From assembly GCF_002224285.1 (NCBI RefSeq), contig NZ_CP022436.1:1-64000 (forward strand): a stretch of 64,000 nucleotides of DNA, given 5' to 3'. The position numbers and the translations under genes are program-made. Positions 1 through 64,000 of this stretch are shown one piece after another (the stretch's first letter is position 1; each line of letters opens with the position of its first letter). The notes under the pieces are model-generated. The model was not told where the DNA came from and made no database searches. It saw only the letters and a program-made list of their open reading frames with translations. This DNA comes from Arthrobacter sp. YN (lineage in GTDB: Bacteria; Actinomycetota; Actinomycetes; Actinomycetales; Micrococcaceae).

Positions 1-355
1 GTGGAGCTGGGCCACTCAATCGCTTCGTCGTCACTGCCAGTGCGGCGTTGTAGTCCGAGAGCAGTTGCTCCCAGCTGGCAGATGCAGCTGCGGGCAATGC
101 CCGGACCACCACCGCCAGACCCGTTCCATGCGTGTGCAAGGAAAGAGCGCCTGCTTCTCTCAGTCTCCTCTTAACGAGGTTCCTGGTCACGGCGTTCCCG
201 ACGGCTTTGGAGACAATGAAGCCGATTCGACTCGGCTCCCCGGCCCCAATAGAGGCCGTATATAACACTAAGTTCCGGCGTCCATTGCGGACGCCGGAAC
301 GTACAGTTGTTGAAAAGTCGGTAGACGTCCGCAGACGGTTAGGGGTGGCTAGCAC
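1..355 (-). CDS. rnpA: Ribonuclease P protein component, 3' end cut by window edge
   Basis: This is the protein subunit of RNase P, which helps the RNA subunit remove 5' leaders from tRNA precursors. I translated the minus strand: it begins VLATPNRLRTSTDFS at a GTG and contains the family's RNA-binding signature around NAVTRNLVKRRLRE (the RNR motif region). About 118 codons are visible and the rest lies outside the window. It sits 41 nt downstream of rpmH on the same strand, the usual bacterial rpmH-rnpA pairing. No strong ribosome binding site precedes the GTG, so the exact start is less certain than the identity. Confidence 0.93.
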   Translation of the reverse strand, partial: MLATPNRLRTSTDFSTTVRSGVRNGRRNLVLYTASIGAGEPSRIGFIVSKAVGNAVTRNLVKRRLREAGALSLHTHGTGLAVVVRALPAAASASWEQLLSDYNAALAVTTKRLSGPAP

Positions 356-396
356 CGTCGAACCCGCAAAAAGACCCTGACCGACAAGTCAGTTAT

Positions 397-534
397 TTAC
401 GCCGACAGTTCGACGCGGCCCTTGCCGCGACGGGCAGCCAGGATGGCGCGGCCGGCACGGGTGCGCATACGAAGGCGGAAGCCGTGCTTCTTGGCCCGAC
501 GGCGGTTATTCGGCTGAAAAGTCCGCTTGCTCAC
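397..534 (-). CDS. rpmH: 50S ribosomal protein L34
   Basis: This 45-residue, highly basic protein of the large ribosomal subunit is encoded on the minus strand with a GTG start. The translation runs from [16 protein letters not shown] to GRVELSA and matches the L34 pattern (KRTFQPN, HGFR, RMRT, GR) along its full length. It is divergent from dnaA and is followed by rnpA, the classic arrangement beside a bacterial origin. It is too short to stand out by length alone and was found by reading the strand. Confidence 0.97.
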
Positions 535-999
535 GTTAGTTACTCCAGTGGATCAAAGGTGCGCCCACCCGATCAAAAAAGGGGAAGAACTGGCCGACGC
601 TAAGTTTTGTATGTGCCTGCCGCCGTTGCCTTCCGCACGGTGAACGTACGGAGTTACAACTGATCTCAAAAGCGGACACAAAGGACTTCACAACGTTAGG
701 GCAAAAAGGCACCCACAGTCAAACCGGGAGCCTGCTGCAGAGCTATCCACAGCTGTGCCCAACTCCCGTTCCCAGCCTGTGGATGAAGTGGCTCACAGGC
801 CGCATTCCGGAACAACAACGGTGTAATTATCCACAGGCAACTTCCCAGCTATCTTCTAGCGTTTCCATCCCCTAGAGTGGCTCAGTAGCCCAATGTCCAC
901 CCGCTGTGTATAACTCTGTGGATTATCGCCCAGAACAGCGCCGCCGGAGACACTTCGGCTGCCAGCAACGCCGGCAAGCAAGTATTTAGGAACTGATTG
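535..999. promoter_or_regulatory. rpmH-dnaA intergenic region with DnaA boxes
   Basis: This 465-nt gene-free stretch lies between divergent rpmH and dnaA. It holds one perfect DnaA box, TTATCCACA at 827-835, and near matches at 743-751 (CTATCCACA), about 779 (TGTGGATGA), 905-913 (TGTGTATAA) and 917-925 (TGTGGATTA). Boxes upstream of dnaA usually mediate autoregulation of dnaA and form part of the bipartite origin. Promoters for both genes must lie here, but I could not fix a convincing -35/-10 pair for either. Confidence 0.75.
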
Positions 1000-2418
1000 A
1001 TGACAGTAGACGAAGCCAACCACGCCAACACTGTCGGAAGTTCCTGGCGCAGGGTGCTGAGCCTCATGGAACAGGACGACCGGGTTTCACCCCGTCAGCG
1101 CGGTTTCGTCATCCTCGCCCAGGCACAGGGCCTCATTGGTTCCACACTCCTGGTGGCCGTTCCCAACGAACTCACCCGCGAAGTCCTGCAGACCCAGGTC
1201 AAGGATGCCCTCGACGATGCCCTTCGCAGCGTCTTCTCTGACGACATCCGCTGTGCCATCGACGTCGACACCGATCTGGTGCCGGTCCATGCAGAGCCGG
1301 AACCCGTCGTCGAGCTTTCTGCCGTATCCGACTTCGCCGAGCCGAAGCCACAGCCCACTCCTCCCAGTACCTCGCATGAGTTCGGCCGACTGAACCCGAA
1401 GTACATCTTCGATACCTTCGTGATCGGTTCCTCGAACCGCTTTGCGCACGCGGCCGCCGTCGCCGTGGCCGAAGCGCCGGCCAAGGCGTACAACCCGCTG
1501 TTCATCTATGGCGACTCGGGCTTGGGCAAGACCCACCTGCTGCACGCCATCGGTCATTATGCCCGCCGGCTCTACAGCGGCATCCGGGTCCGCTACGTGA
1601 ACTCCGAGGAATTCACCAACGACTTCATCAACTCCATCCGGGACGACGAGGGCACCAGCTTCAAGACCACGTACCGGAACGTGGATGTGCTGTTGATCGA
1701 TGACATCCAGTTCCTGGCAGGCAAGGACCGGACGCAGGAGGAGTTCTTCCACACGTTCAACGCCCTGCACAATGCCAACAAGCAGGTTGTCATCACCTCG
1801 GACCAGCCGCCCAAGATGCTCGCCGGCTTCGAGGACCGCATGACGTCTCGCTTCGAGTGGGGCCTGCTGACCGACATCCAGCCGCCGGAGCTCGAAACCC
1901 GCATTGCCATCCTCCGCAAGAAGGGCCTGAGCGAAGGCTTGTCGGCACCGGACGATGCCTTGGAGTACATCGCCTCCAAGATCTCCAGCAACATCCGGGA
2001 ACTCGAGGGTGCCTTGATCCGCGTCACGGCATTCGCCAGCCTCAACCGCCAGCCGGTGGATGTTGCCCTGGCTGAGATGGTGCTCAAGGACCTGATCACT
2101 GACGACGGCGCCCAGGAGATCACAGCGAAGCAGATCCTGGACCAGACGGCGGACTACTTCAAGCTCAGCATGGAAGAGCTCTGCAGCAAGTCCCGCACCC
2201 GTACGTTGGTGACCGCCCGCCAGATCGCCATGTACCTGTGCCGTGAACTGACTGACATGTCACTGCCGAAGATCGGACAGGAGCTCGGCGGCCGCGATCA
2301 CACCACCGTCATCCACGCTGACCGCAAGATCCGCGAACTGATGGCGGAGCGTCGTGTGATTTACAACCAGGTCACTGAGCTCACCAACCGCATCAAACAG
2401 CAGCAGCGCGACTCCTGA
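1000..2418 (+). CDS. dnaA: Chromosomal replication initiator DnaA
   Basis: DnaA binds 9-mer boxes, opens the origin and loads the DnaB helicase. The 472-residue protein has an N-terminal domain I, an acidic and proline-rich linker (about residues 85-125), an AAA+ domain with Walker A GDSGLGKTH and Walker B LLIDDIQF, and a C-terminal domain IV with the DnaA signature GGRDHTTVIHA. I chose ATG at 1000; an in-frame TTG lies at 997, directly before it, and TAGGAA upstream is a modest ribosome binding site. DnaA boxes flank the gene on both sides. Confidence 0.98.
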   Translation: MTVDEANHANTVGSSWRRVLSLMEQDDRVSPRQRGFVILAQAQGLIGSTLLVAVPNELTREVLQTQVKDALDDALRSVFSDDIRCAIDVDTDLVPVHAEPEPVVELSAVSDFAEPKPQPTPPSTSHEFGRLNPKYIFDTFVIGSSNRFAHAAAVAVAEAPAKAYNPLFIYGDSGLGKTHLLHAIGHYARRLYSGIRVRYVNSEEFTNDFINSIRDDEGTSFKTTYRNVDVLLIDDIQFLAGKDRTQEEFFHTFNALHNANKQVVITSDQPPKMLAGFEDRMTSRFEWGLLTDIQPPELETRIAILRKKGLSEGLSAPDDALEYIASKISSNIRELEGALIRVTAFASLNRQPVDVALAEMVLKDLITDDGAQEITAKQILDQTADYFKLSMEELCSKSRTRTLVTARQIAMYLCRELTDMSLPKIGQELGGRDHTTVIHADRKIRELMAERRVIYNQVTELTNRIKQQQRDS

Positions 2419-2992
2419 AATCCACACCGCGTCCGCCACTACATACCTTATTAACAGGCACATGTGGATAAGCCTGTGGATAGTTAAGGGGACAAGCTCG
2501 GTTAATGGGCTTAAAACCCTTAAGCCGCCTGTGGATCGTTAAAAACCGGCCTGGGAGTTGTCCCCATCCACACCCTGTTTAAAACCCAGTTAACGCACAA
2601 TGAGTGAACAGGGCTTAACCGCTGAACGACGCGGCAGGATCGGGTTATCCACAGTTTCCACAGCAGTTATTAACACTACGAATCCCAAAAAATTGAAATC
2701 CCTCAAATAACAATCTCGTTCTGCCACCGTCCCGCCCTGCCAGGGCAGACCACAGACGGACCCCAAAGGCCGCCTGCGGCTGTCCACATACGGAGGGTCC
2801 GGCCCGACGGGGATGGGTTAATCGCGGATCTTCCGGCTAAGCTGTCAGCAGCGCTCCCATCCTTGGGTCTGTTTGTAGTTCGCTGAGTGCGGACCATGCA
2901 GGTTCCGGTGCCGGATTGCAAAGATTTAGCGGTTTCCACGCAGGAATCCGCGGCTACTACTTGGCAGCAGCAATGAAAGGCGGCACCCCTCC
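2419..2992. other. oriC: Chromosomal origin of replication, dnaA-dnaN spacer
   Basis: This 574-nt non-coding spacer is the usual actinobacterial oriC location. DnaA boxes seen are TGTGGATAA (2463-2471) and TTATCCACA (2645-2653), both perfect, and weaker ones TGTGGATAG (2475-2483), TGTGGATCG (2530-2538), CCATCCACA (2564-2572) and GTTTCCACA (2654-2662). A run of A/T-rich sequence at about 2664-2715, next to the 2645 box, is the best candidate for the DNA-unwinding element. The right end carries the dnaN promoter-like element listed separately. The function is inferred from position and boxes. Confidence 0.9.
2916..2947 (+). promoter_or_regulatory. Promoter-like element upstream of dnaN, shared with gyrB
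   Basis: A 32-bp block here matches a block upstream of gyrB (6926-6957) at 25 of 32 positions without gaps. It keeps TTGCAA at the left, GGTTTCCACG in the middle and GAAT at the right. It lies about 45 nt before the dnaN start. It could be a shared promoter or a protein-binding site; the TTTCCACG core also resembles a weak DnaA box. Confidence 0.5.
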
Positions 2993-4117
2993 GTGAAGTT
3001 CAGAGTCGACCGCGACGTCCTGGCAGAAGCCGTTACGTGGACCGCGCGGTCGTTGTCTCCGCGGCCGCCAGTACCCGTGCTCTCCGGCCTCCTCCTCAAA
3101 GCTGAGGCAGGAACGGTCAGCCTCTCAAGCTTTGACTACGAGACTTCGGCACGCCTGGAAATTCCGGCAGATATTGCTGTTGAGGGCACAATTCTGGTCT
3201 CGGGACGCTTGCTGGCAGATATCTGCCGCAGCCTTCCATCGGCTCCCGTGGAAGTGGAGACCGATGGCAGCAAAGTGACCCTCACTTGCCGTCGAAGCAG
3301 CTTCCACCTCGCAACCATGCCCGAGGCTGAGTACCCGGCACTCCCGGCCCTGCCCACCATCAGCGGCACGTTGCCCGGCGATGCTTTCGCCCAAGCTGTT
3401 TCCCAGGTGATCATTGCAGCCAGCAAGGACGACACCCTCCCCATCCTGACCGGTGTGCGCATGGAGATCGAGGATGACCTCATCACCCTCCTTGCCACCG
3501 ACCGTTACCGCCTCGCCATGCGCGAAGTCCCTTGGAAGCCGGTTACTCCCGGGATTTCCACCAGCGCCCTGGTCAAGTCCAAGACCTTGAACGAGGTAGC
3601 CAAGACCCTCGGCGGCAGTGGCGACATCAACCTGGCCCTTGCAGACGACGACAGCCGGCTCATCGGCTTCGAAAGCGGCGGACGCACCACCACCTCACTC
3701 CTGGTGGATGGCGACTACCCCAAGATCCGTTCACTGTTCCCGGACTCCACACCCATCCACGCCACGGTGCAGACCCAGGAACTGGTGGAGGCCGTTCGCC
3801 GTGTTTCCCTCGTGGCCGAGCGAAACACTCCGGTCCGCCTCGCGTTCACCCAAGGACTGCTGAATCTCGACGCCGGTACCGGCGAGGATGCCCAGGCTTC
3901 GGAAGAGCTCGAAGCCCAGCTTTCCGGGGAAGACATCACGGTGGCCTTCAACCCGCACTACCTCGTTGAAGGTCTGAGCGTCATCGAGACCAAGTACGTT
4001 CGCTTCTCCTTCACCACCGCCCCCAAGCCGGCCATGATCACGGCCCAGGCTGAGGCGGATGGCGACGACCAGGACGACTACCGCTACCTCGTGATGCCGG
4101 TCCGCCTGCCCAACTAA
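2993..4117 (+). CDS. dnaN: DNA polymerase III beta subunit (sliding clamp)
   Basis: The 374-residue protein forms the ring-shaped dimer that tethers the replicative polymerase to DNA. It has the three-fold repeated clamp architecture and typical segments such as MKFRVDRDVLAEAV at the start, ATDRYRLA in the middle domain and YRYLVMPVRL at the end. The start is a GTG about ten nt after an AAAGGCGG-type binding site. It follows oriC and is followed 41 nt later by gnd, the normal actinobacterial order. Confidence 0.97.
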   Translation: MKFRVDRDVLAEAVTWTARSLSPRPPVPVLSGLLLKAEAGTVSLSSFDYETSARLEIPADIAVEGTILVSGRLLADICRSLPSAPVEVETDGSKVTLTCRRSSFHLATMPEAEYPALPALPTISGTLPGDAFAQAVSQVIIAASKDDTLPILTGVRMEIEDDLITLLATDRYRLAMREVPWKPVTPGISTSALVKSKTLNEVAKTLGGSGDINLALADDDSRLIGFESGGRTTTSLLVDGDYPKIRSLFPDSTPIHATVQTQELVEAVRRVSLVAERNTPVRLAFTQGLLNLDAGTGEDAQASEELEAQLSGEDITVAFNPHYLVEGLSVIETKYVRFSFTTAPKPAMITAQAEADGDDQDDYRYLVMPVRLPN

Positions 4118-4158
4118 CCGGAACGTACCCGCCACCTTCGCAGAAAAGAGTTCGCACT

Positions 4159-5043
4159 GTGCACATCGGTCTGATCGGCCTCGGAAAAATGGGTTTCAAC
4201 ATGCGCCAGCGCATGCGGAACGGCGGCATCGAGGTCACTGGCTTCGACCGCAATCCGGACGTCACTGATGTTGCTTCCGTAGATGAACTCATCGCGGCTC
4301 TTCCCAGCCCGCGGCTGGTGTGGGTCATGGTGCCGTCAGGCGCGATCACCGATGCAGTCGTAACTGAACTCGGTGAGAAGCTCAGCCCAGGTGATTTGGT
4401 CATCGACGGCGGCAACTCACGATTCACCGAAGACCAGAAGCATGCTGCGGCACTTGCCGAAAAGGGCATCCGTTTTGCCGATTGTGGTGTTTCCGGAGGT
4501 GTCTGGGGTCTCGAGAACGGTTACGGCCTGATGGCAGGCGGCGCCGATGAAGACATCGAACTCGCCATGCCGGTATTCGACGCCCTGCGCCCTGAAGGCG
4601 AACGCGCCGACAGCTTTGTCCACGTTGGCGGTGTTGGCGCCGGCCACTACGCGAAAATGGTCCACAACGGCATCGAATATGGTCTGATGCAGGCCTACGC
4701 CGAAGGCTACGAACTGCTGGCAGCCAAGGACATCGTGAAGGACCTTCCGGGGACTTTCCGGGCTTGGCAAAAGGGAACGGTGGTCCGCTCCTGGCTCCTG
4801 GACCTCATGGTGAAAGCGCTGGACGAGGATCCAGGACTGGCCTCGATTGACGATTACGTCGAGGATTCCGGCGAGGGCCGCTGGACCGTGGAGGAAGCGA
4901 TCGCCAACGCAGTGCCGGCACCAGCCATCACGGCTGCGCTTTTCGCAAGGTTCGCTTCCCGCGAGGACAATTCACCGGCCATGAAGATGGTTTCTGCCCT
5001 GCGCCACCAGTTCGGCGGACACGCCACCCGTCCGGCCAACTAG
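4159..5043 (+). CDS. gnd: 6-phosphogluconate dehydrogenase, short decarboxylating type
   Basis: It oxidatively decarboxylates 6-phosphogluconate to ribulose 5-phosphate in the pentose phosphate pathway. The 294-residue protein starts at GTG with a Rossmann motif GLIGLGKMG, followed by the substrate-binding VIDGGNS segment, the catalytic GVSGGVWG loop and the HNGIEY helix. At this length it is the short class, often NAD-preferring, rather than the long form of about 470 residues. Its place between dnaN and recF is conserved in actinobacteria. Cofactor preference cannot be read with certainty here. Confidence 0.94.
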
Positions 5044-5066
5044 GCCGCAGGAGTCCTGCAAACGGC

Positions 5067-6260
5067 GTGTACCTCGAACATCTTTCGCTGACGGATTTCC
5101 GCAGCTACGCACAGGTTGACCTGAAACTCGGCCCGGGCGTGACTGTCCTGGTAGGTTCCAATGGAATCGGCAAGACCAACCTCATGGAAGCCATTGGATA
5201 TTTGGCGACGTTGAGCTCCCACCGCGTCAGCACGGACGCGCCTTTGCTCCGTTTCGGTGCGGAACGCGCCATGATCCGCGCCAAGCTGGTCCGCGGGGAA
5301 CAAGCCACGGTTATCGAACTGGAAATCAATGCCGGGCGGGCCAACAGGGGCCGTATCAACCGCGGAAATCCGGTGCGGGCCAGGGACATCCTGGGGATCT
5401 GCCATACGGTGTTGTTCGCGCCGGAGGACTTGGCGCTGGTCAAGGGCGATCCTTCGAACCGCCGCCGTTTCCTGGATGAGCTGCTGGTCAGCCTGGTGCC
5501 ACGGCATGCTGCCACGCGGAGCGACTATGACCGCGTCCTGAAGCAGCGCAACGCCCTCTTGAAATCAGCCCGTGCGGGAAAATTCACGGCAGGTCACGAG
5601 GCCACCCTGGATGTGTGGGACCAGCACATGGCCAGGGCCGGCGCCGAACTGCTCCACGCCCGGCTTGAACTGGTGGAACGTTTGCGGCCCCACCTGAACA
5701 GTGCTTATGCGCAGCTGACTGACGGATCCAAAGAGGCTGGGGCGGTCTACCGCTCAACCATCCAAGGCGTCCTGGACGACGACGGCGGTCCAGCCGACCA
5801 CGGCACGGAACCTTCGGCGTCGGTTGATGACCTCCGGCTGCTGTCCGTGGATGAACTCACCGAACGCTACATCCAGGCTTTCGCAGCATCGCGGAAAAAG
5901 GAACTGGAACGCGGTATCTCCCTGGTGGGTCCGCACCGCGATGAACTGGAATTGGTGTTGGGCCAAGCCCCGGCCAAGGGCTATGCGTCCCATGGTGAAA
6001 CCTGGTCCATGTGCCTGTCTTTGCGGCTTGCCTCCTACTACGTGATGTTGGATGACGCCCGTACGGGTGGAACCGCTCCGATCCTCATTCTGGACGATGT
6101 TTTCGCTGAACTGGACGTCCAGCGGAGGCGTAAACTGGCTGCAATTGTTGCCGGTGCCGAGCAAGTGCTGGTGACTGCCGCCGTCGATGCCGATATCCCC
6201 GAGGAGCTGGCCGGACGGCGCGTAACCGTTGTTCCGGGAGGCATCGATGGCGAAGGATAG
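5067..6260 (+). CDS. recF: DNA replication and repair protein RecF
   Basis: RecF is an SMC-like ATPase that loads RecA at single-strand gaps with RecO and RecR. The 397-residue protein begins [14 protein letters not shown], has Walker [10 protein letters not shown] near residue 33, a signature helix region around [11 protein letters not shown] and a Walker [13 protein letters not shown]. The start is a GTG preceded by GGAG. Its 3' end overlaps the DUF721 gene by 14 nt, suggesting coupled translation. Confidence 0.97.
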
Positions 6261-6801
6261 CCGCGACGGACTTCAACCCGGCCGCGATCCGGATGAGATT
6301 GATGCTGCCCAGGCGGCGTTGAACCGCATGCGCGAGGCCGCGGCCGCGCGGGGCGAAGTACGGCAGCGCGCCCCCCGGCCAGGATCTGCCCCCCAACGCA
6401 AGGGAATCCGGGATACCAAGGGTTTCGCGAAATTCCATGGCAGCGGCCGGGATCCTCTGGGCCTCGGCAATGTGGTGGGCCGTTTGGTGGCTGAGCGCGG
6501 ATGGACGTCCCCTGTGGCGGTCGGATCTGTCATGGCGGAGTGGGAAACCCTTGTTGGGTCGGACATCTCCGCCCACTGCACGCCGGAGAGTTTCACGGAC
6601 ACTACGCTCCACGTCCGCTGCGACTCCACAGCGTGGGCGACGCAGCTCCGCCTGCTCAGCTCGAGCCTCCTGGAGATGTTCCGCAACGAACTGGGTGAAG
6701 GAGTGGTGACCAGCATCCAGGTCTTGGGTCCATCGGCTCCAAGTTGGCGAAAAGGCGGGCGCAGCGTCAACGGTCGCGGCCCCCGCGATACCTACGGCTA
6801 A
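6247..6801 (+). CDS. DUF721 family protein downstream of RecF
   Basis: This 184-residue protein belongs to the DUF721 (DciA-like) family that follows recF in actinobacteria; DciA-type proteins are implicated in loading the replicative helicase. The N-terminal 65 residues are charged and low in complexity, and the conserved globular part follows from about residue 70 ([33 protein letters not shown]). I start it at ATG 6247, inside recF, because GGGAGG lies six nt upstream; a longer reading from 6229 lacks such a site. Confidence 0.85.
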
Positions 6802-9217
<2,416 letters not shown>

Positions 9218-9280
9218 GGCTCCGCAAGGGCATCTGAATATTCCCGAACTGACATATACCTGAAACGGAAAACTTAGATT

Positions 9281-11950
9281 ATGAGTGACGAAACTCCCGA
9301 AGTCCCGGCGGAAAACACTGCCGACGACGTAGTTCTTGAGGGCGATGTGCTGACCGACCGCGTGGAGCAGGTGGACCTGCAGACAGAGATGCAGCGGTCC
9401 TACCTCGACTACGCCATGGCCGTTATCGTCGGCCGCGCCCTCCCGGACGTCCGCGATGGCCTGAAGCCGGTGCACCGCCGCGTTTTGTACGCAATGTTCG
9501 ACGGCGGTTACCGCCCCGACCGCTCCTTCAACAAGTGCGCCCGCGTGGTCGGCGACGTCATGGGTACCTACCACCCGCACGGTGACATGGCGATCTACGA
9601 TGCCTTGGTGCGCCTGATCCAGGACTGGACCATGCGGTATCCGCTGGCACTGGGCCAGGGCAACTTCGGCTCACCGGGCAACGACGGCGCTGCTGCACCG
9701 CGTTACACCGAAACCAAGATGGCACAGCTGGCCATGGAAATGGTCCGGGACATCGACGAGGAAACCGTCGACTTCCAGGACAACTACGACGGCAAGAACC
9801 AGGAACCCACCATCCTGCCGGCGCGTTTCCCCAACCTGCTGGTCAACGGCTCCTCCGGCATCGCCGTCGGCATGGCCACCAACATTCCGCCGCACAACCT
9901 GCGCGAGGTTGCCGAGGGCGTGCAGTGGGCACTCGAGAACCCCACGGCCAGCCGGGAAGAGCTTCTTGAGGCGCTGTTGCTGCGCATCAAGGGGCCCGAT
10001 TTCCCCACAGGTGCCACCATTCTGGGCCACAAGGGCATCGAAGACGCCTACCGTACCGGCCGCGGCTCCATCACCATGCGCGCCGTGGTCAACGTCGAGG
10101 AACTCCAGGGCCGTACGTGCTTGGTGGTGACCGAGCTGCCGTACCAGGCCAACCCGGACAACCTGGCCATCAAGATTGCCGAGCTGGTCAAGGACGGCAA
10201 GATTTCAGGCATTGCGGACCTCCGCGATGAAACCTCCGGCCGTACCGGCCAGCGCCTGGTGATCGTGCTCAAGCGCGACGCGGTGGCCAAGGTGGTCCTG
10301 AACAACCTTTACAAGCACACGCAGTTGCAGGACAACTTCTCGGCGAACATGTTGGCAATTGTCGACGGCGTTCCGCGCACCTTGAGCCTTGACGCGTTCA
10401 TCCGTCACTGGGTTGCGCACCAGATGGACGTCATTGCACGCCGCACCCGTTACCGCCTGCGCAAGGCCGAGGAAGAGGCGCACATCCTGCGCGCGCTCCT
10501 CAAGGCACTGGACATGCTGGATGAGGTCATTGCCCTCATCCGCGCGTCCAACACCACAGAGGCTGCCCGTGAAGGCCTCATGGAGCTCCTGGAGATCGAC
10601 GAACTCCAGGCCCGCGCCATCCTGGACATGCAGTTGCGGCGACTGGCCGCCCTGGAACGACAGAAGATCCAGGACCGCCACTCCGAGCTCGAGTCGATGA
10701 TCGAGGAATACAACTCGATCCTCGCTTCCGAGGAGCGGCAGCGCCAGATCATCAGCGAAGAACTCGCGGAGATCGTGGCCAAGCATGGCGATGACCGCCG
10801 CACGCACATCCTGATGGGCTTCGACGGGGACATGTCCATGGAGGACCTGATCCCCGAAGAGGAAATGGTTGTCACCATTACGCGCGGCGGCTACGTCAAG
10901 CGCACCCGCAGCGACAACTACCGTTCCCAGCAGCGCGGCGGCAAGGGCATCAAGGGTGCCCAGCTGCGAGGCGACGACGTCGTGGAACACTTCTTCGTCA
11001 CCACCACCCACCACTGGCTGCTGTTCTTCACCAACCTGGGCCGCGTCTACCGTGCCAAGGCCTACGAGCTTGCAGAAGCGGGACGTGACGCCAAGGGCCA
11101 GCACGTGGCCAACCTGCTGGCTTTCCAGCCTGATGAGCACATCGCCCAGGTCCTGGACCTCCGGGACTACCAGCAGGCCCCGTACCTGGTGCTCGCCACC
11201 AAGAACGGCCTGGTCAAGAAGACGAGGCTCGAGGACTACGACACCAACCGCACGGCCGGCGTCATCGCCATCAACCTGCGCGATGAGGACGAGTTGGTTT
11301 CCGCCCAACTGGTCAGCGAGACCGACGATCTCCTTCTGGTCTCACGCAAGGGCCAGTCCATCCGCTTCACGGCCACCGACGACGCACTGCGCCCCATGGG
11401 CCGTGCTACGTCCGGTGTGACCGGTATGAAGTTCCGTGAAGACGACGAATTGCTTGCTGCAGACGTGGTCCAGGACGGTTCCTTCGTCTTCATCGTGACC
11501 GAGGGCGGCTATGCCAAGCGGACCGCCGTGGACGAATACCGTCTGCAGGGCCGTGGTGGCCTGGGCATCAAGGTTGCCAAGCTTGCTGAAGACCGCGGCG
11601 ACCTTGTGGGCGCCTTGATCGTGCAGGAAGAGGACGAAGTCCTGGTGGTCATGGAGGGCGGCAAGGTGGTCCGCTCGGCGGTCACCGGCGTGCCAGCCAA
11701 GGGCCGTGACACCATGGGCGTCATCTTCGCCAAGCCGGACAAGAATGACCGCATTATTGAGGTTGCGCGCAACAGCGAACGCGGCTTGGAAGTCGAAGAG
11801 TCAGAAGACGGACTCGACGATGACGTAACGTTGGCTGCAAACGACGGCGCCTCTGAGGCGACCGTGACGGCCGAAACGGAAAACGACGCAGACCCGGAAA
11901 CCGAAACGGGCGCGGAGCTGAACGAAGACAACACCGGAGGTAACGAGTGA
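9281..11950 (+). CDS. gyrA: DNA gyrase subunit A
   Basis: GyrA carries the DNA cleavage and wrapping activities. The 889-residue protein shows the winged-helix cleavage domain with the quinolone-determining region ([14 protein letters not shown]; serine position replaced by methionine or alanine as read), the catalytic tyrosine in AAPRYTE, and a C-terminal beta-pinwheel with the GyrA-box segment QRGGKGIKG. The last 70 residues are a strongly acidic tail rich in D, E and T. The stop codon overlaps the next start as GTGA. Confidence 0.97.
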
Positions 11951-12648
11951 GTAATTCCGACTCATATCCCAAGCCGAGCACAGGTGTCCCCGGCGGACTC
12001 CGGCAGCCCTCGGGCAGCGCACAAGCAGGAACGCCTGCACGGCCCCAACAGCGTCCCGGAACCGGGGCTACCGGAGCCGGCGCCGCTGGAGCACGCCCGG
12101 CAACTGGCGCCAATTCCGCGCAGCGGCCCTCCGGAGCTCCCGGACAGCGGCCCGCCCAGGCAGGCCAGCGGCCTGCAGACGCTTCCGGACAACGCCCGGC
12201 ACAGCCCGGACAGCGCCCTGCCCAATCAGGTCAGCGCCCCGCACAGGGTGCCCCAGGCTTGGTGAAGCCCGCTCCCAAGGCCAAGGTCCGCCGCGCACGT
12301 CTCCTGGTCAGCAAGGTGGATCCCTGGTCCGTCCTGAAGATGGCGTTCCTTTTGTCCGTTGCGTTGGGCATCGTCACAGTCGTGGCTGCCATCGTGCTGT
12401 GGACTGTGTTGGATCTCACAGGCATCTTCAATCAGGTGGACAGCCTGCTGGGGACCCTGGCGGGATCGGAAGGCAGTGGATTCGAACTGAAGAAGATCGC
12501 GTCCCTCGGCCAGGTGGCATCCTTCGCCACCATCATTGCCGTGGTGAACGTGGTCCTGCTGACCGCACTCTCCATGCTTTCCGCAGTTCTGTATAACATT
12601 TCCGCAACGTTGGTTGGTGGCGTCGGCGTCACTTTGACCGACGACTAA
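11947..12648 (+). CDS. DUF3566 membrane protein downstream of gyrA
   Basis: This 233-residue membrane protein belongs to the DUF3566 family found next to gyrA across actinobacteria; its role is unknown. The N-terminal 100 residues are a low-complexity tract of G, Q, R, P and A with repeated GQRPAQ units, followed by a basic stretch and two membrane segments (about 120-150 and 195-220). The start is a GTG that overlaps the gyrA stop, so it is translationally coupled. Only the membrane half is conserved in the family. Confidence 0.9.
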
Positions 12649-12761
12649 TAAAAACCCGTGGAAATACGCCGAAATTGGCGGAAATTCCTGACGGAAAAGC
12701 CTCGATTTGAGATCGGGCCGGGATGTGCTGTACAGTCATATCTCGGCCCGATGAGGCATCG

Positions 12762-12835
12762 GGGCGTATAGCTCAGGCGGTTAGAGCGCTTCGCTGATAA
12801 CGAAGAGGTCCCAGGTTCAAGTCCTGGTACGCCCA
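12762..12835 (+). tRNA. tRNA-Ile (anticodon GAT)
   Basis: The 74-nt sequence folds as a cloverleaf: acceptor GGGCGTA pairs with TACGCCC, the anticodon loop carries GAT at 12796-12798 and the T arm carries GTTCAAGTC. The sequence after the discriminator A is CGG, so CCA is not encoded. A small inverted repeat (12849-12855 with 12862-12868) follows and may end the transcript. The position after gyrA is typical of actinobacteria. Confidence 0.97.
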
Positions 12836-12882
12836 CGGAACCGAAAGAGGTTCAGGTAAAACTGAACCGGAATGAGGTACTT

Positions 12883-13002
12883 GTGAAGAAGTTGCTTGTA
12901 GTTGTAGCAGCGGCAGTCGCAGGTCTCCTGGTCTATAAAAAGGCGCAGGAATCCGAAGCCCGGAAGGACGTCTGGAGCAAGTCAACCGACACGGTCGACT
13001 AG
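12883..13002 (+). CDS. Small DLT-type membrane-anchored peptide
   Basis: This 39-residue reading frame lies between the two tRNAs. It starts at GTG (MKKLLVVVAAAVAGLL...), has one hydrophobic segment over residues 4-18, then a basic and polar tail ending STDTVD. Small proteins of this form, often named DLT domain proteins after the C-terminal motif, are known between gyrA and the tRNAs in Micrococcaceae and other actinobacteria. GAGG lies about seven nt upstream. The function is unknown; single-pass membrane placement is inferred from the hydrophobic helix. Confidence 0.8.
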   Translation: MKKLLVVVAAAVAGLLVYKKAQESEARKDVWSKSTDTVD

Positions 13003-13072
13003 CCGAGGAGCCCGGTTCGAACTGGTAAATACCAGGGTGGACATGGGGTATGATTGACGGGTTGCTTCTTAT

Positions 13073-13148
13073 GGGGGCATGGCGCAATTGGTAGCGCACC
13101 TGCTTTGCAAGCAGGGGGTTCGGGGTTCGAGTCCCCGTGCCTCCACCA
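13073..13148 (+). tRNA. tRNA-Ala (anticodon TGC)
   Basis: The 76-nt gene has acceptor GGGGGCA pairing with TGCCTCC (one G-T pair), anticodon TGC at 13106-13108 and T arm GTTCGAGTC. Unlike the other two tRNAs in the window, its 3' CCA is encoded (13146-13148). It is followed at once by a strong terminator. Confidence 0.97.
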
Positions 13149-13153
13149 TAAGG

Positions 13154-13184
13154 AAAGTCCCGGTCAGAAATGACCGGGACTTTT
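13154..13184 (+). terminator. Intrinsic terminator after tRNA-Ala
   Basis: A 13-bp perfect stem (AAAGTCCCGGTCA with its complement) encloses a GAAA loop and is followed by TTTT. The position, six nt after the tRNA 3' end, fits transcription termination of the tRNA unit. Confidence 0.9.
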
Positions 13185-13334
13185 GCTTTAACTCCCTAAC
13201 CCCGCCAACACCCAACAAGGCCGGTGCCACCTTGCCGCGCCCACGACGCGCGCTTCCACCATCGCCACACTTATCCGGGCGGCGCCAGCGAATATGCGTG
13301 TCATCAACGAATGCCCGCGGCACCAAGAGGGAGC

Positions 13335-15325
13335 TCAGCCAGCCGGAACCTGCTGCAAAGCTCGCTCAAGGAACGCTGCCAGCTCGCTGTTCCCCAAGAC
13401 GGGAGTCACCACACCCAGCTCAAGGGTGGGCTGTGTCTTGGCCCCAGCGCTCTTCAGGGCACCCTGCACTCTGAGGCGTGCTGCGGTTGCGGCCTCTGTA
13501 TCGCCTCGCTTGTCCGCCTCCAGCATGGTGATGGCCTCCTCCACGCCTCGTCCGTACTCAGCCGCCGCTGCAACCCACGTAGAGCCGTCCTGTGCGAAAC
13601 CGGGCTCCGCCATCCGTGGCAGGAGCCCGGGAAGCCGCTGAAGCAACCCAGCGCGGTCCTTCAACGCCCCCGAGGGTTGCGTGCCGGCGTCGTACTCCGC
13701 CCAGAACTGGTCAATATCGCGCCGCAACTCTGGAGCGGAAGGGGTAAGTTCGTCGTCCTGCCAATCCTGGTTCAGGTCCACGAAGGCCCGTACGGCAGCT
13801 TGGACCTCAGGGTCCGGCCCGGCGAGCAAGGCCAACGCGGCGTTCATGGAATTGGAAGCGTTATAGAAGGGGCCATTCCAGGAAAGGTCTGCGTAGTTGA
13901 AAATGGCGGGCAGGGAGAGATAGGGCTGGATCATCGGGTTGGTGACAATGCCATGGATGGACCGGTGCAGATCTGCGTCCCTGCCAATGACGGGTGCCAG
14001 GAAGAGATGGTCCTGGGAGAAGTCGTTGACCGGATAGTTATCCCAGATGACGATGCTGCGGGAGGCGTCGGGTGTCCCGTAGGTCTCGCCGGCTGTCTCA
14101 GCTGACTTCCGGGTAATCCGGTGGGAGACGACGTCTTCACCCGTCCACTGCACCACAATTCCGGGATTCAGTGCTTGGCCGAGTTCGCGCTTGTACGGAG
14201 TGCTCGGTGAGCCGTTGTAGAAGGTGGGGACCGTTTCCAAGGGGAGAACGCCGTCCTTGGCTGAGATGAACTTTTCATTCACGTCGTTAAGGAAGGACGC
14301 CTGTGCCTTCGCCAGGTTTGCCTGCCCCGCGCCGAATTCCCGGAGGTCTTCCGCGCATTGCACTTTGGTGGCGATGTCGTCCAGGGGAATCACGTACGAA
14401 CGCACTCCCAGCGCATACAGGGATTCAAGCTTCGCCACCGCGTCCTCAAGGTCGGCCTCGCGCGAATAACAAACGTCGATCCCGGGAGAGAGGGCGTAGC
14501 TGAAGCGGACGTGGTTGGCGGCAGCAGCGTCGATCAGTTCCCGCAGCTCCTCGAGCTCCTGGTCGGTGTACAGCTCGCGCCACTTGTCGCGCAGCAAAGG
14601 ATCGTCCTTGGGTGAGTAGATGTAGGTGTTCATCTTCTGGCTGCCCGCAAATTCAATGACATCCAGACGGGCCTGGTGGGACCACGGCGTTCCATAGAAG
14701 CCCTCAATGACGCCGCGGGTTTGCATCAGCGGCCAGTCACTGACGAGGACCGGGGCCACAGAGCCGGCCTTGAGTAACTGCCGGAGGGTCTGGACGGCGT
14801 GGAAGACGCCGTCGTTATCGCGTCCGGCGAGAACCGCCGTCGGAATCCCGTCAGGCTGTCCGGTAGCAATCGCATAGCCTTCAGCGCGTCCAAGGGCATC
14901 ACGGAGGGAGGAGTCCCCGTCCACACCCAAGGCCTTGAGCGCCGGACCCACGGCGGACTCGGTGCCAAGATGGACTGCAGATGACCCGTCGCGCGGGTTG
15001 GCAAGCTGCGTCACGACTTCCGCGGTGCCTCCAGCGCCGGTCACGAGGTCCTGCACGGCGGCGGTGGAGGCCTGATCGGTTCCGGGGGGTGCAACTACGT
15101 AGACGTGCCCGGTCAACGGAACAGGGTCACCGGTTCCAGTACGGGCATGCTGCGGTACCGGGAAGATGCTTGGAACACCTGCCCCGTTTCCCCCGTGTGC
15201 CTGGGTTCCATCAGGACGCCCACGTGAAACAGCGGACCATCCAGCGATAATCAGGGCAGCCGTGAGCCCCCGGCCGCCACCAGCAGCAGGACTGACCGCC
15301 GACGCTTGACGGGTGCTTCGCTCAA
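13335..15325 (-). CDS. GH84 beta-N-acetylglucosaminidase, probable N-terminal frameshift
   Basis: The protein resembles secreted GH84 hexosaminidases (NagJ or O-GlcNAcase type), which remove N-acetylglucosamine from glycans. The catalytic TIM barrel shows RGVIEGFYGTPWSH, KMNTYIYSPKDDP and the catalytic aspartate pair in YVIPLDDIA. The long open frame continues upstream to ATG 15386, but its N terminus does not look like an export signal. In another frame, a TTG at 15325 begins LSEAPVKRRRSVLLLVAAGG, a good signal sequence that joins smoothly to LTAALIIAG of the main frame if one G is added to the five-G run (plus-strand C run 15267-15271). The gene is therefore listed from 15325 with a suspected one-base deletion. 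Confidence 0.8.
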
Positions 15326-15443
15326 TCAGGTAACCCCTTGGGTATGCCGTCACCGGCTCACGGGAATGCTGAGTCAAGACAACCACACTGTTGGAGCATC
15401 AGATAGGGGCTGGAACGCTCCCCCACCCCACTAGTGTTGATCC

Positions 15444-16352
15444 GTGACCTTTCTCATTGCCGCCCTGGGTGTTCTGGGTGTTGCCTCCTCCGGGCCGCTC
15501 ATTGCGGGCACCCTCGGAGCCACCTCAGTGACGGCACTGGCGATCGCTTTCTGGCGGAATGCGATCGGTGCGGTGGTGATGGCAGCTCCGGTGGCGTTCC
15601 GCGAGCCGAAAGCGTTCGGCAGGATCACCCGGCGGGAATTCGGTTGGTCCACTGTTGCAGCCGTCGCACTGGCGTTCCACTTCGCTTGCTTCATCACCGC
15701 CCTTCAACTGACGTCGGTGGCGGCCGCCACTGCCTTGGTGTGCCTGCAATCCGCGTGGATCGCGGTGTTCCAGCTGTTTCGGGGCACACGGCATCGCTGG
15801 CCGGTGCTGGTGGGTCTGGGGATCGCTTTCGGCGGCGTGGTCGCCATTACCGGGTTCGATATGGGTTCCTCGCCGGAGGCCCTGCTCGGAGACTTGCTGG
15901 CGATTGCCGGCGGCGCTCTGGCTGGTCTGTACACACTCGCGGGCGGGAAAGCCCGCCAATCCATGGGAACGGGCACCTACACCACGCTGTGCTACGGCAT
16001 GTGCGCAGCGATCGTGGCGGTGTTGGCCCTGGTCAGCTCCCAGCCACTGACAGGGTTCGACGCCGGAGGCTGGCTTGGCATTATTGCCATCACGGTTTGC
16101 GCGCAGCTGGTAGGGCACACGGCGTTCAACCACTTGCTGGCCACGATGAGTCCGCTGCTGGTGTCCATGATCATCCTGCTGGAGATTCCGGGCGCTGCCA
16201 TCCTGGCTGCAGTCTTCCTGTCTGAGACCCTGCCTGCCGGGACCTACGCGGGCTTGGCACTGATCCTGGTTGGCCTGGCCGTGGTTGTTGCCGGGCAGCG
16301 GCGGGGACGCACGGCAGGAGATCGACGCGAAGCTGAGCTGGGCACGGACTGA
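15444..16352 (+). CDS. DMT superfamily (EamA) transporter
   Basis: This 302-residue integral membrane protein has about ten hydrophobic segments arranged as two EamA-type halves, the layout of drug/metabolite transporters. The first half contains FWRNAIGAVVMA and the second ends with LSETLPAGTYAGLALILVG, both typical of the family. Start is a GTG at 15444. Substrate cannot be inferred from the sequence. It is divergent from the GH84 gene and convergent with the GT2 gene. Confidence 0.88.
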   Translation: MTFLIAALGVLGVASSGPLIAGTLGATSVTALAIAFWRNAIGAVVMAAPVAFREPKAFGRITRREFGWSTVAAVALAFHFACFITALQLTSVAAATALVCLQSAWIAVFQLFRGTRHRWPVLVGLGIAFGGVVAITGFDMGSSPEALLGDLLAIAGGALAGLYTLAGGKARQSMGTGTYTTLCYGMCAAIVAVLALVSSQPLTGFDAGGWLGIIAITVCAQLVGHTAFNHLLATMSPLLVSMIILLEIPGAAILAAVFLSETLPAGTYAGLALILVGLAVVVAGQRRGRTAGDRREAELGTD

Positions 16353-16390
16353 GGATCCGCCGTCGGGCGCTTGTCATCGGCGCTGCGCGC

Positions 16391-17266
16391 CTAGACACCA
16401 CCGCGGCGGGCGCCCTGTGCGGCGTTGGCCGTGTGGATGGCCCGGAGGATCTTGGCCGGGAAGTACACCGAGAAGAACACCACCATGGGTGCTTTCAAGG
16501 CCATCTTCTTGACGTTGTGGGCTTTGTACGTCCGGTCAAAGCGCTGCACGTAGTAGCGGTAATCGCGGGGTGAATCCTCCAGCCGGCGGGCAGACATCCC
16601 GGACACCATCTGCGGCACGTACTGCACCTTGAGGTCGTGCTCGAAGAGGTGCAGGGACAGATCAATGTCCTCATGCATCTCATCCTTGGGATCCAGGCAC
16701 GCTTCGTCGCGGATGGTCTCCCAAGCGGTGCGGCGAAGGGCCATGTTGGAGCCGAAGAGGAAATGGTACTGGTGCTTGGCCAGGCGCAACATGAGCTGTC
16801 GCATCTTGTCGTCCGCCTTGAGGCCGAAGCGGCGCATGGGCATGTCGTAGTAGACCACGGGACCCGTTGCCGCAGCGATCGACGGGTCTGTGAAAGCCTT
16901 TTGGACTTGTTCAACCCAGTCCGGCTCCAGGACGGAATCTGCATCGATGCGTCCCACGACCTCGCCCGTGGCGCTGTTCAGGCCATGATTGCGGGTGGGG
17001 ATCAGGCCCTGGAAGGCTTCCTGGCGCAGGAGAATGATGGGGCTTTCCGGGTATTCCTGCTGCATCTGGCGCACGATCTTGGCTGTGCGGTCCGTGGAAA
17101 GGTTGTCCACCACAATGATTTCGTCAGCAGGTACGGACTGGTAGATGGCCGCAATGAGACACTGGCGAATGACGCTTTCCTCGTTATACGCCGGGATGAC
17201 GATGGACACGCCCGGGGGCACCGGACCATCCTGAAGGGCACCCGCAGAGGGTCTATCGGCTGACAT
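16391..17266 (-). CDS. Glycosyltransferase family 2
   Basis: The 291-residue protein is a GT-A fold glycosyltransferase that uses a nucleotide sugar donor. It shows VSIVIPAYNEE near the N terminus, the nucleotide-binding DNLSTDRT segment, the metal-binding DADS motif and a later HEDIDLSLHL region that matches the catalytic ED motif. A hydrophobic C-terminal helix (MVVFFSVYFPAKIL) suggests membrane association. ATG 17266 has GGAG just upstream; an in-frame GTG lies at 17269. The acceptor is unknown. Confidence 0.88.
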   Translation of the reverse strand: MSADRPSAGALQDGPVPPGVSIVIPAYNEESVIRQCLIAAIYQSVPADEIIVVDNLSTDRTAKIVRQMQQEYPESPIILLRQEAFQGLIPTRNHGLNSATGEVVGRIDADSVLEPDWVEQVQKAFTDPSIAAATGPVVYYDMPMRRFGLKADDKMRQLMLRLAKHQYHFLFGSNMALRRTAWETIRDEACLDPKDEMHEDIDLSLHLFEHDLKVQYVPQMVSGMSARRLEDSPRDYRYYVQRFDRTYKAHNVKKMALKAPMVVFFSVYFPAKILRAIHTANAAQGARRGGV

Positions 17267-17330
17267 CACTCCAAATCTAACACTCGAGGCAGTGCGTCGG
17301 ACGGAGGCTTTGGTTACAAGCCGGCAAACA

Positions 17331-17366
17331 CTGAAGGGATCCCGGCGATGACCGGGATCCCTTCAG
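17331..17366. terminator. Strong hairpin between GT2 and repeat-rich membrane protein genes
   Basis: Two perfect 15-nt arms (17331-17345 and 17352-17366) around a CGATGA loop form a stable stem. There is no long T run on either side, but it lies just after the stop of the minus-strand gene at 17410, so it probably ends that transcript. Confidence 0.65.
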
Positions 17367-17409
17367 TTGCTCGACGTGCCGGCCCCTGCCAGGGGCCACA
17401 TGTCAGTGC

Positions 17410-18378
17410 TTAGTTCTGTACACCTTTGGGATCGGAGTCCGAGCCCTCAGTGTCCTTGTGCAAGCTTGCAGCGATGTTCTTGACTGCAGTCTTGGCGTCG
17501 GTTGCCACCTTCGCAGAGGAGTCCTCAACGTTCTGGAAAGCATCCTTGGTGGCCTGCTCTGCCTCAGCTTCGGCTTCCTCCGGCGTGATGTCCTTGGTGC
17601 CGGATTCAGTCACTGCGGCAGCCGTTGCTGATGCTGAGGCGTCAGCCGAAGCCGGGGCAGCCGGAACGGGAGCGGGCGTCGGAGTGACCGGGGAAGGTGT
17701 CTTCCACGGATCCTCCACCGGCTTGGAAGCCTTCCATGCGGCAACGCCGGCGGCAGCAGCCGCGGCGATAACAGTCACGATCAGCCAGCCGCGCTTCTTG
17801 GGCTTAGGCTGTTCCTTCACCAAAGCGGTGGAAACGGCCTTGGTGGCCTGGTCGGTCACTGCCTTGATCTGCTTGCCGGTGGCCTGCGCCTGCTCCTGGA
17901 CGCTGTGCACAACGCCGGAATCAACCAGCTTCTGCGCTACGGCGTCAACTTGGGCCGGCGCGTTCTCCAACGCGTGGTGAACGGCTACCGAAGCCTGGCC
18001 CAATTGCTCGGACAGCTTGGGCAGGTACTCATCCACCACTTTGTCCCGCGCGTGGCCGAGGGCCGGAGTGGCTTTGTTGAGCGTCTCCTGGATCCTGGGC
18101 GTTGCGTCCTCCACTACGTCATGGATCTTCGGCGCAAGGTGCGCCAATCCATCCTGAATCCGCGGCGTAACAACAGCAACGCCGTCGGCAAGGTTGTGCG
18201 CAGCGGACTTCAGCCCCTCTTGGATCTTGGGGGAAGCGGTATCAATGCCGTGCTGGATACGCGGAACAGCCCAGTTGACGGCGGCTTCCACGCGGGGTGC
18301 TGCCCAGTCGCGGGCGTTGTCCACACCTGCCACAACGGATTGTTCGAGGTCGCGGGCAATACGGTCTGATTTCTTCAC
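17410..18378 (-). CDS. Repeat-rich single-pass membrane protein, function unknown
   Basis: I do not recognise a characterised family. The 322-residue protein starts at GTG 18378 with GGGAGG seven nt upstream. Residues 20-110 hold imperfect helical repeats built on a P-(R/K)-I-Q or P-R-V-E motif spaced about 11 to 22 residues, predicted to be amphipathic. A single membrane segment follows (GWLIVTVIAAAAAAGVAAW, about residues 195-215), then a proline/alanine-rich linker and an acidic tail. The layout suggests a membrane-anchored, coil-like protein that could contact lipid or other coils. Location and role are inference. Confidence 0.75.
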   Translation of the reverse strand: MKKSDRIARDLEQSVVAGVDNARDWAAPRVEAAVNWAVPRIQHGIDTASPKIQEGLKSAAHNLADGVAVVTPRIQDGLAHLAPKIHDVVEDATPRIQETLNKATPALGHARDKVVDEYLPKLSEQLGQASVAVHHALENAPAQVDAVAQKLVDSGVVHSVQEQAQATGKQIKAVTDQATKAVSTALVKEQPKPKKRGWLIVTVIAAAAAAGVAAWKASKPVEDPWKTPSPVTPTPAPVPAAPASADASASATAAAVTESGTKDITPEEAEAEAEQATKDAFQNVEDSSAKVATDAKTAVKNIAASLHKDTEGSDSDPKGVQN

Positions 18379-18531
18379 AACTACCTCCCGATACACATGC
18401 TCGTTTGTTGCTAGCCTACGTCGCTTGTGGAACACCGGCTATTCATCTGCCCGATTCGTCCCGGATTTCACCGAGCGCGGAACCGGCTTTACAACTGCAA
18501 CGGCGTTGACCCTGCATGGAAGAATGGGGCC

Positions 18532-19074
18532 ATGACCATCGCAACCGCAAAAGCAACGATCCACACGACCCTCGGCGACATCAAGGTTGACCTCTTCGGC
18601 AACCACGCGCCCAAGACGGTCGCCAACTTCATTGGCTTGGCCACGGGCGAAAAGTCCTGGAACCACCCCGAAACGGGCGAAGACAAGACCGGGACGCCGC
18701 TGTACGACGGCACCATCTTCCACCGCATCATCAAGGACTTCATGATCCAGGGCGGAGATCCCCTGGGCCGCGGCGTTGGCGGACCGGGCTACCAGTTCGA
18801 CGACGAAATCCACCCGGAACTGACCTTCAACGCTCCCTACAAGCTGGCCATGGCCAACGCCGGTATCCAGATGGGCAAGGGCACCAACGGGTCACAGTTC
18901 TTCATCACCACCGTGAACACCGACTGGCTGTTCGGCAAGCACAGCATCTTCGGCGAGGTCACGGATGAGGAATCCCGCAAGGTTGTGGATTCCATTGAGG
19001 CCGTCCGCACCGGCATGGGCGACCGCCCCGTTGAGGACGTCGTCATCAACAGCATCGACATCGAACAGCTCTAG
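18532..19074 (+). CDS. ppiA: Cyclophilin-type peptidyl-prolyl cis-trans isomerase
   Basis: The 180-residue enzyme isomerises proline peptide bonds to assist folding. It has the cyclophilin core with FHRIIKDFMIQGGDP (catalytic arginine and the FMIQGGD motif), GTNGSQFFIT and the WLFGKHSIFGEV segment. No signal peptide is present, so it is cytosolic. ATG 18532 begins MTIATAKATIHT; longer readings from 18427 run into the upstream gene region and lack conservation. It starts 153 nt after the divergent membrane-protein gene and is followed 21 nt later by the rhomboid gene. Confidence 0.95.
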   Translation: MTIATAKATIHTTLGDIKVDLFGNHAPKTVANFIGLATGEKSWNHPETGEDKTGTPLYDGTIFHRIIKDFMIQGGDPLGRGVGGPGYQFDDEIHPELTFNAPYKLAMANAGIQMGKGTNGSQFFITTVNTDWLFGKHSIFGEVTDEESRKVVDSIEAVRTGMGDRPVEDVVINSIDIEQL

Positions 19075-19095
19075 TCAGACTCTGAACCTGAGCTC

Positions 19096-19950
19096 ATGAG
19101 TTACGGAATCCCGTCGGCAGAGCCGTCCGCTGATATTCCGGTGTGCCCGAGGCACCCGGACAGGCCCTCCTATGTGCGGTGCCAGCGCTGCGGGCGCCCT
19201 GCGTGCCCCGAGTGCCAGCGGGCGGCCGCCGTCGGGTTCCAATGCGTTGACTGCGTCAACGAACAAAAACGTACGACGCCGGTTTACCGGTCGCCGTACG
19301 GCGGCGCCTTGGCTGTGGGCAAGCCCTTGGTGACGTACGTGATCATTGGCCTGTGCCTGTTGATCTTTGTCCTTCAGTGGATCGTGCCCCGGGATGCGGT
19401 CTTCCAGAACTTTGCCTTCGCGAATATCTTCGCCGACAGCCAACCGTGGCGCATGCTCACCGCGGCCTTCCTGCATTCGCAGGGGTTCCTGCTTCATATC
19501 GTCCTGAACATGTACACGCTGTGGATCTTCGGACAAGCCCTTGAGCCTTTGCTCGGGCGCATCCGGTTCCTCGCTCTGTACTTGATCTCTGCCGTCGGCG
19601 GATCAGTGGGCTACCTGGCCCTGACTCCGATGCTCCCGCCCGTTGCCGTTGTGGGTGCATCCGGGGCCATCTTCGGCCTGTTTGGCGCCATGCTGGTGGT
19701 GCAACGTCACCGTGGCGGTGAAACCAAACAACTCTGGGTCCTGATCGCCATCAATGGAGCCATCGGTTTCTTCGTTCCCAGCATCGCGTGGCAAGCGCAC
19801 TTGGGAGGCTTGATCACCGGCGGACTGGCAGCTGCCGTTATCGCCTACGCACCAAAGGGCAAGAACCAAGCCCTACTGCAGGCCGGCGGGCTGATCCTGG
19901 TGGCTGGCTTGTTGGCCGTGGTCACGTGGTTCCGCGTCACTGCTGGATAG
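19096..19950 (+). CDS. Rhomboid family intramembrane serine protease
   Basis: The 284-residue protein cleaves transmembrane substrates within the bilayer. An N-terminal zinc-ribbon or B-box-like segment (CPRHPDRPSYVRCQRCGRP, then CPEC and CVDC) is cytosolic. Membrane segments follow from about residue 75. The catalytic serine lies in VGASGAIFG, the catalytic histidine in WQAHLGG, and the structural HIVLNMYTLW motif is present. The arrangement ppiA-rhomboid near the origin is common in actinobacteria. Substrates are unknown. Confidence 0.92.
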   Translation: MSYGIPSAEPSADIPVCPRHPDRPSYVRCQRCGRPACPECQRAAAVGFQCVDCVNEQKRTTPVYRSPYGGALAVGKPLVTYVIIGLCLLIFVLQWIVPRDAVFQNFAFANIFADSQPWRMLTAAFLHSQGFLLHIVLNMYTLWIFGQALEPLLGRIRFLALYLISAVGGSVGYLALTPMLPPVAVVGASGAIFGLFGAMLVVQRHRGGETKQLWVLIAINGAIGFFVPSIAWQAHLGGLITGGLAAAVIAYAPKGKNQALLQAGGLILVAGLLAVVTWFRVTAG

Positions 19951-19995
19951 CCGTTCGTCGGCATAGTTTCCCTGTCCGCAGCCGGCCTGGCCTTT

Positions 19996-20616
19996 TTAGC
20001 CTGCAACCGGCATCACCGGCTGCCGCAGGATGGTCTTGAGCTTCTCCGGTGCGGTGCGGCGCGGATCGCCGAGATAGATTTCATGGTGCTTGCCGGTCAT
20101 AGCCAGTGATTGACCGGGAATGAAACTGTTGTGCATCTCCTCAAGCACGGGTGCCTCGTCATCGTAGGACCCAATGTGGAGCGTCTGCACGCTCATGCCT
20201 TCCTCCAACGGCTCCAATCGGAGTTCCTCCAAGACCGGGGCCTCCCCCTTTTGGGCCACCACCTCGCGTGCTGCATCAAAATGCTCATGCGTGATCCACT
20301 CCGGGATCAGGTTCATCAGCGTCCAGTCCCACTGTGACTTATCCCTGGCGCTGGTGAAGGACTCCATGTCATCGGCCCACCAGAGGGCCTCCAAAGGCAT
20401 CACACCATAATCCTTGTCCAGCTGGTTCTTACTGAAGAACTTCAGCTTGTAGGCCACCGGATACAGCGTGGTCAGAGCGTCCTTGTAGGCCTGGGCGCTG
20501 TTGGGGTCTCCGTGGCCGTCAATCATCAGGAACTGCAGCGGCGGGACTGTCACTACCGAGAACTCGCCGTGCTTGGCGCTGTAGGTGGGGATCAGTTTTT
20601 TGAAGTCGCTCTTCAT
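19996..20616 (-). CDS. GyrI-like small-molecule-binding domain protein
   Basis: This 206-residue protein belongs to the GyrI-like/SOUL-type ligand-binding superfamily (seen: VTVPPLQFLMIDGHGDPN at the start, later LEPLEEGMSVQTLHIGSY and GKHHEIYLGDPRRTAPEKLKT). Relatives bind drugs or, in E. coli SbmC, inhibit gyrase; for this stand-alone family the role is not established. ATG 20616 is preferred because the reading upstream from 20676 is not conserved. Its upstream side is the gene-free DnaA-box region. Confidence 0.82.
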   Translation of the reverse strand: MKSDFKKLIPTYSAKHGEFSVVTVPPLQFLMIDGHGDPNSAQAYKDALTTLYPVAYKLKFFSKNQLDKDYGVMPLEALWWADDMESFTSARDKSQWDWTLMNLIPEWITHEHFDAAREVVAQKGEAPVLEELRLEPLEEGMSVQTLHIGSYDDEAPVLEEMHNSFIPGQSLAMTGKHHEIYLGDPRRTAPEKLKTILRQPVMPVAG

Positions 20617-20723
20617 GCCACCACCGTACGCCCAAGGGCAGACCGCATCGTTGTACCCCGTTACGCCCAGCGGCAATGGTGGCTATCCGCAGTGTTATCC
20701 ACAGCTGTTATCCACACTGTGTG

Positions 20724-20743
20724 TAACTTACATGCGTGTAGTT
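20724..20743 (+). repeat. 20-nt repeat, copy 1, in the DnaA-box region
   Basis: TAACTTACATGCGTGTAGTT matches the copy at 20943-20962 at 18 of 20 positions. A DnaA box in the context CACCTGTGGATAACTT starts 91 nt after it, against 93 nt after copy 2, so the repeat is part of a diverged tandem module of about 220 bp. Confidence 0.75.
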
Positions 20744-20942
20744 AGACCCGCTTCCGGTCGTTGGAGCCGTCAGATCGGCAGATATCCCCCGAAAGGCATG
20801 AATTTCTCCACACCTGTGGATAACTTTGTCCCCGTTAGCCCCGTTTATGTGGACAAGTGGGATGATTTTGGGTCCCATGTGGACAACCCTGTTAATTACG
20901 TCCCACGGCCGCGACTATCAACAGGCTTATCAACATTGTTAA

Positions 20943-20962
20943 TAACTTACACACGTGTAGTT
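20943..20962 (+). repeat. 20-nt repeat, copy 2, in the DnaA-box region
   Basis: TAACTTACACACGTGTAGTT is the second copy of the element at 20724-20743, followed 93 nt later by the box at 21036. It is nearly palindromic around CACGTG, which suggests a dimeric protein-binding site. Confidence 0.75.
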
Positions 20963-21430
20963 CAGGGCATCCCAGGTGCTCTGAGTCCCGGCATCGAGGG
21001 GATTTCCGCTGAGAAACCCACAAGTTTTCCCCACCTGTGGATAACTTGTGCGTAGGTGGCTGTTATTAAGTGGGTAACTTCCTGGCCACCTTGGTGCCTG
21101 CCGGGCGATCAACGGGTCAGTGTGTCTGTGGAAGGCCGGAGTGGATGGGCCGCCGATGTGCCCCCGAAGCAACCCAGGGCAAATCCGGCAATCCTGGAAT
21201 GTTGAACATTCGGTGAAGCTTGGGGCACTATCCACAGCCCAGTACACAGTGGGTAAAACTATCCTTACCCGGGATGTGTGGCCAAAATTGGTGCCAGCCC
21301 AACGATCCAGGGCCAATTTCCGTGGATGTCCACAGAGTTTATCCACGCCTGTGGATAAAGTTGCGCACTTCTGTGGACAAGGGCTGGGGATTGCCGCACC
21401 ACGGATTCACGCCCACGCTGAGCCGGTGGC

Positions 21431-22030
21431 TCAGGCCCATACCCCCGATGACCCGCGGCGATGGCTGTCCATCAGATGGGTGTCAATGATGCCGATTGCT
21501 TCCATGAGGGCATACATGGTGGTGGGCCCAACAAAAGCGAAGCCCTTCTTCCGGAGTGCCTTGGACAGAGCGATTGACTCAGGAGATGTTGTGGGAATGT
21601 CCGCATGGGTGCGGGGTGCCGGAGTGGTCTTGGGCTGGAAAGACCACACGAAGTCCACCAGTCCGCCTTCCCCGCGCAGCGCAATGGTGGCCTTGGCATT
21701 GGTGATGGCTGCACGGATCTTGAGGCGGTTTCGGACAATCCCCGCATCCAGCATCAGCCGTTCGACGTCCTCATCCGTGAAGGCTGCAACGCTCTCCGGA
21801 TGGAAGTCCAGGAACGCATTCCGGAATGCTTCCCGTTTCCTGAGAATGGTGGCCCATGACAGGCCCGCTTGGAACGCTTCCAGGCTGATGCGTTCGTACA
21901 TGCCCTGCTCATCGCGGACAGGCATTCCCCACTCGTGATCGTAATAAGCCTGCATGAGAGGGTCCGATGCAGCCCACTGGGGGCGGGCAAGGCCATCCTC
22001 ACCGATGACGGTGCCGTTGTCCGGGCTCAT
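21431..22030 (-). CDS. tag: DNA-3-methyladenine glycosylase I (Tag family)
   Basis: It excises 3-methyladenine from alkylated DNA. The 199-residue protein shows the Tag core: AYYDHEWGMP with the catalytic glutamate, AGLSWATILRKREAFR, and KGFAFVGPTTMYALMEAIG. Compared with E. coli TagI, three of the four zinc-snap ligands appear replaced: the N-terminal Cys (here RPQW), the His before DNEWG (here Tyr), and the C-terminal Cys of the HxxxC pair (here HLMDS). The gene is 93 nt downstream of the alkylation-repair operon on the same strand, so it may belong to the same response. Confidence 0.92.
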   Translation of the reverse strand: MSPDNGTVIGEDGLARPQWAASDPLMQAYYDHEWGMPVRDEQGMYERISLEAFQAGLSWATILRKREAFRNAFLDFHPESVAAFTDEDVERLMLDAGIVRNRLKIRAAITNAKATIALRGEGGLVDFVWSFQPKTTPAPRTHADIPTTSPESIALSKALRKKGFAFVGPTTMYALMEAIGIIDTHLMDSHRRGSSGVWA

Positions 22031-22123
22031 GCATGCTCCTCCGCGGCCGGGGCTCCTGGAACCCGCGGCCAGTTGTTGTAGCGTCTGGGGATATTCTGCC
22101 GGGCGGCTCAGACATTCTGCGCC

Positions 22124-22840
22124 TTAGGACATTCCAGTTACCCTCATGGTGATGTTGATCCGTCCGTGCGACAGGCCGCAATCCTCGGGAGCCGTTCCGG
22201 GAAAGACCTTGGGAATGCCGTGATAGGCAAACCTGGATGGCCCACCGAAGACGAACAGGTCTCCGGAGCGGAGTTCCACATCCGAGTACGGCTTGGTCCG
22301 GGTCTCGGTGTTGCCGAAGCGGAAAAGGCAGGCCTCGCCGATGCTGAGGGACACTACGGGAGCCCCGGAGCGTTCGTCTTTGTCCTGATGCATACCCATG
22401 GCTGCGCCGTCGTCGTAGAAGTTCACCAGCGCGGCGTCGGGCGTGTAGTCCGAGGCCAGATCGGCCAGCGACCCATCCGGGTTGGCTCCGGACGCATAGG
22501 CGTCCGCAACAGCCTTCCGGCCCAAACGAACCATCCAGTCCGGGAAATCGAGCACGGGACGGCCGTTGACGTCGGTGGCTTCCCGCGTGTACTTGTACGG
22601 TTGCCAGTGCCACCCAAGGCATACGGTACGTACCGACATCCGGCGGCCGCCCGGAAGTGTTGCCGCCCGCAAAGGCACCGGACCCTGGGTCCATTCACCA
22701 AAGCGCCCCACAATCCACCGCTGCTGTTCGGCGCTGAGCCAGCCGGGAACATGGACCGCACCCGGGGCAATCAGCCGGGGTCCGGCGTCGTGTGCTTTCG
22801 GCTGAACCAGCTCCAACGGGAACAAGGCGTCATCGCTCAC
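22124..22840 (-). CDS. alkB: AlkB-type alpha-ketoglutarate-dependent dioxygenase
   Basis: It repairs 1-methyladenine and 3-methylcytosine by oxidative demethylation. The 238-residue protein has the Fe(II) ligands in MGMHQDKDE (H and D) and a later AYHGIPKV histidine, and the ketoglutarate-binding RINITMR arginines. GTG 22840 overlaps the stop of the preceding methyltransferase gene as GTGA, so translation is coupled; the longer reading from 22933 lies inside that gene. It is the last gene of the four-gene alkylation-repair operon. Confidence 0.93.
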   Translation of the reverse strand: MSDDALFPLELVQPKAHDAGPRLIAPGAVHVPGWLSAEQQRWIVGRFGEWTQGPVPLRAATLPGGRRMSVRTVCLGWHWQPYKYTREATDVNGRPVLDFPDWMVRLGRKAVADAYASGANPDGSLADLASDYTPDAALVNFYDDGAAMGMHQDKDERSGAPVVSLSIGEACLFRFGNTETRTKPYSDVELRSGDLFVFGGPSRFAYHGIPKVFPGTAPEDCGLSHGRINITMRVTGMS

Positions 22841-23466
22841 GCCGCTGCCTCCAAAGTCAGCAGCGCGCGTTTTGCCTCCGGTCCCCCGAGGTAGCCGCCA
22901 AAGCTGCCATCCGATTTCACTACACGATGGCAAGGGATGATAACGGGAAGCGGATTGGTGGCACAGGCGGTTCCGACAGCCCGGACCGCATTGGGGCTGC
23001 CCGCTGCCAAAGCAACGTCCGCGTAGCTTTCGGTGCGACCGTAGGCAATCCGGGGCAGGTGCTGCAGCACATTCAGCCGGAACCCGCGGGAAAGGCGGAA
23101 GTCCACGGTGAGATCGAACTCTGTCCGGGTGCCGCCAAAATACTCGTCGAGCTGCCGCGCAGCACTGTCCAACCGTGCCGGTGCCTGAAGAATGCGGGGG
23201 CTGATGGTGTCGGACAAGCGCTGCAGGACTTCGGTGTGGTTTTCCACCTCAAAGGCCACGCGCACGATTCCCCGGTCAGTGGCAGCCAAGAGGAGTTTCC
23301 CCACAGGGGAATCCACCACTGTGTAAGCCACATCCAGGGTGTGGGTCAGTTGGGCATCGCGGGCTAGCCGGGCGCACAGGCTCGTAAGCGCGGGTTCCAG
23401 GCCGGCGTCGAGGGGTTCCAGGAGTGACAAGACGTCCGCGTGGTCAGGGCTTGATTCAAGGGTCAT
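22837..23466 (-). CDS. Methylated-DNA--protein-cysteine methyltransferase, second copy
   Basis: The 209-residue protein belongs to the Ogt/Ada C-terminal family, which transfers O6-alkyl groups from guanine to its own cysteine. The acceptor motif PVIIPCHRVV is intact and the SPVGKLLLAAT N-terminal domain is present. An extra N-terminal 45 residues precede the usual domain. Its ATG overlaps the sigma-factor stop and its own stop overlaps the alkB start. It differs clearly from the copy at 23993-24502, so this is not a recent duplication. Confidence 0.93.
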   Translation of the reverse strand: MTLESSPDHADVLSLLEPLDAGLEPALTSLCARLARDAQLTHTLDVAYTVVDSPVGKLLLAATDRGIVRVAFEVENHTEVLQRLSDTISPRILQAPARLDSAARQLDEYFGGTRTEFDLTVDFRLSRGFRLNVLQHLPRIAYGRTESYADVALAAGSPNAVRAVGTACATNPLPVIIPCHRVVKSDGSFGGYLGGPEAKRALLTLEAAA

Positions 23467-23993
23467 CGGATTTCTCCCTTCGGAAGTGAATGTGCCAGCG
23501 CCGGAAGGTCAGCCAGCACGCTGCGGAGTGCTTTGACGCCGTCCGCCCCTGCGCGTCGCGCAGCCTCAGGAGTACCTCCCAGGAGTGCGGCTACGTCGTT
23601 ATAAGGAAGTCCAGCCAGGTAGTGATACGCCACGGCCTGCCGTTGTTTGGGTGGAAGCTGGGTCACCGCGTCCAGTAACTCGGCGTGGTCCTCACCGGGA
23701 ATGCCAAGGTGCGAAGCGTGCTCGGGCGGGGAATCCACCGGGACGGCCCGACGGTTGCCGGCCCGCAGGTGGTCGACGCATTTTCGGTGCGCTATGGTGA
23801 CCAGCCAGGCCTGCACGTTGGCGTCGTGCGGGAGGTCAGGATAAGCCTGGAGGGCCGCGAGGAAGGTATCGGACCAGGCGTCATCAGCATCGTGCACGCC
23901 CAGGACCGCACGGCACACCCGAAGGACGGTGGCGCCTTGTTCCTGCACTACCGATTCGAAGGGTCTTTTGCTGGTCGCTTGCCGAAGCTCCAT
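23463..23993 (-). CDS. ECF-type sigma factor within the alkylation-repair operon
   Basis: The 176-residue protein has sigma region 2 (residues about 20-85: VLGVHDADDAWSDTFLAALQAYP, VQAWLVTIAHRKCVDHLR) and region 4 (about 115-165: LPPKQRQAVAYHYLAGLPYNDVAALLGGT with a helix-turn-helix). It has no fused anti-sigma domain and no anti-sigma gene is next to it. It is translationally coupled to both flanking methyltransferase genes, so it probably directs transcription of this operon, a sigma-based counterpart of the Ada response. Target genes are inferred from context only. Confidence 0.88.
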   Translation of the reverse strand: MELRQATSKRPFESVVQEQGATVLRVCRAVLGVHDADDAWSDTFLAALQAYPDLPHDANVQAWLVTIAHRKCVDHLRAGNRRAVPVDSPPEHASHLGIPGEDHAELLDAVTQLPPKQRQAVAYHYLAGLPYNDVAALLGGTPEAARRAGADGVKALRSVLADLPALAHSLPKGEIR

Positions 23994-24502
23994 CAGAAAA
24001 GCTTTCCTTCTTTCACAGCCGCCGGTTCTTCCAGTTCAAGAAGGAAGCGTTTGTTCCGGAGGCCACCGGCGTACCCGGTCAGTTGACCCTTGCGTCCCAC
24101 CACGCGGTGGCAGGGAATGATGATGCTGATGGGATTGCGCCCGACCGCGGAGCCCACGGCCTGGGCCAGATGAGGATCGCCCAACTCAGCGGCCAACTCG
24201 CCGTAACTGACTGTTTCTCCGAAAGGGATATCTTGGAGCCGCGTCCAGACCTTCTCCTGGAAGGGGTTCCCGCGTGCCTCATGCGGGACGCCAAAAACGG
24301 TGCGGTGGCCACCCAGATACTCGTCCAGCTGGTGCCGGGTCCGGGCGAACACAGGATCCTCGAGCCCTACAGGAACACCGAAGTAGTCGGGCGGAGGCAT
24401 ATGCCAGTGGCCCTCGTAGAAGATGCCCGTCAAAAATTCCCCGCGGGCAGTCATCGTCAACTGCCCCAACGGGGAATCCATGGTGGTGTGCCGGATGCTC
24501 AT
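23993..24502 (-). CDS. ogt: Methylated-DNA--protein-cysteine methyltransferase, first copy
   Basis: The 169-residue protein has the classic O6-methylguanine methyltransferase layout, beginning with a SPLGQLTMTARG domain and containing NPFQEKVWTRLQDIPFGETVSYGELA and the acceptor motif IIIPCHRVVG. It starts the alkylation operon; the stop TGA and the sigma-factor ATG share one base. The 45-nt gap to crgA upstream must hold the promoter, unless it is read through from crgA. Confidence 0.95.
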   Translation of the reverse strand: MSIRHTTMDSPLGQLTMTARGEFLTGIFYEGHWHMPPPDYFGVPVGLEDPVFARTRHQLDEYLGGHRTVFGVPHEARGNPFQEKVWTRLQDIPFGETVSYGELAAELGDPHLAQAVGSAVGRNPISIIIPCHRVVGRKGQLTGYAGGLRNKRFLLELEEPAAVKEGKLF

Positions 24503-24547
24503 ATCTTGTAGACGTCCACGGGCACGGAAATGTGAGGTGCGGCTTTC

Positions 24548-24802
24548 CTAGGAGCGCCAGCGCGTGGTCATCAGGAAGCCCACAATGGCGATTCCGAAGC
24601 CGGCCACGATGTTCCATGAGGCCCAGTCGCGGACCGGGAATTGTCCCTCGGTGATGTAGAAGGTGATGATCCAGAGGAGGCCGAGGATCATCAGTCCGAA
24701 CATGACGGCTTTGTACCAAACCGGGTTCGGCTTGTACTGCTGCGCTGCGGAAGCCTGCTGGTCCTGACGGGCAGGCCGCTTGCGGGGCTTGGACTCGGGC
24801 AC
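24548..24802 (-). CDS. crgA: Cell division protein CrgA
   Basis: CrgA is a small actinobacterial divisome protein that interacts with FtsZ and septal peptidoglycan enzymes. The 84-residue protein has a basic cytosolic N terminus, then two membrane helices (VMFGLMILGLLWIITFYI and IVAGFGIAIVGFLMTT) with the family's conserved WN and MTTRW motifs. The start is GTG with GGAGG six nt upstream. It is divergent from the sortase gene. Confidence 0.95.
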   Translation of the reverse strand: MPESKPRKRPARQDQQASAAQQYKPNPVWYKAVMFGLMILGLLWIITFYITEGQFPVRDWASWNIVAGFGIAIVGFLMTTRWRS

Positions 24803-24974
24803 GGATCCTCCTTGGCTGTACGTTGGTACCCGTTCCAGCCAGCCTTGATATCCTGCAGGAAGGAAAATTCCAGCGGTTAACGGCCACGCGGCGTTCCGGG
24901 TTGGTTCTAGCTGTCAAGTCTAGCCGCAACTCGGGGTCCGCCCGCCGCGCCCGCGCCCGATCCGAGGAGACGCT

Positions 24975-25787
24975 GTGGCGCATCAGCAGACGACGGCGGC
25001 TTCCGCCGTGCCGTCCGGGCGCCGGGGGCAGGAACGAACTCCCCGCAAGCGCCTCCGCGCTTCGGACGTCGTCCGAAAACTCAGCCAGATCCTGGGTGAA
25101 ATCCTCATCACGGGCGGTGTTGTCCTGTTGCTGTTTGTGGGCTGGCAATTGTGGTGGACCAACGTTGAGGCAGACGCCAAACAGACGGAAGCCATTCAGA
25201 ACTTCGCCCAGCAACTCACAGGGCCCGTTACTCCTGCAGAGGCCGCGAACCCGGCGGACTACGGGGACCCAGTCGTGGGAACAGCCCCTGCCAACGGGGA
25301 AACGATCGGGATCATGTACATCCCGCGCTTCGGCGCCGACTACACCCGTCCCATCATCGAAGGAACCGGCTCGGACGTCCTGGACACGCTGGGCCTGGGA
25401 CACTACGGAAGCACCAGCATGCCCGGCGCAGTCGGGAACTTCGCGGTGGCCGGCCATCGGCAGACACACGGAGCGGTCCTGGACAGCATTCACACTCTGG
25501 TTCCCGGGGACAAGATCTACGTTCAGACTGCCGATGGGTACTACACCTACGTCTTCCGCAACAACCAGATCGTGCTTCCCAACCGCACTGATGTGTTGCT
25601 GCCCGTGCCCACCCAGACGGGCGTCGCGCCGGAGGAGAGAATCCTGACCATGACCAGTTGCAACCCGCGTTTCGGTTCGCAGGAACGCATCATCGCCTAC
25701 TCCGTCATGGAGGGCTGGCAACCGGCCTCAGCGGGACCGCCGTCGGACATTGCCGCCCAAGTAGCCCAGGCCCAAGGAAAGGGGTAG
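24975..25787 (+). CDS. Class E sortase
   Basis: Class E sortases link surface proteins with an LAXTG-type signal to the cell wall. The 270-residue protein has a basic, cytosolic N terminus, one membrane anchor (about residues 44-60), and a sortase domain with the catalytic histidine in AVAGHRQTHG, catalytic cysteine in LTMTSCNPRFG and the arginine shortly after (SQERI). Start is GTG with GAGGAG upstream. No sortase substrate was seen in the window. A small membrane-protein gene follows three nt later. Confidence 0.93.
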   Translation: MAHQQTTAASAVPSGRRGQERTPRKRLRASDVVRKLSQILGEILITGGVVLLLFVGWQLWWTNVEADAKQTEAIQNFAQQLTGPVTPAEAANPADYGDPVVGTAPANGETIGIMYIPRFGADYTRPIIEGTGSDVLDTLGLGHYGSTSMPGAVGNFAVAGHRQTHGAVLDSIHTLVPGDKIYVQTADGYYTYVFRNNQIVLPNRTDVLLPVPTQTGVAPEERILTMTSCNPRFGSQERIIAYSVMEGWQPASAGPPSDIAAQVAQAQGKG

Positions 25788-25790
25788 CGG

Positions 25791-25961
25791 ATGTACGCGT
25801 GGATTTTCCGCAATCTACCGGGACCCGTCTGGGTGCGGATCCTGACCTGTTTGGTATTGGTGGCAGCAGCCCTGGTACTGATGGTCCAGTTCCTCTTCCC
25901 CTGGTTCTCCCAATTCACCACTTTGACTGACTCAACGATTGGTTTAGTGCAGCAGCCATGA
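25791..25961 (+). CDS. Small single-pass membrane protein
   Basis: This 56-residue protein begins MYAWIFRNLPGPVWVR, has one long hydrophobic helix (ILTCLVLVAAALVLMVQFLF) and a polar tail ending VQQP. GGAAAGG lies upstream and its stop overlaps the next start as ATGA, between the sortase and glutamine amidotransferase genes, so it is likely translated. Similar short proteins occupy this place in related actinobacteria. The function is unknown. Confidence 0.82.
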   Translation: MYAWIFRNLPGPVWVRILTCLVLVAAALVLMVQFLFPWFSQFTTLTDSTIGLVQQP

Positions 25962-26599
25962 GCACAACAAAAATTCTTGTAGTAGATAACTACGACAGCT
26001 TCGTCTACACCTTGGTGGGATACCTCCAGGAACTCGGTGCGGAGACCACCGTGGTCCGCAACGACGACGTGACACTTTCCGAGGCCACTGAGCTCGCAGC
26101 AACGCGCGACGGCGTCCTCGTCTCGCCGGGTCCCGGCACCCCAGCCGAAGCCGGCGTCTGCATCGAGCTCATCAAGTGGTGCGGCGACAACAGCAAACCG
26201 ATGTTCGGCGTCTGCCTCGGCCACCAGGCCCTGGCCGAAGCGTACGGCGGTGTGGTGACCCATGCCCCTGAACTCATGCACGGCAAGACGTCTCCGGTGC
26301 AGCACGAAGGCAAGAGCGTTTTTGCCGGGCTCCCCTCGCCCGTCACGGCAACGCGCTACCACTCACTCGCTGCGGTTCGCGATTCCATCCCGGACGTCCT
26401 GGAGATCACCGCCGAAACCACCAACGGCGTAGTGATGGGCTTGCAGCACAAGACCGCACCCCTCTGCGGTGTCCAGTTCCACCCCGAATCGGTCCTCACA
26501 GAAGGTGGCTACCAGATGCTCGGCAACTGGTTGGAGTCCCTGGGGATGGCCGGAGCGGCCGAACGCGCCTCCAAACTGAGCCCACTGATCAAGCAGTAG
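25958..26599 (+). CDS. pabA: Glutamine amidotransferase, aminodeoxychorismate/anthranilate synthase component II
   Basis: The 213-residue class I amidotransferase releases ammonia from glutamine for chorismate amination. It shows ILVVDNYDSFVYTL, the SPGPGTP oxyanion region, the catalytic cysteine in FGVCLGHQA and the His/Glu pair in VQFHPESVLTEGG. PabA and TrpG cannot be told apart by sequence alone. In actinobacteria this origin-proximal copy is generally assigned to folate (or both) pathways; no component I gene is nearby. Confidence 0.9.
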   Translation: MSTTKILVVDNYDSFVYTLVGYLQELGAETTVVRNDDVTLSEATELAATRDGVLVSPGPGTPAEAGVCIELIKWCGDNSKPMFGVCLGHQALAEAYGGVVTHAPELMHGKTSPVQHEGKSVFAGLPSPVTATRYHSLAAVRDSIPDVLEITAETTNGVVMGLQHKTAPLCGVQFHPESVLTEGGYQMLGNWLESLGMAGAAERASKLSPLIKQ

Positions 26600-26609
26600 G
26601 TTGCGGGCT

Positions 26610-26633
26610 GCGGCGGTCGGCAGCGACCGCCGC
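26610..26633. terminator. Bidirectional hairpin between convergent pabA and pknB
   Basis: Ten-nt GC-rich arms (26610-26619 and 26624-26633) around GCAG lie between two converging genes. There is no T run, but the position fits termination in both directions. Confidence 0.55.
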
Positions 26634-26703
26634 CCTCCGCGTGCTAGCTCGTTCCTCGCTTTGATGCACGCTTCCGGGCGCCGGCCCGCTGCCTTCGGTC
26701 CGG

Positions 26704-28575
26704 CTATTTCTTGGTGGCCGTCGGTTTGGGGGTCGGCTTGTCCGTCTCCGTGGGTGTCGGAGTGGGGGTCGGCGTCGGGATGACGGGGGCCTTCGCCACC
26801 GTGATGGTGACGGTCTTACCCTGATCGACTTCCGTATTGAACGTCTCGCTCTGGGCGGTTACCGTTCCTGCAGCGACCTCTGAGTTTTCCTGCTCAACCA
26901 CTACCATGGGCAAGCCATTGGTCTTGAGCGAGGCTTCCGCTTCAGCCAGCGGCAGTCCGATCAGCTGGGGCATGAGTACCTTGCCCGAGGAGACCTGGAG
27001 CTCCACCTTGGAGCTGATGGCGATGGCTCCGCCAGGGGCCGGGCCGGTGTTGATGACCAGTCCCACAGGCACAGTGGCACTGTGCGTCCGGACAGTCACA
27101 ATATCGCCGGTGATGCCCAGCCTGCGCAGGGCGTCGCGGGCGTCCGGCTCCGTACGGCCCACGATGTCGGCCGGAATGGTCACCGAGTTGGGTCCGCTGG
27201 AAATCTTGAGGACAACTTCGGCGTCCTGGTCGAGCATTGAACCAGCGGTGGGTGATGTTCCGATGGTCATGTCCTTGGCCACCGTGTCGCTGGCTTCGCG
27301 CACCGTTTTAGGCACCAGCTTGGCTGAATAGAGTTCCTGGATGGCCTGGGACTCGGACATGTTGGCCACCACGGGCACAGCGATCTTGGCCGGCACCGGC
27401 GGTTGCGCGTTCATGAGGTTGTAAAGCCAGAACCCGCCGCCTGCCAGCACAATGAGAGTGAAGATTACCAGGGTGGCAATCCAGGTACGACGCCGGTTGT
27501 TCTGAACCGCTGTCCGCTCGCGTTCCGGTGGGAGGCCCAGGGGAAGTGGCTCTTCCGACTGCCGCTCAGCGGGTTCGTCCTTGTACTCTGCTTCCTTGAA
27601 CTGGTCAGCGGCAAGAAAGCCCACCGCTGTGGAGCTCAGGAGTTGGGTGGCCGGGTCCTCTTGGTCCACGAGGTCGTTCGGATCTGTGGGCGCCTCGCTG
27701 GCCGGGACAGCCGGGACGGGAATGCCGTTGCTTGCCGCGCGCAGGGCGCGGCGGAAGGAGGCAGCGTCCTGGAAACGGTCTGTCCGGCTCTTTTGCAGGG
27801 CCTTTGCCAGGACTGAGTCGAGGGCTTCGGAAACATCGGGGTTGTGGGCGCTGGGCATGTCCGGGATTTCGCGGACGTGCTGGTAGGCCACCGAGACCGG
27901 GCTGTCGCCGACAAACGGCGGCCGGCTGGTCAGCAGTTCGTAGAGGAGGCACCCGGCCGAGTAGAGGTCGCTGCGGGCGTCTACGGTTTCGCCGCGGGCC
28001 TGCTCCGGTGAAAGGTACTGTGCCGTGCCTACGACGGCCTGGGTTTGGGTCATGGTGGCAGCGGAATCTGCCATGGCGCGTGCAATGCCAAAGTCCATGA
28101 CTTTGACGTCTCCGGTGTCGGCACAAACCATGACATTGGCCGGCTTGATGTCACGGTGGACAATGCCCGCGCGGTGGCTGTACTCCAGTGCAGCAAGGAC
28201 ACCGAGGGTGAAGCCGATGGAACTCTCTACCCCCAGCTCGTTCGCCTTGATCATGTCCCGCAGGGTGCGGCCGGCCACGTATTCCATCACGATGTACGGG
28301 ACCCGGACGTCCTCGCCGGGACCTCCGGGGACCGAGTACTCGCCGGTATCGAAAATGGCCACGATGGAGGGATGGTTCAACGCCGCAACGGCCTGTGCCT
28401 CACGTTTGAACCGGGCTTGGAACTGCGGATCGCGGGCCAGATCTGCACGCAGGATCTTGACCGCGATGGTCCGGCCCAGCAAAGTATCCGTTCCGCGGTA
28501 TACGTCCGCCATGCCACCACGACCGATCAAATCACCCAGTTCGTAGCGTTCATTGAGGATGCGCTGTGAAGACAC
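26704..28575 (-). CDS. pknB: Serine/threonine protein kinase PknB with PASTA domains
   Basis: The 623-residue membrane kinase senses peptidoglycan fragments and controls growth and division. The kinase domain (about residues 1-265) has GRGGMADVY, the catalytic HRDIKPANVMV and DFGIARA. A membrane helix follows near residue 365, then three PASTA repeats and a threonine/proline tail. I chose GTG 28575, preceded by GAGAGGAG; an in-frame ATG at 28623 would add 16 residues. It is the last gene of the fhaA-to-pknB operon. Confidence 0.95.
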   Translation of the reverse strand: MSSQRILNERYELGDLIGRGGMADVYRGTDTLLGRTIAVKILRADLARDPQFQARFKREAQAVAALNHPSIVAIFDTGEYSVPGGPGEDVRVPYIVMEYVAGRTLRDMIKANELGVESSIGFTLGVLAALEYSHRAGIVHRDIKPANVMVCADTGDVKVMDFGIARAMADSAATMTQTQAVVGTAQYLSPEQARGETVDARSDLYSAGCLLYELLTSRPPFVGDSPVSVAYQHVREIPDMPSAHNPDVSEALDSVLAKALQKSRTDRFQDAASFRRALRAASNGIPVPAVPASEAPTDPNDLVDQEDPATQLLSSTAVGFLAADQFKEAEYKDEPAERQSEEPLPLGLPPERERTAVQNNRRRTWIATLVIFTLIVLAGGGFWLYNLMNAQPPVPAKIAVPVVANMSESQAIQELYSAKLVPKTVREASDTVAKDMTIGTSPTAGSMLDQDAEVVLKISSGPNSVTIPADIVGRTEPDARDALRRLGITGDIVTVRTHSATVPVGLVINTGPAPGGAIAISSKVELQVSSGKVLMPQLIGLPLAEAEASLKTNGLPMVVVEQENSEVAAGTVTAQSETFNTEVDQGKTVTITVAKAPVIPTPTPTPTPTETDKPTPKPTATKK

Positions 28576-28632
28576 AGGTGTGCTCTCCTCTCGATGCGCG
28601 GGACCTTGGCGTGGTGTAGACATGGGACTCAG

Positions 28633-30477
28633 TTAGTTGCTCGGGCTGCCGGTGCCACTGGGGCTGGCGCTCGAGGATCCGGGGTTGGTGGGTACAACGG
28701 CCTTGGACAGGAAGTAGGTCACTGTAGAACCTGCGGGAACCTCAGCTCCGGCTGCCGGCGAAGACCTGACGAACGTGCCTGCTTGTTGGCCTACGGCTCC
28801 GTTCACGGGATCCCCGGCTACCCACCGCAGTCCCGCGCCCTCAATGGCCGCGCGAACCTGTGACTCGCTGGCTCCCACGCTGATGGTGGGGACGGCGACC
28901 GCCTCAGGTCCCTTGGAGTACTGAACCGTGATGGTTTGTCCCGGGTCAACAGGTCCTGTGGGGTTGATGTCTACCACGGTTCCTGGAGCAGCCGGGTTGA
29001 AGACCTCCACACCGTTGACGCCGAGGCCCAAATCGCGGAGTTCCGCACTGACGGTTTGGAATGGTTGACCCAGGTACTGCTCGGGGATCACGTTGATCTT
29101 CTGGGGCGTTGACTGCGTCGGCGACGGTGCCTCGGACGTAGGAGGAGGTGTCGTCGCTGTTGGCGTAGCCGAGGTCGACGTCGGGCTGGCACTCCGGCTG
29201 GTGCTGGCAGTGGTGGACTGGCTCGGGCTGGGAGTCGGCGAGAAGAACCCGGACTGGGTAATCAGGAAACCAACCAGCGCGAACAGCACCAGCAGGATCA
29301 AGGCAACCATCGGCCAGGTCCAGGGGCTGCGCTTCTTGCGTTCCGGCTCGCCATCGTCGAAGTTCTCGTCGTCGGTGTAGACGACCTCCTCTTCGTCGTT
29401 CAGCTGACGCTCTGCCTCCAGGGCATTGGCGCGTGACAGCGGATTGTCGGACGAGGCCGCAGCCGCTCCCACAGCAGCTCCGGCTGCACCGGCGCCCAGC
29501 ACCGGAAGTGCGGAGGTCGCCGTCGACGATTGCTCTTTACCGTAAGGCGAGGTGACGACGCCGGTGGGGGCCGTTGCGGTGTCTACAGGCGCCGTGATGG
29601 GTCCGGTAGTGGATTCGAACAGCAGCATGCCGGGTACGGCCGCATGGGCTGTGGCGATGTCGCCGTTGCGGATGGCGTCGGCGGCTTCGGCCAGCTTGAT
29701 TGCGTTGGCAGGACGGTTCTTGGGATCCTTGGCCAGCATGGACATCAGGAGGGCGCGGACTGGTGTCGGCAAGGTCTCCGGCAGGGGCGGCGGCGCGTCG
29801 TTGACCTGCGCCAGGGCAATGGCGATCTGCGATTCGCCGGAGAAAGGACGGTGGCCGGTGAGGCACTCGTAGCCGATGACACCCAGTGAGTAGATGTCCG
29901 AGGAACCCGTGGCGGTCTGGCCGGTTGCCTGCTCAGGAGCCAAGTACTGGGCAGTGCCCATGACCTGGCCGGTCTGGGTCAGCGGAACCTGGTCTGCCAA
30001 GCGGGCGATGCCGAAGTCGGTGACTTTGACCCGGTTGTCCGGCGTGATCAGCAGGTTGCCCGGCTTGATGTCGCGGTGGACCAGTCCCTGGGCGTGTGCC
30101 ACGGCAAGTGCGCGGGCTGTCTGCGCAATGATCGAGAGTGTCATGTCCGGAGACAGCACCTGCTCCCGCTCGAGGATTCCGCTCAAGGGGTGACCCGGAA
30201 CGAGCTCCATGACCAAATAGGCAGAGCCGGCTTCTTCGCCGTAATCGAAGACGTTGGCGATGCCCACGTGGTTGAGGAGGGCGGTGTGCCGGGCCTCGGC
30301 ACGGAACCTCTGGAGGAACCCGGGGTCACCCGTGTATTCCTCTTTGAGCACCTTGATGGCGACGATCCGGCCGAGGATCTGGTCCTTGGCCTTCCAGACC
30401 TCGCCCATGCCGCCAATCGCAATGCGACTGGTCAGTTGGAACCTGCCGCCGAGTGTGATTCCCGAAGTAGGCCTCAC
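28633..30477 (-). CDS. pknA: Serine/threonine protein kinase PknA with PASTA domains
   Basis: The 614-residue protein is a second Hanks-type kinase. The domain shows [23 protein letters not shown] and [10 protein letters not shown] cytosolic linker rich in A, T and P follows, then one membrane helix ([19 protein letters not shown]) and a periplasmic S/T/P-rich stretch with two PASTA-like repeats. Mycobacterial PknA usually lacks PASTA domains, so their presence is a Micrococcaceae trait or marks a different ancestry. The GTG start overlaps the pbpA stop. Confidence 0.93.
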
Positions 30478-31931
30478 TTATTCAACACCGCCTCAAAAAT
30501 CTTCTTTGCGTTCGGACTGGTTAGCTGGGCACCGCTGAGCACATCCACACCTTCCATGACGATGGTGACGGCTACTTGCGGGTCGTTTGCCGGGGCGAAC
30601 CCGGTAAACCATGAGTTGTTCAAACCTGAATCGCCGAGTTCCGCGGTACCGGTCTTGCCGGCCACCTTGACGCCGGACACCGCCGCGCCCTTGGCAATGC
30701 CGTTGTCCACCGCACTGGTCATCCACTCGGTGATCTGGGCCGCGATGGGCTGGGTGGTGCTGGTACGGAGAGCCTCGGGCCTGAGTTCGCTGATGACACG
30801 GAGGTCAGGAGCCCGGACCGTCTTGATCAGGTTCGGCTTCATTTGCACACCGCCATTGGCGATCGCGGCAGTCATCATGTTGATCTGCAGCGGGGTGGCC
30901 TTGACGTCGCGCTGGCCCACGGACGACTGTGCGAGCTGGGCCTGATCGAGGTCCTCCGGGAAGATACTGGGCGCCTGCTGGAGCTTGAGCTGATCGCCGA
31001 AGGTCTCTCCGAAGCCGAACTTCTGCGCCTGTTCGCGGATGGCATCCTGGCCGAGGTCCAGCGCAATGCTGGCAAACGGAGTATTGCAGGACTGCTCCAG
31101 GGCAAAGGCGAACGACGCCGTCTCCCGGACGTTGCAGTTACCACCGGCGTAGTTGGGCAGGCTGGCACTGGAACCGGGCAACGGCAGGCTGCTGGGGTTC
31201 GGCAGCTCGCTGTCCTTGTTGTACTTGCCTGAGTTCAGCGCAGCAGCTGTGTCGATGAGCTTGAAGACCGAACCCGGCGAGAGCAGGTTGCCTGTGGGGC
31301 CGCTGACGTTTTGGTTCAGGTTGATGCCAGGGACCTGGTTCAGCTCGGCGTAGCTTGCTTCTGCGGCGGCCGTGTCATGGGTCGCAATCAAATTGGGGTC
31401 GTAGGACGGTTTGGACACCATGGCCAGAACGGCGCCGGTCCTGGGGTTGGTCACCACGATGGATCCACGCTGGCCATCGGGGATGAGATCGAAGGCCAAC
31501 TTTTGAATTTCGGGATCCAGGGTCAGCTCTACAGATGCACCCTTGGGCTCGTTGCCCAGGAACATCTGGCTGATGCGGTCCAGGAAGAGCTGGTCCGAGT
31601 TGCCGGCGAGGGTGTCCTCCATGGAGAGTTCCAAGCCAGTGGAACCGAAGCCCTTGGAGAAGTAACCGGTAATGCCGGCGTAGAGCTCAGGCTGGTTGTA
31701 CTTGCGCTGGAACGCGCAGGACTCTGTGCCGGCAACAGACTCAGCCACCGGCTTGCCGCCGACGATGATGGCGCCGCGGTCGTTGCAGAACGAGGCAAGG
31801 ATGGCGCGCTGGTTCCAGGGATTGGCGTTGAGGTCGTCCGCGCCAATGACCTGGACATAGCTGATGGCGCCGAAGATCAACGCAAACATGGCGACGGCGG
31901 CCATCCAGGAGCTGCGAATAGCCTGGTTCAT
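30474..31931 (-). CDS. pbpA: Penicillin-binding protein, PbpA-type transpeptidase
   Basis: This class B transpeptidase cross-links peptidoglycan, usually together with RodA. The 485-residue protein has an N-terminal membrane anchor ([17 protein letters not shown]), a dimerisation domain and the transpeptidase motifs SPGSVFK (nucleophile serine and lysine), SCN and KTGTAE. The gene overlaps rodA upstream and pknA downstream by four nt each, so they are translated together. Confidence 0.95.
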
Positions 31932-33355
31932 TGGTGCTTCACCGCCTCTGTTGGTGCGCTGGGTGTCTGTCCTGTGGTCGGTTTACGTGCGGGCGCGCTG
32001 CTGCTGGCAGGGGGTTTGCCCACCATGGGAGTGGTGTCCACCGGCCCGCGGGCCGTGTTGGAGATCATGAGCAGCAAGCCGACGATGATCCAGTTGGCCA
32101 GGAGCGAGGAACCACCGGCTGCCAGGAACGGCGTGGTCAGGCCCGTCAACGGAATGAGCCGGGTGACACCGCCGATGACGACGAAGCACTGCAGGGCGAT
32201 CGCGAAGGACAGGCCGCACGCCAGAAGCTTCCCGAAGGCATCGCGGGTGCCCAGTGCAGCGCGGAAGCCACGGGTAAAGAGCAGCAGGTAGAGCATCACG
32301 ACGGCGAAGAGGCCGATGAGGCCGAGTTCCTCGCCGATGAGGGCCACAATCATGTCGCTGTTGGCGAACGGAACCAGGTCCGGGCGGCCTTGGCCAAGGC
32401 CAGTACCCACCAGACCACCGTCGGCCATGCCGAACAGGCCCTGCACAATCTGTCCACTGCCGCCGGGCGACCTGCCGAAGACCTCCGGGGTGAAGGCATT
32501 GATCCAGCTGTCGATGCGGAAAGCCACGTGCGAGAAGATCTGCGAGGCAATGAATCCGCCGCCGAGGATCAGCAACAGGCCAATGACAACCCAGGAGATA
32601 CGGCTGGTGGCCACGTAAATCATCACGATGAACAGGCCGAAGAAGAGGATGGAGGAACCGAGGTCACGCTGGAAGACCAGGACCCCGATACTGACCAACC
32701 AGGCGGTGATCATGGGCCCGAGGTCCTTGAACCGCGGGAATTGCATGGGGCCGATCTTCCGGCCGGCCAGGAGGATGAGATCCCGGTTGGAGGAAAGGTA
32801 CCCGGCAAAGAATATGGCCAGCGTGATCTTGGCGATCTCACCTGGTTGGAACGTCATGGGGCCAACACGGATCCAGACGCGGGCACCCAGGATTTCACCG
32901 GCGGAAATGCCCGGTATCAAGGGGAGGATCAGCAGGAACGCACTGGCTGCCAGTGAGATGTACGTGAAGCGGCGCAATATCCGGTGGTCCTTGAGGAACC
33001 AGATCACGGCGATGGACACTGCCATGGCAATCAGGGTCCAGCGGAGCTGGTTGTTGCCAGTATCGTCACCTGGACCGTCCATGCGGTGGATCAGGGCAAG
33101 CCCCAGACCGTTCAAGGCCACGACAATGGGAAGTATTACCGGATCGGCATACTTCGCGCGGAGCCTGAGGACCATGTGGAAGGCAAAAGCCGCCACAGCC
33201 AGCAAGCTCGACTGGAACCAGAAGTCCCGGTCCAGGCCGACGTCGGAATTTATGCTCACCAAGGCACTCGCGCCAACGCCTACGGCAAGGGCCAGCACGA
33301 TGAGGACAAGCTCAACGTTCCGGCGTGGTTTGGGAGCAGTTTCAGTCTGTATCAC
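31928..33355 (-). CDS. rodA: FtsW/RodA/SpoVE family peptidoglycan polymerase
   Basis: SEDS proteins polymerise glycan strands from lipid II. The 475-residue protein has about twelve membrane segments, a WIRVGPMTFQPGEIAK loop and the long extracellular loop with GRSPGGSGQIVQGLFGMADGG that is typical of RodA/FtsW. The start is a GTG overlapping the pstP stop. Association with pbpA and pknAB is the standard actinobacterial elongation cluster, so RodA is preferred to FtsW. The C terminus carries a basic, proline-rich tail. Confidence 0.94.
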   Translation of the reverse strand: MIQTETAPKPRRNVELVLIVLALAVGVGASALVSINSDVGLDRDFWFQSSLLAVAAFAFHMVLRLRAKYADPVILPIVVALNGLGLALIHRMDGPGDDTGNNQLRWTLIAMAVSIAVIWFLKDHRILRRFTYISLAASAFLLILPLIPGISAGEILGARVWIRVGPMTFQPGEIAKITLAIFFAGYLSSNRDLILLAGRKIGPMQFPRFKDLGPMITAWLVSIGVLVFQRDLGSSILFFGLFIVMIYVATSRISWVVIGLLLILGGGFIASQIFSHVAFRIDSWINAFTPEVFGRSPGGSGQIVQGLFGMADGGLVGTGLGQGRPDLVPFANSDMIVALIGEELGLIGLFAVVMLYLLLFTRGFRAALGTRDAFGKLLACGLSFAIALQCFVVIGGVTRLIPLTGLTTPFLAAGGSSLLANWIIVGLLLMISNTARGPVDTTPMVGKPPASSSAPARKPTTGQTPSAPTEAVKHQ

Positions 33356-35046
33356 TTGGCCGCCTCACAGGGAGTCGGGACGGGCGAAGGCGTCGCAACG
33401 GCCGCAGTACTCGGTACGGGCACGGTGCTGGTGGGCGACGGCGTGGCTGTCGCTGTCGCCGGAGCAGTGGTGGGGCAGTTGGCTGAGGCGCTGCCGGTGT
33501 TCTTCAGGTTCTCCACAATGGCCTGTGCGTCGTCGAGGTCACCTGCGGGAACCGTCTGGCGTACGCTCTGCTGACCGTATTCCGGCAATGAATCCACCTT
33601 GATATCGGTTACGGCTTCGAGCCGGGAGAGCTGGATGGGGCCGAGTCGCTGCGAGATGCCATTGAAGATAGCGACGCGCTGGTCGTATTCGCCCACGTAA
33701 TAACGGGTTTGGGTCCACGCGTAGCCAAGCCACAGGCCAACGACGACTCCCACTACAACAACCGCTGCGACGGCGGGCATCAACCATCGGACGCGGCGCC
33801 GTGCAGGTTCCTCGACGTCCAGTCGATCCTGTTCGGCCTTGTGGGTGAGGACGGTGGCAGCCCTGCGGGCAACCGTCCGGCCCGCGACAGTAGGGATGGA
33901 GCCGGTCTCCGCAGCTGTTGCCGCAGCGCCAACCAGCTCATGGGGGCGGCTGGCCAGTTCTTCGCGCAGGACCTCGGCGGACAGGTGCTCGCCCAAGTGC
34001 GGATCCGTGGTGATGGGGGGTTCTTTGGACTCATCCGAGGATGTGGAAGCCTCACCGGATTCGTCGTCTGTGGCGCTGGGGTCACTGGCGCTGAACGAGG
34101 ATCCAGCTTCGGCCTCCCTCGCGGCCTTCTCCTTAGGCTCGGCCGGCGTGTCCTCAGCCAACTTGGTGGCGGAAGGACCCTCAGTGGGCTTGGAAGCGGT
34201 GACCGCTTCGGGCTCGTCCACCGCGGCAAGCGCCGCAGCCGGAACGACGTCGACGGCGGCCGTGTTGACGTCGTCGTCGGTCTCTTCCACGATCTCCAAC
34301 ATCACCACGGTGACGTTGTCCGGGGCGCCGGCTTCCAGCGTGAGATCAACCAGGATCTCAGCGCATTCGCGAAGGTCTTTGGTCTCCCGAACCATGCGCT
34401 CCACCACGTGCCCGGCCACATAGTTGAGGCCATCGGAGCAGAGCAGCCAGCGTTCGCCGGGTTCGACGTCGAGGACGTCCAAGTCCAGTTCCGGACTGGC
34501 ATCGACGTCGCCAAGGACGCGCATCAGGACGTTTTTGTGGGGATGGGTTTCGGCTTCTTCAGGACGCAGCCGTCCCTCGTCAATGAGCCGCTGCACGAAC
34601 GTGTGGTCGATGCTGATTTGCTCAAACTTCTTGTTACGCAGCCGGTAGGCGCGTGAGTCACCGATGTGCGCGAAGTGGAGCTTGCGGTCTTCCAGGAGGA
34701 GGGCAGTCACGGTAGTCCCCATGCCGGAAAGCTTGGGATTCTGGTGAACAAGCTCGGAAAGCAGTGAGTTTGCCGTCTGGATCTCGTCCGCGAGGACAGT
34801 CTCTGCGCCGTCAGGATAGTCGTCATGGTCCAGATGGATCATGTCCAGGACCGTTGACGCCGAAGCGACATCGCCGCCGGCATGGCCACCCATGCCGTCG
34901 GCCACCACTGCCAGATGGCGACCCACGTAAGCGGAGTCGTCATTTTTGGAGCGGATCCGTCCGACGTCGGAGCGGGCCGCGTAGCGCATGATGAGTGGGC
35001 GCTCCGCGGGCGTTTCCTTGCCTTCGGGGGTCTCGGGTGAGGCCAT
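33352..35046 (-). CDS. pstP: PP2C-family protein phosphatase PstP
   Basis: The 564-residue phosphatase reverses PknA and PknB phosphorylation. The N-terminal PP2C domain (about residues 20-255) has the metal ligands in SKNDDSAYVG and VVADGMGGHAGG, LSGMGTTVTAL and APDNVTVVML. A very long acidic linker of about 150 residues rich in A, E, S and T follows, then one membrane helix (LMPAVAAVVVVGVVVGLWLG) and an external domain. The linker is longer than in the mycobacterial enzyme. Confidence 0.95.
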   Translation of the reverse strand: MASPETPEGKETPAERPLIMRYAARSDVGRIRSKNDDSAYVGRHLAVVADGMGGHAGGDVASASTVLDMIHLDHDDYPDGAETVLADEIQTANSLLSELVHQNPKLSGMGTTVTALLLEDRKLHFAHIGDSRAYRLRNKKFEQISIDHTFVQRLIDEGRLRPEEAETHPHKNVLMRVLGDVDASPELDLDVLDVEPGERWLLCSDGLNYVAGHVVERMVRETKDLRECAEILVDLTLEAGAPDNVTVVMLEIVEETDDDVNTAAVDVVPAAALAAVDEPEAVTASKPTEGPSATKLAEDTPAEPKEKAAREAEAGSSFSASDPSATDDESGEASTSSDESKEPPITTDPHLGEHLSAEVLREELASRPHELVGAAATAAETGSIPTVAGRTVARRAATVLTHKAEQDRLDVEEPARRRVRWLMPAVAAVVVVGVVVGLWLGYAWTQTRYYVGEYDQRVAIFNGISQRLGPIQLSRLEAVTDIKVDSLPEYGQQSVRQTVPAGDLDDAQAIVENLKNTGSASANCPTTAPATATATPSPTSTVPVPSTAAVATPSPVPTPCEAAK

Positions 35047-35049
35047 GGA

Positions 35050-35538
35050 CTATGGCCTCAATTCAATGACCGTCTTGCCGATTCTCACGGGGACGCCAAG
35101 CTCAACCGGCAGAGCACGGGTGAGCTGTTGATCGGCCAAGTAGGTGCCGTTGGTGGAACCGAGATCCTCAATGAACCAGCGGCTGCCCTGCGGGAACAGG
35201 CGCGCGTGCCGGCCGGAAGCGTAGTCGTCTTCCAGGACCAAGGTGGCTTCCTGCGCGCGGCCCAACAGGATAGGGCTGGCGGCCAAGGGAACAGTGGTGC
35301 CCTTGAGCGGACCCTCAGTGACAACCAACGTGCGTGCATGCTGGATGGCCGGCGGCGGTGACGCTGCCAGTTCCGGATGCTTGCGGACTTCGCGGGCCGT
35401 GGGAACTCCGGTGACGGCTTTACGGCCGATCTGGAAGTCGCGGCGCATGGTGGACACAATGCTGAAGATCAAGACCCACAGCAGGAGAAGAAACCCGAAG
35501 CGAAGCGCTGTGATGGTCAGTTCGCTGATGTCGTTCAC
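35050..35538 (-). CDS. fhaB: FHA-domain membrane protein FhaB (FipA)
   Basis: The 162-residue protein has an N-terminal membrane helix (ITALRFGFLLLLWVLIFSIV) and a C-terminal FHA domain that binds phosphothreonine, with the GR...S.H pattern in LGRAQEATLVLEDDYASGRHAR and the DLGSTNGTYL motif. It probably reads out PknB activity. GTG start overlaps the fhaA stop as GTGA; pstP starts three nt after its stop. Confidence 0.94.
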   Translation of the reverse strand: MNDISELTITALRFGFLLLLWVLIFSIVSTMRRDFQIGRKAVTGVPTAREVRKHPELAASPPPAIQHARTLVVTEGPLKGTTVPLAASPILLGRAQEATLVLEDDYASGRHARLFPQGSRWFIEDLGSTNGTYLADQQLTRALPVELGVPVRIGKTVIELRP

Positions 35539-36284
35539 GCGTTGCCACCCGGGGTTTGGGGGAGAAGGCGGAAAATGATCTTGGTACGTCCCATCGTGAT
35601 GGTTGAGCCGTCTGTGAGTTCCACGCTGCCGTTTACCTTATGCCCGTTGACGTAGCTGCCGTTGGTGGAGCCAAGGTCTACGGCCCACGTGCTGCCGTTC
35701 TGTGTGCGGACCTCAAGGTGCTTCCGGGAGACTCCGGTGTCATCCACCAGGATGTCGGCTTCCGAGGAGCGTCCCAGCACCACGGACGGGGCATTGAGGG
35801 AGTACCGCTGGCCGCCGATGTCCAGAACTGGCTGGAGGCGGATGGGCTGCCGTGCCGGGGCTGCCGGAACGTTGGCCCGTGGGGCCTGCGGGGCGGGAGC
35901 GGCGTCATCGGAGGATTTCTCCGTCCGGGAAGTGATCTCAAAGTGCCCGGCACGTTCTTCGTCATTACGGCGGAACGAAATCCGGACCGCACCCTGAAGT
36001 GTGTAGCCCTGGCTGCGGACGTGTTGGATGACGACATCGCACAGTTCCTCTGCCAGGGGAGTTCCCCATTCCTGGGCCCTGGCAAAATCTTCGTCACTGA
36101 GGAGGACATCGAAAACATTGGGAGCGAGGGTGCGGCCGGCAGCGATGGTGATGGACTTGTTGTCCAACTCGCGCCTCAACTTGCTCGCAATCTCCACTGG
36201 CTCAACACGTGCACGCGACCCCGTGGAGAAGACGTTGCGAACGGCTTTTTCAATGCCGCGCTCGACTTTGTCCAGCAAACCCAT
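35535..36284 (-). CDS. fhaA: FHA-domain protein FhaA
   Basis: The 249-residue cytosolic protein has a DUF3662-type N-terminal domain (MGLLDKVERGIEKAV, about residues 1-120) and a C-terminal FHA domain (VVLGRSSEADILV, DTGVSRKHLEVR, DLGSTNGSYV). In mycobacteria it regulates peptidoglycan precursor export through the MviN pseudokinase. I start at ATG 36284 because GGAGAAGG lies six nt upstream. It is the first gene of the six-gene signalling and wall operon running to pknB, all with short or overlapping junctions. Confidence 0.95.
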   Translation of the reverse strand: MGLLDKVERGIEKAVRNVFSTGSRARVEPVEIASKLRRELDNKSITIAAGRTLAPNVFDVLLSDEDFARAQEWGTPLAEELCDVVIQHVRSQGYTLQGAVRISFRRNDEERAGHFEITSRTEKSSDDAAPAPQAPRANVPAAPARQPIRLQPVLDIGGQRYSLNAPSVVLGRSSEADILVDDTGVSRKHLEVRTQNGSTWAVDLGSTNGSYVNGHKVNGSVELTDGSTITMGRTKIIFRLLPQTPGGNA

Positions 36285-36657
36285 GTCCTTCTCCTTTCCT
36301 TGCCGCGGCACCCGCTGTGCCTGGTCCGATAGTCCGTCTGCGCACACAGCGAAGTACGCGCCTGACGGCCCTTCCACTTCCCGATACTACTGGGACTGAC
36401 TGGGAATGGCCTTAATCCACAACGCCTTGCGACCCGGAAAAGTTCGCTCCCGGCCCTTGCTGGTGCGGGAGGCGGGCCAGGAAATTTCCGTGGAGTTCAG
36501 TGGTTGATCGGGGATTTCTTCCGGGCTCCGGGGCCTCGCAGACGGAGTGCCATCTCCCGATTGGTGTTTTGCCGGGAATGTCCGTTATGCTTGATCTCGC
36601 TGCTTTTGAAGGAAACGAAGCTGGGAAACCCGCGGAAGTCCGGAAAAAAGAAGTTGC
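36285..36657. other. Spacer between fhaA and tRNA-Leu
   Basis: This 373-nt stretch has no supported gene. It must carry the promoter of the fhaA-pknB operon (minus strand) and that of tRNA-Leu (plus strand). A TATGCT hexamer near 36585 is a possible -10 for the tRNA, without a well-spaced -35. Short reading frames across it run into the tRNA and are not credible. Confidence 0.6.
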
Positions 36658-36740
36658 GCGCGAGTGGCGGAACGGCAGACGCGCTGGCTTCAGGTGCCAG
36701 TATCCGAAAGGGTGTGGGGGTTCAAATCCCCCCTCGCGCA
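36658..36740 (+). tRNA. tRNA-Leu (anticodon CAG)
   Basis: The 83-nt class II tRNA has acceptor GCGCGAG pairing with CTCGCGC, anticodon loop TTCAGGT with CAG at 36691-36693, a variable arm, and T arm GTTCAAATC. CCA is not encoded. This tRNA-Leu follows the fhaA end of the kinase cluster in many actinobacteria. Confidence 0.97.
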
Positions 36741-36748
36741 CGCAATTG

Positions 36749-36784
36749 AAAGAGCCCCAGTCTTAGGACTGGGGCTCTTTTGTT
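36749..36784 (+). terminator. Intrinsic terminator after tRNA-Leu
   Basis: A perfect 14-bp stem (36749-36762 with 36767-36780) around TTAG is followed by TGTTTT. It lies nine nt after the tRNA, as expected for its terminator. Confidence 0.9.
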
Positions 36785-36878
36785 TTCCAGGGGATCCCAA
36801 CTGGGTGACAGATAACGTTCCGTTGGCGCTTCGTAGGAGCAGTTGCTGTTACTTAGTTGGGTGAGGCGCGCGAAACCG

Positions 36879-37577
36879 TCAGCTGCGCGCAGAACCCGTG
36901 AACCGGCGTCGTGAGTTGTTCAGGTGCAGGCGCATGGCTGCCGCAGCAGCCACTTGGTCGCCCTCCGCGATAGCCGCGTATATAGAGGAGTGTTCGTGGA
37001 CCACCTGCGCGAAGCGCTCGGGGGAGTCCCGGTCTTCGCTGGCAACGAGGCGCGGGCGTGGCATGGTGATCATGGTCTGGCCCAAGGCGGAGATGCAGTC
37101 CGTATAGAAGGGATTGCCCGTGGCCGCAGCAACGGCACGGTGGAATTCGAAGTCCGCTCTCATGGAGTGAGCCGGGTGGCCTGAGCTCGCGGTGAATTGT
37201 TCCAACGCGCCGTGCACGGCCTTGAGTTGGTATTCGGTGTGGTTTTTCGCTGCCAATGCGGCGGCTTCGGTCTCAACGCCGATGCGGAAATCGAGCATCT
37301 GAAGCCGGTCTTCCATGCTGGAAACGGGCCGTGTTCCCGGCGCTGCTGCGGGACCTTCCGCGGGCGGGGTCAGCGCGAAGCTGCCGCGCCCGCGTTCGGT
37401 TTCCACCAATCCCTCTGCTTGCAAGCGGGTCAGGGCGGAGCGGACGACGGTCCGGCTCACCCCGAACTCGCTGATGAGGGTGTTTTCGCTGGGGAGCTTC
37501 TCACCTGGTTGGATGGCGCCGTCGACGATGCGGTTGCGGAGGTCGGCGGCGAGATCCGCGGTCAGGTTTCGGCTCAT
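36879..37577 (-). CDS. FadR-subfamily GntR transcriptional regulator
   Basis: The 232-residue regulator has a GntR winged helix at the N terminus (GEKLPSENTLISEFGVSRTVVRSALTRLQAEGLV) and an all-helical FCD ligand-binding domain with metal ligands suggested by ADFEFHRAV and VVHEHSSIYAAI. It begins ten nt after the stop of the dehydratase gene, in the same operon, and probably responds to the sugar acid that enzyme uses. ATG 37577 is chosen because the reading from 37649 overlaps the upstream gene. Confidence 0.9.
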   Translation of the reverse strand: MSRNLTADLAADLRNRIVDGAIQPGEKLPSENTLISEFGVSRTVVRSALTRLQAEGLVETERGRGSFALTPPAEGPAAAPGTRPVSSMEDRLQMLDFRIGVETEAAALAAKNHTEYQLKAVHGALEQFTASSGHPAHSMRADFEFHRAVAAATGNPFYTDCISALGQTMITMPRPRLVASEDRDSPERFAQVVHEHSSIYAAIAEGDQVAAAAAMRLHLNNSRRRFTGSARS

Positions 37578-37587
37578 GGGTTCAAGA

Positions 37588-38715
37588 TTACGCGCCGAAC
37601 TCTGCGGATTCCGTGGTCCACGCACGCGCCTGCCCGCTGAGCGTGACACCCAAACCGGGGCGGTCGGGAACGATCATGCGGCCGTTCTTGGTCTCCAGGC
37701 GTTCCTCGAACAGGGGGTCCAGCCAGTCGAAGTGCTCCACCCACGGCTCGCGCGGGTATGCGGCGGCCAAGTGGAGGTGGATTTCCATGGCGAAGTGCGG
37801 TGCCAGGCCAAGTCCGCGTTCATCCGCCAGGGCGGCGAGGCGCAGGAACTGGGTGATGCCGCCGACGCGGGGAGCGTCGGGCTGGATGATGTCGCAGCCG
37901 TTGGCGTTGATGAGGCCCTTGTGTTCAGCAACGGATGCGAGCATCTCGCCGGTGGCGATGGGGGTGTCCAGGACCTGCGCGAGGTGGGCGTGGCCCTCGA
38001 AGTCGTAGGCATCCAGCGGTTCTTCGATCCAGATGAGGTTGAATTCCTCCAACTGACGGCCCATGCGCAGCGCCGTGGCGCGGTCCCATTGCTGGTTGGC
38101 GTCCACCATGAGCGGGACGTCCCAGCCGATGTGCTCGCGGACTCCGGCCACGCGGCGCAGGTCTTCTTTGGAATCAGGCAGGCCGACCTTGATCTTGATG
38201 CCGCCGATGCCCTCATCGATGGACCGGGTGGCTCGTTCCTTGACCTCGTCCAGCGTTGCGTTGAGGAAGCCGCCGGACGTGTTGTAGGTCTGCACTGAGT
38301 CGCGGTAGGAGCCCAGCAGTTTGGCCAGAGGGAGTCCGGCGCGCTTGGCTTTGAGGTCATAGAGTGCGATGTCGATCGCGGCAAGTGCCTGCGTTGCCAC
38401 ACCCGAACGGCCCACCGATGCGCCGGCCCAGAGGAGCTTGGTGTAGATCTTGCCGATGTCGTTGGGGTCCTCGCCGATGATGCCCTCTGCGACTTCCTTG
38501 GCGTGGGCGTACTGTGCGGTGCCGCCTGCACGCTTGGAGTAGCTGAAGCCGATGCCGCTGTGACCCTGCTCCGTGGTGATCTCGGCGAACAGGAACACCA
38601 CTTCGGTCATGGGCTTTTGCCGACCCGTGAAGACTTTGGCATCGCTGATGGGTACGGTGAGGGGCAAACGAGCCGTGGACAGCTTGACGTGGCGAATGAG
38701 ATCTACGGTGCTCAT
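37588..38715 (-). CDS. Enolase-superfamily sugar acid dehydratase, talarate/galactarate type
   Basis: The 375-residue mandelate racemase-type enzyme likely dehydrates a hexarate. It has the base lysine motif KIKVG, the Mg ligands in VDANQQWD, IEEPLD and TGEML, and a PHFAMEIHLHL segment with the active-site histidine that is typical of L-talarate/galactarate dehydratases. ATG 38715 has AGGAG upstream. It pairs with the GntR gene, and two overlapping operator-like palindromes lie before it. The exact substrate (galactarate, talarate or related) is family-based inference. Confidence 0.85.
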   Translation of the reverse strand: MSTVDLIRHVKLSTARLPLTVPISDAKVFTGRQKPMTEVVFLFAEITTEQGHSGIGFSYSKRAGGTAQYAHAKEVAEGIIGEDPNDIGKIYTKLLWAGASVGRSGVATQALAAIDIALYDLKAKRAGLPLAKLLGSYRDSVQTYNTSGGFLNATLDEVKERATRSIDEGIGGIKIKVGLPDSKEDLRRVAGVREHIGWDVPLMVDANQQWDRATALRMGRQLEEFNLIWIEEPLDAYDFEGHAHLAQVLDTPIATGEMLASVAEHKGLINANGCDIIQPDAPRVGGITQFLRLAALADERGLGLAPHFAMEIHLHLAAAYPREPWVEHFDWLDPLFEERLETKNGRMIVPDRPGLGVTLSGQARAWTTESAEFGA

Positions 38716-38757
38716 GGTTCTCCTAGTGGGTGCGGCATCCTTGCCTACCACTTAGGA

Positions 38758-38783
38758 TACAAGTTTTAAACTTGTACTACAAG
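38758..38783. promoter_or_regulatory. Two overlapping palindromes, probable GntR operator
   Basis: TACAAGTTTTAAACTTGTA (38758-38776) is a perfect 19-bp palindrome. It overlaps CTTGTACTACAAG (38771-38783), which fits the FadR-type consensus TNGT-N3-ACNA. Both lie 43-68 nt upstream of the dehydratase start, where a repressor would block its promoter. Confidence 0.75.
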
Positions 38784-38841
38784 AGTTGGGGAGACTGGTG
38801 GTGACCGGCGGTTATGTGGTGCCCGACAGGGCGCCGGATCA

Positions 38842-39468
38842 TCAGATCCAGCCCTGTTGCCAGGCTTTCTCGGCGGCATCGTGCCGCGAAACGGCCCCGA
38901 GTTTCATCATCGCCGAGGACAGGTAATTGCGCACGGTGCCGGGGGCGAGCCGCAATTGCTCGGCAACCTGCGACACGCTGGACGTCGACCGGCTGAACCT
39001 CAATGCGTCAAGTTCGCGGTCGGTGAGGGGGCAGCGCTCGGCGGCCAGGGCAGTCGCTGCAATTTCAGGGTCGATATACCTTTTGCCGCCAGCCACGTCA
39101 CGGATGACGTGGGCCAGGTCTTCAGCCGGGGTGGATTTGGGGACGAAGCCTGAAACCTTCGAGGCCAATGCCCTGCGCAACACCCCGGGCCGGGCATGAC
39201 GCGTGACAATAATGACTCGTGTTTTGACGGTGGACAGGATGCGGGCTGCTGCCTCTACTCCATCCATCCTGGGCATTTCCAAGTCCAAGAGGCAGATGTC
39301 CGGCTGAAACTCCTGTGCTAACTCGGCGGCGGTGGCACCGTTGTCGGCACTGGCCACCACCTCGATATCAGGCTCCAGCCCTAAAAGGGCCTCCAAGGCG
39401 CCGCGGATGAGATGTTCGTCGTCGGCTATCAGCAAACGGATGCGCTGCGGGTCATCACGATCGTTCAC
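38842..39468 (-). CDS. NarL/FixJ-type response regulator
   Basis: The 208-residue protein has a receiver domain (IRLLIADDEHLIRGALEALL, phospho-acceptor Asp in DICLLDLEMPRMDG, the switch lysine in KVSGFVPKSTP) and a LuxR-type helix-turn-helix (LTDRELDALRF... VSQVAEQLRLAPGTVRNYLSSAMMKLG). The GTG start overlaps the kinase stop, so the two are made together as a two-component system. The target is not known; no transporter or regulon gene is adjacent. Confidence 0.93.
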   Translation of the reverse strand: MNDRDDPQRIRLLIADDEHLIRGALEALLGLEPDIEVVASADNGATAAELAQEFQPDICLLDLEMPRMDGVEAAARILSTVKTRVIIVTRHARPGVLRRALASKVSGFVPKSTPAEDLAHVIRDVAGGKRYIDPEIAATALAAERCPLTDRELDALRFSRSTSSVSQVAEQLRLAPGTVRNYLSSAMMKLGAVSRHDAAEKAWQQGWI

Positions 39469-40682
39469 GAAGCAATTCCTTTGGAGGGGACCGACGCCTG
39501 AAGTTCAAAGCGCTCCGCGTCCAGGATCGTTTCGAGCTGACCACCCAGCGCCGAGATCCGTTCGCGAAGGCCGGCAAGGCCATTGCCGGGTGACTTGCTG
39601 ACGAGCGAATCGCTTGTCACTCCGTTGTTGCGAATGGTGAGGGTGCAGCTATCCGCGGAAGCAACCAGCGTGATGGAAGCCAGTGTTGCATCGCTGTGCC
39701 TGAGGATGTTGGTGGTGGCTTCGCGAACCGCCATGGCCAGCGCTTTATGAACGTCGGGGTTTCCAGGAATCGGGTCAATCGTGAGTTCGCAATGCGCTCC
39801 AGCGGCCGAAAGTACTTCGCGTGCGTTCTCGAGTTCGTTTTCGAGAACTGTTCCGCGGTATCCGGAGACCAGGGAGCGGGTTTCCTCCAGCGCCTGTTTT
39901 GCGGAGAGCCGGGCATCGTGAATATGCCCGCGGGCAGCATCGAGATCGACAGTGAGCAGTCGTTCCGCAAGTTCGGACTTCAGGGCAATGACTTGGAGGT
40001 GGTGCCCCTGGATATCATGCAGGTCCGCGGCGAAGCGTAGCCGCTCCTGGGCAACGGCCAGTTCCCCTGCCATGAGCCGGTGCCTGTCCAGCTCCACAAC
40101 TATCCGCCACCACCACAAGCTGCTGATCAAGACCACGGGCATCAATGCGGCATAGCTGAGAAGCATGCGTAAGCCGGGCTCTTCTGGGAATCCGTAGCCG
40201 TGGCCATGCAGCAGCGAGTAGATGGTGGGATGCAAAAGCGTCGTTGCGAGGCCAGCGCCCAGTACGACCAGCCGCTGGCGGGAAGGAAGCAGGCAAGCCA
40301 CCAAGGAGGCAGCCAACCACAGCGGCAGGCTCCACATGAGCGCATTGCTGGTAGAGAATAGGCCCAACACCCAAACGGCGACAGAAGAAACAAGCAGCGC
40401 CAGCGTCCAAGCAGTGCTCGGAAGTCCTCCGTTCAGGCCTGCCCGCAGGAACCAGCAGTACCGGATTTGGGCCGCCACAGCGCAGAAAAGAGCAAGAAGG
40501 AGAAGCCCGGCAACGCCGTCGGAATGGGAAGAGAACGCGTCCAAGGCAAGAATGATCAGCATGAAATTGAGCACCACGAGGATGAACACCATGGAGCCGA
40601 GTGTGTAAGTCCACGTCGTGCGTACGCTGCGACCCGGGCGGGAGGTGGGCTGCGGAACCTCAAGGGTCGTGGCTGCGGACAT
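39465..40682 (-). CDS. DesK-like sensor histidine kinase
   Basis: The 405-residue kinase has about six hydrophobic segments over the first 200 residues, a HisKA_3 dimerisation segment with the phosphorylated histidine in FAADLHDIQGHHLQ, and a HATPase domain with N-box REATTNILRHSDA and G-box GNGLAGLRERI. The multi-pass N terminus without a large external domain suggests that it senses the membrane or a lipid-soluble signal, as for DesK or LiaS-type kinases. The partner is the overlapping response regulator. Confidence 0.92.
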   Translation of the reverse strand: MSAATTLEVPQPTSRPGRSVRTTWTYTLGSMVFILVVLNFMLIILALDAFSSHSDGVAGLLLLALFCAVAAQIRYCWFLRAGLNGGLPSTAWTLALLVSSVAVWVLGLFSTSNALMWSLPLWLAASLVACLLPSRQRLVVLGAGLATTLLHPTIYSLLHGHGYGFPEEPGLRMLLSYAALMPVVLISSLWWWRIVVELDRHRLMAGELAVAQERLRFAADLHDIQGHHLQVIALKSELAERLLTVDLDAARGHIHDARLSAKQALEETRSLVSGYRGTVLENELENAREVLSAAGAHCELTIDPIPGNPDVHKALAMAVREATTNILRHSDATLASITLVASADSCTLTIRNNGVTSDSLVSKSPGNGLAGLRERISALGGQLETILDAERFELQASVPSKGIAS

Positions 40683-40827
40683 GACGCCCAGTGTAGGGCA
40701 ATGACATTTGTCATGGATTCACCTGCGAATCAGCTGATGAAGCAATGACAAGAGCGCACTACACGGACCGCTTCGCGCGCTGAAGGATTGGATTGTCAAC
40801 GTCACCCACCCATGAAGAGAGCCCTTG

Positions 40828-41300
40828 ATGATTGAGTCCTTGCAAGATTTCACGTCCTCGCTACCGCCAATGTTGAAGTGGCTCGGGTGGTACTTATAGC
40901 GGCCATCCCGTTTGTTGATTCCTACTTCGGTGCTGTGGTGGGAGTGTTGACCGGCTTGCATCCTGCGGTGGCCATAGCCGCGGCTGTTGTGGGAAACGTC
41001 ATCTCATTGCTCATATTTGTCTTTGCTGCCCATCGCGTGCGCACCAAAGTGGCGTCAAACAAGCCGACCAAAGAAGTCACCCCGCGCCGCGCCAAATTGC
41101 GCGCTACCTTCGATAAGTTCGGCGTCGCAGGAGTAAGCCTGATCGGCCCAACAATTCTGCCCAGCCAGATCACATCCGTTGCCATGATCTCCTTCGGAGC
41201 CTCCAGGAACGCCGTCATCCTCTGGCAGATCATTTCAATCATTATCTGGGGGACCGCGTTCGGAATTCTGGCCACTCTGGGCGTTTCCCTGGTCCGCTAG
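40828..41300 (+). pseudogene. Small multidrug-efflux-type membrane protein with suspected frameshift
   Basis: ATG 40828 with GAAGAG upstream encodes MIESLQDFTSSLPPMLKWLG and then stops soon after. The continuation appears in another frame from about 40888 as VVLIAAIPFVDSYFGAVVGVL and runs to 41300 with three further hydrophobic segments. The two parts join as in the family of small membrane proteins annotated as multidrug efflux in Arthrobacter if one G is added to the GGG run at 40885-40887. The gene is either recently broken or affected by an assembly error. Transport function is not proven even for intact relatives. Confidence 0.65.
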
Positions 41301-41420
41301 AGCTTTCACGGCGCTGGATACCTTCTGCAACAGGCCGCGACGTTATGCGTGTCCTTCGAGTTCCGGGAATATTCAGAGCGACTGCAACACACTTGGCTAC
41401 GTGGCGGACAAGTACTGGGT

Positions 41421-41990
41421 ATGAGCTACCTATCAAGAGCCCCCGACCGGGAAGAGGCCTTTCGGGCGCTGTACGAATCCGCCTACGCTGACCTGCTCAA
41501 GTTTGTTCAGCGTCGCGCGGACGTGGCGAATGCCGAGGATGTAGTGGCTGAGGCATTTCTTATCGTGTGGCGGCGGTTTTCGGAAGCGCCGAAGCACCAG
41601 GAGGACGCCCGGGCCTGGCTCTTTGGCATCACACGGAATCTCATGCTGAATGCCCGCCGCGGAGAACAGCGGCGGCAGGCCCTGGGCGTCCGACTGGCTG
41701 AGGCGACAGCCACATCCCATGTCGATTCCCACGCTGACCTGGTCAGCAGCCGCGTTGACTTAGGCAGAGCCTGGGCCCTTCTCTCCGAAGTCCACCAAGA
41801 GGCCCTTGGGCTTGCAATCTTCGAGAACCTGGCTGCACCCCAGGCAGCGCACGTGGTGGGCATCTCCCCAGTCGCGTTCAGGCTCCGGCTCACCCGCGCA
41901 AGGCGGGCCCTGCGACTGCTTCTTGACCACATCCCCCAGAATGAGTCGCTGCCGCCAGCGACGTTTCCCGAAAAGGCCACGACACCATGA
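41421..41990 (+). CDS. ECF sigma factor
   Basis: The 189-residue protein has sigma region 2 (EEAFRALYESAYADLLKFVQRRADVANAEDVVAEAFLIVWRR, ending DARAWLFGITRNLMLNARR) and region 4 (LGRAWALLSEVHQEALGLAIFENLAAPQAAHVVGISPVAFRLRLTRAR). The ATG at 41421 begins MSYLSRAPDR; an in-frame GTG at 41349 is possible and neither has a strong ribosome binding site. Its stop overlaps the start of a membrane protein gene, which is probably its regulator. Confidence 0.88.
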   Translation: MSYLSRAPDREEAFRALYESAYADLLKFVQRRADVANAEDVVAEAFLIVWRRFSEAPKHQEDARAWLFGITRNLMLNARRGEQRRQALGVRLAEATATSHVDSHADLVSSRVDLGRAWALLSEVHQEALGLAIFENLAAPQAAHVVGISPVAFRLRLTRARRALRLLLDHIPQNESLPPATFPEKATTP

Positions 41991-42808
41991 AAAACAGCCG
42001 GAATATCGACACGCTGCTGCACTCCATGGACGCAGCCGGGCAGAGTGGAGCTCCCAACCCGGGCCGTTCGCAGAGCGACCTGGAACAGATCCTCAGATCC
42101 CGCCCAACTTCTGCGGACAGAGGCGCAGGACCTGTGGAAGACAAAAAGTCGACGACGTACCCAAGCGGCCGTCGTCGTCGAACCTTCGCGGTGGGTGCCG
42201 TTGCTTTTGCCGCCACAGTTGGGTTCCTCGTGGTGCCAGCACTGTCCGGAGGCGACCCGGCCTACGCCACGTGGACCGCCGCACCTGGTGAACTGATCGG
42301 TGACGAGCGGGATCGCGCGGTCTCCGACTGCGTCGGGTCCAGTAAGGGTGTTGGTGATGGCATGTTCGCCCAAGATGTGGCAGCGGCGGAGATCGCAATT
42401 GCAGAAAAGCGAGGGGCCTGGACCACTGTAGTCCTCGCGGGAGCTGACGGTTTTGAAGCAACGTGCACCACCGATTCCACGGCTGCATGGTTCAAGAGGG
42501 GTTCCTTCGGCTCAGTAGGAAAGCCCGGAAATGGGAAGGAGCCCACCGGCCGGGATATCAAAACCACCCAGCTCGGAACGGGTGTCATCGCCAACAACCC
42601 GCTCTCCATGGCGTCGGGGCAAGTTGGTCCAGAAGTCGCCGCCATGACCTACACCAGCGTGGCCGGCGATCGGATTACGGCCACCGTATCCAAAGGCCAA
42701 TTCGCCTTTTGGCTTCCGGGTGGGGAACTGACAAATTCCGGCGAAGACGTACCTGTAGAGGTGACCTACGCCGACAGCACCAGAGAAATCCGCTACCTCA
42801 GCCTCTGA
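41987..42808 (+). CDS. Membrane protein coupled to ECF sigma, putative anti-sigma partner
   Basis: The 273-residue protein begins MKNSRNIDTLLHSMD, has a basic stretch (SGRRRRT) and one membrane helix (FAVGAVAFAATVGFLVVPAL, near residue 65-85), then an external domain of about 185 residues rich in G, T and A with two cysteines (SDCVGSS and ATCTTD) that could form a disulfide. The short cytosolic N terminus may bind the sigma factor. No zinc-binding anti-sigma motif was seen, so the anti-sigma role rests on the overlapping gene order alone. Confidence 0.75.
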   Translation: MKNSRNIDTLLHSMDAAGQSGAPNPGRSQSDLEQILRSRPTSADRGAGPVEDKKSTTYPSGRRRRTFAVGAVAFAATVGFLVVPALSGGDPAYATWTAAPGELIGDERDRAVSDCVGSSKGVGDGMFAQDVAAAEIAIAEKRGAWTTVVLAGADGFEATCTTDSTAAWFKRGSFGSVGKPGNGKEPTGRDIKTTQLGTGVIANNPLSMASGQVGPEVAAMTYTSVAGDRITATVSKGQFAFWLPGGELTNSGEDVPVEVTYADSTREIRYLSL

Positions 42809-42834
42809 GGGGCAAATCTTCGAACCACAGGAAC

Positions 42835-43509
42835 CTACCCCCGCAGCGCCCCGAACCCGGTAATCAGCGCCTCGAGTCCCAAACTGAAGGCAACATCCGT
42901 GGGACGCGCATGCTGTTCCAGGGCCAGCCGATCCACGGCGGCCGTGAAGTTGGGGACCTGTTCGGCGAGGCTGCCGGCGTCGAAGATGTCCTCCGGCGCG
43001 GTGACGTCGTAAGCGGCCCCGAACACAAAGGCTTCCAACGCGACAATTGCCGAGATGATTTTTTCTTCGGGGAATCCGGCGTCCCGGAAGCCGGCGGTAA
43101 CGGCCTCGTACATGGCCAGGGTCTTCGGGGCATTGGCCACCGGAAGTACTGCAATCACAGGGATCAGCGGCGTATGCTCCGAGAACACATCCCGGTAGGA
43201 CCACGCCCAACGACGCACAGCAACATCCCACGGTTCCACCCCAAAGGCGGAGACATCCACCATCGCCGCCAAGTGGTCCTCCAGCAGCAGCAACACGTCA
43301 TCCTTGGAGGCTACGTGGTTGTACAGGGCAGAAGGCGCGACGCCGAGGGAGCGTGCCAGGGCCGCCATGGTGAGTCCGTCATAACCCTTGCTGCTGATCA
43401 AGTCGAGTGCCGCCGTCGTGATGCCGTCCTGGTCCAGGATTGCCGCGGTCGGCCGACCGGCGCGGCGGCGCGCGGGGAGCGCGGAAGGAGCGGGAGTTGG
43501 TGCGGGCAT
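42835..43509 (-). CDS. TetR family transcriptional regulator
   Basis: The 224-residue regulator has a TetR helix-turn-helix (AALDLISSKGYDGLTMAALARSLGVAPSALYNHVASKDDVL) and a C-terminal ligand domain of the TetR_C type. It is divergent from the putrescine oxidase gene, and a perfect 23-bp palindrome lies in the 139-nt gap. ATG 43509 has GAAAGG upstream. It probably represses the oxidase-USP-permease genes in the absence of a polyamine; this is inferred from layout. Confidence 0.9.
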   Translation of the reverse strand: MPAPTPAPSALPARRRAGRPTAAILDQDGITTAALDLISSKGYDGLTMAALARSLGVAPSALYNHVASKDDVLLLLEDHLAAMVDVSAFGVEPWDVAVRRWAWSYRDVFSEHTPLIPVIAVLPVANAPKTLAMYEAVTAGFRDAGFPEEKIISAIVALEAFVFGAAYDVTAPEDIFDAGSLAEQVPNFTAAVDRLALEQHARPTDVAFSLGLEALITGFGALRG

Positions 43510-43589
43510 CGGAAGCCTTTCTGCTGCCTGTGTCCCCAGCATTATTCCATCGGGCCTTCACAGCGGCCGACTCCAACGCTACTATGGAT

Positions 43590-43612
43590 ATAAATGAATG
43601 GCATTCATTTAT
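43590..43612. promoter_or_regulatory. 23-bp perfect palindrome, probable TetR operator
   Basis: Eleven-nt arms (43590-43600, ATAAATGAATG, and 43602-43612, CATTCATTTAT) flank a single G. It lies between the TetR gene and the oxidase gene, 37 nt before the oxidase ATG, and contrasts with the GC-rich surroundings. A TetR dimer site is the likely role. Confidence 0.85.
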
Positions 43613-43648
43613 TGGTCAGCCACCACGGACGGCCACGGAGAGGACATC

Positions 43649-45025
43649 ATGCAGAATCTTGATCGCGACGTTGTAATCGTCGGTGCCGGACCGTCAGGGC
43701 TGACGGCGGCACGCGAATTGAAGAAGGCCGGACTCAGCGTCGCAGTGCTCGAAGCACGCGACCGCGTGGGCGGCCGCACCTGGACCGACACCATCGACGG
43801 CGCCATGCTGGAAATCGGCGGCCAGTGGGTTTCCCCGGACCAAACGGTGCTCATGGAGCTGCTGGACGAGCTCGGACTGAAAATGTACTCACGCTACCGC
43901 GACGGCAAGTCCGTCTACATCGGCGCAGACGGCAAGCGCACGCAGTACACCGGTGACACTTTCCCGGTGAACGAAACCACCAAGGCCGAGATGGACAAGT
44001 TGGTCGCCATCCTGGACGGCCTCGCCGCCGAGATCGGACCCACCGAGCCCTGGGCACACCCCAAGGCACGCGAGCTGGACACCATCTCCTTCCACCACTG
44101 GCTCCGCCAGAACTCCAACGACGAGGAAGCCTGCAACAACATTGGCCTCTTCATCGCCGGCGGCATGCTCACCAAGCCTGCCCACGCCTTCTCCGCGCTG
44201 CAGGCAGTCCTCATGGCCGCCTCGGCCGGCTCGTTCACGCACCTGACGGACGAGGATTTCATCCTGGACAAGCGCGTCATCGGCGGTATGCAGCAGGTCT
44301 CGCTCCTGCAGGCAGCAGAGTTGGGCGACGACGTCGTCCTCAACAGCCCGGTCCGCACCATCAAGTGGGACGACAATAAGGTGACCGTGGTCTCCGAGCA
44401 GGCAACCGTCAACGCGCGGTACGTGATCATGGCCGTGCCGCCGAACCTGTACTCCCGCGTCTCGTTCGAGCCACCGCTGCCGCGCCGCCAGCACCAGATG
44501 CACCAGCACCAGTCCCTGGGCCTGGTCATCAAGGTCCACGCCGTGTACGACACCCCGTTCTGGCGCGAAGAAGGACTTTCCGGCACAGGCTTCAGCGCAG
44601 GCGCGCTGGTCCAGGAGGTTTACGACAACACGAACCACGGCGACACCCGCGGCACCCTGGTGGGCTTCGTGTCCGACGAAAAGGCCGATGCCGTCTTCGA
44701 GCTCAGCGCCGAGGACCGCAAGAAGGCCATCCTGGAATCCATCGCCGGCTTCCTGGGCGACAAGGCCCTCGCGCCCGAGGTCTACTACGAATCCGACTGG
44801 GGCTCCGAAGAATGGACCCGCGGCGCCTACGCATCCAGCTACGACCTCGGCGGCCTGCACCGCTACGGCAAAGACCAGCACGCGAATGTCGGACCGATCT
44901 ACTGGTCCTCGTCCGACCTCGCAGCAGAGGGCTACCAGCACGTGGACGGCGCGGTCCGCATGGGCCAGGCAACTGCTGCCCGCATCGTTGAGGCCAACAA
45001 GCTGAGCGCACTGCCCGTCGCCTAA
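43649..45025 (+). CDS. puo: Putrescine oxidase (flavin monoamine oxidase)
   Basis: This FAD enzyme oxidises putrescine to 4-aminobutanal, with release of ammonia and hydrogen peroxide. The 458-residue protein has the FAD-binding motif VVIVGAGPSGLTAA at the N terminus, ARDRVGGRTWT, and IGGQWVSPDQ. The whole chain closely resembles actinobacterial putrescine oxidases as I remember them from Kocuria and Rhodococcus. ATG 43649 follows GGAGAGGA. It heads a unit with a universal stress protein and an amino acid/amine permease, regulated by the divergent TetR gene. Confidence 0.9.
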   Translation: MQNLDRDVVIVGAGPSGLTAARELKKAGLSVAVLEARDRVGGRTWTDTIDGAMLEIGGQWVSPDQTVLMELLDELGLKMYSRYRDGKSVYIGADGKRTQYTGDTFPVNETTKAEMDKLVAILDGLAAEIGPTEPWAHPKARELDTISFHHWLRQNSNDEEACNNIGLFIAGGMLTKPAHAFSALQAVLMAASAGSFTHLTDEDFILDKRVIGGMQQVSLLQAAELGDDVVLNSPVRTIKWDDNKVTVVSEQATVNARYVIMAVPPNLYSRVSFEPPLPRRQHQMHQHQSLGLVIKVHAVYDTPFWREEGLSGTGFSAGALVQEVYDNTNHGDTRGTLVGFVSDEKADAVFELSAEDRKKAILESIAGFLGDKALAPEVYYESDWGSEEWTRGAYASSYDLGGLHRYGKDQHANVGPIYWSSSDLAAEGYQHVDGAVRMGQATAARIVEANKLSALPVA

Positions 45026-45042
45026 GGCATTTCGTACCAGCA

Positions 45043-45088
45043 CCGGCAGGCCGGGGGAGCACCATTCCCGGCCTGCCGGCTCGACTGT
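45043..45088 (+). terminator. Hairpin after putrescine oxidase gene
   Basis: Thirteen-nt GC-rich arms (45043-45055 and 45067-45079) around an 11-nt loop lie just after the oxidase stop, followed by CTCGACTGTTT. It may attenuate read-through into the USP and permease genes rather than stop it completely. Confidence 0.65.
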
Positions 45089-45129
45089 TTAAGCAGTAAC
45101 CGGTTTATGCACCACAGGAAAGGACCACC

Positions 45130-46014
45130 ATGCGCTACGTAGTGGGCTACACCGCCAACGCGAGGGGGCACGACGCCGTTCACCTTGCCGTCGCGCTGGC
45201 CCGGAACCACGATGTCAGCCTGGACCTGGTCCTGGTAATCCCGGAAGACTCCCCGTTCAACGCCGTCTACCCTCCGGAGACCGGCTACAACGACATCCTC
45301 ACCGAGCAGGCGCAGCGCTGGCTGGATGAAGGACTGGCGTTGGTTCCGGACGACGTTACAGCCCGCGCCCACATCCGCCGCGGTGATTCCGAAGCTCAGA
45401 CCCTGATCGATGCCGCCGTGGAGTTCGACGCTGCGGCACTGGTCATCGGCGCCACCAACAGCGGCCTCCTCAAGCGCTTCACCATCGGCTCTGTGGCGGG
45501 TTCGCTGCTCCACTCGTCGCCCGTGCCGGTGGCTTTGGCGCCGCAGGGCTACCACCGGACCGATCCGATCACCCGCATGAGCTGCGGCTTCGGCGCGCGT
45601 CCGGGTTCTGGTGAACTGCTCGACGTCGCCGTCGAATCCGCGCGCGACCGTGGCCTTCCGCTGCGGCTCGTCTCCCTGTTGGCGCTCGACGGCGGTAACT
45701 CGCCTGGGTTGGCCGACGCCGCCTGGGTGCATGCCGCCGACCGGCTTGCCGCCGTCGGAAGCTCAGCAGACGCGACCGGAGCGGGATCCGCAACAGAAGT
45801 GCCGGAACCCGAGATCGTCGTCGCGCAGGGCCGCACCATCGAGGAAGCCGTTGACCGACTCGACTGGGAAGACGGCGAAATCCTGCTGATCGGTTCCAGC
45901 CGCCTGGCCCAGCACCGGGCCACTTTCCTGGGCAGCACCGCAAACCGGATCCTGCGTGCCCTCCCTGTACCCATGATCGTGGTCCCCCGCGACTACACGC
46001 GCCAAAGCGCCTAG
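45130..46014 (+). CDS. Tandem universal stress protein
   Basis: The 294-residue protein has two UspA domains. The first begins MRYVVGYTANARGHDAV and ends with GSVAGSLLHSSPVPVALAP, and the second ends with GSTANRILRALPVPMIVVP; both fit the nucleotide-binding G-S/T loop. Amino acid permease genes often neighbour such proteins, which suggests a role tied to the transporter. AAAGGA lies upstream of the ATG. Confidence 0.9.
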   Translation: MRYVVGYTANARGHDAVHLAVALARNHDVSLDLVLVIPEDSPFNAVYPPETGYNDILTEQAQRWLDEGLALVPDDVTARAHIRRGDSEAQTLIDAAVEFDAAALVIGATNSGLLKRFTIGSVAGSLLHSSPVPVALAPQGYHRTDPITRMSCGFGARPGSGELLDVAVESARDRGLPLRLVSLLALDGGNSPGLADAAWVHAADRLAAVGSSADATGAGSATEVPEPEIVVAQGRTIEEAVDRLDWEDGEILLIGSSRLAQHRATFLGSTANRILRALPVPMIVVPRDYTRQSA

Positions 46015-46037
46015 CAATCGCCTGAGAGGCAAAACCC

Positions 46038-47552
46038 ATGTCCACTGCACCAAAGACGGTCCAGTCGAAAGAATCGCCAGCCCTGAGTGAAAAGGGGCTG
46101 AAGGCCGGATCGGTGGGCCTCATCGGCGCCGTCGTGATCGGTGTTTCCTGTATCGCACCCGCCTATACGCTCACCGCGGCCCTCGGCCCCACCGTGTCCG
46201 AGGTCGGTGTGCACCTGCCCGCCATCTTCCTGGTGGGCTTCATCCCCATGTTGCTGGTGGCGCTGGGCTACCGCGAACTGAACAACGCAATGCCCGACGC
46301 CGGTACCTCCTTCACGTGGGCGACGCGCGCCTTCGGTCCGTGGATCGGTTGGATGGGTGGCTGGGGGTTGATCGCAGCCACGATCATCGTGTTGTCCAAC
46401 CTGGCGGCCGTGGCGGTGGACTTCTTCTACCTGATGCTCGCCCAGATCTTCAGCAATCCGGAACTGGGTGAGCTCAGCAAGATCCTTCCGCTGAACATCG
46501 CCACCACGCTGGTGTTCATCGCCTTGGCCTGCTGGATTTCGTACCGCGGCATGGAGACCACCAAGGGCGTTCAGTACGTGCTGGTGGCCTTCCAGTTGCT
46601 GGTCCTGGGTTGGTTCGCAGTCTCCGCATTCGCCCACGTGGCCAACGGCACGGCCTTCGATGCCACCGCCATTTCACCGGACTGGTTCAACCCGTTCGCC
46701 GTGGACTCGTTCTCACAATTCGCCGCAGGTGTGTCGCTCTCAATCTTCATTTACTGGGGCTGGGACGTCACCCTCACCATGAACGAGGAAACGAAGAATC
46801 CCGAGAAAACCCCGGGCCGCGCCGCGACCATCACAGTGCTGGTCATCGTGGTCATCTACATGACCGTCGCACTGGCTACCCTGTCCTTCGCCGGCGTTGG
46901 CGAGACCGGATTGGGTGCCGGAAACCCGGAAAACCAGTCCAGCATCTTCGCCGTGCTTGCCGGCCCGGTGATGGGTCCGTTCGCGATCCTGATGTCACTG
47001 GCCATTCTGAGCAGCTCCGCGGCATCGTTGCAGTCGACGTTCGTTTCCCCGGCCCGCACCATGCTCGCGATGGGCCACTACCGCGCCATCTCGCCGAAGT
47101 TCGGCAAGATCAGCCCCACGTACAAGTCGCCCAGCTTCGCGACCATCGCCGCTGCAATCGCCGCCGCCGGTTTTTACGTGATCACCCGGACCGTGTCCGA
47201 GAATGCGCTGTGGGACACCATCACAGCTCTGGGCATGATGATCTGCTTCTACTACGGCATCACAGCGCTGGCCTGTGTCTGGTTCTTCCGGGCCGAGGCA
47301 TTCCGCGGTGCGCGTTCGTTCTTCTTCAAGTTCCTGGCACCTCTTGTTGGCGGCGTGATCCTGCTGGTCATGTTCGTCAAGACAGCCATGGACTCGATGG
47401 ATCCGGAGTACGGCTCGGGCTCATCCGTGGGCGGCGTTGGGCTGGTGTTCGTCCTGGGAATGGGCGTGATCCTGCTGGGCGTAGTGATCATGCTGGTGAT
47501 GTACCGGATACGGCCCGAGTTCTTCAAGGGCAAGGTTCTGACCCGGGCCTAG
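46038..47552 (+). CDS. APC family amino acid/polyamine permease
   Basis: The 504-residue protein has twelve predicted membrane helices and the APC N-terminal signature GAVVIGVSCIAPAYTLTAALGP. Later segments include YWGWDVTLTMNEETKNP, typical of the family. Since it follows putrescine oxidase and a USP gene, putrescine or a related amine is the likely substrate; this is contextual. GAGG lies upstream of the ATG. Its 3' end overlaps the convergent S9 peptidase gene by 29 nt. Confidence 0.88.
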   Translation: MSTAPKTVQSKESPALSEKGLKAGSVGLIGAVVIGVSCIAPAYTLTAALGPTVSEVGVHLPAIFLVGFIPMLLVALGYRELNNAMPDAGTSFTWATRAFGPWIGWMGGWGLIAATIIVLSNLAAVAVDFFYLMLAQIFSNPELGELSKILPLNIATTLVFIALACWISYRGMETTKGVQYVLVAFQLLVLGWFAVSAFAHVANGTAFDATAISPDWFNPFAVDSFSQFAAGVSLSIFIYWGWDVTLTMNEETKNPEKTPGRAATITVLVIVVIYMTVALATLSFAGVGETGLGAGNPENQSSIFAVLAGPVMGPFAILMSLAILSSSAASLQSTFVSPARTMLAMGHYRAISPKFGKISPTYKSPSFATIAAAIAAAGFYVITRTVSENALWDTITALGMMICFYYGITALACVWFFRAEAFRGARSFFFKFLAPLVGGVILLVMFVKTAMDSMDPEYGSGSSVGGVGLVFVLGMGVILLGVVIMLVMYRIRPEFFKGKVLTRA

Positions 47553-49257
47553 CTTCGCGGGAAATGGACGCCGCGAACGCGAGCACGGCCGCGGAGAAGT
47601 CCAGTACTTCCGGCGCTGCACGCTGGCCGTGACCGCCACGGTCCTCGTGGAGCAGCCAGGCCCGGCCCCCGCGTTCGCGGATTCCGGTAACAACCTCGAC
47701 GGCGGCACTGTTGTCCACACGTTCGTCGCGCCCCAGGAGGCAGCACAGGAGGGGCGGCAGCGCGGCGGCGGAGCCGATTCTTCCCAGCACGTGAACCGGG
47801 GAGTAGGCCGCCCGATCATGGTCAGAGCACTCCCCGTCGGCGCCGAACTCGTGCAGCCATTGCTTCCCCAAGCCATGGCGGTGAAGGTTCACGGTGTCCA
47901 GCAACGGAGCCACGGCCACCACTCCGCCGAATGAGGCGGGGGACAGGAGGGCTGCAGCCGTGACCACCAGCCCGCCATGCGACGCCCCGAACGGCACGGT
48001 CTGCCCGGGTGTGGTCCAACCGGCCGATGATAGGAATCCAGCCACGTCGATGAGGTCCTGGATGGTCCGCATCTTCCGTGGACCCCGGCCCGCCTCATGC
48101 CAGTCCCGGCCCATTTCCCCGCCCCCACGCAGATGGGCTGCCACGTACACTCCGCCGCTGTCCAGCCACGCCGGCACGCTGGGTTCGGCCTCGGTCCTGT
48201 GCGTGACGCCGAAACCGCCGTAGCACGTGAGAATCAGGGGCAGTGGCCGCACCGGGAAGCCGTCAGGCCCAAGGTCTGAAGCCCGTGCGGAGATGACCAC
48301 GGGGACGCCGACGCCGTCACTCGCCAAGGCTGTGACCTTCCGGTGGACTATATGGCTGCTGGAGTCTCCGGAGCTTTCGTTCGACCGCGCCGGTTCGTCC
48401 ACACAGAAGACCCCCGATGGACGCTCCGGGGAGGCCGTCTGGATCCAGAGGTCAGTGGCATCGGCACGGGGCTGGAGGGTGAACGATGACACGTATTCCG
48501 CTGGGGATAAACGGTACACGGGGCGGCTATCCAGTGTGACCATGGTGCCGTGGAGGTCGGAAACCAGTTCCACACGACCGGCAGGTGCGGCCGCAGCCGC
48601 AGGATGCCAGGCCCCTGACTCCAACTCCCACTCCCTTGTCCCGGTCCCCGGGTTCTTCGCCGCCAGCCGGAGATTGCCCCTGCCGTGCGTCAGGGAGAGC
48701 CGGCTGCCCGTGGTGTTGCCAAGATCCGTTGGAAACGGGAGCTCCTGGGTGTGGCCGGAGCCGAGCGGGGAGCGCATGATCTGCTGGCAGGGCGGTTTAC
48801 CGGTCAAGACCCAGATCCCACCCCCGTCTGGCTCCCACACCGGCGCTGCGTACCAAGACGTCGCCCCTGGGATGTGGACGGGTTGGGTCCCGGCAGCGAG
48901 GATCCAGATTTCCGCTAGTTCACTGGCGGATGTGCTCAGCAATGCTGCGATACGCGTTCCGTCAGGGGAGATGGTGAATCCGCGGACAATGGCGCCCGGT
49001 GGCGTGGGGAGCCGGGCACCGGGCGGCGCGGCCACCTCCAAGTGGGCCCGGCGAACATTCCAGGCATCCCGAAGCCCGGCCTCGGGTGCCAGGTGCAAGG
49101 ACGCAAACGCTTCGCCCGGCCCGCGCCAGAGAAAGGCAGCCTGTCCGCCGGCGAACTGGGGGAGCCCTTGGCGGGGCGTGGAGTCCCAGTGTTCCAAGAA
49201 GGCACGGAAATGCGGCCGAAGTCCTATGCCCGGAACAGCCTCCTTGAAGGTACTCAC
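47524..49257 (-). CDS. S9 prolyl-oligopeptidase family serine peptidase of the RiPP locus
   Basis: The 577-residue protein has an N-terminal seven-bladed-propeller-type region (about residues 1-300) and a C-terminal alpha/beta hydrolase with nucleophile Ser426 in GASHGG, Asp511 in GRDERV and His543 in RGGHG. It has no signal peptide. The GTG start overlaps the stop of the beta-propeller gene as GTGA, so I prefer it to the longer reading from 49302. In the RiPP setting it could cleave the precursor; POP-family enzymes can also cyclise peptides in eukaryotic RiPPs. The precursor has only one proline (Pro31, followed by Phe-Asp), so trimming after it is possible. Role is inferred. Confidence 0.85.
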   Translation of the reverse strand: MSTFKEAVPGIGLRPHFRAFLEHWDSTPRQGLPQFAGGQAAFLWRGPGEAFASLHLAPEAGLRDAWNVRRAHLEVAAPPGARLPTPPGAIVRGFTISPDGTRIAALLSTSASELAEIWILAAGTQPVHIPGATSWYAAPVWEPDGGGIWVLTGKPPCQQIMRSPLGSGHTQELPFPTDLGNTTGSRLSLTHGRGNLRLAAKNPGTGTREWELESGAWHPAAAAAPAGRVELVSDLHGTMVTLDSRPVYRLSPAEYVSSFTLQPRADATDLWIQTASPERPSGVFCVDEPARSNESSGDSSSHIVHRKVTALASDGVGVPVVISARASDLGPDGFPVRPLPLILTCYGGFGVTHRTEAEPSVPAWLDSGGVYVAAHLRGGGEMGRDWHEAGRGPRKMRTIQDLIDVAGFLSSAGWTTPGQTVPFGASHGGLVVTAAALLSPASFGGVVAVAPLLDTVNLHRHGLGKQWLHEFGADGECSDHDRAAYSPVHVLGRIGSAAALPPLLCCLLGRDERVDNSAAVEVVTGIRERGGRAWLLHEDRGGHGQRAAPEVLDFSAAVLAFAASISREARPGSEPCP

Positions 49258-50477
49258 CGTCCCACCGTGTCGCCCGGCACCGCGTCCACAGCAGAGACCC
49301 ATGCGAGGTGGCCGCCGTCGTGCAGGGGACTGCCCAAGGTGATGGTGCGCAGAGGGCTACCGGCCGCTGACGTGTCCACTACGTGCAGTTCGCCATGCCC
49401 ACCGCGGGTCACGGCGACGAGTTCCGAGGACGGTGAGGCGGCAATGGCGCGCCGTTCGACGTTGTCCCAGGGTTCATGGCCGGGCCGTGGGGCGCCGTCC
49501 ATGCGGGGGAGGTCCCACGTGCCCCGCAGCACCGGCGGGCCTGCCTCCAACGGTCCAAGGTGGTGCACCGAAAGCTCGTCGCCTTCCGGATGGACGCGGG
49601 CGGTCGCGATGCCGGTGGCAGTCAGAGCGAAACGGAAGACCAACCCCTGGCCCAGTGGTGTGGTCTGCGTCAGCCCGGTATCCACGTTGTACACCCACAA
49701 AGTGTTGCCCCATTGGGCCCAGCCTCTGGGTTCCCCGCCACCGTGGCGAAGGACGGCCACCAGGACACGACGCCCCGGGCAGAAGCGCAGGAAGTAGGCG
49801 CGGCCGGGAGCATCCCACGGGATAACGTCAAGGGCCTCCGGCTGCGGCTTGCGGACGTCGAAGCGTTCCAGGCCCTGGCCCGTGGCCACGAACATGGTGC
49901 CCGTGACGGGATCGAAGGCGTCACCGTGGCCGTCGGGGGAGGCCTCAGCCCGCAGCCCTTGCAGGGGTGGGCAGTGCACTCCTTCGGCCAGGATCCGCTC
50001 CACGCTGAAGGATTCGATGCCGCCGGGTTCGCGGTGACGGACGACGGCGGCAGGCCCCTCTGGCGTTTCGCCCACCACAACACCCGGCTCCCCAGCCCTG
50101 GTGCGGATGCGGCGTGAGGTGGGTCCGCCGTCGGACTCCAGGTCCACAACCGTGAGGAGGTCGCTCCAAGGCTCCCACGAGACACCAAGCCCGGTGGTGA
50201 CGGCAACGAAGCGGCCCGACGGGTCGCAGGCCAGGTGCTCACCCGGGATGGCCACGGGAATGATGCGGGGCGGGGTGTTGGTGAAGGCATCGGCAATGAC
50301 CAGGGCACCTCCGGCATCGTCAATGAACGCGCATCGTCCGCCTCCCAACGGCAGGAACCCGGCGTGCTCCGCCAGGACCACGGAGTCCAAGCGGTGCTGG
50401 ACTGCCCCGGTGACCGGATTCAGGAACTGTACATTCCCCGCTTTTTGGTCGGCGACAACCAAAACTTCGGAGGTCAT
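49254..50477 (-). CDS. Beta-propeller protein of the RiPP locus, function unknown
   Basis: The 407-residue protein has repeated propeller-like strands (VLVVADQKAGNVQFLNPVTGAV, GGALVIADAFT, LWVYNVDTGL, ELHVVDTSAAG), much like YncE/WD40-type proteins. It has no signal peptide and no recognised catalytic motif. ATG 50477 has GGGAGA upstream. It is the first gene of the left arm, divergent from the precursor peptide over the shared operator, and coupled to the S9 peptidase. I do not recognise a characterised homologue. Confidence 0.75.
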   Translation of the reverse strand: MTSEVLVVADQKAGNVQFLNPVTGAVQHRLDSVVLAEHAGFLPLGGGRCAFIDDAGGALVIADAFTNTPPRIIPVAIPGEHLACDPSGRFVAVTTGLGVSWEPWSDLLTVVDLESDGGPTSRRIRTRAGEPGVVVGETPEGPAAVVRHREPGGIESFSVERILAEGVHCPPLQGLRAEASPDGHGDAFDPVTGTMFVATGQGLERFDVRKPQPEALDVIPWDAPGRAYFLRFCPGRRVLVAVLRHGGGEPRGWAQWGNTLWVYNVDTGLTQTTPLGQGLVFRFALTATGIATARVHPEGDELSVHHLGPLEAGPPVLRGTWDLPRMDGAPRPGHEPWDNVERRAIAASPSSELVAVTRGGHGELHVVDTSAAGSPLRTITLGSPLHDGGHLAWVSAVDAVPGDTVGR

Positions 50478-50499
50478 TGGCTCTCCCTTTCACTTAATT

Positions 50500-50514
50500 T
50501 GAGAATGGTTCTCA
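50500..50514. promoter_or_regulatory. Zur-like operator between the two arms of the RiPP locus
   Basis: TGAGAATGGTTCTCA has perfect six-nt arms around TGG, or a 7-1-7 form with one mismatch. It fits the actinobacterial Zur pattern (TGAAAATnATTTTCA type), a Fur-family site. A possible promoter for the precursor has TTGAGA at 50499-50504 and TATAGT at 50520-50525 (15-nt gap), so the site would cover the -35 region. It does not resemble the DtxR/IdeR iron box. Metal identity is inference. Confidence 0.72.
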
Positions 50515-50581
50515 TTAACTATAGTGTGACGTTGTCGCCGCAACAGCGGAGGCAACCACCACCACCGAAAGGAGACCAACC

Positions 50582-50683
50582 ATGGAAAAGACCACGGTTC
50601 TGGTTGAAGTTGAAGAGACCGAGCAGCTGGCACACCTGTCGGCAACACACTCGAATGCACTGGTTGAAAACCCGTTCGACTAG
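50582..50683 (+). CDS. RiPP precursor peptide, 33 residues
   Basis: The translation is MEKTTVLVEVEETEQLAHLS followed by ATHSNALVENPFD. GGAGA lies six nt upstream of ATG 50582. An acidic and hydrophobic N-terminal half (leader-like) precedes a short, polar C-terminal half with Ser20, Thr22, Ser24, two His (18 and 23) and Asn25, but no cysteine. It lies directly before an E1-like partner, YcaO and SagB genes, so Ser/Thr heterocyclisation to (methyl)oxazoles is expected. The cleavage site is unknown. I know no named family that matches. Confidence 0.82.
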   Translation: MEKTTVLVEVEETEQLAHLSATHSNALVENPFD

Positions 50684-50694
50684 TCACTAAGCCA

Positions 50695-50724
50695 GGGGGC
50701 GGGCGCGCCGGCGCGCCCGCCCCC
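50695..50724. terminator. Perfect 30-bp hairpin between precursor and biosynthetic genes
   Basis: Two 15-nt arms (50695-50709, 50710-50724) form an uninterrupted GC-only palindrome, ending in CCCCCTTAG with no T run. It sits 11 nt after the precursor stop and 33 nt before the next ATG. It is well placed to stabilise the precursor mRNA or partly stop transcription, giving more peptide than enzyme. Confidence 0.8.
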
Positions 50725-50757
50725 TTAGCTCCACCCCAGCAACTTTCGGAAGGAACC

Positions 50758-51489
50758 ATGGGCACCGCAATAGACAGCTTTGACGTCGCGGGACGATCAA
50801 CCATCCGCAGCGGTGACGGCGCCTTCTTCCATCTCCCACCTTCGGCAGGCAGTGGCCAGCACCTGGCGACAGACGTCAGCGACGAACTGCTGCAACGCCG
50901 CCAAGCTGGTGCGCGTCCCCTCCCCGGACGGGAGCGGATCGGGCTGGTAGCCCCCGAACCCGTTGCTGCCGCACTCCTGCCCGTGTTCCACGAGGCCGGG
51001 GTGGACCTGGCGGTGGGTGGCGACCGGGAGCCCGGCTCCGTAGGACTCCTCCTGCACCTGGCAGCCACGCCCGCCGAGCGGAACCGCTTTGACGCATTGC
51101 CGGGGAGCCGGTCAGCCGTGCTCCGCTTCTACGGAGAAGGCGACCTGGTCTTCGTCGATCCGCTGTCCCTTGAACCGGCAGACCCAACAGGGTGGCAGGT
51201 AGTCCGGCGCAGGCTCGCAGCCTCACCGGCCGCGGCCGAACTGTGGGCCTGGCTGGATACCCCCGCTGCTGCCGCGGACTTCGCTCCCCAAGGCGTAGCC
51301 ATGGACCTGTTCACGGCCAGACTGCTCACCATCATCACCGCCTGGCAACGGAATTCGCCGTCACTTGCCGCTCACCGGCGTACGCTCTGGCGGCTGGACA
51401 CTCTGACGTTGGCAGCCAGCGAACACCCCGTTCTGCCCTTCCCGGAACCCGGCCGCTTGGGTGGGGGCTTGCGGGCTCCGCTGCGATGA
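50758..51489 (+). CDS. E1-like (Ocin-ThiF) partner protein of the YcaO cyclodehydratase
   Basis: The 243-residue protein fits the small partner proteins that bind a TOMM precursor leader and present it to YcaO. The best support is the C-terminal segment RRTLWRLDTLTLAASEHPVLPFPEP, which matches the family ending HPVLPLP before a usual Cys-rich zinc site. Here no CxxC follows, so the structural zinc is absent. The middle is variable. Its position between precursor and YcaO supports the role. The stop overlaps the next start as ATGA. Confidence 0.75.
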   Translation: MGTAIDSFDVAGRSTIRSGDGAFFHLPPSAGSGQHLATDVSDELLQRRQAGARPLPGRERIGLVAPEPVAAALLPVFHEAGVDLAVGGDREPGSVGLLLHLAATPAERNRFDALPGSRSAVLRFYGEGDLVFVDPLSLEPADPTGWQVVRRRLAASPAAAELWAWLDTPAAAADFAPQGVAMDLFTARLLTIITAWQRNSPSLAAHRRTLWRLDTLTLAASEHPVLPFPEPGRLGGGLRAPLR

Positions 51490-52595
51490 GACCCGCCACC
51501 GCGCCGGATCATCTGGACATCACCGCTGACGACGGCGTTCGGCTCACCGCAGACCACTACCGCGCACCGGCGGAAGGGGAGGTCCAAGGGACGGTCCTGA
51601 TCCGGACACCCTACGGCCGGACCCAGTACGCGGCCCAAGCCCACGCATGGTGCCGTGCCGGATACGACGTAGTGGTCCAGGACGTCCGTGGGCGCTACGG
51701 TTCCGCCGGCGCATGGAATCCCTATGACAAGGAGGGCCCGGACGGAGCTGCAACCGCCCGCTACCTCGCCGGGAAAGGGTTGCTCAGGGGCCCCCTCATT
51801 CTGGCCGGAGCCTCCTATGATGCCCACTGTGCAGTCGAGGCGGCCCGGGTTTTCGAGGCGGCCCGGGTTTTGGAGGCGGCCCGGGTTTTGGAGGCGGCCG
51901 CGCCCAGGCCCCTGGCCGTGGTGGCGATGGTGCCGGCACTGGGCCTCTGTGAAACGGCCAGGGAGCCCGATGGCACACCGCGCCTGCGGGACAGGATTGG
52001 CTGGTGGCACCAGCACGGTTTCGGTAGGGAGTCCGGCCACCCTTTACCCGCCGCAGAGCTCCGGAGGATATACCGGCAGGCTGAGGAACGCGGGATGGAC
52101 TGGACGATTCACAACCTCATGGATGACGCCACGTATGGTCCGGGTTCCGCCGCTGGTTGGAAGCGTCTCTGGGACGCCCCACCAGCCGATCTCCACGGGC
52201 TCTATGGGCTGCTGAACACGCCGCTGCTGATGATTTCGGGACAACGGGACTTCTTTGTTGCCGAAGCTGCGGAGCTGGTGAGGGCCTGGGGCAGCGCGGC
52301 GCCGCGAACTTTGGTGGAAACGCTTTGGGGGCCATGGGGTCACGGACTCGCCAGCGATCTCGACGCCGGAACCGCCGCCGCGCTCCGCGAACAGGGCGGC
52401 CTGATGGCCCGGATCAAGGACTTTCTGGGTGCTGCCAGCGGCTGGGATCCACCCGGCGCCAAGCCCGAGCTCCTTGGACACTCCCGCCCGCCAGCCCTCC
52501 AGTGGGAGCCCGGCAACCAGCCACATTCATGGCGCTGGGCACCCGCCACCCCCGAGACACTGCCGCACCCCCTGAACAACCACGGAGAATCATGA
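51486..52595 (+). CDS. S15/CocE-type alpha/beta hydrolase of the RiPP locus
   Basis: The 369-residue protein resembles X-Pro dipeptidyl peptidase and cocaine-esterase family hydrolases. Early motifs are IRTPYGRTQY and VVVQDVRGRYGSAG; the nucleophile Ser110 sits in LAGASYDAH, an Asp in ISGQRDFFV and a His in WGPWGHG. Residues 118-138 contain three tandem EAARV(F/L) units, encoded by 18-bp repeats. ATG 51486 overlaps the preceding stop, so the longer reading from 51192 is rejected. It may process the leader peptide or hydrolyse an ester; this is inference. Confidence 0.82.
   Translation: MRPATAPDHLDITADDGVRLTADHYRAPAEGEVQGTVLIRTPYGRTQYAAQAHAWCRAGYDVVVQDVRGRYGSAGAWNPYDKEGPDGAATARYLAGKGLLRGPLILAGASYDAHCAVEAARVFEAARVLEAARVLEAAAPRPLAVVAMVPALGLCETAREPDGTPRLRDRIGWWHQHGFGRESGHPLPAAELRRIYRQAEERGMDWTIHNLMDDATYGPGSAAGWKRLWDAPPADLHGLYGLLNTPLLMISGQRDFFVAEAAELVRAWGSAAPRTLVETLWGPWGHGLASDLDAGTAAALREQGGLMARIKDFLGAASGWDPPGAKPELLGHSRPPALQWEPGNQPHSWRWAPATPETLPHPLNNHGES
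51837..51890 (+). repeat. Three in-frame 18-bp tandem repeats inside the S15 hydrolase gene
   Basis: Units at 51837-51854, 51855-51872 and 51873-51890 differ by one base (final C or G) and a truncated fourth copy follows. They encode EAARVF, EAARVL and EAARVL right after the nucleophile helix. Near identity at DNA level suggests recent slippage. Confidence 0.92.
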
Positions 52596-53983
52596 CCACA
52601 ACAGCCGAAAACCTGGGCCTGCTTCCCTTGCACACCTTGGTGGACGAGCAGACCGGGATCATCCGCAGGGTTCGTCCCGTTCTCACCCCGGAGAACGCCC
52701 CACCCGCGTACACGTCCATGACCGCGGAGGTATCGAACGCGCGCTGGCTGGGAGACTGGCCCGCCGACCGCGTTTCACTGGGCACCACGTTCGGCGACAG
52801 CCGACAAGCCTGGATCGCGGCCGTCGCCGAAGGCATGGAACGGTACTGCGGGAACTTCATCCCCGCAGACCTCCCGGACCACCACTACTTCACCGGGACG
52901 GCCCGTGAGCTGACGGCGTCAGGCCGGGCCGCCGTCGGGCTTGAACAACTGCCGCGATTCGCGGACTGGCAGCTGGAACGTGCGGCATTCCCCTACCGGA
53001 ACCTCGACGCCGACACTCCCGCGCTGTGGACAGCGTGCAGGCGGGAATCGGACAGCTCGGAGGTGTGGCTGCCTGCGAGCCTTACTCTCCTGAACTGGCG
53101 GCAACGGCGCTTCCGTGACCTCCCGCGGATCCATCATCTGAACTACGCGGGGATCGCCACCGGGCAGGGCCGCGCTGATGCCACGGACAGGGCGGTGCTG
53201 GAAACCATCGAACGCGACGCCCTGGAACTGTGGTGGCATTTGGACGGTCCCACCCGCGGTGTCAGGCCAGAGAGTGTTCCCGGACTGGTGGACGCCATGG
53301 CCGGTTGCCGGCTGCGGTACTGGGTGGTGGAAATGCCCAGTGAGTTCGCACCCTGCATGGCGGCCCTGGTGTTCGACCCGGAGACGGGGCTGTACGCTGC
53401 CGGTTTCTCCTGCAAGAACGAACCCGCTGAAGCGGCACGCAAGGCAGTCCTGGAGGCCGTCCACACCTGGATCTACTCCCAAGGTGCCACCGACGAGGAC
53501 GGTTGGGTGTTCCAAGCGGTGGAGGCAGGGCTCATGGCCAAGGGACTGTACTTGGAACACCGTGAAGACCGTCAATACCTGGACGACGTGGGACCCGGGT
53601 TCGGTGCAGTCCGCGACCTCGGTGCACATGTTCAGGTGTGGCTTGATCCCCGGACACACGTCCTCGCGGAACGCTTCACCAAGCCCGCAGGTGGGCTGGC
53701 GGACATTGATGCCGTGGATGACGTGTCCATGCCGGAGCTCTACAGGCGGCTGGAATCGGCCGGCCACACCGTATATACCCGTGAACTGACCACTCCCGAC
53801 GTCGCGGTGACCGGCCTGAGTGTTGTCCGCGCCGTGGTGGGAGGACTGGTTCCCAACGCGCCGGCCGCTTTCGCCTACCTCGGCTGCCCCAGGTTCACCA
53901 CAGCGGCCTTGAAGCGCGGGTGGCGTGAAACGGCGCCGGCACGGCCGGAGGACTTCACCCTCACCCCACCTCCCCACATGTAA
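52592..53983 (+). CDS. YcaO-domain azoline cyclodehydratase
   Basis: YcaO enzymes use ATP to convert Ser/Thr/Cys side chains and peptide bonds to azolines. The 463-residue protein has the ATP/Mg-binding glutamate motifs in AAVAEGMERYCG (about 77-86), AVLETIERDALELWW (201-215) and ARKAVLEAVHTW (282-293). It ends with a proline-rich tail TPPPHM, reminiscent of the C-terminal proline motif of azoline-forming YcaO proteins. It is separate from its E1-like partner. ATG 52592 overlaps the preceding stop; a longer reading from 52157 is rejected. Confidence 0.92.
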   Translation: MTTTAENLGLLPLHTLVDEQTGIIRRVRPVLTPENAPPAYTSMTAEVSNARWLGDWPADRVSLGTTFGDSRQAWIAAVAEGMERYCGNFIPADLPDHHYFTGTARELTASGRAAVGLEQLPRFADWQLERAAFPYRNLDADTPALWTACRRESDSSEVWLPASLTLLNWRQRRFRDLPRIHHLNYAGIATGQGRADATDRAVLETIERDALELWWHLDGPTRGVRPESVPGLVDAMAGCRLRYWVVEMPSEFAPCMAALVFDPETGLYAAGFSCKNEPAEAARKAVLEAVHTWIYSQGATDEDGWVFQAVEAGLMAKGLYLEHREDRQYLDDVGPGFGAVRDLGAHVQVWLDPRTHVLAERFTKPAGGLADIDAVDDVSMPELYRRLESAGHTVYTRELTTPDVAVTGLSVVRAVVGGLVPNAPAAFAYLGCPRFTTAALKRGWRETAPARPEDFTLTPPPHM

Positions 53984-55116
53984 TGGACGTCCCCCACGTA
54001 CTCCTTCCCTCAGGATTTGCCCGCGCCTGGAGCCACGAGATTCCCGGTCCCGTGCAGCCGCCCGGTCCCCAAGGTGCCCCGGTGTCCGGCACAGTTGAGC
54101 ACCCGCGGCATGATGGGCTCCCGGTGGCCGCCATGCTGAAGGCCATCTGGTGGAGCGAGGACTTCCACCCGAATCCCGCCACCGGCCTGCCCGGGAAGGT
54201 GCGGAAACGCCCAGTGCCGTCGGCCGGCGGGTGCTACCCGGTGCAACTGCGGGTCCTCTGCGGGGAAGGCTGCGACGTGCCGCCCGGAACATACGTGTTT
54301 AACGGCAGCGGCGGTGAGTTGCTTCGCCTGCGGAACCACGACGACGGTACCCCACCTCAAGGGGGTCCGCGGGCACCCGCGCGGGGCGCCGTCGTCGTAC
54401 TGACCGTGTTGCCGCAACGCACCCTGGCGAAGTACCACCACCGTGCGGGTCCGCTGCTGATCGCGGATACTGCCTACGCGGCGGTGGCCTTGGTTCACCA
54501 TGCCGCTGCCCGGGGTGTGGACGCCCGGTGGGATGTTGTTGCGCCTGTCCGTTGGCTCGGCTCTGTTCCGGAGTTCGCGCTGGCCACGGTGTCTCTGGGG
54601 GTGTCCCCGGCGAGGTGGCCGCAGCGCCGTCATGACCGGATCGCCGGGGTATCGGAGGCGCAGCTGGCTGCCCGCAGGAGCTGTGAGTTCTCCCGCTTGG
54701 GTGCCCGCCCGGCCGCCGACGCGGGCCGGGTTGTTGAGGATCTCCTGGAGCGTTCCCTCCTTTCCTTCCCGCAGCCAGCCCCTTCGTCCTGCCGGGCCCG
54801 CGTCCTGTCCGCGGAGTGGCTCCGTGATCCGGAGCTGGCCGATCGATGTGCCGGGCAGCACTGGATAGGGAACCTCGACGCCCTGTTGGTTTTCGAGACC
54901 CCGGGCACGCCAACCCCGGCCGCCATGTGGTGGGCCGCCACGTTGGCCGCCCACAGCCTCTACACCGCGCTTGGCGCGGACCTACCCCTGGAATTTCGGC
55001 CGGTGGGCGGCTGGACCGGCTCCCACAGCGGCTGGACCACACTCCATGGACTGGGCGTAGCAATCCGGAAACCACTCACCACAAACCACGAAAGGGCCGC
55101 GCATGCTGGTCAATAA
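53983..55116 (+). CDS. SagB-type FMN-dependent azoline dehydrogenase
   Basis: The 377-residue protein belongs to the SagB nitroreductase family that oxidises azolines to azoles. It has RPVPSAGGCYPVQLRVL (about 76-92), which matches the SagB motif R-PSGG-YP, and later a RRSCEFSR segment. The presence of this enzyme suggests that at least some rings are fully aromatic. It begins at ATG 53983, sharing one base with the YcaO stop (TAATG), and overlaps the first ABC gene by 14 nt. Confidence 0.88.
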   Translation: MDVPHVLLPSGFARAWSHEIPGPVQPPGPQGAPVSGTVEHPRHDGLPVAAMLKAIWWSEDFHPNPATGLPGKVRKRPVPSAGGCYPVQLRVLCGEGCDVPPGTYVFNGSGGELLRLRNHDDGTPPQGGPRAPARGAVVVLTVLPQRTLAKYHHRAGPLLIADTAYAAVALVHHAAARGVDARWDVVAPVRWLGSVPEFALATVSLGVSPARWPQRRHDRIAGVSEAQLAARRSCEFSRLGARPAADAGRVVEDLLERSLLSFPQPAPSSCRARVLSAEWLRDPELADRCAGQHWIGNLDALLVFETPGTPTPAAMWWAATLAAHSLYTALGADLPLEFRPVGGWTGSHSGWTTLHGLGVAIRKPLTTNHERAAHAGQ

Positions 55117-56866
55117 GAGGCTCTTCCAGATGACGGCCGGCCACCGCGGCCGGCTGGCTGGGGTAACAGCCCTGCTCTGCATCACCACGGCGAGCTACTG
55201 GTTGCAGGCGTGGTTCCTGGCCCAGGCCCTGGCGGCGCTGGTGGTTCTGGTGCGGGTTCCCGGAAACCCCGACGGCGGCACGTACGGGCCGCTGGTTCCG
55301 TACCTTGCCGGGGTTCTTGCGTGTGGCCTGGGGCGCCTCGTGATCCAGCAGTTCCACGCCCGGCTGGCCAGTTCCTTGGGCTCCGGGGTGCGGTTGCAGG
55401 TACGACGGAAGTTGGCCGACAGCCTGCTCCAGCCCGAACGGCTCAGGGATACCTCGGACCGCGGTGGAGCCCGGCGGTTGGCCCTGAGCGAAGGTGTGGA
55501 CGGAGTGGACAGCTACATCAGCCAGTACATCCCCCACGCTTTCCAACTGCAGATAGTGGTGCCCGCGCTTCTTGTCTGGATCGCGTGGCTGAATCCCTTG
55601 CTGGCGCTTGCCTTGGCCCTTGCCGTGGCCGTGGCTGTTGGTGCGCCGAAAGTCTGGGGAAGGGCCCTGGCGAAACGCGGACAGCAGCACTGGGACAGTT
55701 ACGAGGCACTTAGCGCCGACTTCCTGGAGGCCCTCCAAGGGATGCGGACCCTCAAGATCCTTCACGCCGTTCCCCGGACAAGGGGGCGGCTCCATCACAG
55801 GTCCCAGGAGCTCCACAGGGCAACCGTCTCCACCATGCGCACGTCCCTGGTGGACACGGCGTTGGCGGACTTCGGGATCCAGGCAGGGATGCTGGCCGCC
55901 GCCGCGCTTGCCGCATTCGCAGCGCTGGGGCAGGGGCCATTGCCCGGACCGGAGAGTGCGGCGATCACGTATTTCCTGCTGATGCTCTCGTCGGAAGTCT
56001 TCAGGCCGGTGCGGGATCTGGCACGCCAATGGCATGCCGGGTATCTGGGGCTCTCGGCTCTTGGGAGCATTGACGCAGCGGGAGGCGCGGACACCCGCGG
56101 TGACCGTACGTTGACGGGCGAAGGGCAGGCACGTTCTGCGCACGGTGCCCTGTACGCACACGGTGCCGTTTCCGCGCCCGGGGTGCGTCCCGGCGTCGTG
56201 CCTCCCGGTCGTCTCACGCTGGAGAACGTGAGCTTCCGATACTCAGCTGCGGACCCCTGGGTTCTGCGGGATGCGTCGGCAGAGATCCAGCCCGGCGGCC
56301 TCACCGCGCTGGCGGGGGTGTCAGGGGCGGGGAAGAGCACGCTGTTCGACCTCCTGCTGGGATTCCTGCCGGCGGAGGAGGGCCATATTCGCCTGGACGG
56401 CCAGCTGCTTAGGCCCAGTGACGTCAGCGTGGTCTCACAACGCAGCTACCTCTTTCCGGGGACCATCCGGGAGAACCTCAGAGTGGTGGCGCCTGCTGCT
56501 ACGGAGGAGGAGATGCAGCGCGTCGTGGAGATTGCCGGCTTGGCCGAGGAACTGCGGCAGTGGCCCCAAGGCCTGGAAACTGTGCTGTCCGAAGGGGGTG
56601 GATCCGTCTCGGGAGGCCAGCTCCAGCGGCTTTCGATTGCACGGGCACTCCTGGTGGACAGGCCGGTTCTTCTCCTGGACGAGCCAACGTCCGCCCTCAA
56701 CACCGAGCTCGCTGGACAGGTGTTGGAGGGGCTTCGCCGCGAAGCCGGACGCCGGATTGTGCTCATGATCGCCCACCGGCCCGAAGCCCTCGCTGCCGCG
56801 GACACCGTACTCCGCCTGGCACATGGCCAACTCCACACACAGCAACAGGAAGCAGCCACGCTATGA
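55103..56866 (+). CDS. ABC exporter subunit, CydD-like, RiPP locus
   Basis: The 587-residue half-transporter has a six-helix membrane domain (residues 1-310) and an ATPase domain with Walker A GVSGAGKST, signature SVSGGQLQR, Walker B PVLLLDEPTSA and H-loop IAHR. An unusual low-complexity insert of about 45 residues rich in G, A and R lies between the two domains. It resembles CydD more than typical bacteriocin exporters and lacks a C39 peptidase domain. It probably pairs with the next gene to export the modified peptide. Confidence 0.9.
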   Translation: MLVNKRLFQMTAGHRGRLAGVTALLCITTASYWLQAWFLAQALAALVVLVRVPGNPDGGTYGPLVPYLAGVLACGLGRLVIQQFHARLASSLGSGVRLQVRRKLADSLLQPERLRDTSDRGGARRLALSEGVDGVDSYISQYIPHAFQLQIVVPALLVWIAWLNPLLALALALAVAVAVGAPKVWGRALAKRGQQHWDSYEALSADFLEALQGMRTLKILHAVPRTRGRLHHRSQELHRATVSTMRTSLVDTALADFGIQAGMLAAAALAAFAALGQGPLPGPESAAITYFLLMLSSEVFRPVRDLARQWHAGYLGLSALGSIDAAGGADTRGDRTLTGEGQARSAHGALYAHGAVSAPGVRPGVVPPGRLTLENVSFRYSAADPWVLRDASAEIQPGGLTALAGVSGAGKSTLFDLLLGFLPAEEGHIRLDGQLLRPSDVSVVSQRSYLFPGTIRENLRVVAPAATEEEMQRVVEIAGLAEELRQWPQGLETVLSEGGGSVSGGQLQRLSIARALLVDRPVLLLDEPTSALNTELAGQVLEGLRREAGRRIVLMIAHRPEALAAADTVLRLAHGQLHTQQQEAATL

Positions 56867-58524
56867 GCCTCACCGCACGCACACCCCGCAACCCGCTCCT
56901 GGGCCTGGTTCCGCACATGTCCGGCGAATGGGCAGGGATAGTATGGACCGCCGTTGTGGGCATCCTGAACAACCTGGCCCTCATTGTCCTTGCTGTTGTG
57001 GGCTCCTACGTTGTGGCGCTGGCTGTGATGAGGCAGGAGCCCGCAGCCGGCGAATGGTGGGTTGCCGGGGTGGCGGCCGTGGTGTTCAGGGCGGTGCTGA
57101 CGTGGCATGAGATGGACATCTCGCACAGCATTGCGTACCGGATCCTGGCCGCGCTGCGCATGGCACTCTTTGACGGTTTCGCGCGCGGCGTCCCTTCCCG
57201 CAAGCCGGACCAGCACACCGGAAAACTCGCCGCCACGGCCATGGGCGATGTTGAAAAGCTGGAGTTCTTCTACGCCCACACGGTTGCCCAGCTGGCTGGC
57301 TCCGCAGTGCTGTTCGTGGCCGGGGTGACTGTGCTGTGGCCTCTGGGCCCGGGCTTGGCCGGGGCCTTGCTGCTGGGGTTCGTGGCGCTGGTTGTGGTGA
57401 CGCTCCCGGGATTGCGCCGGGGTGCCATGTTGGGTGCGAGGGTGCAGGAGGCCAGGTCCGGGGTGTCGGTCCTCGCCGTGGACCTGCTGGCCGGCACCCG
57501 CGAGATCCTGGGTTTCGGACTACAGGAGCACGCTCAACGCCAACTGGAGGACCAGAGCCTGGCAGTGGATGCCGGCCAGCGCAGGCTCAACTCCTTCCTT
57601 GCCATGGCAGCGTCCTTGCGCGAGCTGTGTGTCCTGGGCACCGTGGTGGCGGTCTTCCTTGCTGCCATCTCACAACCCGGGCTGGATCCTGTGTGGCTGC
57701 CCGCCGTGGTTGCCGGCACTCTGACTCTCCTGGCTCCGGTTGCCGAGGGCGTTGCCACCGTAACCCAGCTCCAGCCGCACCGTGCCAGTGCCCAGCGCGT
57801 TGGGGAGGGCATCAGCCTGCCCTCGGCCGCAACGGTTTCGGGGCCCATCGTGGAGTTCAACCCCCAGGGGCCGCTGGGTCTGAAGGTCCGGAACCTGCAG
57901 TTCACGTACGACGACGACGCGCCGGCTTTGCGCGCGACGTCCCTGTCAGTGGCGCCCGGCGAGCATGTGGGGATCAGCGGGCCATCCGGGGCAGGAAAGA
58001 CCACACTGGCCCGGTTGTTGGTGCGCTTGTGGGTGCCGGATTCGGGGAGTATCGCCCTGGTGCCGCGCAGCGGGGAGTCTGTGGACGCCTGGGCCGTGGG
58101 CGAGGAGTCGTTCCGGCGTATGGTCACGTTGGTGGAGCAGGACGCCCCGGTCTTCCATGGTTCCGTTCTGGACAACATGCGCCTGGCCGAGCCCACGGCA
58201 ACTGAAGCCGACGTCCTGTCAGCCTTCGACCGGGCAGGGCTTCCGCTCGCTGGCGAACGATGGGCGGAGGGCGTGGATACCGTGATCGGCGAGCAAGGGG
58301 TGAGCCTGTCCGGTGGCGAGCGTGCCCGCTTCTGCTTGGCGCGGGCCCTGTTGATCAAGCCCAAGATCCTGGTGCTGGATGAAACCACAGCCAGCCTGGA
58401 TCCTGCCTCGGAGCGTGCCCTGGTGGAAGCTGTTGCTGCGATTGCCGGCGACACCACGGTGATCACTGTGTCCCACAGGGAGTCCACCCTGGCCGCATGC
58501 CACCGGCGGGTGCAGCTGGGCTAG
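56863..58524 (+). CDS. ABC exporter subunit, CydC-like, RiPP locus
   Basis: The 553-residue partner has six membrane helices and an ATPase domain with Walker A GPSGAGKTT, signature SLSGGERAR, Walker B ILVLDETTAS and H-loop VSHRES. The start ATG overlaps the preceding stop, so a heterodimer is likely. It closes the right arm of the RiPP locus. cydA/B genes are not in the window, and the operon layout argues for peptide export rather than cytochrome bd assembly. Confidence 0.9.
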   Translation: MSLTARTPRNPLLGLVPHMSGEWAGIVWTAVVGILNNLALIVLAVVGSYVVALAVMRQEPAAGEWWVAGVAAVVFRAVLTWHEMDISHSIAYRILAALRMALFDGFARGVPSRKPDQHTGKLAATAMGDVEKLEFFYAHTVAQLAGSAVLFVAGVTVLWPLGPGLAGALLLGFVALVVVTLPGLRRGAMLGARVQEARSGVSVLAVDLLAGTREILGFGLQEHAQRQLEDQSLAVDAGQRRLNSFLAMAASLRELCVLGTVVAVFLAAISQPGLDPVWLPAVVAGTLTLLAPVAEGVATVTQLQPHRASAQRVGEGISLPSAATVSGPIVEFNPQGPLGLKVRNLQFTYDDDAPALRATSLSVAPGEHVGISGPSGAGKTTLARLLVRLWVPDSGSIALVPRSGESVDAWAVGEESFRRMVTLVEQDAPVFHGSVLDNMRLAEPTATEADVLSAFDRAGLPLAGERWAEGVDTVIGEQGVSLSGGERARFCLARALLIKPKILVLDETTASLDPASERALVEAVAAIAGDTTVITVSHRESTLAACHRRVQLG

Positions 58525-58792
58525 CCTTGGATGTGGATTGTTTCTCCGGCGCGGTCTCTGCCTACTTGGAAGTGGGACGGGAGTTCTCGCAGTTCCTTCT
58601 ACTCCCGTACTTGAGCTGGCATGCACGGGTATTCATGGGACGGAAGTAGCCTAATCGCTATCAGCGTGGCCGGTCGGCTGGCGCAATCTACCTGGCGGGA
58701 GATTCAATTGGTCGTGCCTGATGACCGTTTGGCCAGCGTTCAGGACTACTGCTTTCGAGAAAGCACAAACTGTTTGCATTCCGGGCGGTGCG
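58525..58792. other. Spacer after the RiPP locus
   Basis: This 268-nt stretch between the exporter genes and the convergent regulator gene has no supported gene. One 60-residue reading frame (58621-58803) has no ribosome binding site and no conserved pattern. No clear terminator was seen. Confidence 0.6.
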
Positions 58793-59881
58793 CTATCTCT
58801 TGATCGACGATTCGCGTACAACGAGTGTGGGGTTCACGTAGATGCGCTGAGTAGGTCGTTCAGGACCTTCTTCCAGGCGTGCCAGCAGCAACTCCACGGC
58901 GAGGCGCCCGACGTGTTGCTTGGCAGGTCGAACGGCAGTGAGGGGAGGTTCCCCGAGATGTGAGCCCTCATCGCCGTACGCAACCACCGCTAAGTCATCG
59001 GGGATCAGTATGCCATGATGGGAACAAAACTGGGCAAAAGCAACAGCATGAGGGTCCGAGTGGATGATCAGGGCGGTGATTCCAGCACCAATAACTTCCT
59101 CGGCCACGAGTTTCAGCAAGTCTTCCCGACGTGGAGCGTCAAAGCTCACCGTTTCATGCACCAGATCGTTACCGTTCGGAATCCCTAGCTCCCCGCAGGC
59201 CGCCGCCCACCCACGCAGGATGTGACCTGCGGTGGGGGACTCCCGGCTGATGAGTACTCCGATCTTTGTATGGCCCTGGGAGCGTAAATGCCGCACAGCA
59301 ATTTCAGTCCCGTGCCGATGGTCAGTGGCCACGATGTCTGCACCGCCACTCACCAAGTGGGACGGCGTGAAACGCTCCATGAGCACGTGCGGTTCAGAAA
59401 GGCTGCCAATCCAACGCAGCAAATCAGGGCCACCTGGCCCTGAGGTAGTCGGCGCCAACAACAGTCCATGAACCTTCCCCGGCTTAATCAATTTTTCTAT
59501 CTGGCGGCGGTTGTCCGGCCCGTCATATGCCGAGCCTCTCACCAAAACTGCAGTCTTCTTGGCTGTTGCCGTGGCACGAACTCCTCTGATGATTCCGGGC
59601 CAAAAAAACTCCAGTGAAGGCACCACGATCCCCAGCTTGTACTTCGACTGGCTGACGGCCGGCGGCCAACCATCTTCATTGGTGGTGCTGACAAGAATGG
59701 CACCACCATGAACCCTGCTCAGGAGCCCACGACGCGCCAGTACCTCGATATCTCGCCGGACGGTCATCTGACTTACCGAAAGACGATTGGCTATTTCCCC
59801 GACGCCAATCGATCCTTCTCTGCGCAGCTCGTTCATGACGAATTCATACCGCTGTTCCGCAAAAAGTGTGTCTGGTGCCAT
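58793..59881 (-). CDS. DeoR-type HTH fused to LacI-type sensor domain, transcriptional regulator
   Basis: The 362-residue protein has a DeoR helix-turn-helix at the N terminus (RREGSIGVGEIANRLSVSQMTVRRDIEVLARRGLLSRVHGGA) joined to a periplasmic-binding-protein-like sensor as in LacI regulators (KLGIVVPSLEFFWPGIIRGV, DHRHGTEIAVRHLRSQGHTKIGVL, LTAVRPAKQHVGRLAVELLL). This domain mix is seen in some actinobacterial sugar regulators. ATG 59881 has GAGGAT upstream. It is divergent from the beta-helix protein gene and probably controls it. Confidence 0.88.
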   Translation of the reverse strand: MAPDTLFAEQRYEFVMNELRREGSIGVGEIANRLSVSQMTVRRDIEVLARRGLLSRVHGGAILVSTTNEDGWPPAVSQSKYKLGIVVPSLEFFWPGIIRGVRATATAKKTAVLVRGSAYDGPDNRRQIEKLIKPGKVHGLLLAPTTSGPGGPDLLRWIGSLSEPHVLMERFTPSHLVSGGADIVATDHRHGTEIAVRHLRSQGHTKIGVLISRESPTAGHILRGWAAACGELGIPNGNDLVHETVSFDAPRREDLLKLVAEEVIGAGITALIIHSDPHAVAFAQFCSHHGILIPDDLAVVAYGDEGSHLGEPPLTAVRPAKQHVGRLAVELLLARLEEGPERPTQRIYVNPTLVVRESSIKR

Positions 59882-60161
59882 CGTGATCCTCATTCGAGCC
59901 CGCTCGGGTATACCGGGGTTTCTGGGGCGCAGGGCTCCCGGGGTGGTGGCAGTCTACCCGGAGGCGACGCTGCTGACAGGTCAAGAATGCCGCCCCGAGG
60001 TGGTCATGGGTGGTAGCGCCACTGAGGGCGCGGTTGTTTACCTTTGTTTGAGTGTGTGCTAATCGGTTCGCTTCCTTAGATTGTGGGGTGGGTCACATGT
60101 TTGACTTCGTGTGCCTGCAGAATCCATGCGGGTTTCACTCAAAGGGGAGAAGTTCTTGGCT
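59882..60161. promoter_or_regulatory. Divergent spacer, regulator and beta-helix gene
   Basis: This 280-nt gap must hold both promoters. The stretch near 60035-60060 is less GC-rich (GTTTACCTTTGTTTGAG) and is the likely promoter region for the beta-helix gene. No clear operator palindrome was found. Confidence 0.5.
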
Positions 60162-61589
60162 ATGACAAATTCACGCAACGTGCCCAACCCGCTGGAACAG
60201 CTCCGCGGTCCTGGCCGCAGAGATGTCCTCCGACTGATGGGAATCGGGGCAGCGGTAGGAGCGGTGGGCTTCACAATCCAGGAGGGCGGCATCGTTGCCA
60301 GGCCCGCAAGCGCCATAGCGGGACGGAACATCTACGTCCGGGCCGGAGCCGGGACGGGCACTGCCCAGGACGGCACCACACCGGAGAAGGCCTTCGGGAC
60401 ACTGCAGGCGGCTTCGAACATCACCACGCCCGGTGACACGGTTCTCATCATGAACGGGACCTACATTGACAACGGCAACCCGGGGAACAGCGGGACTTTG
60501 AACATCACACGGTCCGGACAAGATGGTCTTCCAATCACCTACGCTGCTTATCCGGGGCATACGCCCGTCATCACGGTGACCCGCGAGTCCTGGGCTGGTA
60601 TTCGGATCACGGGCGCGGACTACATCACCATCGAGGGTCTCACCCTTGCGGGTTTGAACGCCGAACTCGTTTATGCGGATGCGTACGCTGCACGCTTGCA
60701 GGCAACCCCCACATACAACGCCAGCGGCATCAGCATCCAGCTGGCGCAGGGGGATACAAGCACAGTTGGTTCCCACCACATCATCGTGCGCAACAACGTT
60801 ATTCACAGCTGGCCCGGCGGTGGTGTTGCTGCTGTCAAGGCCGACTATCTGACAGTGAACCAAAACACCATCTTTAACAATGCCTGGTACTCCATCTTCG
60901 CCAACAGTGGTGTCTCTACTCTGGTGCCGTCAAACTTCAACACCAACACCGGGAATCGGAACTTCTTTACGAGGAATTTGGTGTACGGCAACAAGTCCAA
61001 CATTCCATGGCGGGATACCGGCAAAATTTCGGACGGAAACGGCATCATTGTCGATTCCACGCTGGGACTGGAATCGGGAGGGGTCCGCTACCAGGGCAGG
61101 ACTCTAGTGTCCAACAACGTGGTTTTCAACAACGGCGGTTCCGGCATCCACGCCTACAAGGCCAACAACGTGGACATCATCAACAACACCGGCTACTTCA
61201 ACTCCGCAAGCTCCACGCTGAATTATGGAAACATCGGTGCTTGGGAAAGCCAGAACTGCAATGTCCTGAACAATGTCTCGTACGTGCGGACGGGCAAGTC
61301 CACCAACTCCAAGTACAACAACGTCAATGTCCGGTACGACTACAACATCTACTTCAACGGCGCTACCCCAGAGGTGCTGGGGCCGCAGGACGACGTAGCG
61401 AACCCCCTGTTTTACTTCCCATCCACAGTCCGGGCCGATTCCGATTTCCGGATTAACTCCGGCTCACCGGCTATTGGAACCGGAACCGCCCAACTCGCGC
61501 CCAGCGTTGATTTCACCGGAGCAACCCGTCCGGCCGGGGGAGTCGACAGGGGAGCGTATAGGTATGGCGCCACAACCAAGGGCTACTAA
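60162..61589 (+). CDS. Tat-exported right-handed parallel beta-helix protein
   Basis: The 475-residue protein starts MTNSRNVPNP and has a twin-arginine signal (GRRDVLRLMGIGAAVGAVGFT). The rest shows repeated beta-helix rungs (YITIEGLTLAG, HHIIVRNNVIHS, TLVSNNVVFNNGGSGIHAYKANNVDIINNTGYFN) typical of polysaccharide lyases, pectinase-like enzymes and mannuronan epimerases. No specific lyase catalytic signature was recognised. ATG 60162 and TTG 60156 are both possible starts; GGGGAG lies at 60144-60149. A carbohydrate substrate fits the sugar-type regulator next to it. Confidence 0.85.
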   Translation: MTNSRNVPNPLEQLRGPGRRDVLRLMGIGAAVGAVGFTIQEGGIVARPASAIAGRNIYVRAGAGTGTAQDGTTPEKAFGTLQAASNITTPGDTVLIMNGTYIDNGNPGNSGTLNITRSGQDGLPITYAAYPGHTPVITVTRESWAGIRITGADYITIEGLTLAGLNAELVYADAYAARLQATPTYNASGISIQLAQGDTSTVGSHHIIVRNNVIHSWPGGGVAAVKADYLTVNQNTIFNNAWYSIFANSGVSTLVPSNFNTNTGNRNFFTRNLVYGNKSNIPWRDTGKISDGNGIIVDSTLGLESGGVRYQGRTLVSNNVVFNNGGSGIHAYKANNVDIINNTGYFNSASSTLNYGNIGAWESQNCNVLNNVSYVRTGKSTNSKYNNVNVRYDYNIYFNGATPEVLGPQDDVANPLFYFPSTVRADSDFRINSGSPAIGTGTAQLAPSVDFTGATRPAGGVDRGAYRYGATTKGY

Positions 61590-61708
61590 ACAGCAGCCCT
61601 TCCCTGTGCGTCTTGGAGGTTCGTGGCAAATCCCGTGGTTGAGGCCTCCAGCAGTAATTTAGGAACTTCTTCGACGCTCGTGGCCATCTTCCTAACCTGC
61701 GAAAGGGC

Positions 61709-62728
61709 TTAGAACGCGTCGGGGTGGAGGCCCTTGGCGATCTGCTCCACGGCGCGGAGGTTGCCCCAGGTTCCGGGCATGACGTCATCGGATTCCACGG
61801 CCACCAATCGCTGGTTCTTCACCGCGTCCACCTCAGGGAACTTCTCCTGAAGGAAGGTGCGGGTGGCGTCCTCGTGGGCCTTGTCCAAGGTGGTGAACAC
61901 GATGACCTCGGGGTTCTTCTGCACCAGTGTCTCCGGGGAGATCATGGCAGAGAAGAACGTGGCGAAGGCTTCATCGGACGGGCTGAAGAGGTTCTCGCCA
62001 CCGGCAGTCTTGATCATGTCGTACTCGATCCCCGCCCCGATGGCCGCAATGGAGTTCCCCTCAACAAACAGCTCCACCACGGTGGGCTTCTCCTTGCCTT
62101 CCACCTTTGATGCAACCGAAGCCAGCATCTCAGCTGCTTCCGTCCGAACGGCAGACGTACGCTCACCCGCGCCAACTACAGCGCCGATGTTCTCGATATC
62201 CGTGAGGATGTCCTTGACCTCGGCCTTGCTCCGGCGTTCCATGCAGCCCGCCGTTGCTATGTAGGACTCAGCGCCTGCAGCTTTGAGCTGTTCGATGCTC
62301 GCAAAGCCCTGCTCGGCAGTGAATTCATACGCTGTGGGGGAGTAGACGAAATCGGGGTCGGCACCCAACAGGACTTCGCGCGACGGCGGCATCTGATCGC
62401 TCAGCTGCTGCACGTTACCGCGCTCCTTCAGTTCCGGCAGCAGCTCACTGCCTTTGGTCTGTGCCTCGGCCACAACCTTGTCCGCGGCGCCCAGTTTCAC
62501 CAATAGCTCGGACTGTCCGGGAGTCATGGCCACCACCCGCTGGGGAACGGAGGTGAAGGTCAGGGTGCGGCCGCAGTTCTCGATTGCTCCCGCGGGCTGC
62601 GCAGCGACACCAGCATTGTCCGTGGCAGGTGTTTGGCTGACTGCTTGACCGCAGCCGGACAACAGCATTCCGCTCAGTGTCATCACGCTCAGCACCGCAG
62701 CGGTTTTGGGCAGGGTGGATTTTTTCAT
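61709..62728 (-). CDS. FecB-type ABC transporter substrate-binding lipoprotein
   Basis: The 339-residue lipoprotein has a signal sequence with lipobox LLSGC and a periplasmic-binding fold for metal-chelate uptake (IENCGRTLTFTSVPQRVVAMTPGQSELLVKLGAADKVV). Relatives bind siderophores, haem, cobalamin or a proposed F420-0-type ligand. ATG 62728 has GGAGG upstream; 62773 is an unlikely longer start. It is third in the operon after permease and ATPase. The substrate is not known; a link to the RiPP product is only speculation. Confidence 0.88.
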   Translation of the reverse strand: MKKSTLPKTAAVLSVMTLSGMLLSGCGQAVSQTPATDNAGVAAQPAGAIENCGRTLTFTSVPQRVVAMTPGQSELLVKLGAADKVVAEAQTKGSELLPELKERGNVQQLSDQMPPSREVLLGADPDFVYSPTAYEFTAEQGFASIEQLKAAGAESYIATAGCMERRSKAEVKDILTDIENIGAVVGAGERTSAVRTEAAEMLASVASKVEGKEKPTVVELFVEGNSIAAIGAGIEYDMIKTAGGENLFSPSDEAFATFFSAMISPETLVQKNPEVIVFTTLDKAHEDATRTFLQEKFPEVDAVKNQRLVAVESDDVMPGTWGNLRAVEQIAKGLHPDAF

Positions 62729-62769
62729 GGGTGTGCCTCCAGTTGGGTTGTATCGGGTGATGGGTACGT

Positions 62770-63591
62770 TCAATGGCGGGCGGCGGAGAAGTCCGCATCC
62801 TGGCTGGGTGGGGGCGTCTGTTCCGGCGTCTTCGCTGCGATGGCGATCAGCGCCCGCCCGGTCAAAGGATGCTCCAGCGTCCGGGATTCAACACCGAAGC
62901 AGCGGCGGATCAGTTGGGGGTTCAGCAGCGTTGACGGCGGCCCGAAAGCCTGCAGCCGCCCGGACTGCAGCACGGCCACCTGGTCACAGAATTCTGCCGC
63001 CAGGTTCATGTCATGCAGGGCCGCCAGCACGGTCCTTCCCCGCGAGGTGACCAGATGCATGAGCTCCAGTTGGAAGGCGACATCGAGGTGGTTGGTAGGT
63101 TCATCCAGGACCAGGACCGGTGCTTCCTGAACGAGTGCCCGCGCCAGGAGGACCCGCTGCTTTTCCCCGCCGGACAACCCCGCAAAGTAGCGGTCCGTCA
63201 GGGAGGAGGCTCCGACGTCGAGCATTGCTTGGTGGACGAGGTGGTGATCCCGCTCCGAATCCGCACCGAACCCGCGCTGATGCGGGGCGCGGCCCAGCAT
63301 CACAACCTCGCGGGCCGTCATGGGAAAGTCCTGACTGGATTCCTGGGCCATCACGGCCACGCGGAGCGCGGCCTGCCGGGAGTTGAGGGCGCGGACATCC
63401 TGGCCGCCTACGGTGACGGTCCCCGAGGTGGGCTTGTTCACCCGGTACAGGGCACGCAAAAGAGTGGATTTGCCGCATCCGTTGGGCCCCAGAATGCCCA
63501 CCACGGAGCCGCTGGGTGCAGTAAAAGTGACGTCGTGAACCACCGGAGTGCCGCCAAGGGCGATGCTGACGTTGAGGAATTCCACCTTCAT
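62770..63591 (-). CDS. FecE/FhuC-type ABC transporter ATPase
   Basis: The 273-residue ATPase has Walker A GPNGCGKST, signature LSGGEKQRV, Walker B VLVLDEPTNHLD and H-loop LHDMNLA. ATG 63591 overlaps the stop of the upstream permease gene as ATGA, so the reading from 63636 is not preferred. It powers uptake with the permease and the substrate-binding lipoprotein. Confidence 0.94.
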   Translation of the reverse strand: MKVEFLNVSIALGGTPVVHDVTFTAPSGSVVGILGPNGCGKSTLLRALYRVNKPTSGTVTVGGQDVRALNSRQAALRVAVMAQESSQDFPMTAREVVMLGRAPHQRGFGADSERDHHLVHQAMLDVGASSLTDRYFAGLSGGEKQRVLLARALVQEAPVLVLDEPTNHLDVAFQLELMHLVTSRGRTVLAALHDMNLAAEFCDQVAVLQSGRLQAFGPPSTLLNPQLIRRCFGVESRTLEHPLTGRALIAIAAKTPEQTPPPSQDADFSAARH

Positions 63592-64000
63592 CGTTTGATG
63601 CCACCCCGTACAGCGCCGTTGCCGCGCATGAGCCACAGGAAGAAGGGCGCTCCGACGGTAGCGGTGAGGATGCCCAAGGGAATCTCGGCCGGTTGCGCCA
63701 CCGTGCGGGCCAGCAGGTCAGTGAGCATGAGGAAAAGGGCCCCGCCAAAGATGGTGACGGGCAGCATGCGGCGGTGATCGGAGCCCACCAGCATGCGCGC
63801 GGCGTGCGGCACTACCAAGCCCACAAATCCGATGCCGCCGCATACGGCAACCGTGGTGGCAGTCAGTAATGCCGTGGCCAGCAAGAGTGTCCGACGCAGC
63901 GATTCCACGTTGACGCCCAGGGCCGTGGCCGTTTCGTCGCCGGCCAGGAAGGCGTTGAGCGCGCGTGATCGGAACATCGCGAAGACGCTGATGGCCACGA
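63588..64000 (-). CDS. FecCD-type ABC transporter permease, 5' end cut by window edge
   Basis: About 136 C-terminal codons of a FecCD permease are visible, including LAGDETATALGVNVE (the ATPase-contact region), GGIGFVGLVVPHAARM and the terminal helices LTDLLARTVAQPAEIPLGILTA and PFFLWLM. The gene runs past the right edge of the window, so its start and the operon promoter are not visible. Confidence 0.94.
   Translation of the reverse strand, partial: VAISVFAMFRSRALNAFLAGDETATALGVNVESLRRTLLLATALLTATTVAVCGGIGFVGLVVPHAARMLVGSDHRRMLPVTIFGGALFLMLTDLLARTVAQPAEIPLGILTATVGAPFFLWLMRGNGAVRGGIKR

Follow-up and report, generated by a model that had tools for sequence, protein, structure and literature searches.

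The locus analysed here raises the question of what a divergent RiPP cluster placed behind a metal-repressor-like palindrome produces, and which signal turns it on. The original prediction for the 64-kb window (the whole stretch of DNA that was analysed) was an azole RiPP of no recognised family. When compared with NF040714, the curated streptamidine-family model, the 33-residue precursor scored 65.9 bits (cut-off 40), and its core, HLSATH, is identical to that of characterised streptamidine (PMC8442711). The gene set is complete, with amiA, amiB, amiC, amiD, amiE, amiT1 and amiT2 as well as a Fec-type importer. Judged from its sequence, the locus is almost certainly a streptamidine-family (ami) RiPP cluster. 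The precursor score and the presence of the ami genes bear out the RiPP assignment; the NF040714 score and a core identical to that of streptamidine rule out an azole RiPP of unrecognised family. In the published product of HLSATH the ring is a six-membered amidine, and azoles are absent (PMC8442711); with the same core, the window cluster is expected to yield an amidine peptide rather than an azole. As the locus matches a characterised RiPP family, the peptide class is less novel than had been proposed. The cluster type was already known; what is added here is a predicted Zur-type control across the family. In the open-licence PMC literature, no report of Zur control of the streptamidine family was found, nor any paper that brings together Zur, YcaO, zinc and RiPP, or YcaO and "zinc uptake regulator"; one thiazole-RiPP paper (PMC11934131) contains the word zur once, and the main text of PMC8442711 does not contain it.

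The genes amiA to amiT2 lie on the plus strand. The precursor gene amiA (50582..50683) is directly followed by an RNA hairpin (50694..50725) with a 14-bp stem in the fold, supported both by folding and by inverted repeats. The folding energy of this region is -39.2 kcal/mol (z -3.61), which none of 200 shuffles equalled, and perfect inverted repeats of at least 11 pairs occupy the same place after amiA in 8 of the 18 loci inspected, the window included. The amiB product (50758..51489) can be assigned only weakly as the E1-like, leader-binding partner, with 16 bits on TIGR03882 (below the cut-off of 36.9). This model is matched at E 0.05 or better by 5 of 11 AmiB family members, and comparison of an AmiB profile with solved structures gave nothing meaningful. 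It is followed by amiC (51486..52595), encoding a CocE/S15 hydrolase (TIGR00976, 72.6 bits, cut-off 66.3; PF02129, 72.2 bits) that is predicted, by analogy with the role given in PMC8442711, to free the N terminus of the core. The YcaO cyclodehydratase is encoded by amiD (52592..53983; PF02624, 138 bits, cut-off 25.7), which falls just under the cut-off of TIGR03604 (191.6 bits against 219). The SagB-like dehydrogenase AmiE (53983..55116) is a weak match (TIGR03605, 30.1 bits, below the cut-off of 78.4), and the two ABC exporter halves, CydD-like AmiT1 (55103..56866; TIGR02857, 310 bits) and CydC-like AmiT2 (56863..58524; TIGR02868, 263.5 bits), also score below their cut-offs (435 and 329 respectively). 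From amiB to amiT2, successive genes overlap by a few bases.

Two genes diverge from amiA on the minus strand. The first (49254..50477) encodes an uncharacterised cytosolic beta-propeller, in which no signal peptide is evident by eye and which belongs to a family with four invariant histidines (15 sequences). The second (ORF 47524..49302; likely GTG start at 49257, read by eye, overlapping the stop of the propeller gene) encodes an S9 prolyl-oligopeptidase-type serine peptidase (Pfam PF00326, 94.9 bits, cut-off 22.6), whose catalytic serine is kept in GASHG at residue 439. This peptidase gene adjoins amiA in Micrococcales- and Nocardiopsis-type loci, but not in any of the 54 loci of Streptomyces type. 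What had been proposed within 47524..58524, both genes and palindrome, is real; that range is nevertheless too short, as a Fec-type importer operon on the minus strand (61709-64694, ending outside the window) also belongs to the locus. Three genes are seen: the substrate-binding lipoprotein (61709..62773; amiF-like; PF01497, 69.2 bits, cut-off 27.5), the ATPase (62770..63636; amiF-like) and the permease (63588..64000, continuing to genome position 64694). A substrate-binding lipoprotein gene of the same kind adjoins ami in relatives. The cluster is linked in this way to both an exporter pair and a siderophore-class importer. The ami cluster of Streptomyces albidoflavus J1074 shares the precursor family, HLSATH, amiA-E, amiT1/T2 and a FecBCDE-like importer; it differs in that four importer genes are named there, against three seen downstream on the other strand here, and in that only the window has the propeller and S9 peptidase genes diverging from amiA (PMC8442711).

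The palindrome TGAGAATGGTTCTCA, common to the amiA and propeller/S9 promoters, is located at 50500-50514 and is predicted to be a Zur-type operator. A matrix built from sites of other genomes (27 distinct boxes from 69 consensus-chosen loci, the window and L039-L043 being left out) gives it 20.2 bits, the runner-up within the 64 kb reaching 15.1, and it matches the published Zur consensus at 10 of 11 positions. On the amiA side an A/T-rich, -10-like stretch follows (read by eye); a sigma-70 promoter scan at the thresholds of the tool gave no match. The importer operon has its own box, TGAGAATGATTCGCA, found by matrix scan at genome positions 64730-64744, beyond the window.

In order to evaluate this site across the family, 83 loci were compared: 76 of a set of 80, the window and six further loci. 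The four remaining loci had no precursor, three of them at contig ends (L039, L066 and L093) and one in a run of N (L046). L128 duplicates L040, L127 is very close to the species of the window and L129-L131 are copies in one genome. The precursor pattern demanded His6-Ser and ALV, which by itself accounts for part of the constancy of His6. Upstream of amiA, 64 of the 83 loci have a site that agrees with the published, ChIP-derived Zur consensus of Streptomyces at 10 or 11 of its 11 positions. Agreement of this degree was seen in 5 of 1608 control windows, in none of the 83 reversed regions and in 13 of 8300 composition-matched shuffles. Ahead of fec, a second box was found in 52 of the 54 loci of Streptomyces type (control windows, 4 of 1402). 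As both sets of control windows were kept off the tested places only, they may hold other true sites. Eleven loci have fec placed behind the already controlled propeller and S9 genes; none of the 11 has the second box, and their single shared box is weaker, with at least 10 of 11 positions matched in only three. Where a separate fec unit stands beside the propeller/amiA pair, 8 of 12 loci score 9 or less. A 16.6-bit site (L014), nearly equal in score to the fec box, lies within a coding region.

The loci are related to one another, many being related Streptomyces and 59 of the 83 falling into one AmiD cluster at 80% identity, which speaks for a palindrome that is preserved by descent only, or for another purpose, and has no regulatory function. 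We regard this explanation as very improbable, because the box occurs at two promoters, its bases vary while its symmetry is constant, it tracks the transcription units and it persists in three relatives whose YcaO is only 30-34% identical. Conservation of the box strongly backs the metal-repressor-like site that had been proposed, and very probably the ami genes are under Zur-type control, Zur being the putative protein bound to these boxes.

Another possibility is that the boxes are read by a different Fur-family regulator or answer to a different metal, leaving the cluster outside zinc control. Fur-family sites are alike, and the names given to Fec-type importers mostly refer to iron siderophores or corrinoids. 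Moreover, the operator of znuA in this genus has different arms. With the ami matrix, 14 bits or more were reached in 5 of 26 znuA regions (26 used of 30 loci) against 17 of 831 controls; an identical box at znuA is doubtful. The znuA operator is a variant: 23 of the 26 regions contain the core GAATSATTC, flanked by other arms (TAG..CYA). This core occurs elsewhere once in 90.7 kb, and an exact copy is present in no more than 5 of the 83 ami regions, that of the window not among them; the variant shares 11 of 15 bases with the ami box of one relative. The genome also has a second ZnuA-like gene, around which a single strong match occurs, past the start of that gene and within the next one.

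Against a different regulator, the genome encodes two Fur-family proteins, a Zur-like one adjoining znuABC and a PerR-like one adjoining a catalase gene with no such site nearby. In addition, the Streptomyces ami sites fit the ChIP-derived Zur box at 10-11 of 11 positions. The strongest of the other sites in this genome (18 scored) lies ahead of aztD, a zinc-chaperone gene, and is of the ami type; among aztD loci of relatives, a box of at least 16 bits was found in 7 of 17, a set that counts this genome too (in four of its loci the ORF taken was not the right one, and the fragments L154-L156 were left out). Iron control was examined with an IdeR/DtxR consensus of 19 positions. At 10 or more positions it matched 49 of 83 regions upstream of amiA against 284 of 1615 random locus windows, and 4667 of 8300 shuffles of the same regions; at 11 or more, 8 of 83 regions against 1664 of 8300 shuffles. 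The excess over random windows reflects base composition, since there is none over shuffles of the same regions, and iron control was rejected on this basis. We consider a different regulator or metal unlikely. A role of ami in zinc starvation, with zinc as the presumed signal, is likely, and a zinc-starvation function exerted under Zur is also probable, if slightly less so. The metal-linked role was kept as a hypothesis and survives in its zinc form.

The propeller points in the same direction by its fold. AztD, an eight-bladed propeller, provides its best matches in structure comparison. This likeness is one of fold only: no NCBIfam model matched (the AztD model NF038015 included), hhalign against AztD gave a probability of 1.8 (18 when run globally, with part of the protein covered) and no meaningful match to PDB sequences was found. 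The absent NCBIfam match and the hhalign value rule out a sequence relative of AztD. The two proteins also differ in location, as AztD is exported (its copy in this genome has a lipoprotein-like start), whereas the window propeller has no evident signal peptide.

The published experiments count against a zinc role. Streptamidine bound none of the seven metal ions tested, zinc included, the amiD mutant had no phenotype in metal starvation, the wild type produced streptamidine well in the media of that study, and deletion of the importer genes abolished the compound (Russell 2021, PMC8442711). Antimicrobial activity was not found either, and the authors favour a function in signalling or development (PMC8442711). 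The same operator evidence would suit a Zur-controlled cluster that makes something other than a metallophore, namely a signal or competition peptide made when zinc is short and retaken by the importer. We find this somewhat doubtful, as these operators also precede a siderophore-class importer and an AztD-like propeller, which, together with two histidines in the core HLSATH, speak for metal handling. A bolder reading, with a probability of roughly 0.4, is that the streptamidine family is a ribosomal zinc-acquisition system under Zur: a His-x-Ser-x-(Ser/Thr)-His amidine peptide would be exported, bind zinc and be reimported by the Fec-type importer, the AztD-like cytosolic propeller receiving the metal. 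That the ami product is a zincophore remains a tentative proposal. Within this zinc-acquisition system, a larger or oxidised product may be made in zinc starvation only, streptamidine being a fragment obtained from ordinary culture.

In the proposed mechanism, whose chemistry and gene requirements are taken from the Streptomyces cluster paper, Zur would occupy 50500-50514 in the presence of zinc, covering the -35 and spacer of amiA between this gene and the propeller/S9 genes, as well as the second operator ahead of the importer. When zinc is exhausted, all units would be released and AmiA made. AmiB, AmiD and AmiE would form the amidine between His1 and Leu2 of HLSATH. Trimming of the peptide would fall to AmiC, perhaps helped in this locus by the S9 peptidase, and its export to AmiT1/T2. 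The importer would then bring back the metal complex or the peptide, and the propeller may handle zinc inside the cell.

Related systems share parts of this scheme. We know of no Zur or Fec link for klebsazolicin or bottromycin. Both contain an amidine ring made by a YcaO enzyme, and differ by their cores and by azoles, thiazoline or a macroamidine (PMC8442711). The coelibactin cluster of S. coelicolor is a specialised metabolite cluster under Zur with a predicted zincophore; its product is a non-ribosomal peptide, in contrast to the RiPP of the window. Methanobactin is a metal-controlled ribosomal peptide for metal uptake, as the zincophore would be, but it serves copper and relies on other enzymes and another chemistry.

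Together, these results suggest that ami is most likely a member of the zinc-starvation regulon and perhaps encodes a ribosomal zincophore, which, if true, would to our knowledge be the first case of zinc uptake by means of a ribosomal peptide. The conserved Zur-type operator indicates the conditions in which its function can be sought, namely zinc starvation and the loss of zur, and the properties worth assaying, namely the binding and uptake of zinc. It may also explain the lack of phenotype in earlier tests.

The ami cluster lies in a 5.06-Mb genome (G000) close to Paenarthrobacter, and its nearest named relatives by YcaO are loci of P. aurescens TC1 (97%) and P. nitroguajacolicus (87%). 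On the plus strand, a 33-codon precursor gene (amiA, 50582–50683) is followed by genes for an E1-like partner (amiB, 50758–51489), a CocE/S15 hydrolase (amiC, 51486–52595), a YcaO protein (amiD, 52592–53983), a SagB-like dehydrogenase (amiE, 53983–55116) and the CydD-like and CydC-like ABC halves (amiT1, 55103–56866; amiT2, 56863–58524). A beta-propeller (49254–50477) and an S9 peptidase (ORF 47524–49302, its likely start a GTG overlapping the propeller stop) are encoded on the minus strand, and a 15-base palindrome, TGAGAATGGTTCTCA (50500–50514), lies between the divergent units. Downstream of ami and on the opposite strand, where relatives likewise carry it, stands a Fec-type importer: binding protein (61709–62773, minus), ATPase (62770–63636, minus) and permease (63588–64694, minus, extending beyond the window). 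The 3.2 kb that separate amiT2 from the importer (58525–61708) hold genes for a DeoR/LacI-type regulator (58793–59893, minus) and a beta-helix protein (60111–61589, plus); in a close relative (L127), amiT2 and the importer adjoin directly. amiC contains an in-frame tandem repeat, EAARVFEAARVLEAARVLEAA (about 51830–51905), directly after the catalytic GASYD region, where L127 and another relative, L040, differ in sequence or length.

The precursor scored 65.9 bits against NCBIfam NF040714, "streptamidine family RiPP" (curated cut-off 40), and holds an exact HLSATH followed by SNALVENPFD. Russell et al. (2021, PMC8442711) describe a major cluster type with amiF1–F4 (FecBCDE-like), amiA, amiB, amiC (hydrolase), amiD (YcaO), amiE (dehydrogenase) and amiT1/T2, whose HLSATH core becomes streptamidine, with a six-membered His1-Leu2 amidine and no azole. 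The original prediction of an azole RiPP of no recognised family was thus wrong on both counts, since the precursor passes the family cut-off and its core is identical to the characterised one, whose published product carries an amidine. The cluster almost certainly belongs to the streptamidine family, and its predicted product is streptamidine itself. With a search pattern that demanded His6 and left His1 and Ser3 free, at least one H-x-S-x-x-H core was found in each of 83 loci (91 cores in total). Precursors with two tandem core units occur in L049 (7808–7990), L050, L072, L073, L089, L091, L110 and L116. One genome, G152, holds three cluster copies (L129, L130, L131), two of them close to the end of a contig. 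The box region of one copy seems altered, as the propeller match there begins very close to amiA.

We used the Zur consensus tGaNNatSatNNtCa, derived from S. coelicolor ChIP-chip (Choi 2017, PMC5472717) and independent of the loci tested here. The best match at its 11 specified positions was sought from −130 to −20 of amiA across 83 ami loci: 76 from an initial set of 80, the window and six loci from further relatives. Of these, 64 matched at 10 or 11 positions (35 of them at all 11), and 77 matched at 9 or more. A score of 10 was reached in 5 of 1608 random 110-base windows from the same loci, in 0 of 83 regions with the reversed motif and in 13 of 8300 shuffled amiA upstream regions. The loci are not independent, forming nine clusters at 80% AmiD identity, one with 59 loci; six clusters include a member scoring at least 10, and the other three, of one locus each (Cryobacterium, a Brachybacterium MAG and G178), gave 9, 9 and 8. 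By eye, an A/T-rich −10-like element lies directly 3' of the box in most of 25 loci inspected, so that repressor binding would occlude the −35 element and the spacer. A site between divergent genes also occurs in three relatives whose YcaO is 30–34% identical (19.2, 14.3 and 19.7 bits with a matrix built from ami boxes of other genomes); two of the three have a second YcaO gene.

Box positions follow the predicted transcription units across ami loci. In the Streptomyces arrangement (54 loci), the fec operon is divergent from the propeller gene, and their intergenic gap contains a site of at least 10/11 in 52 loci and of 9 in the other two. Among 360-base control windows, 4 of 1402 scored at least 10. 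In 11 loci (six from Nocardiopsis), fec stands behind the S9 gene and the propeller, downstream of the box common with amiA; no site was found just upstream of fec in any of the 11 (best 6–8), and the common box is weaker (at least 10 in 3/11). In the 12 loci with fec as a unit of its own next to the propeller/amiA pair, scores were 11, 11, 11, 10, 9, 9, 9, 9, 9, 8, 8 and 6, the four highest being those of L040, its duplicate L128, L043 and L127. fec was out of reach in L041, L130 and L131, and the propeller is missing from the short contigs L059 and L061. The window's own fec box, TGAGAATGATTCGCA (genome 64730–64744), lies upstream of the permease gene, across a gap of 35 bases.

G000 encodes two Fur-family proteins. 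One adjoins znuB/znuC/znuA; all its curated NCBIfam matches fall below cut-off, and its closest solved structures are 3mwm and 7vo0, whose depositions name putative metal uptake regulators (we take both to be S. coelicolor Zur), and 2o03 (probable zinc uptake regulation protein FurB). The second protein, encoded next to a catalase-like gene, resembles PerR in matches that fall short of their cut-offs; nowhere in the 11-kb stretch around it did the matrix exceed 10.6 bits. Among 18 places from a genome-wide pattern search allowing one mismatch that were scored with the matrix, the best three were aztD (21.3 bits), ami (20.2) and fec (16.8); the next, at 16.6 bits, falls within a coding region. 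The aztD product scored 444.7 bits against a curated zinc-chaperone model (cut-off 400), and the ami-type box lies directly before its gene (G000:4978359–4978373; L018, L136); aztD of six other genomes also has such a box (at least 16 bits).

The main znuA operator of the genus, AAATAGGAATSATTCCYATTTA or near it (L120, L157–L179), is a point against a simple Zur reading of the ami boxes. Its core GAATSATTC occurs in 23 of 26 znuA regions and once elsewhere in 90.7 kb. Among the 83 ami regions only five contain this exact core, and the window's lacks it; no more than 5 of the 26 znuA regions reach 14 bits with the ami matrix. The operator shares 11 of 15 bases with the P. nitroguajacolicus ami box, the TGA..TCA arms excepted, and resembles a highly conserved form of the actinobacterial Zur box in which the arms differ. 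The attribution to Zur is based on the published consensus in Streptomyces, and on the aztD site and the likeness to the znuA operator in the window's own genus. Taken together, the sequence comparisons favour Zur-type control of ami, to which we assign a probability of about 0.85. While the cluster itself is of the known streptamidine kind, conserved Zur-type operators across the family appear to be new: no paper stating such control was found in open-licence PMC full text, and "Zur" is absent from the main text of the streptamidine paper (PMC8442711).

With zinc present, Zur would repress amiA, the propeller/S9 unit and fec; without zinc all three would be derepressed at once. The amiA–amiB gap holds a strong hairpin (50694–50725; region −39.2 kcal/mol, z −3.61) that would fit extra expression of the precursor; of 18 loci inspected, 8 have long perfect inverted repeats at this position, with differing sequences in some relatives. 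AmiB, AmiD, AmiE and AmiC would build and free the amidine peptide, following the account in PMC8442711, and AmiT1/T2 would export it. The importer, of siderophore class, and the propeller, with its AztD-like fold, suggest that zinc may return with the peptide. Against a plain zincophore stand results of Russell et al. (2021, PMC8442711): metal-binding and phenotype tests were negative, production was good in ordinary media, and deletion of the importer genes abolished the product. Conjecturally, these may reflect the wrong product form, culture conditions or ZnuABC redundancy. That the product is a zincophore is a tentative proposal, somewhat under even odds; that ami has a role in the zinc-starvation response is probable.
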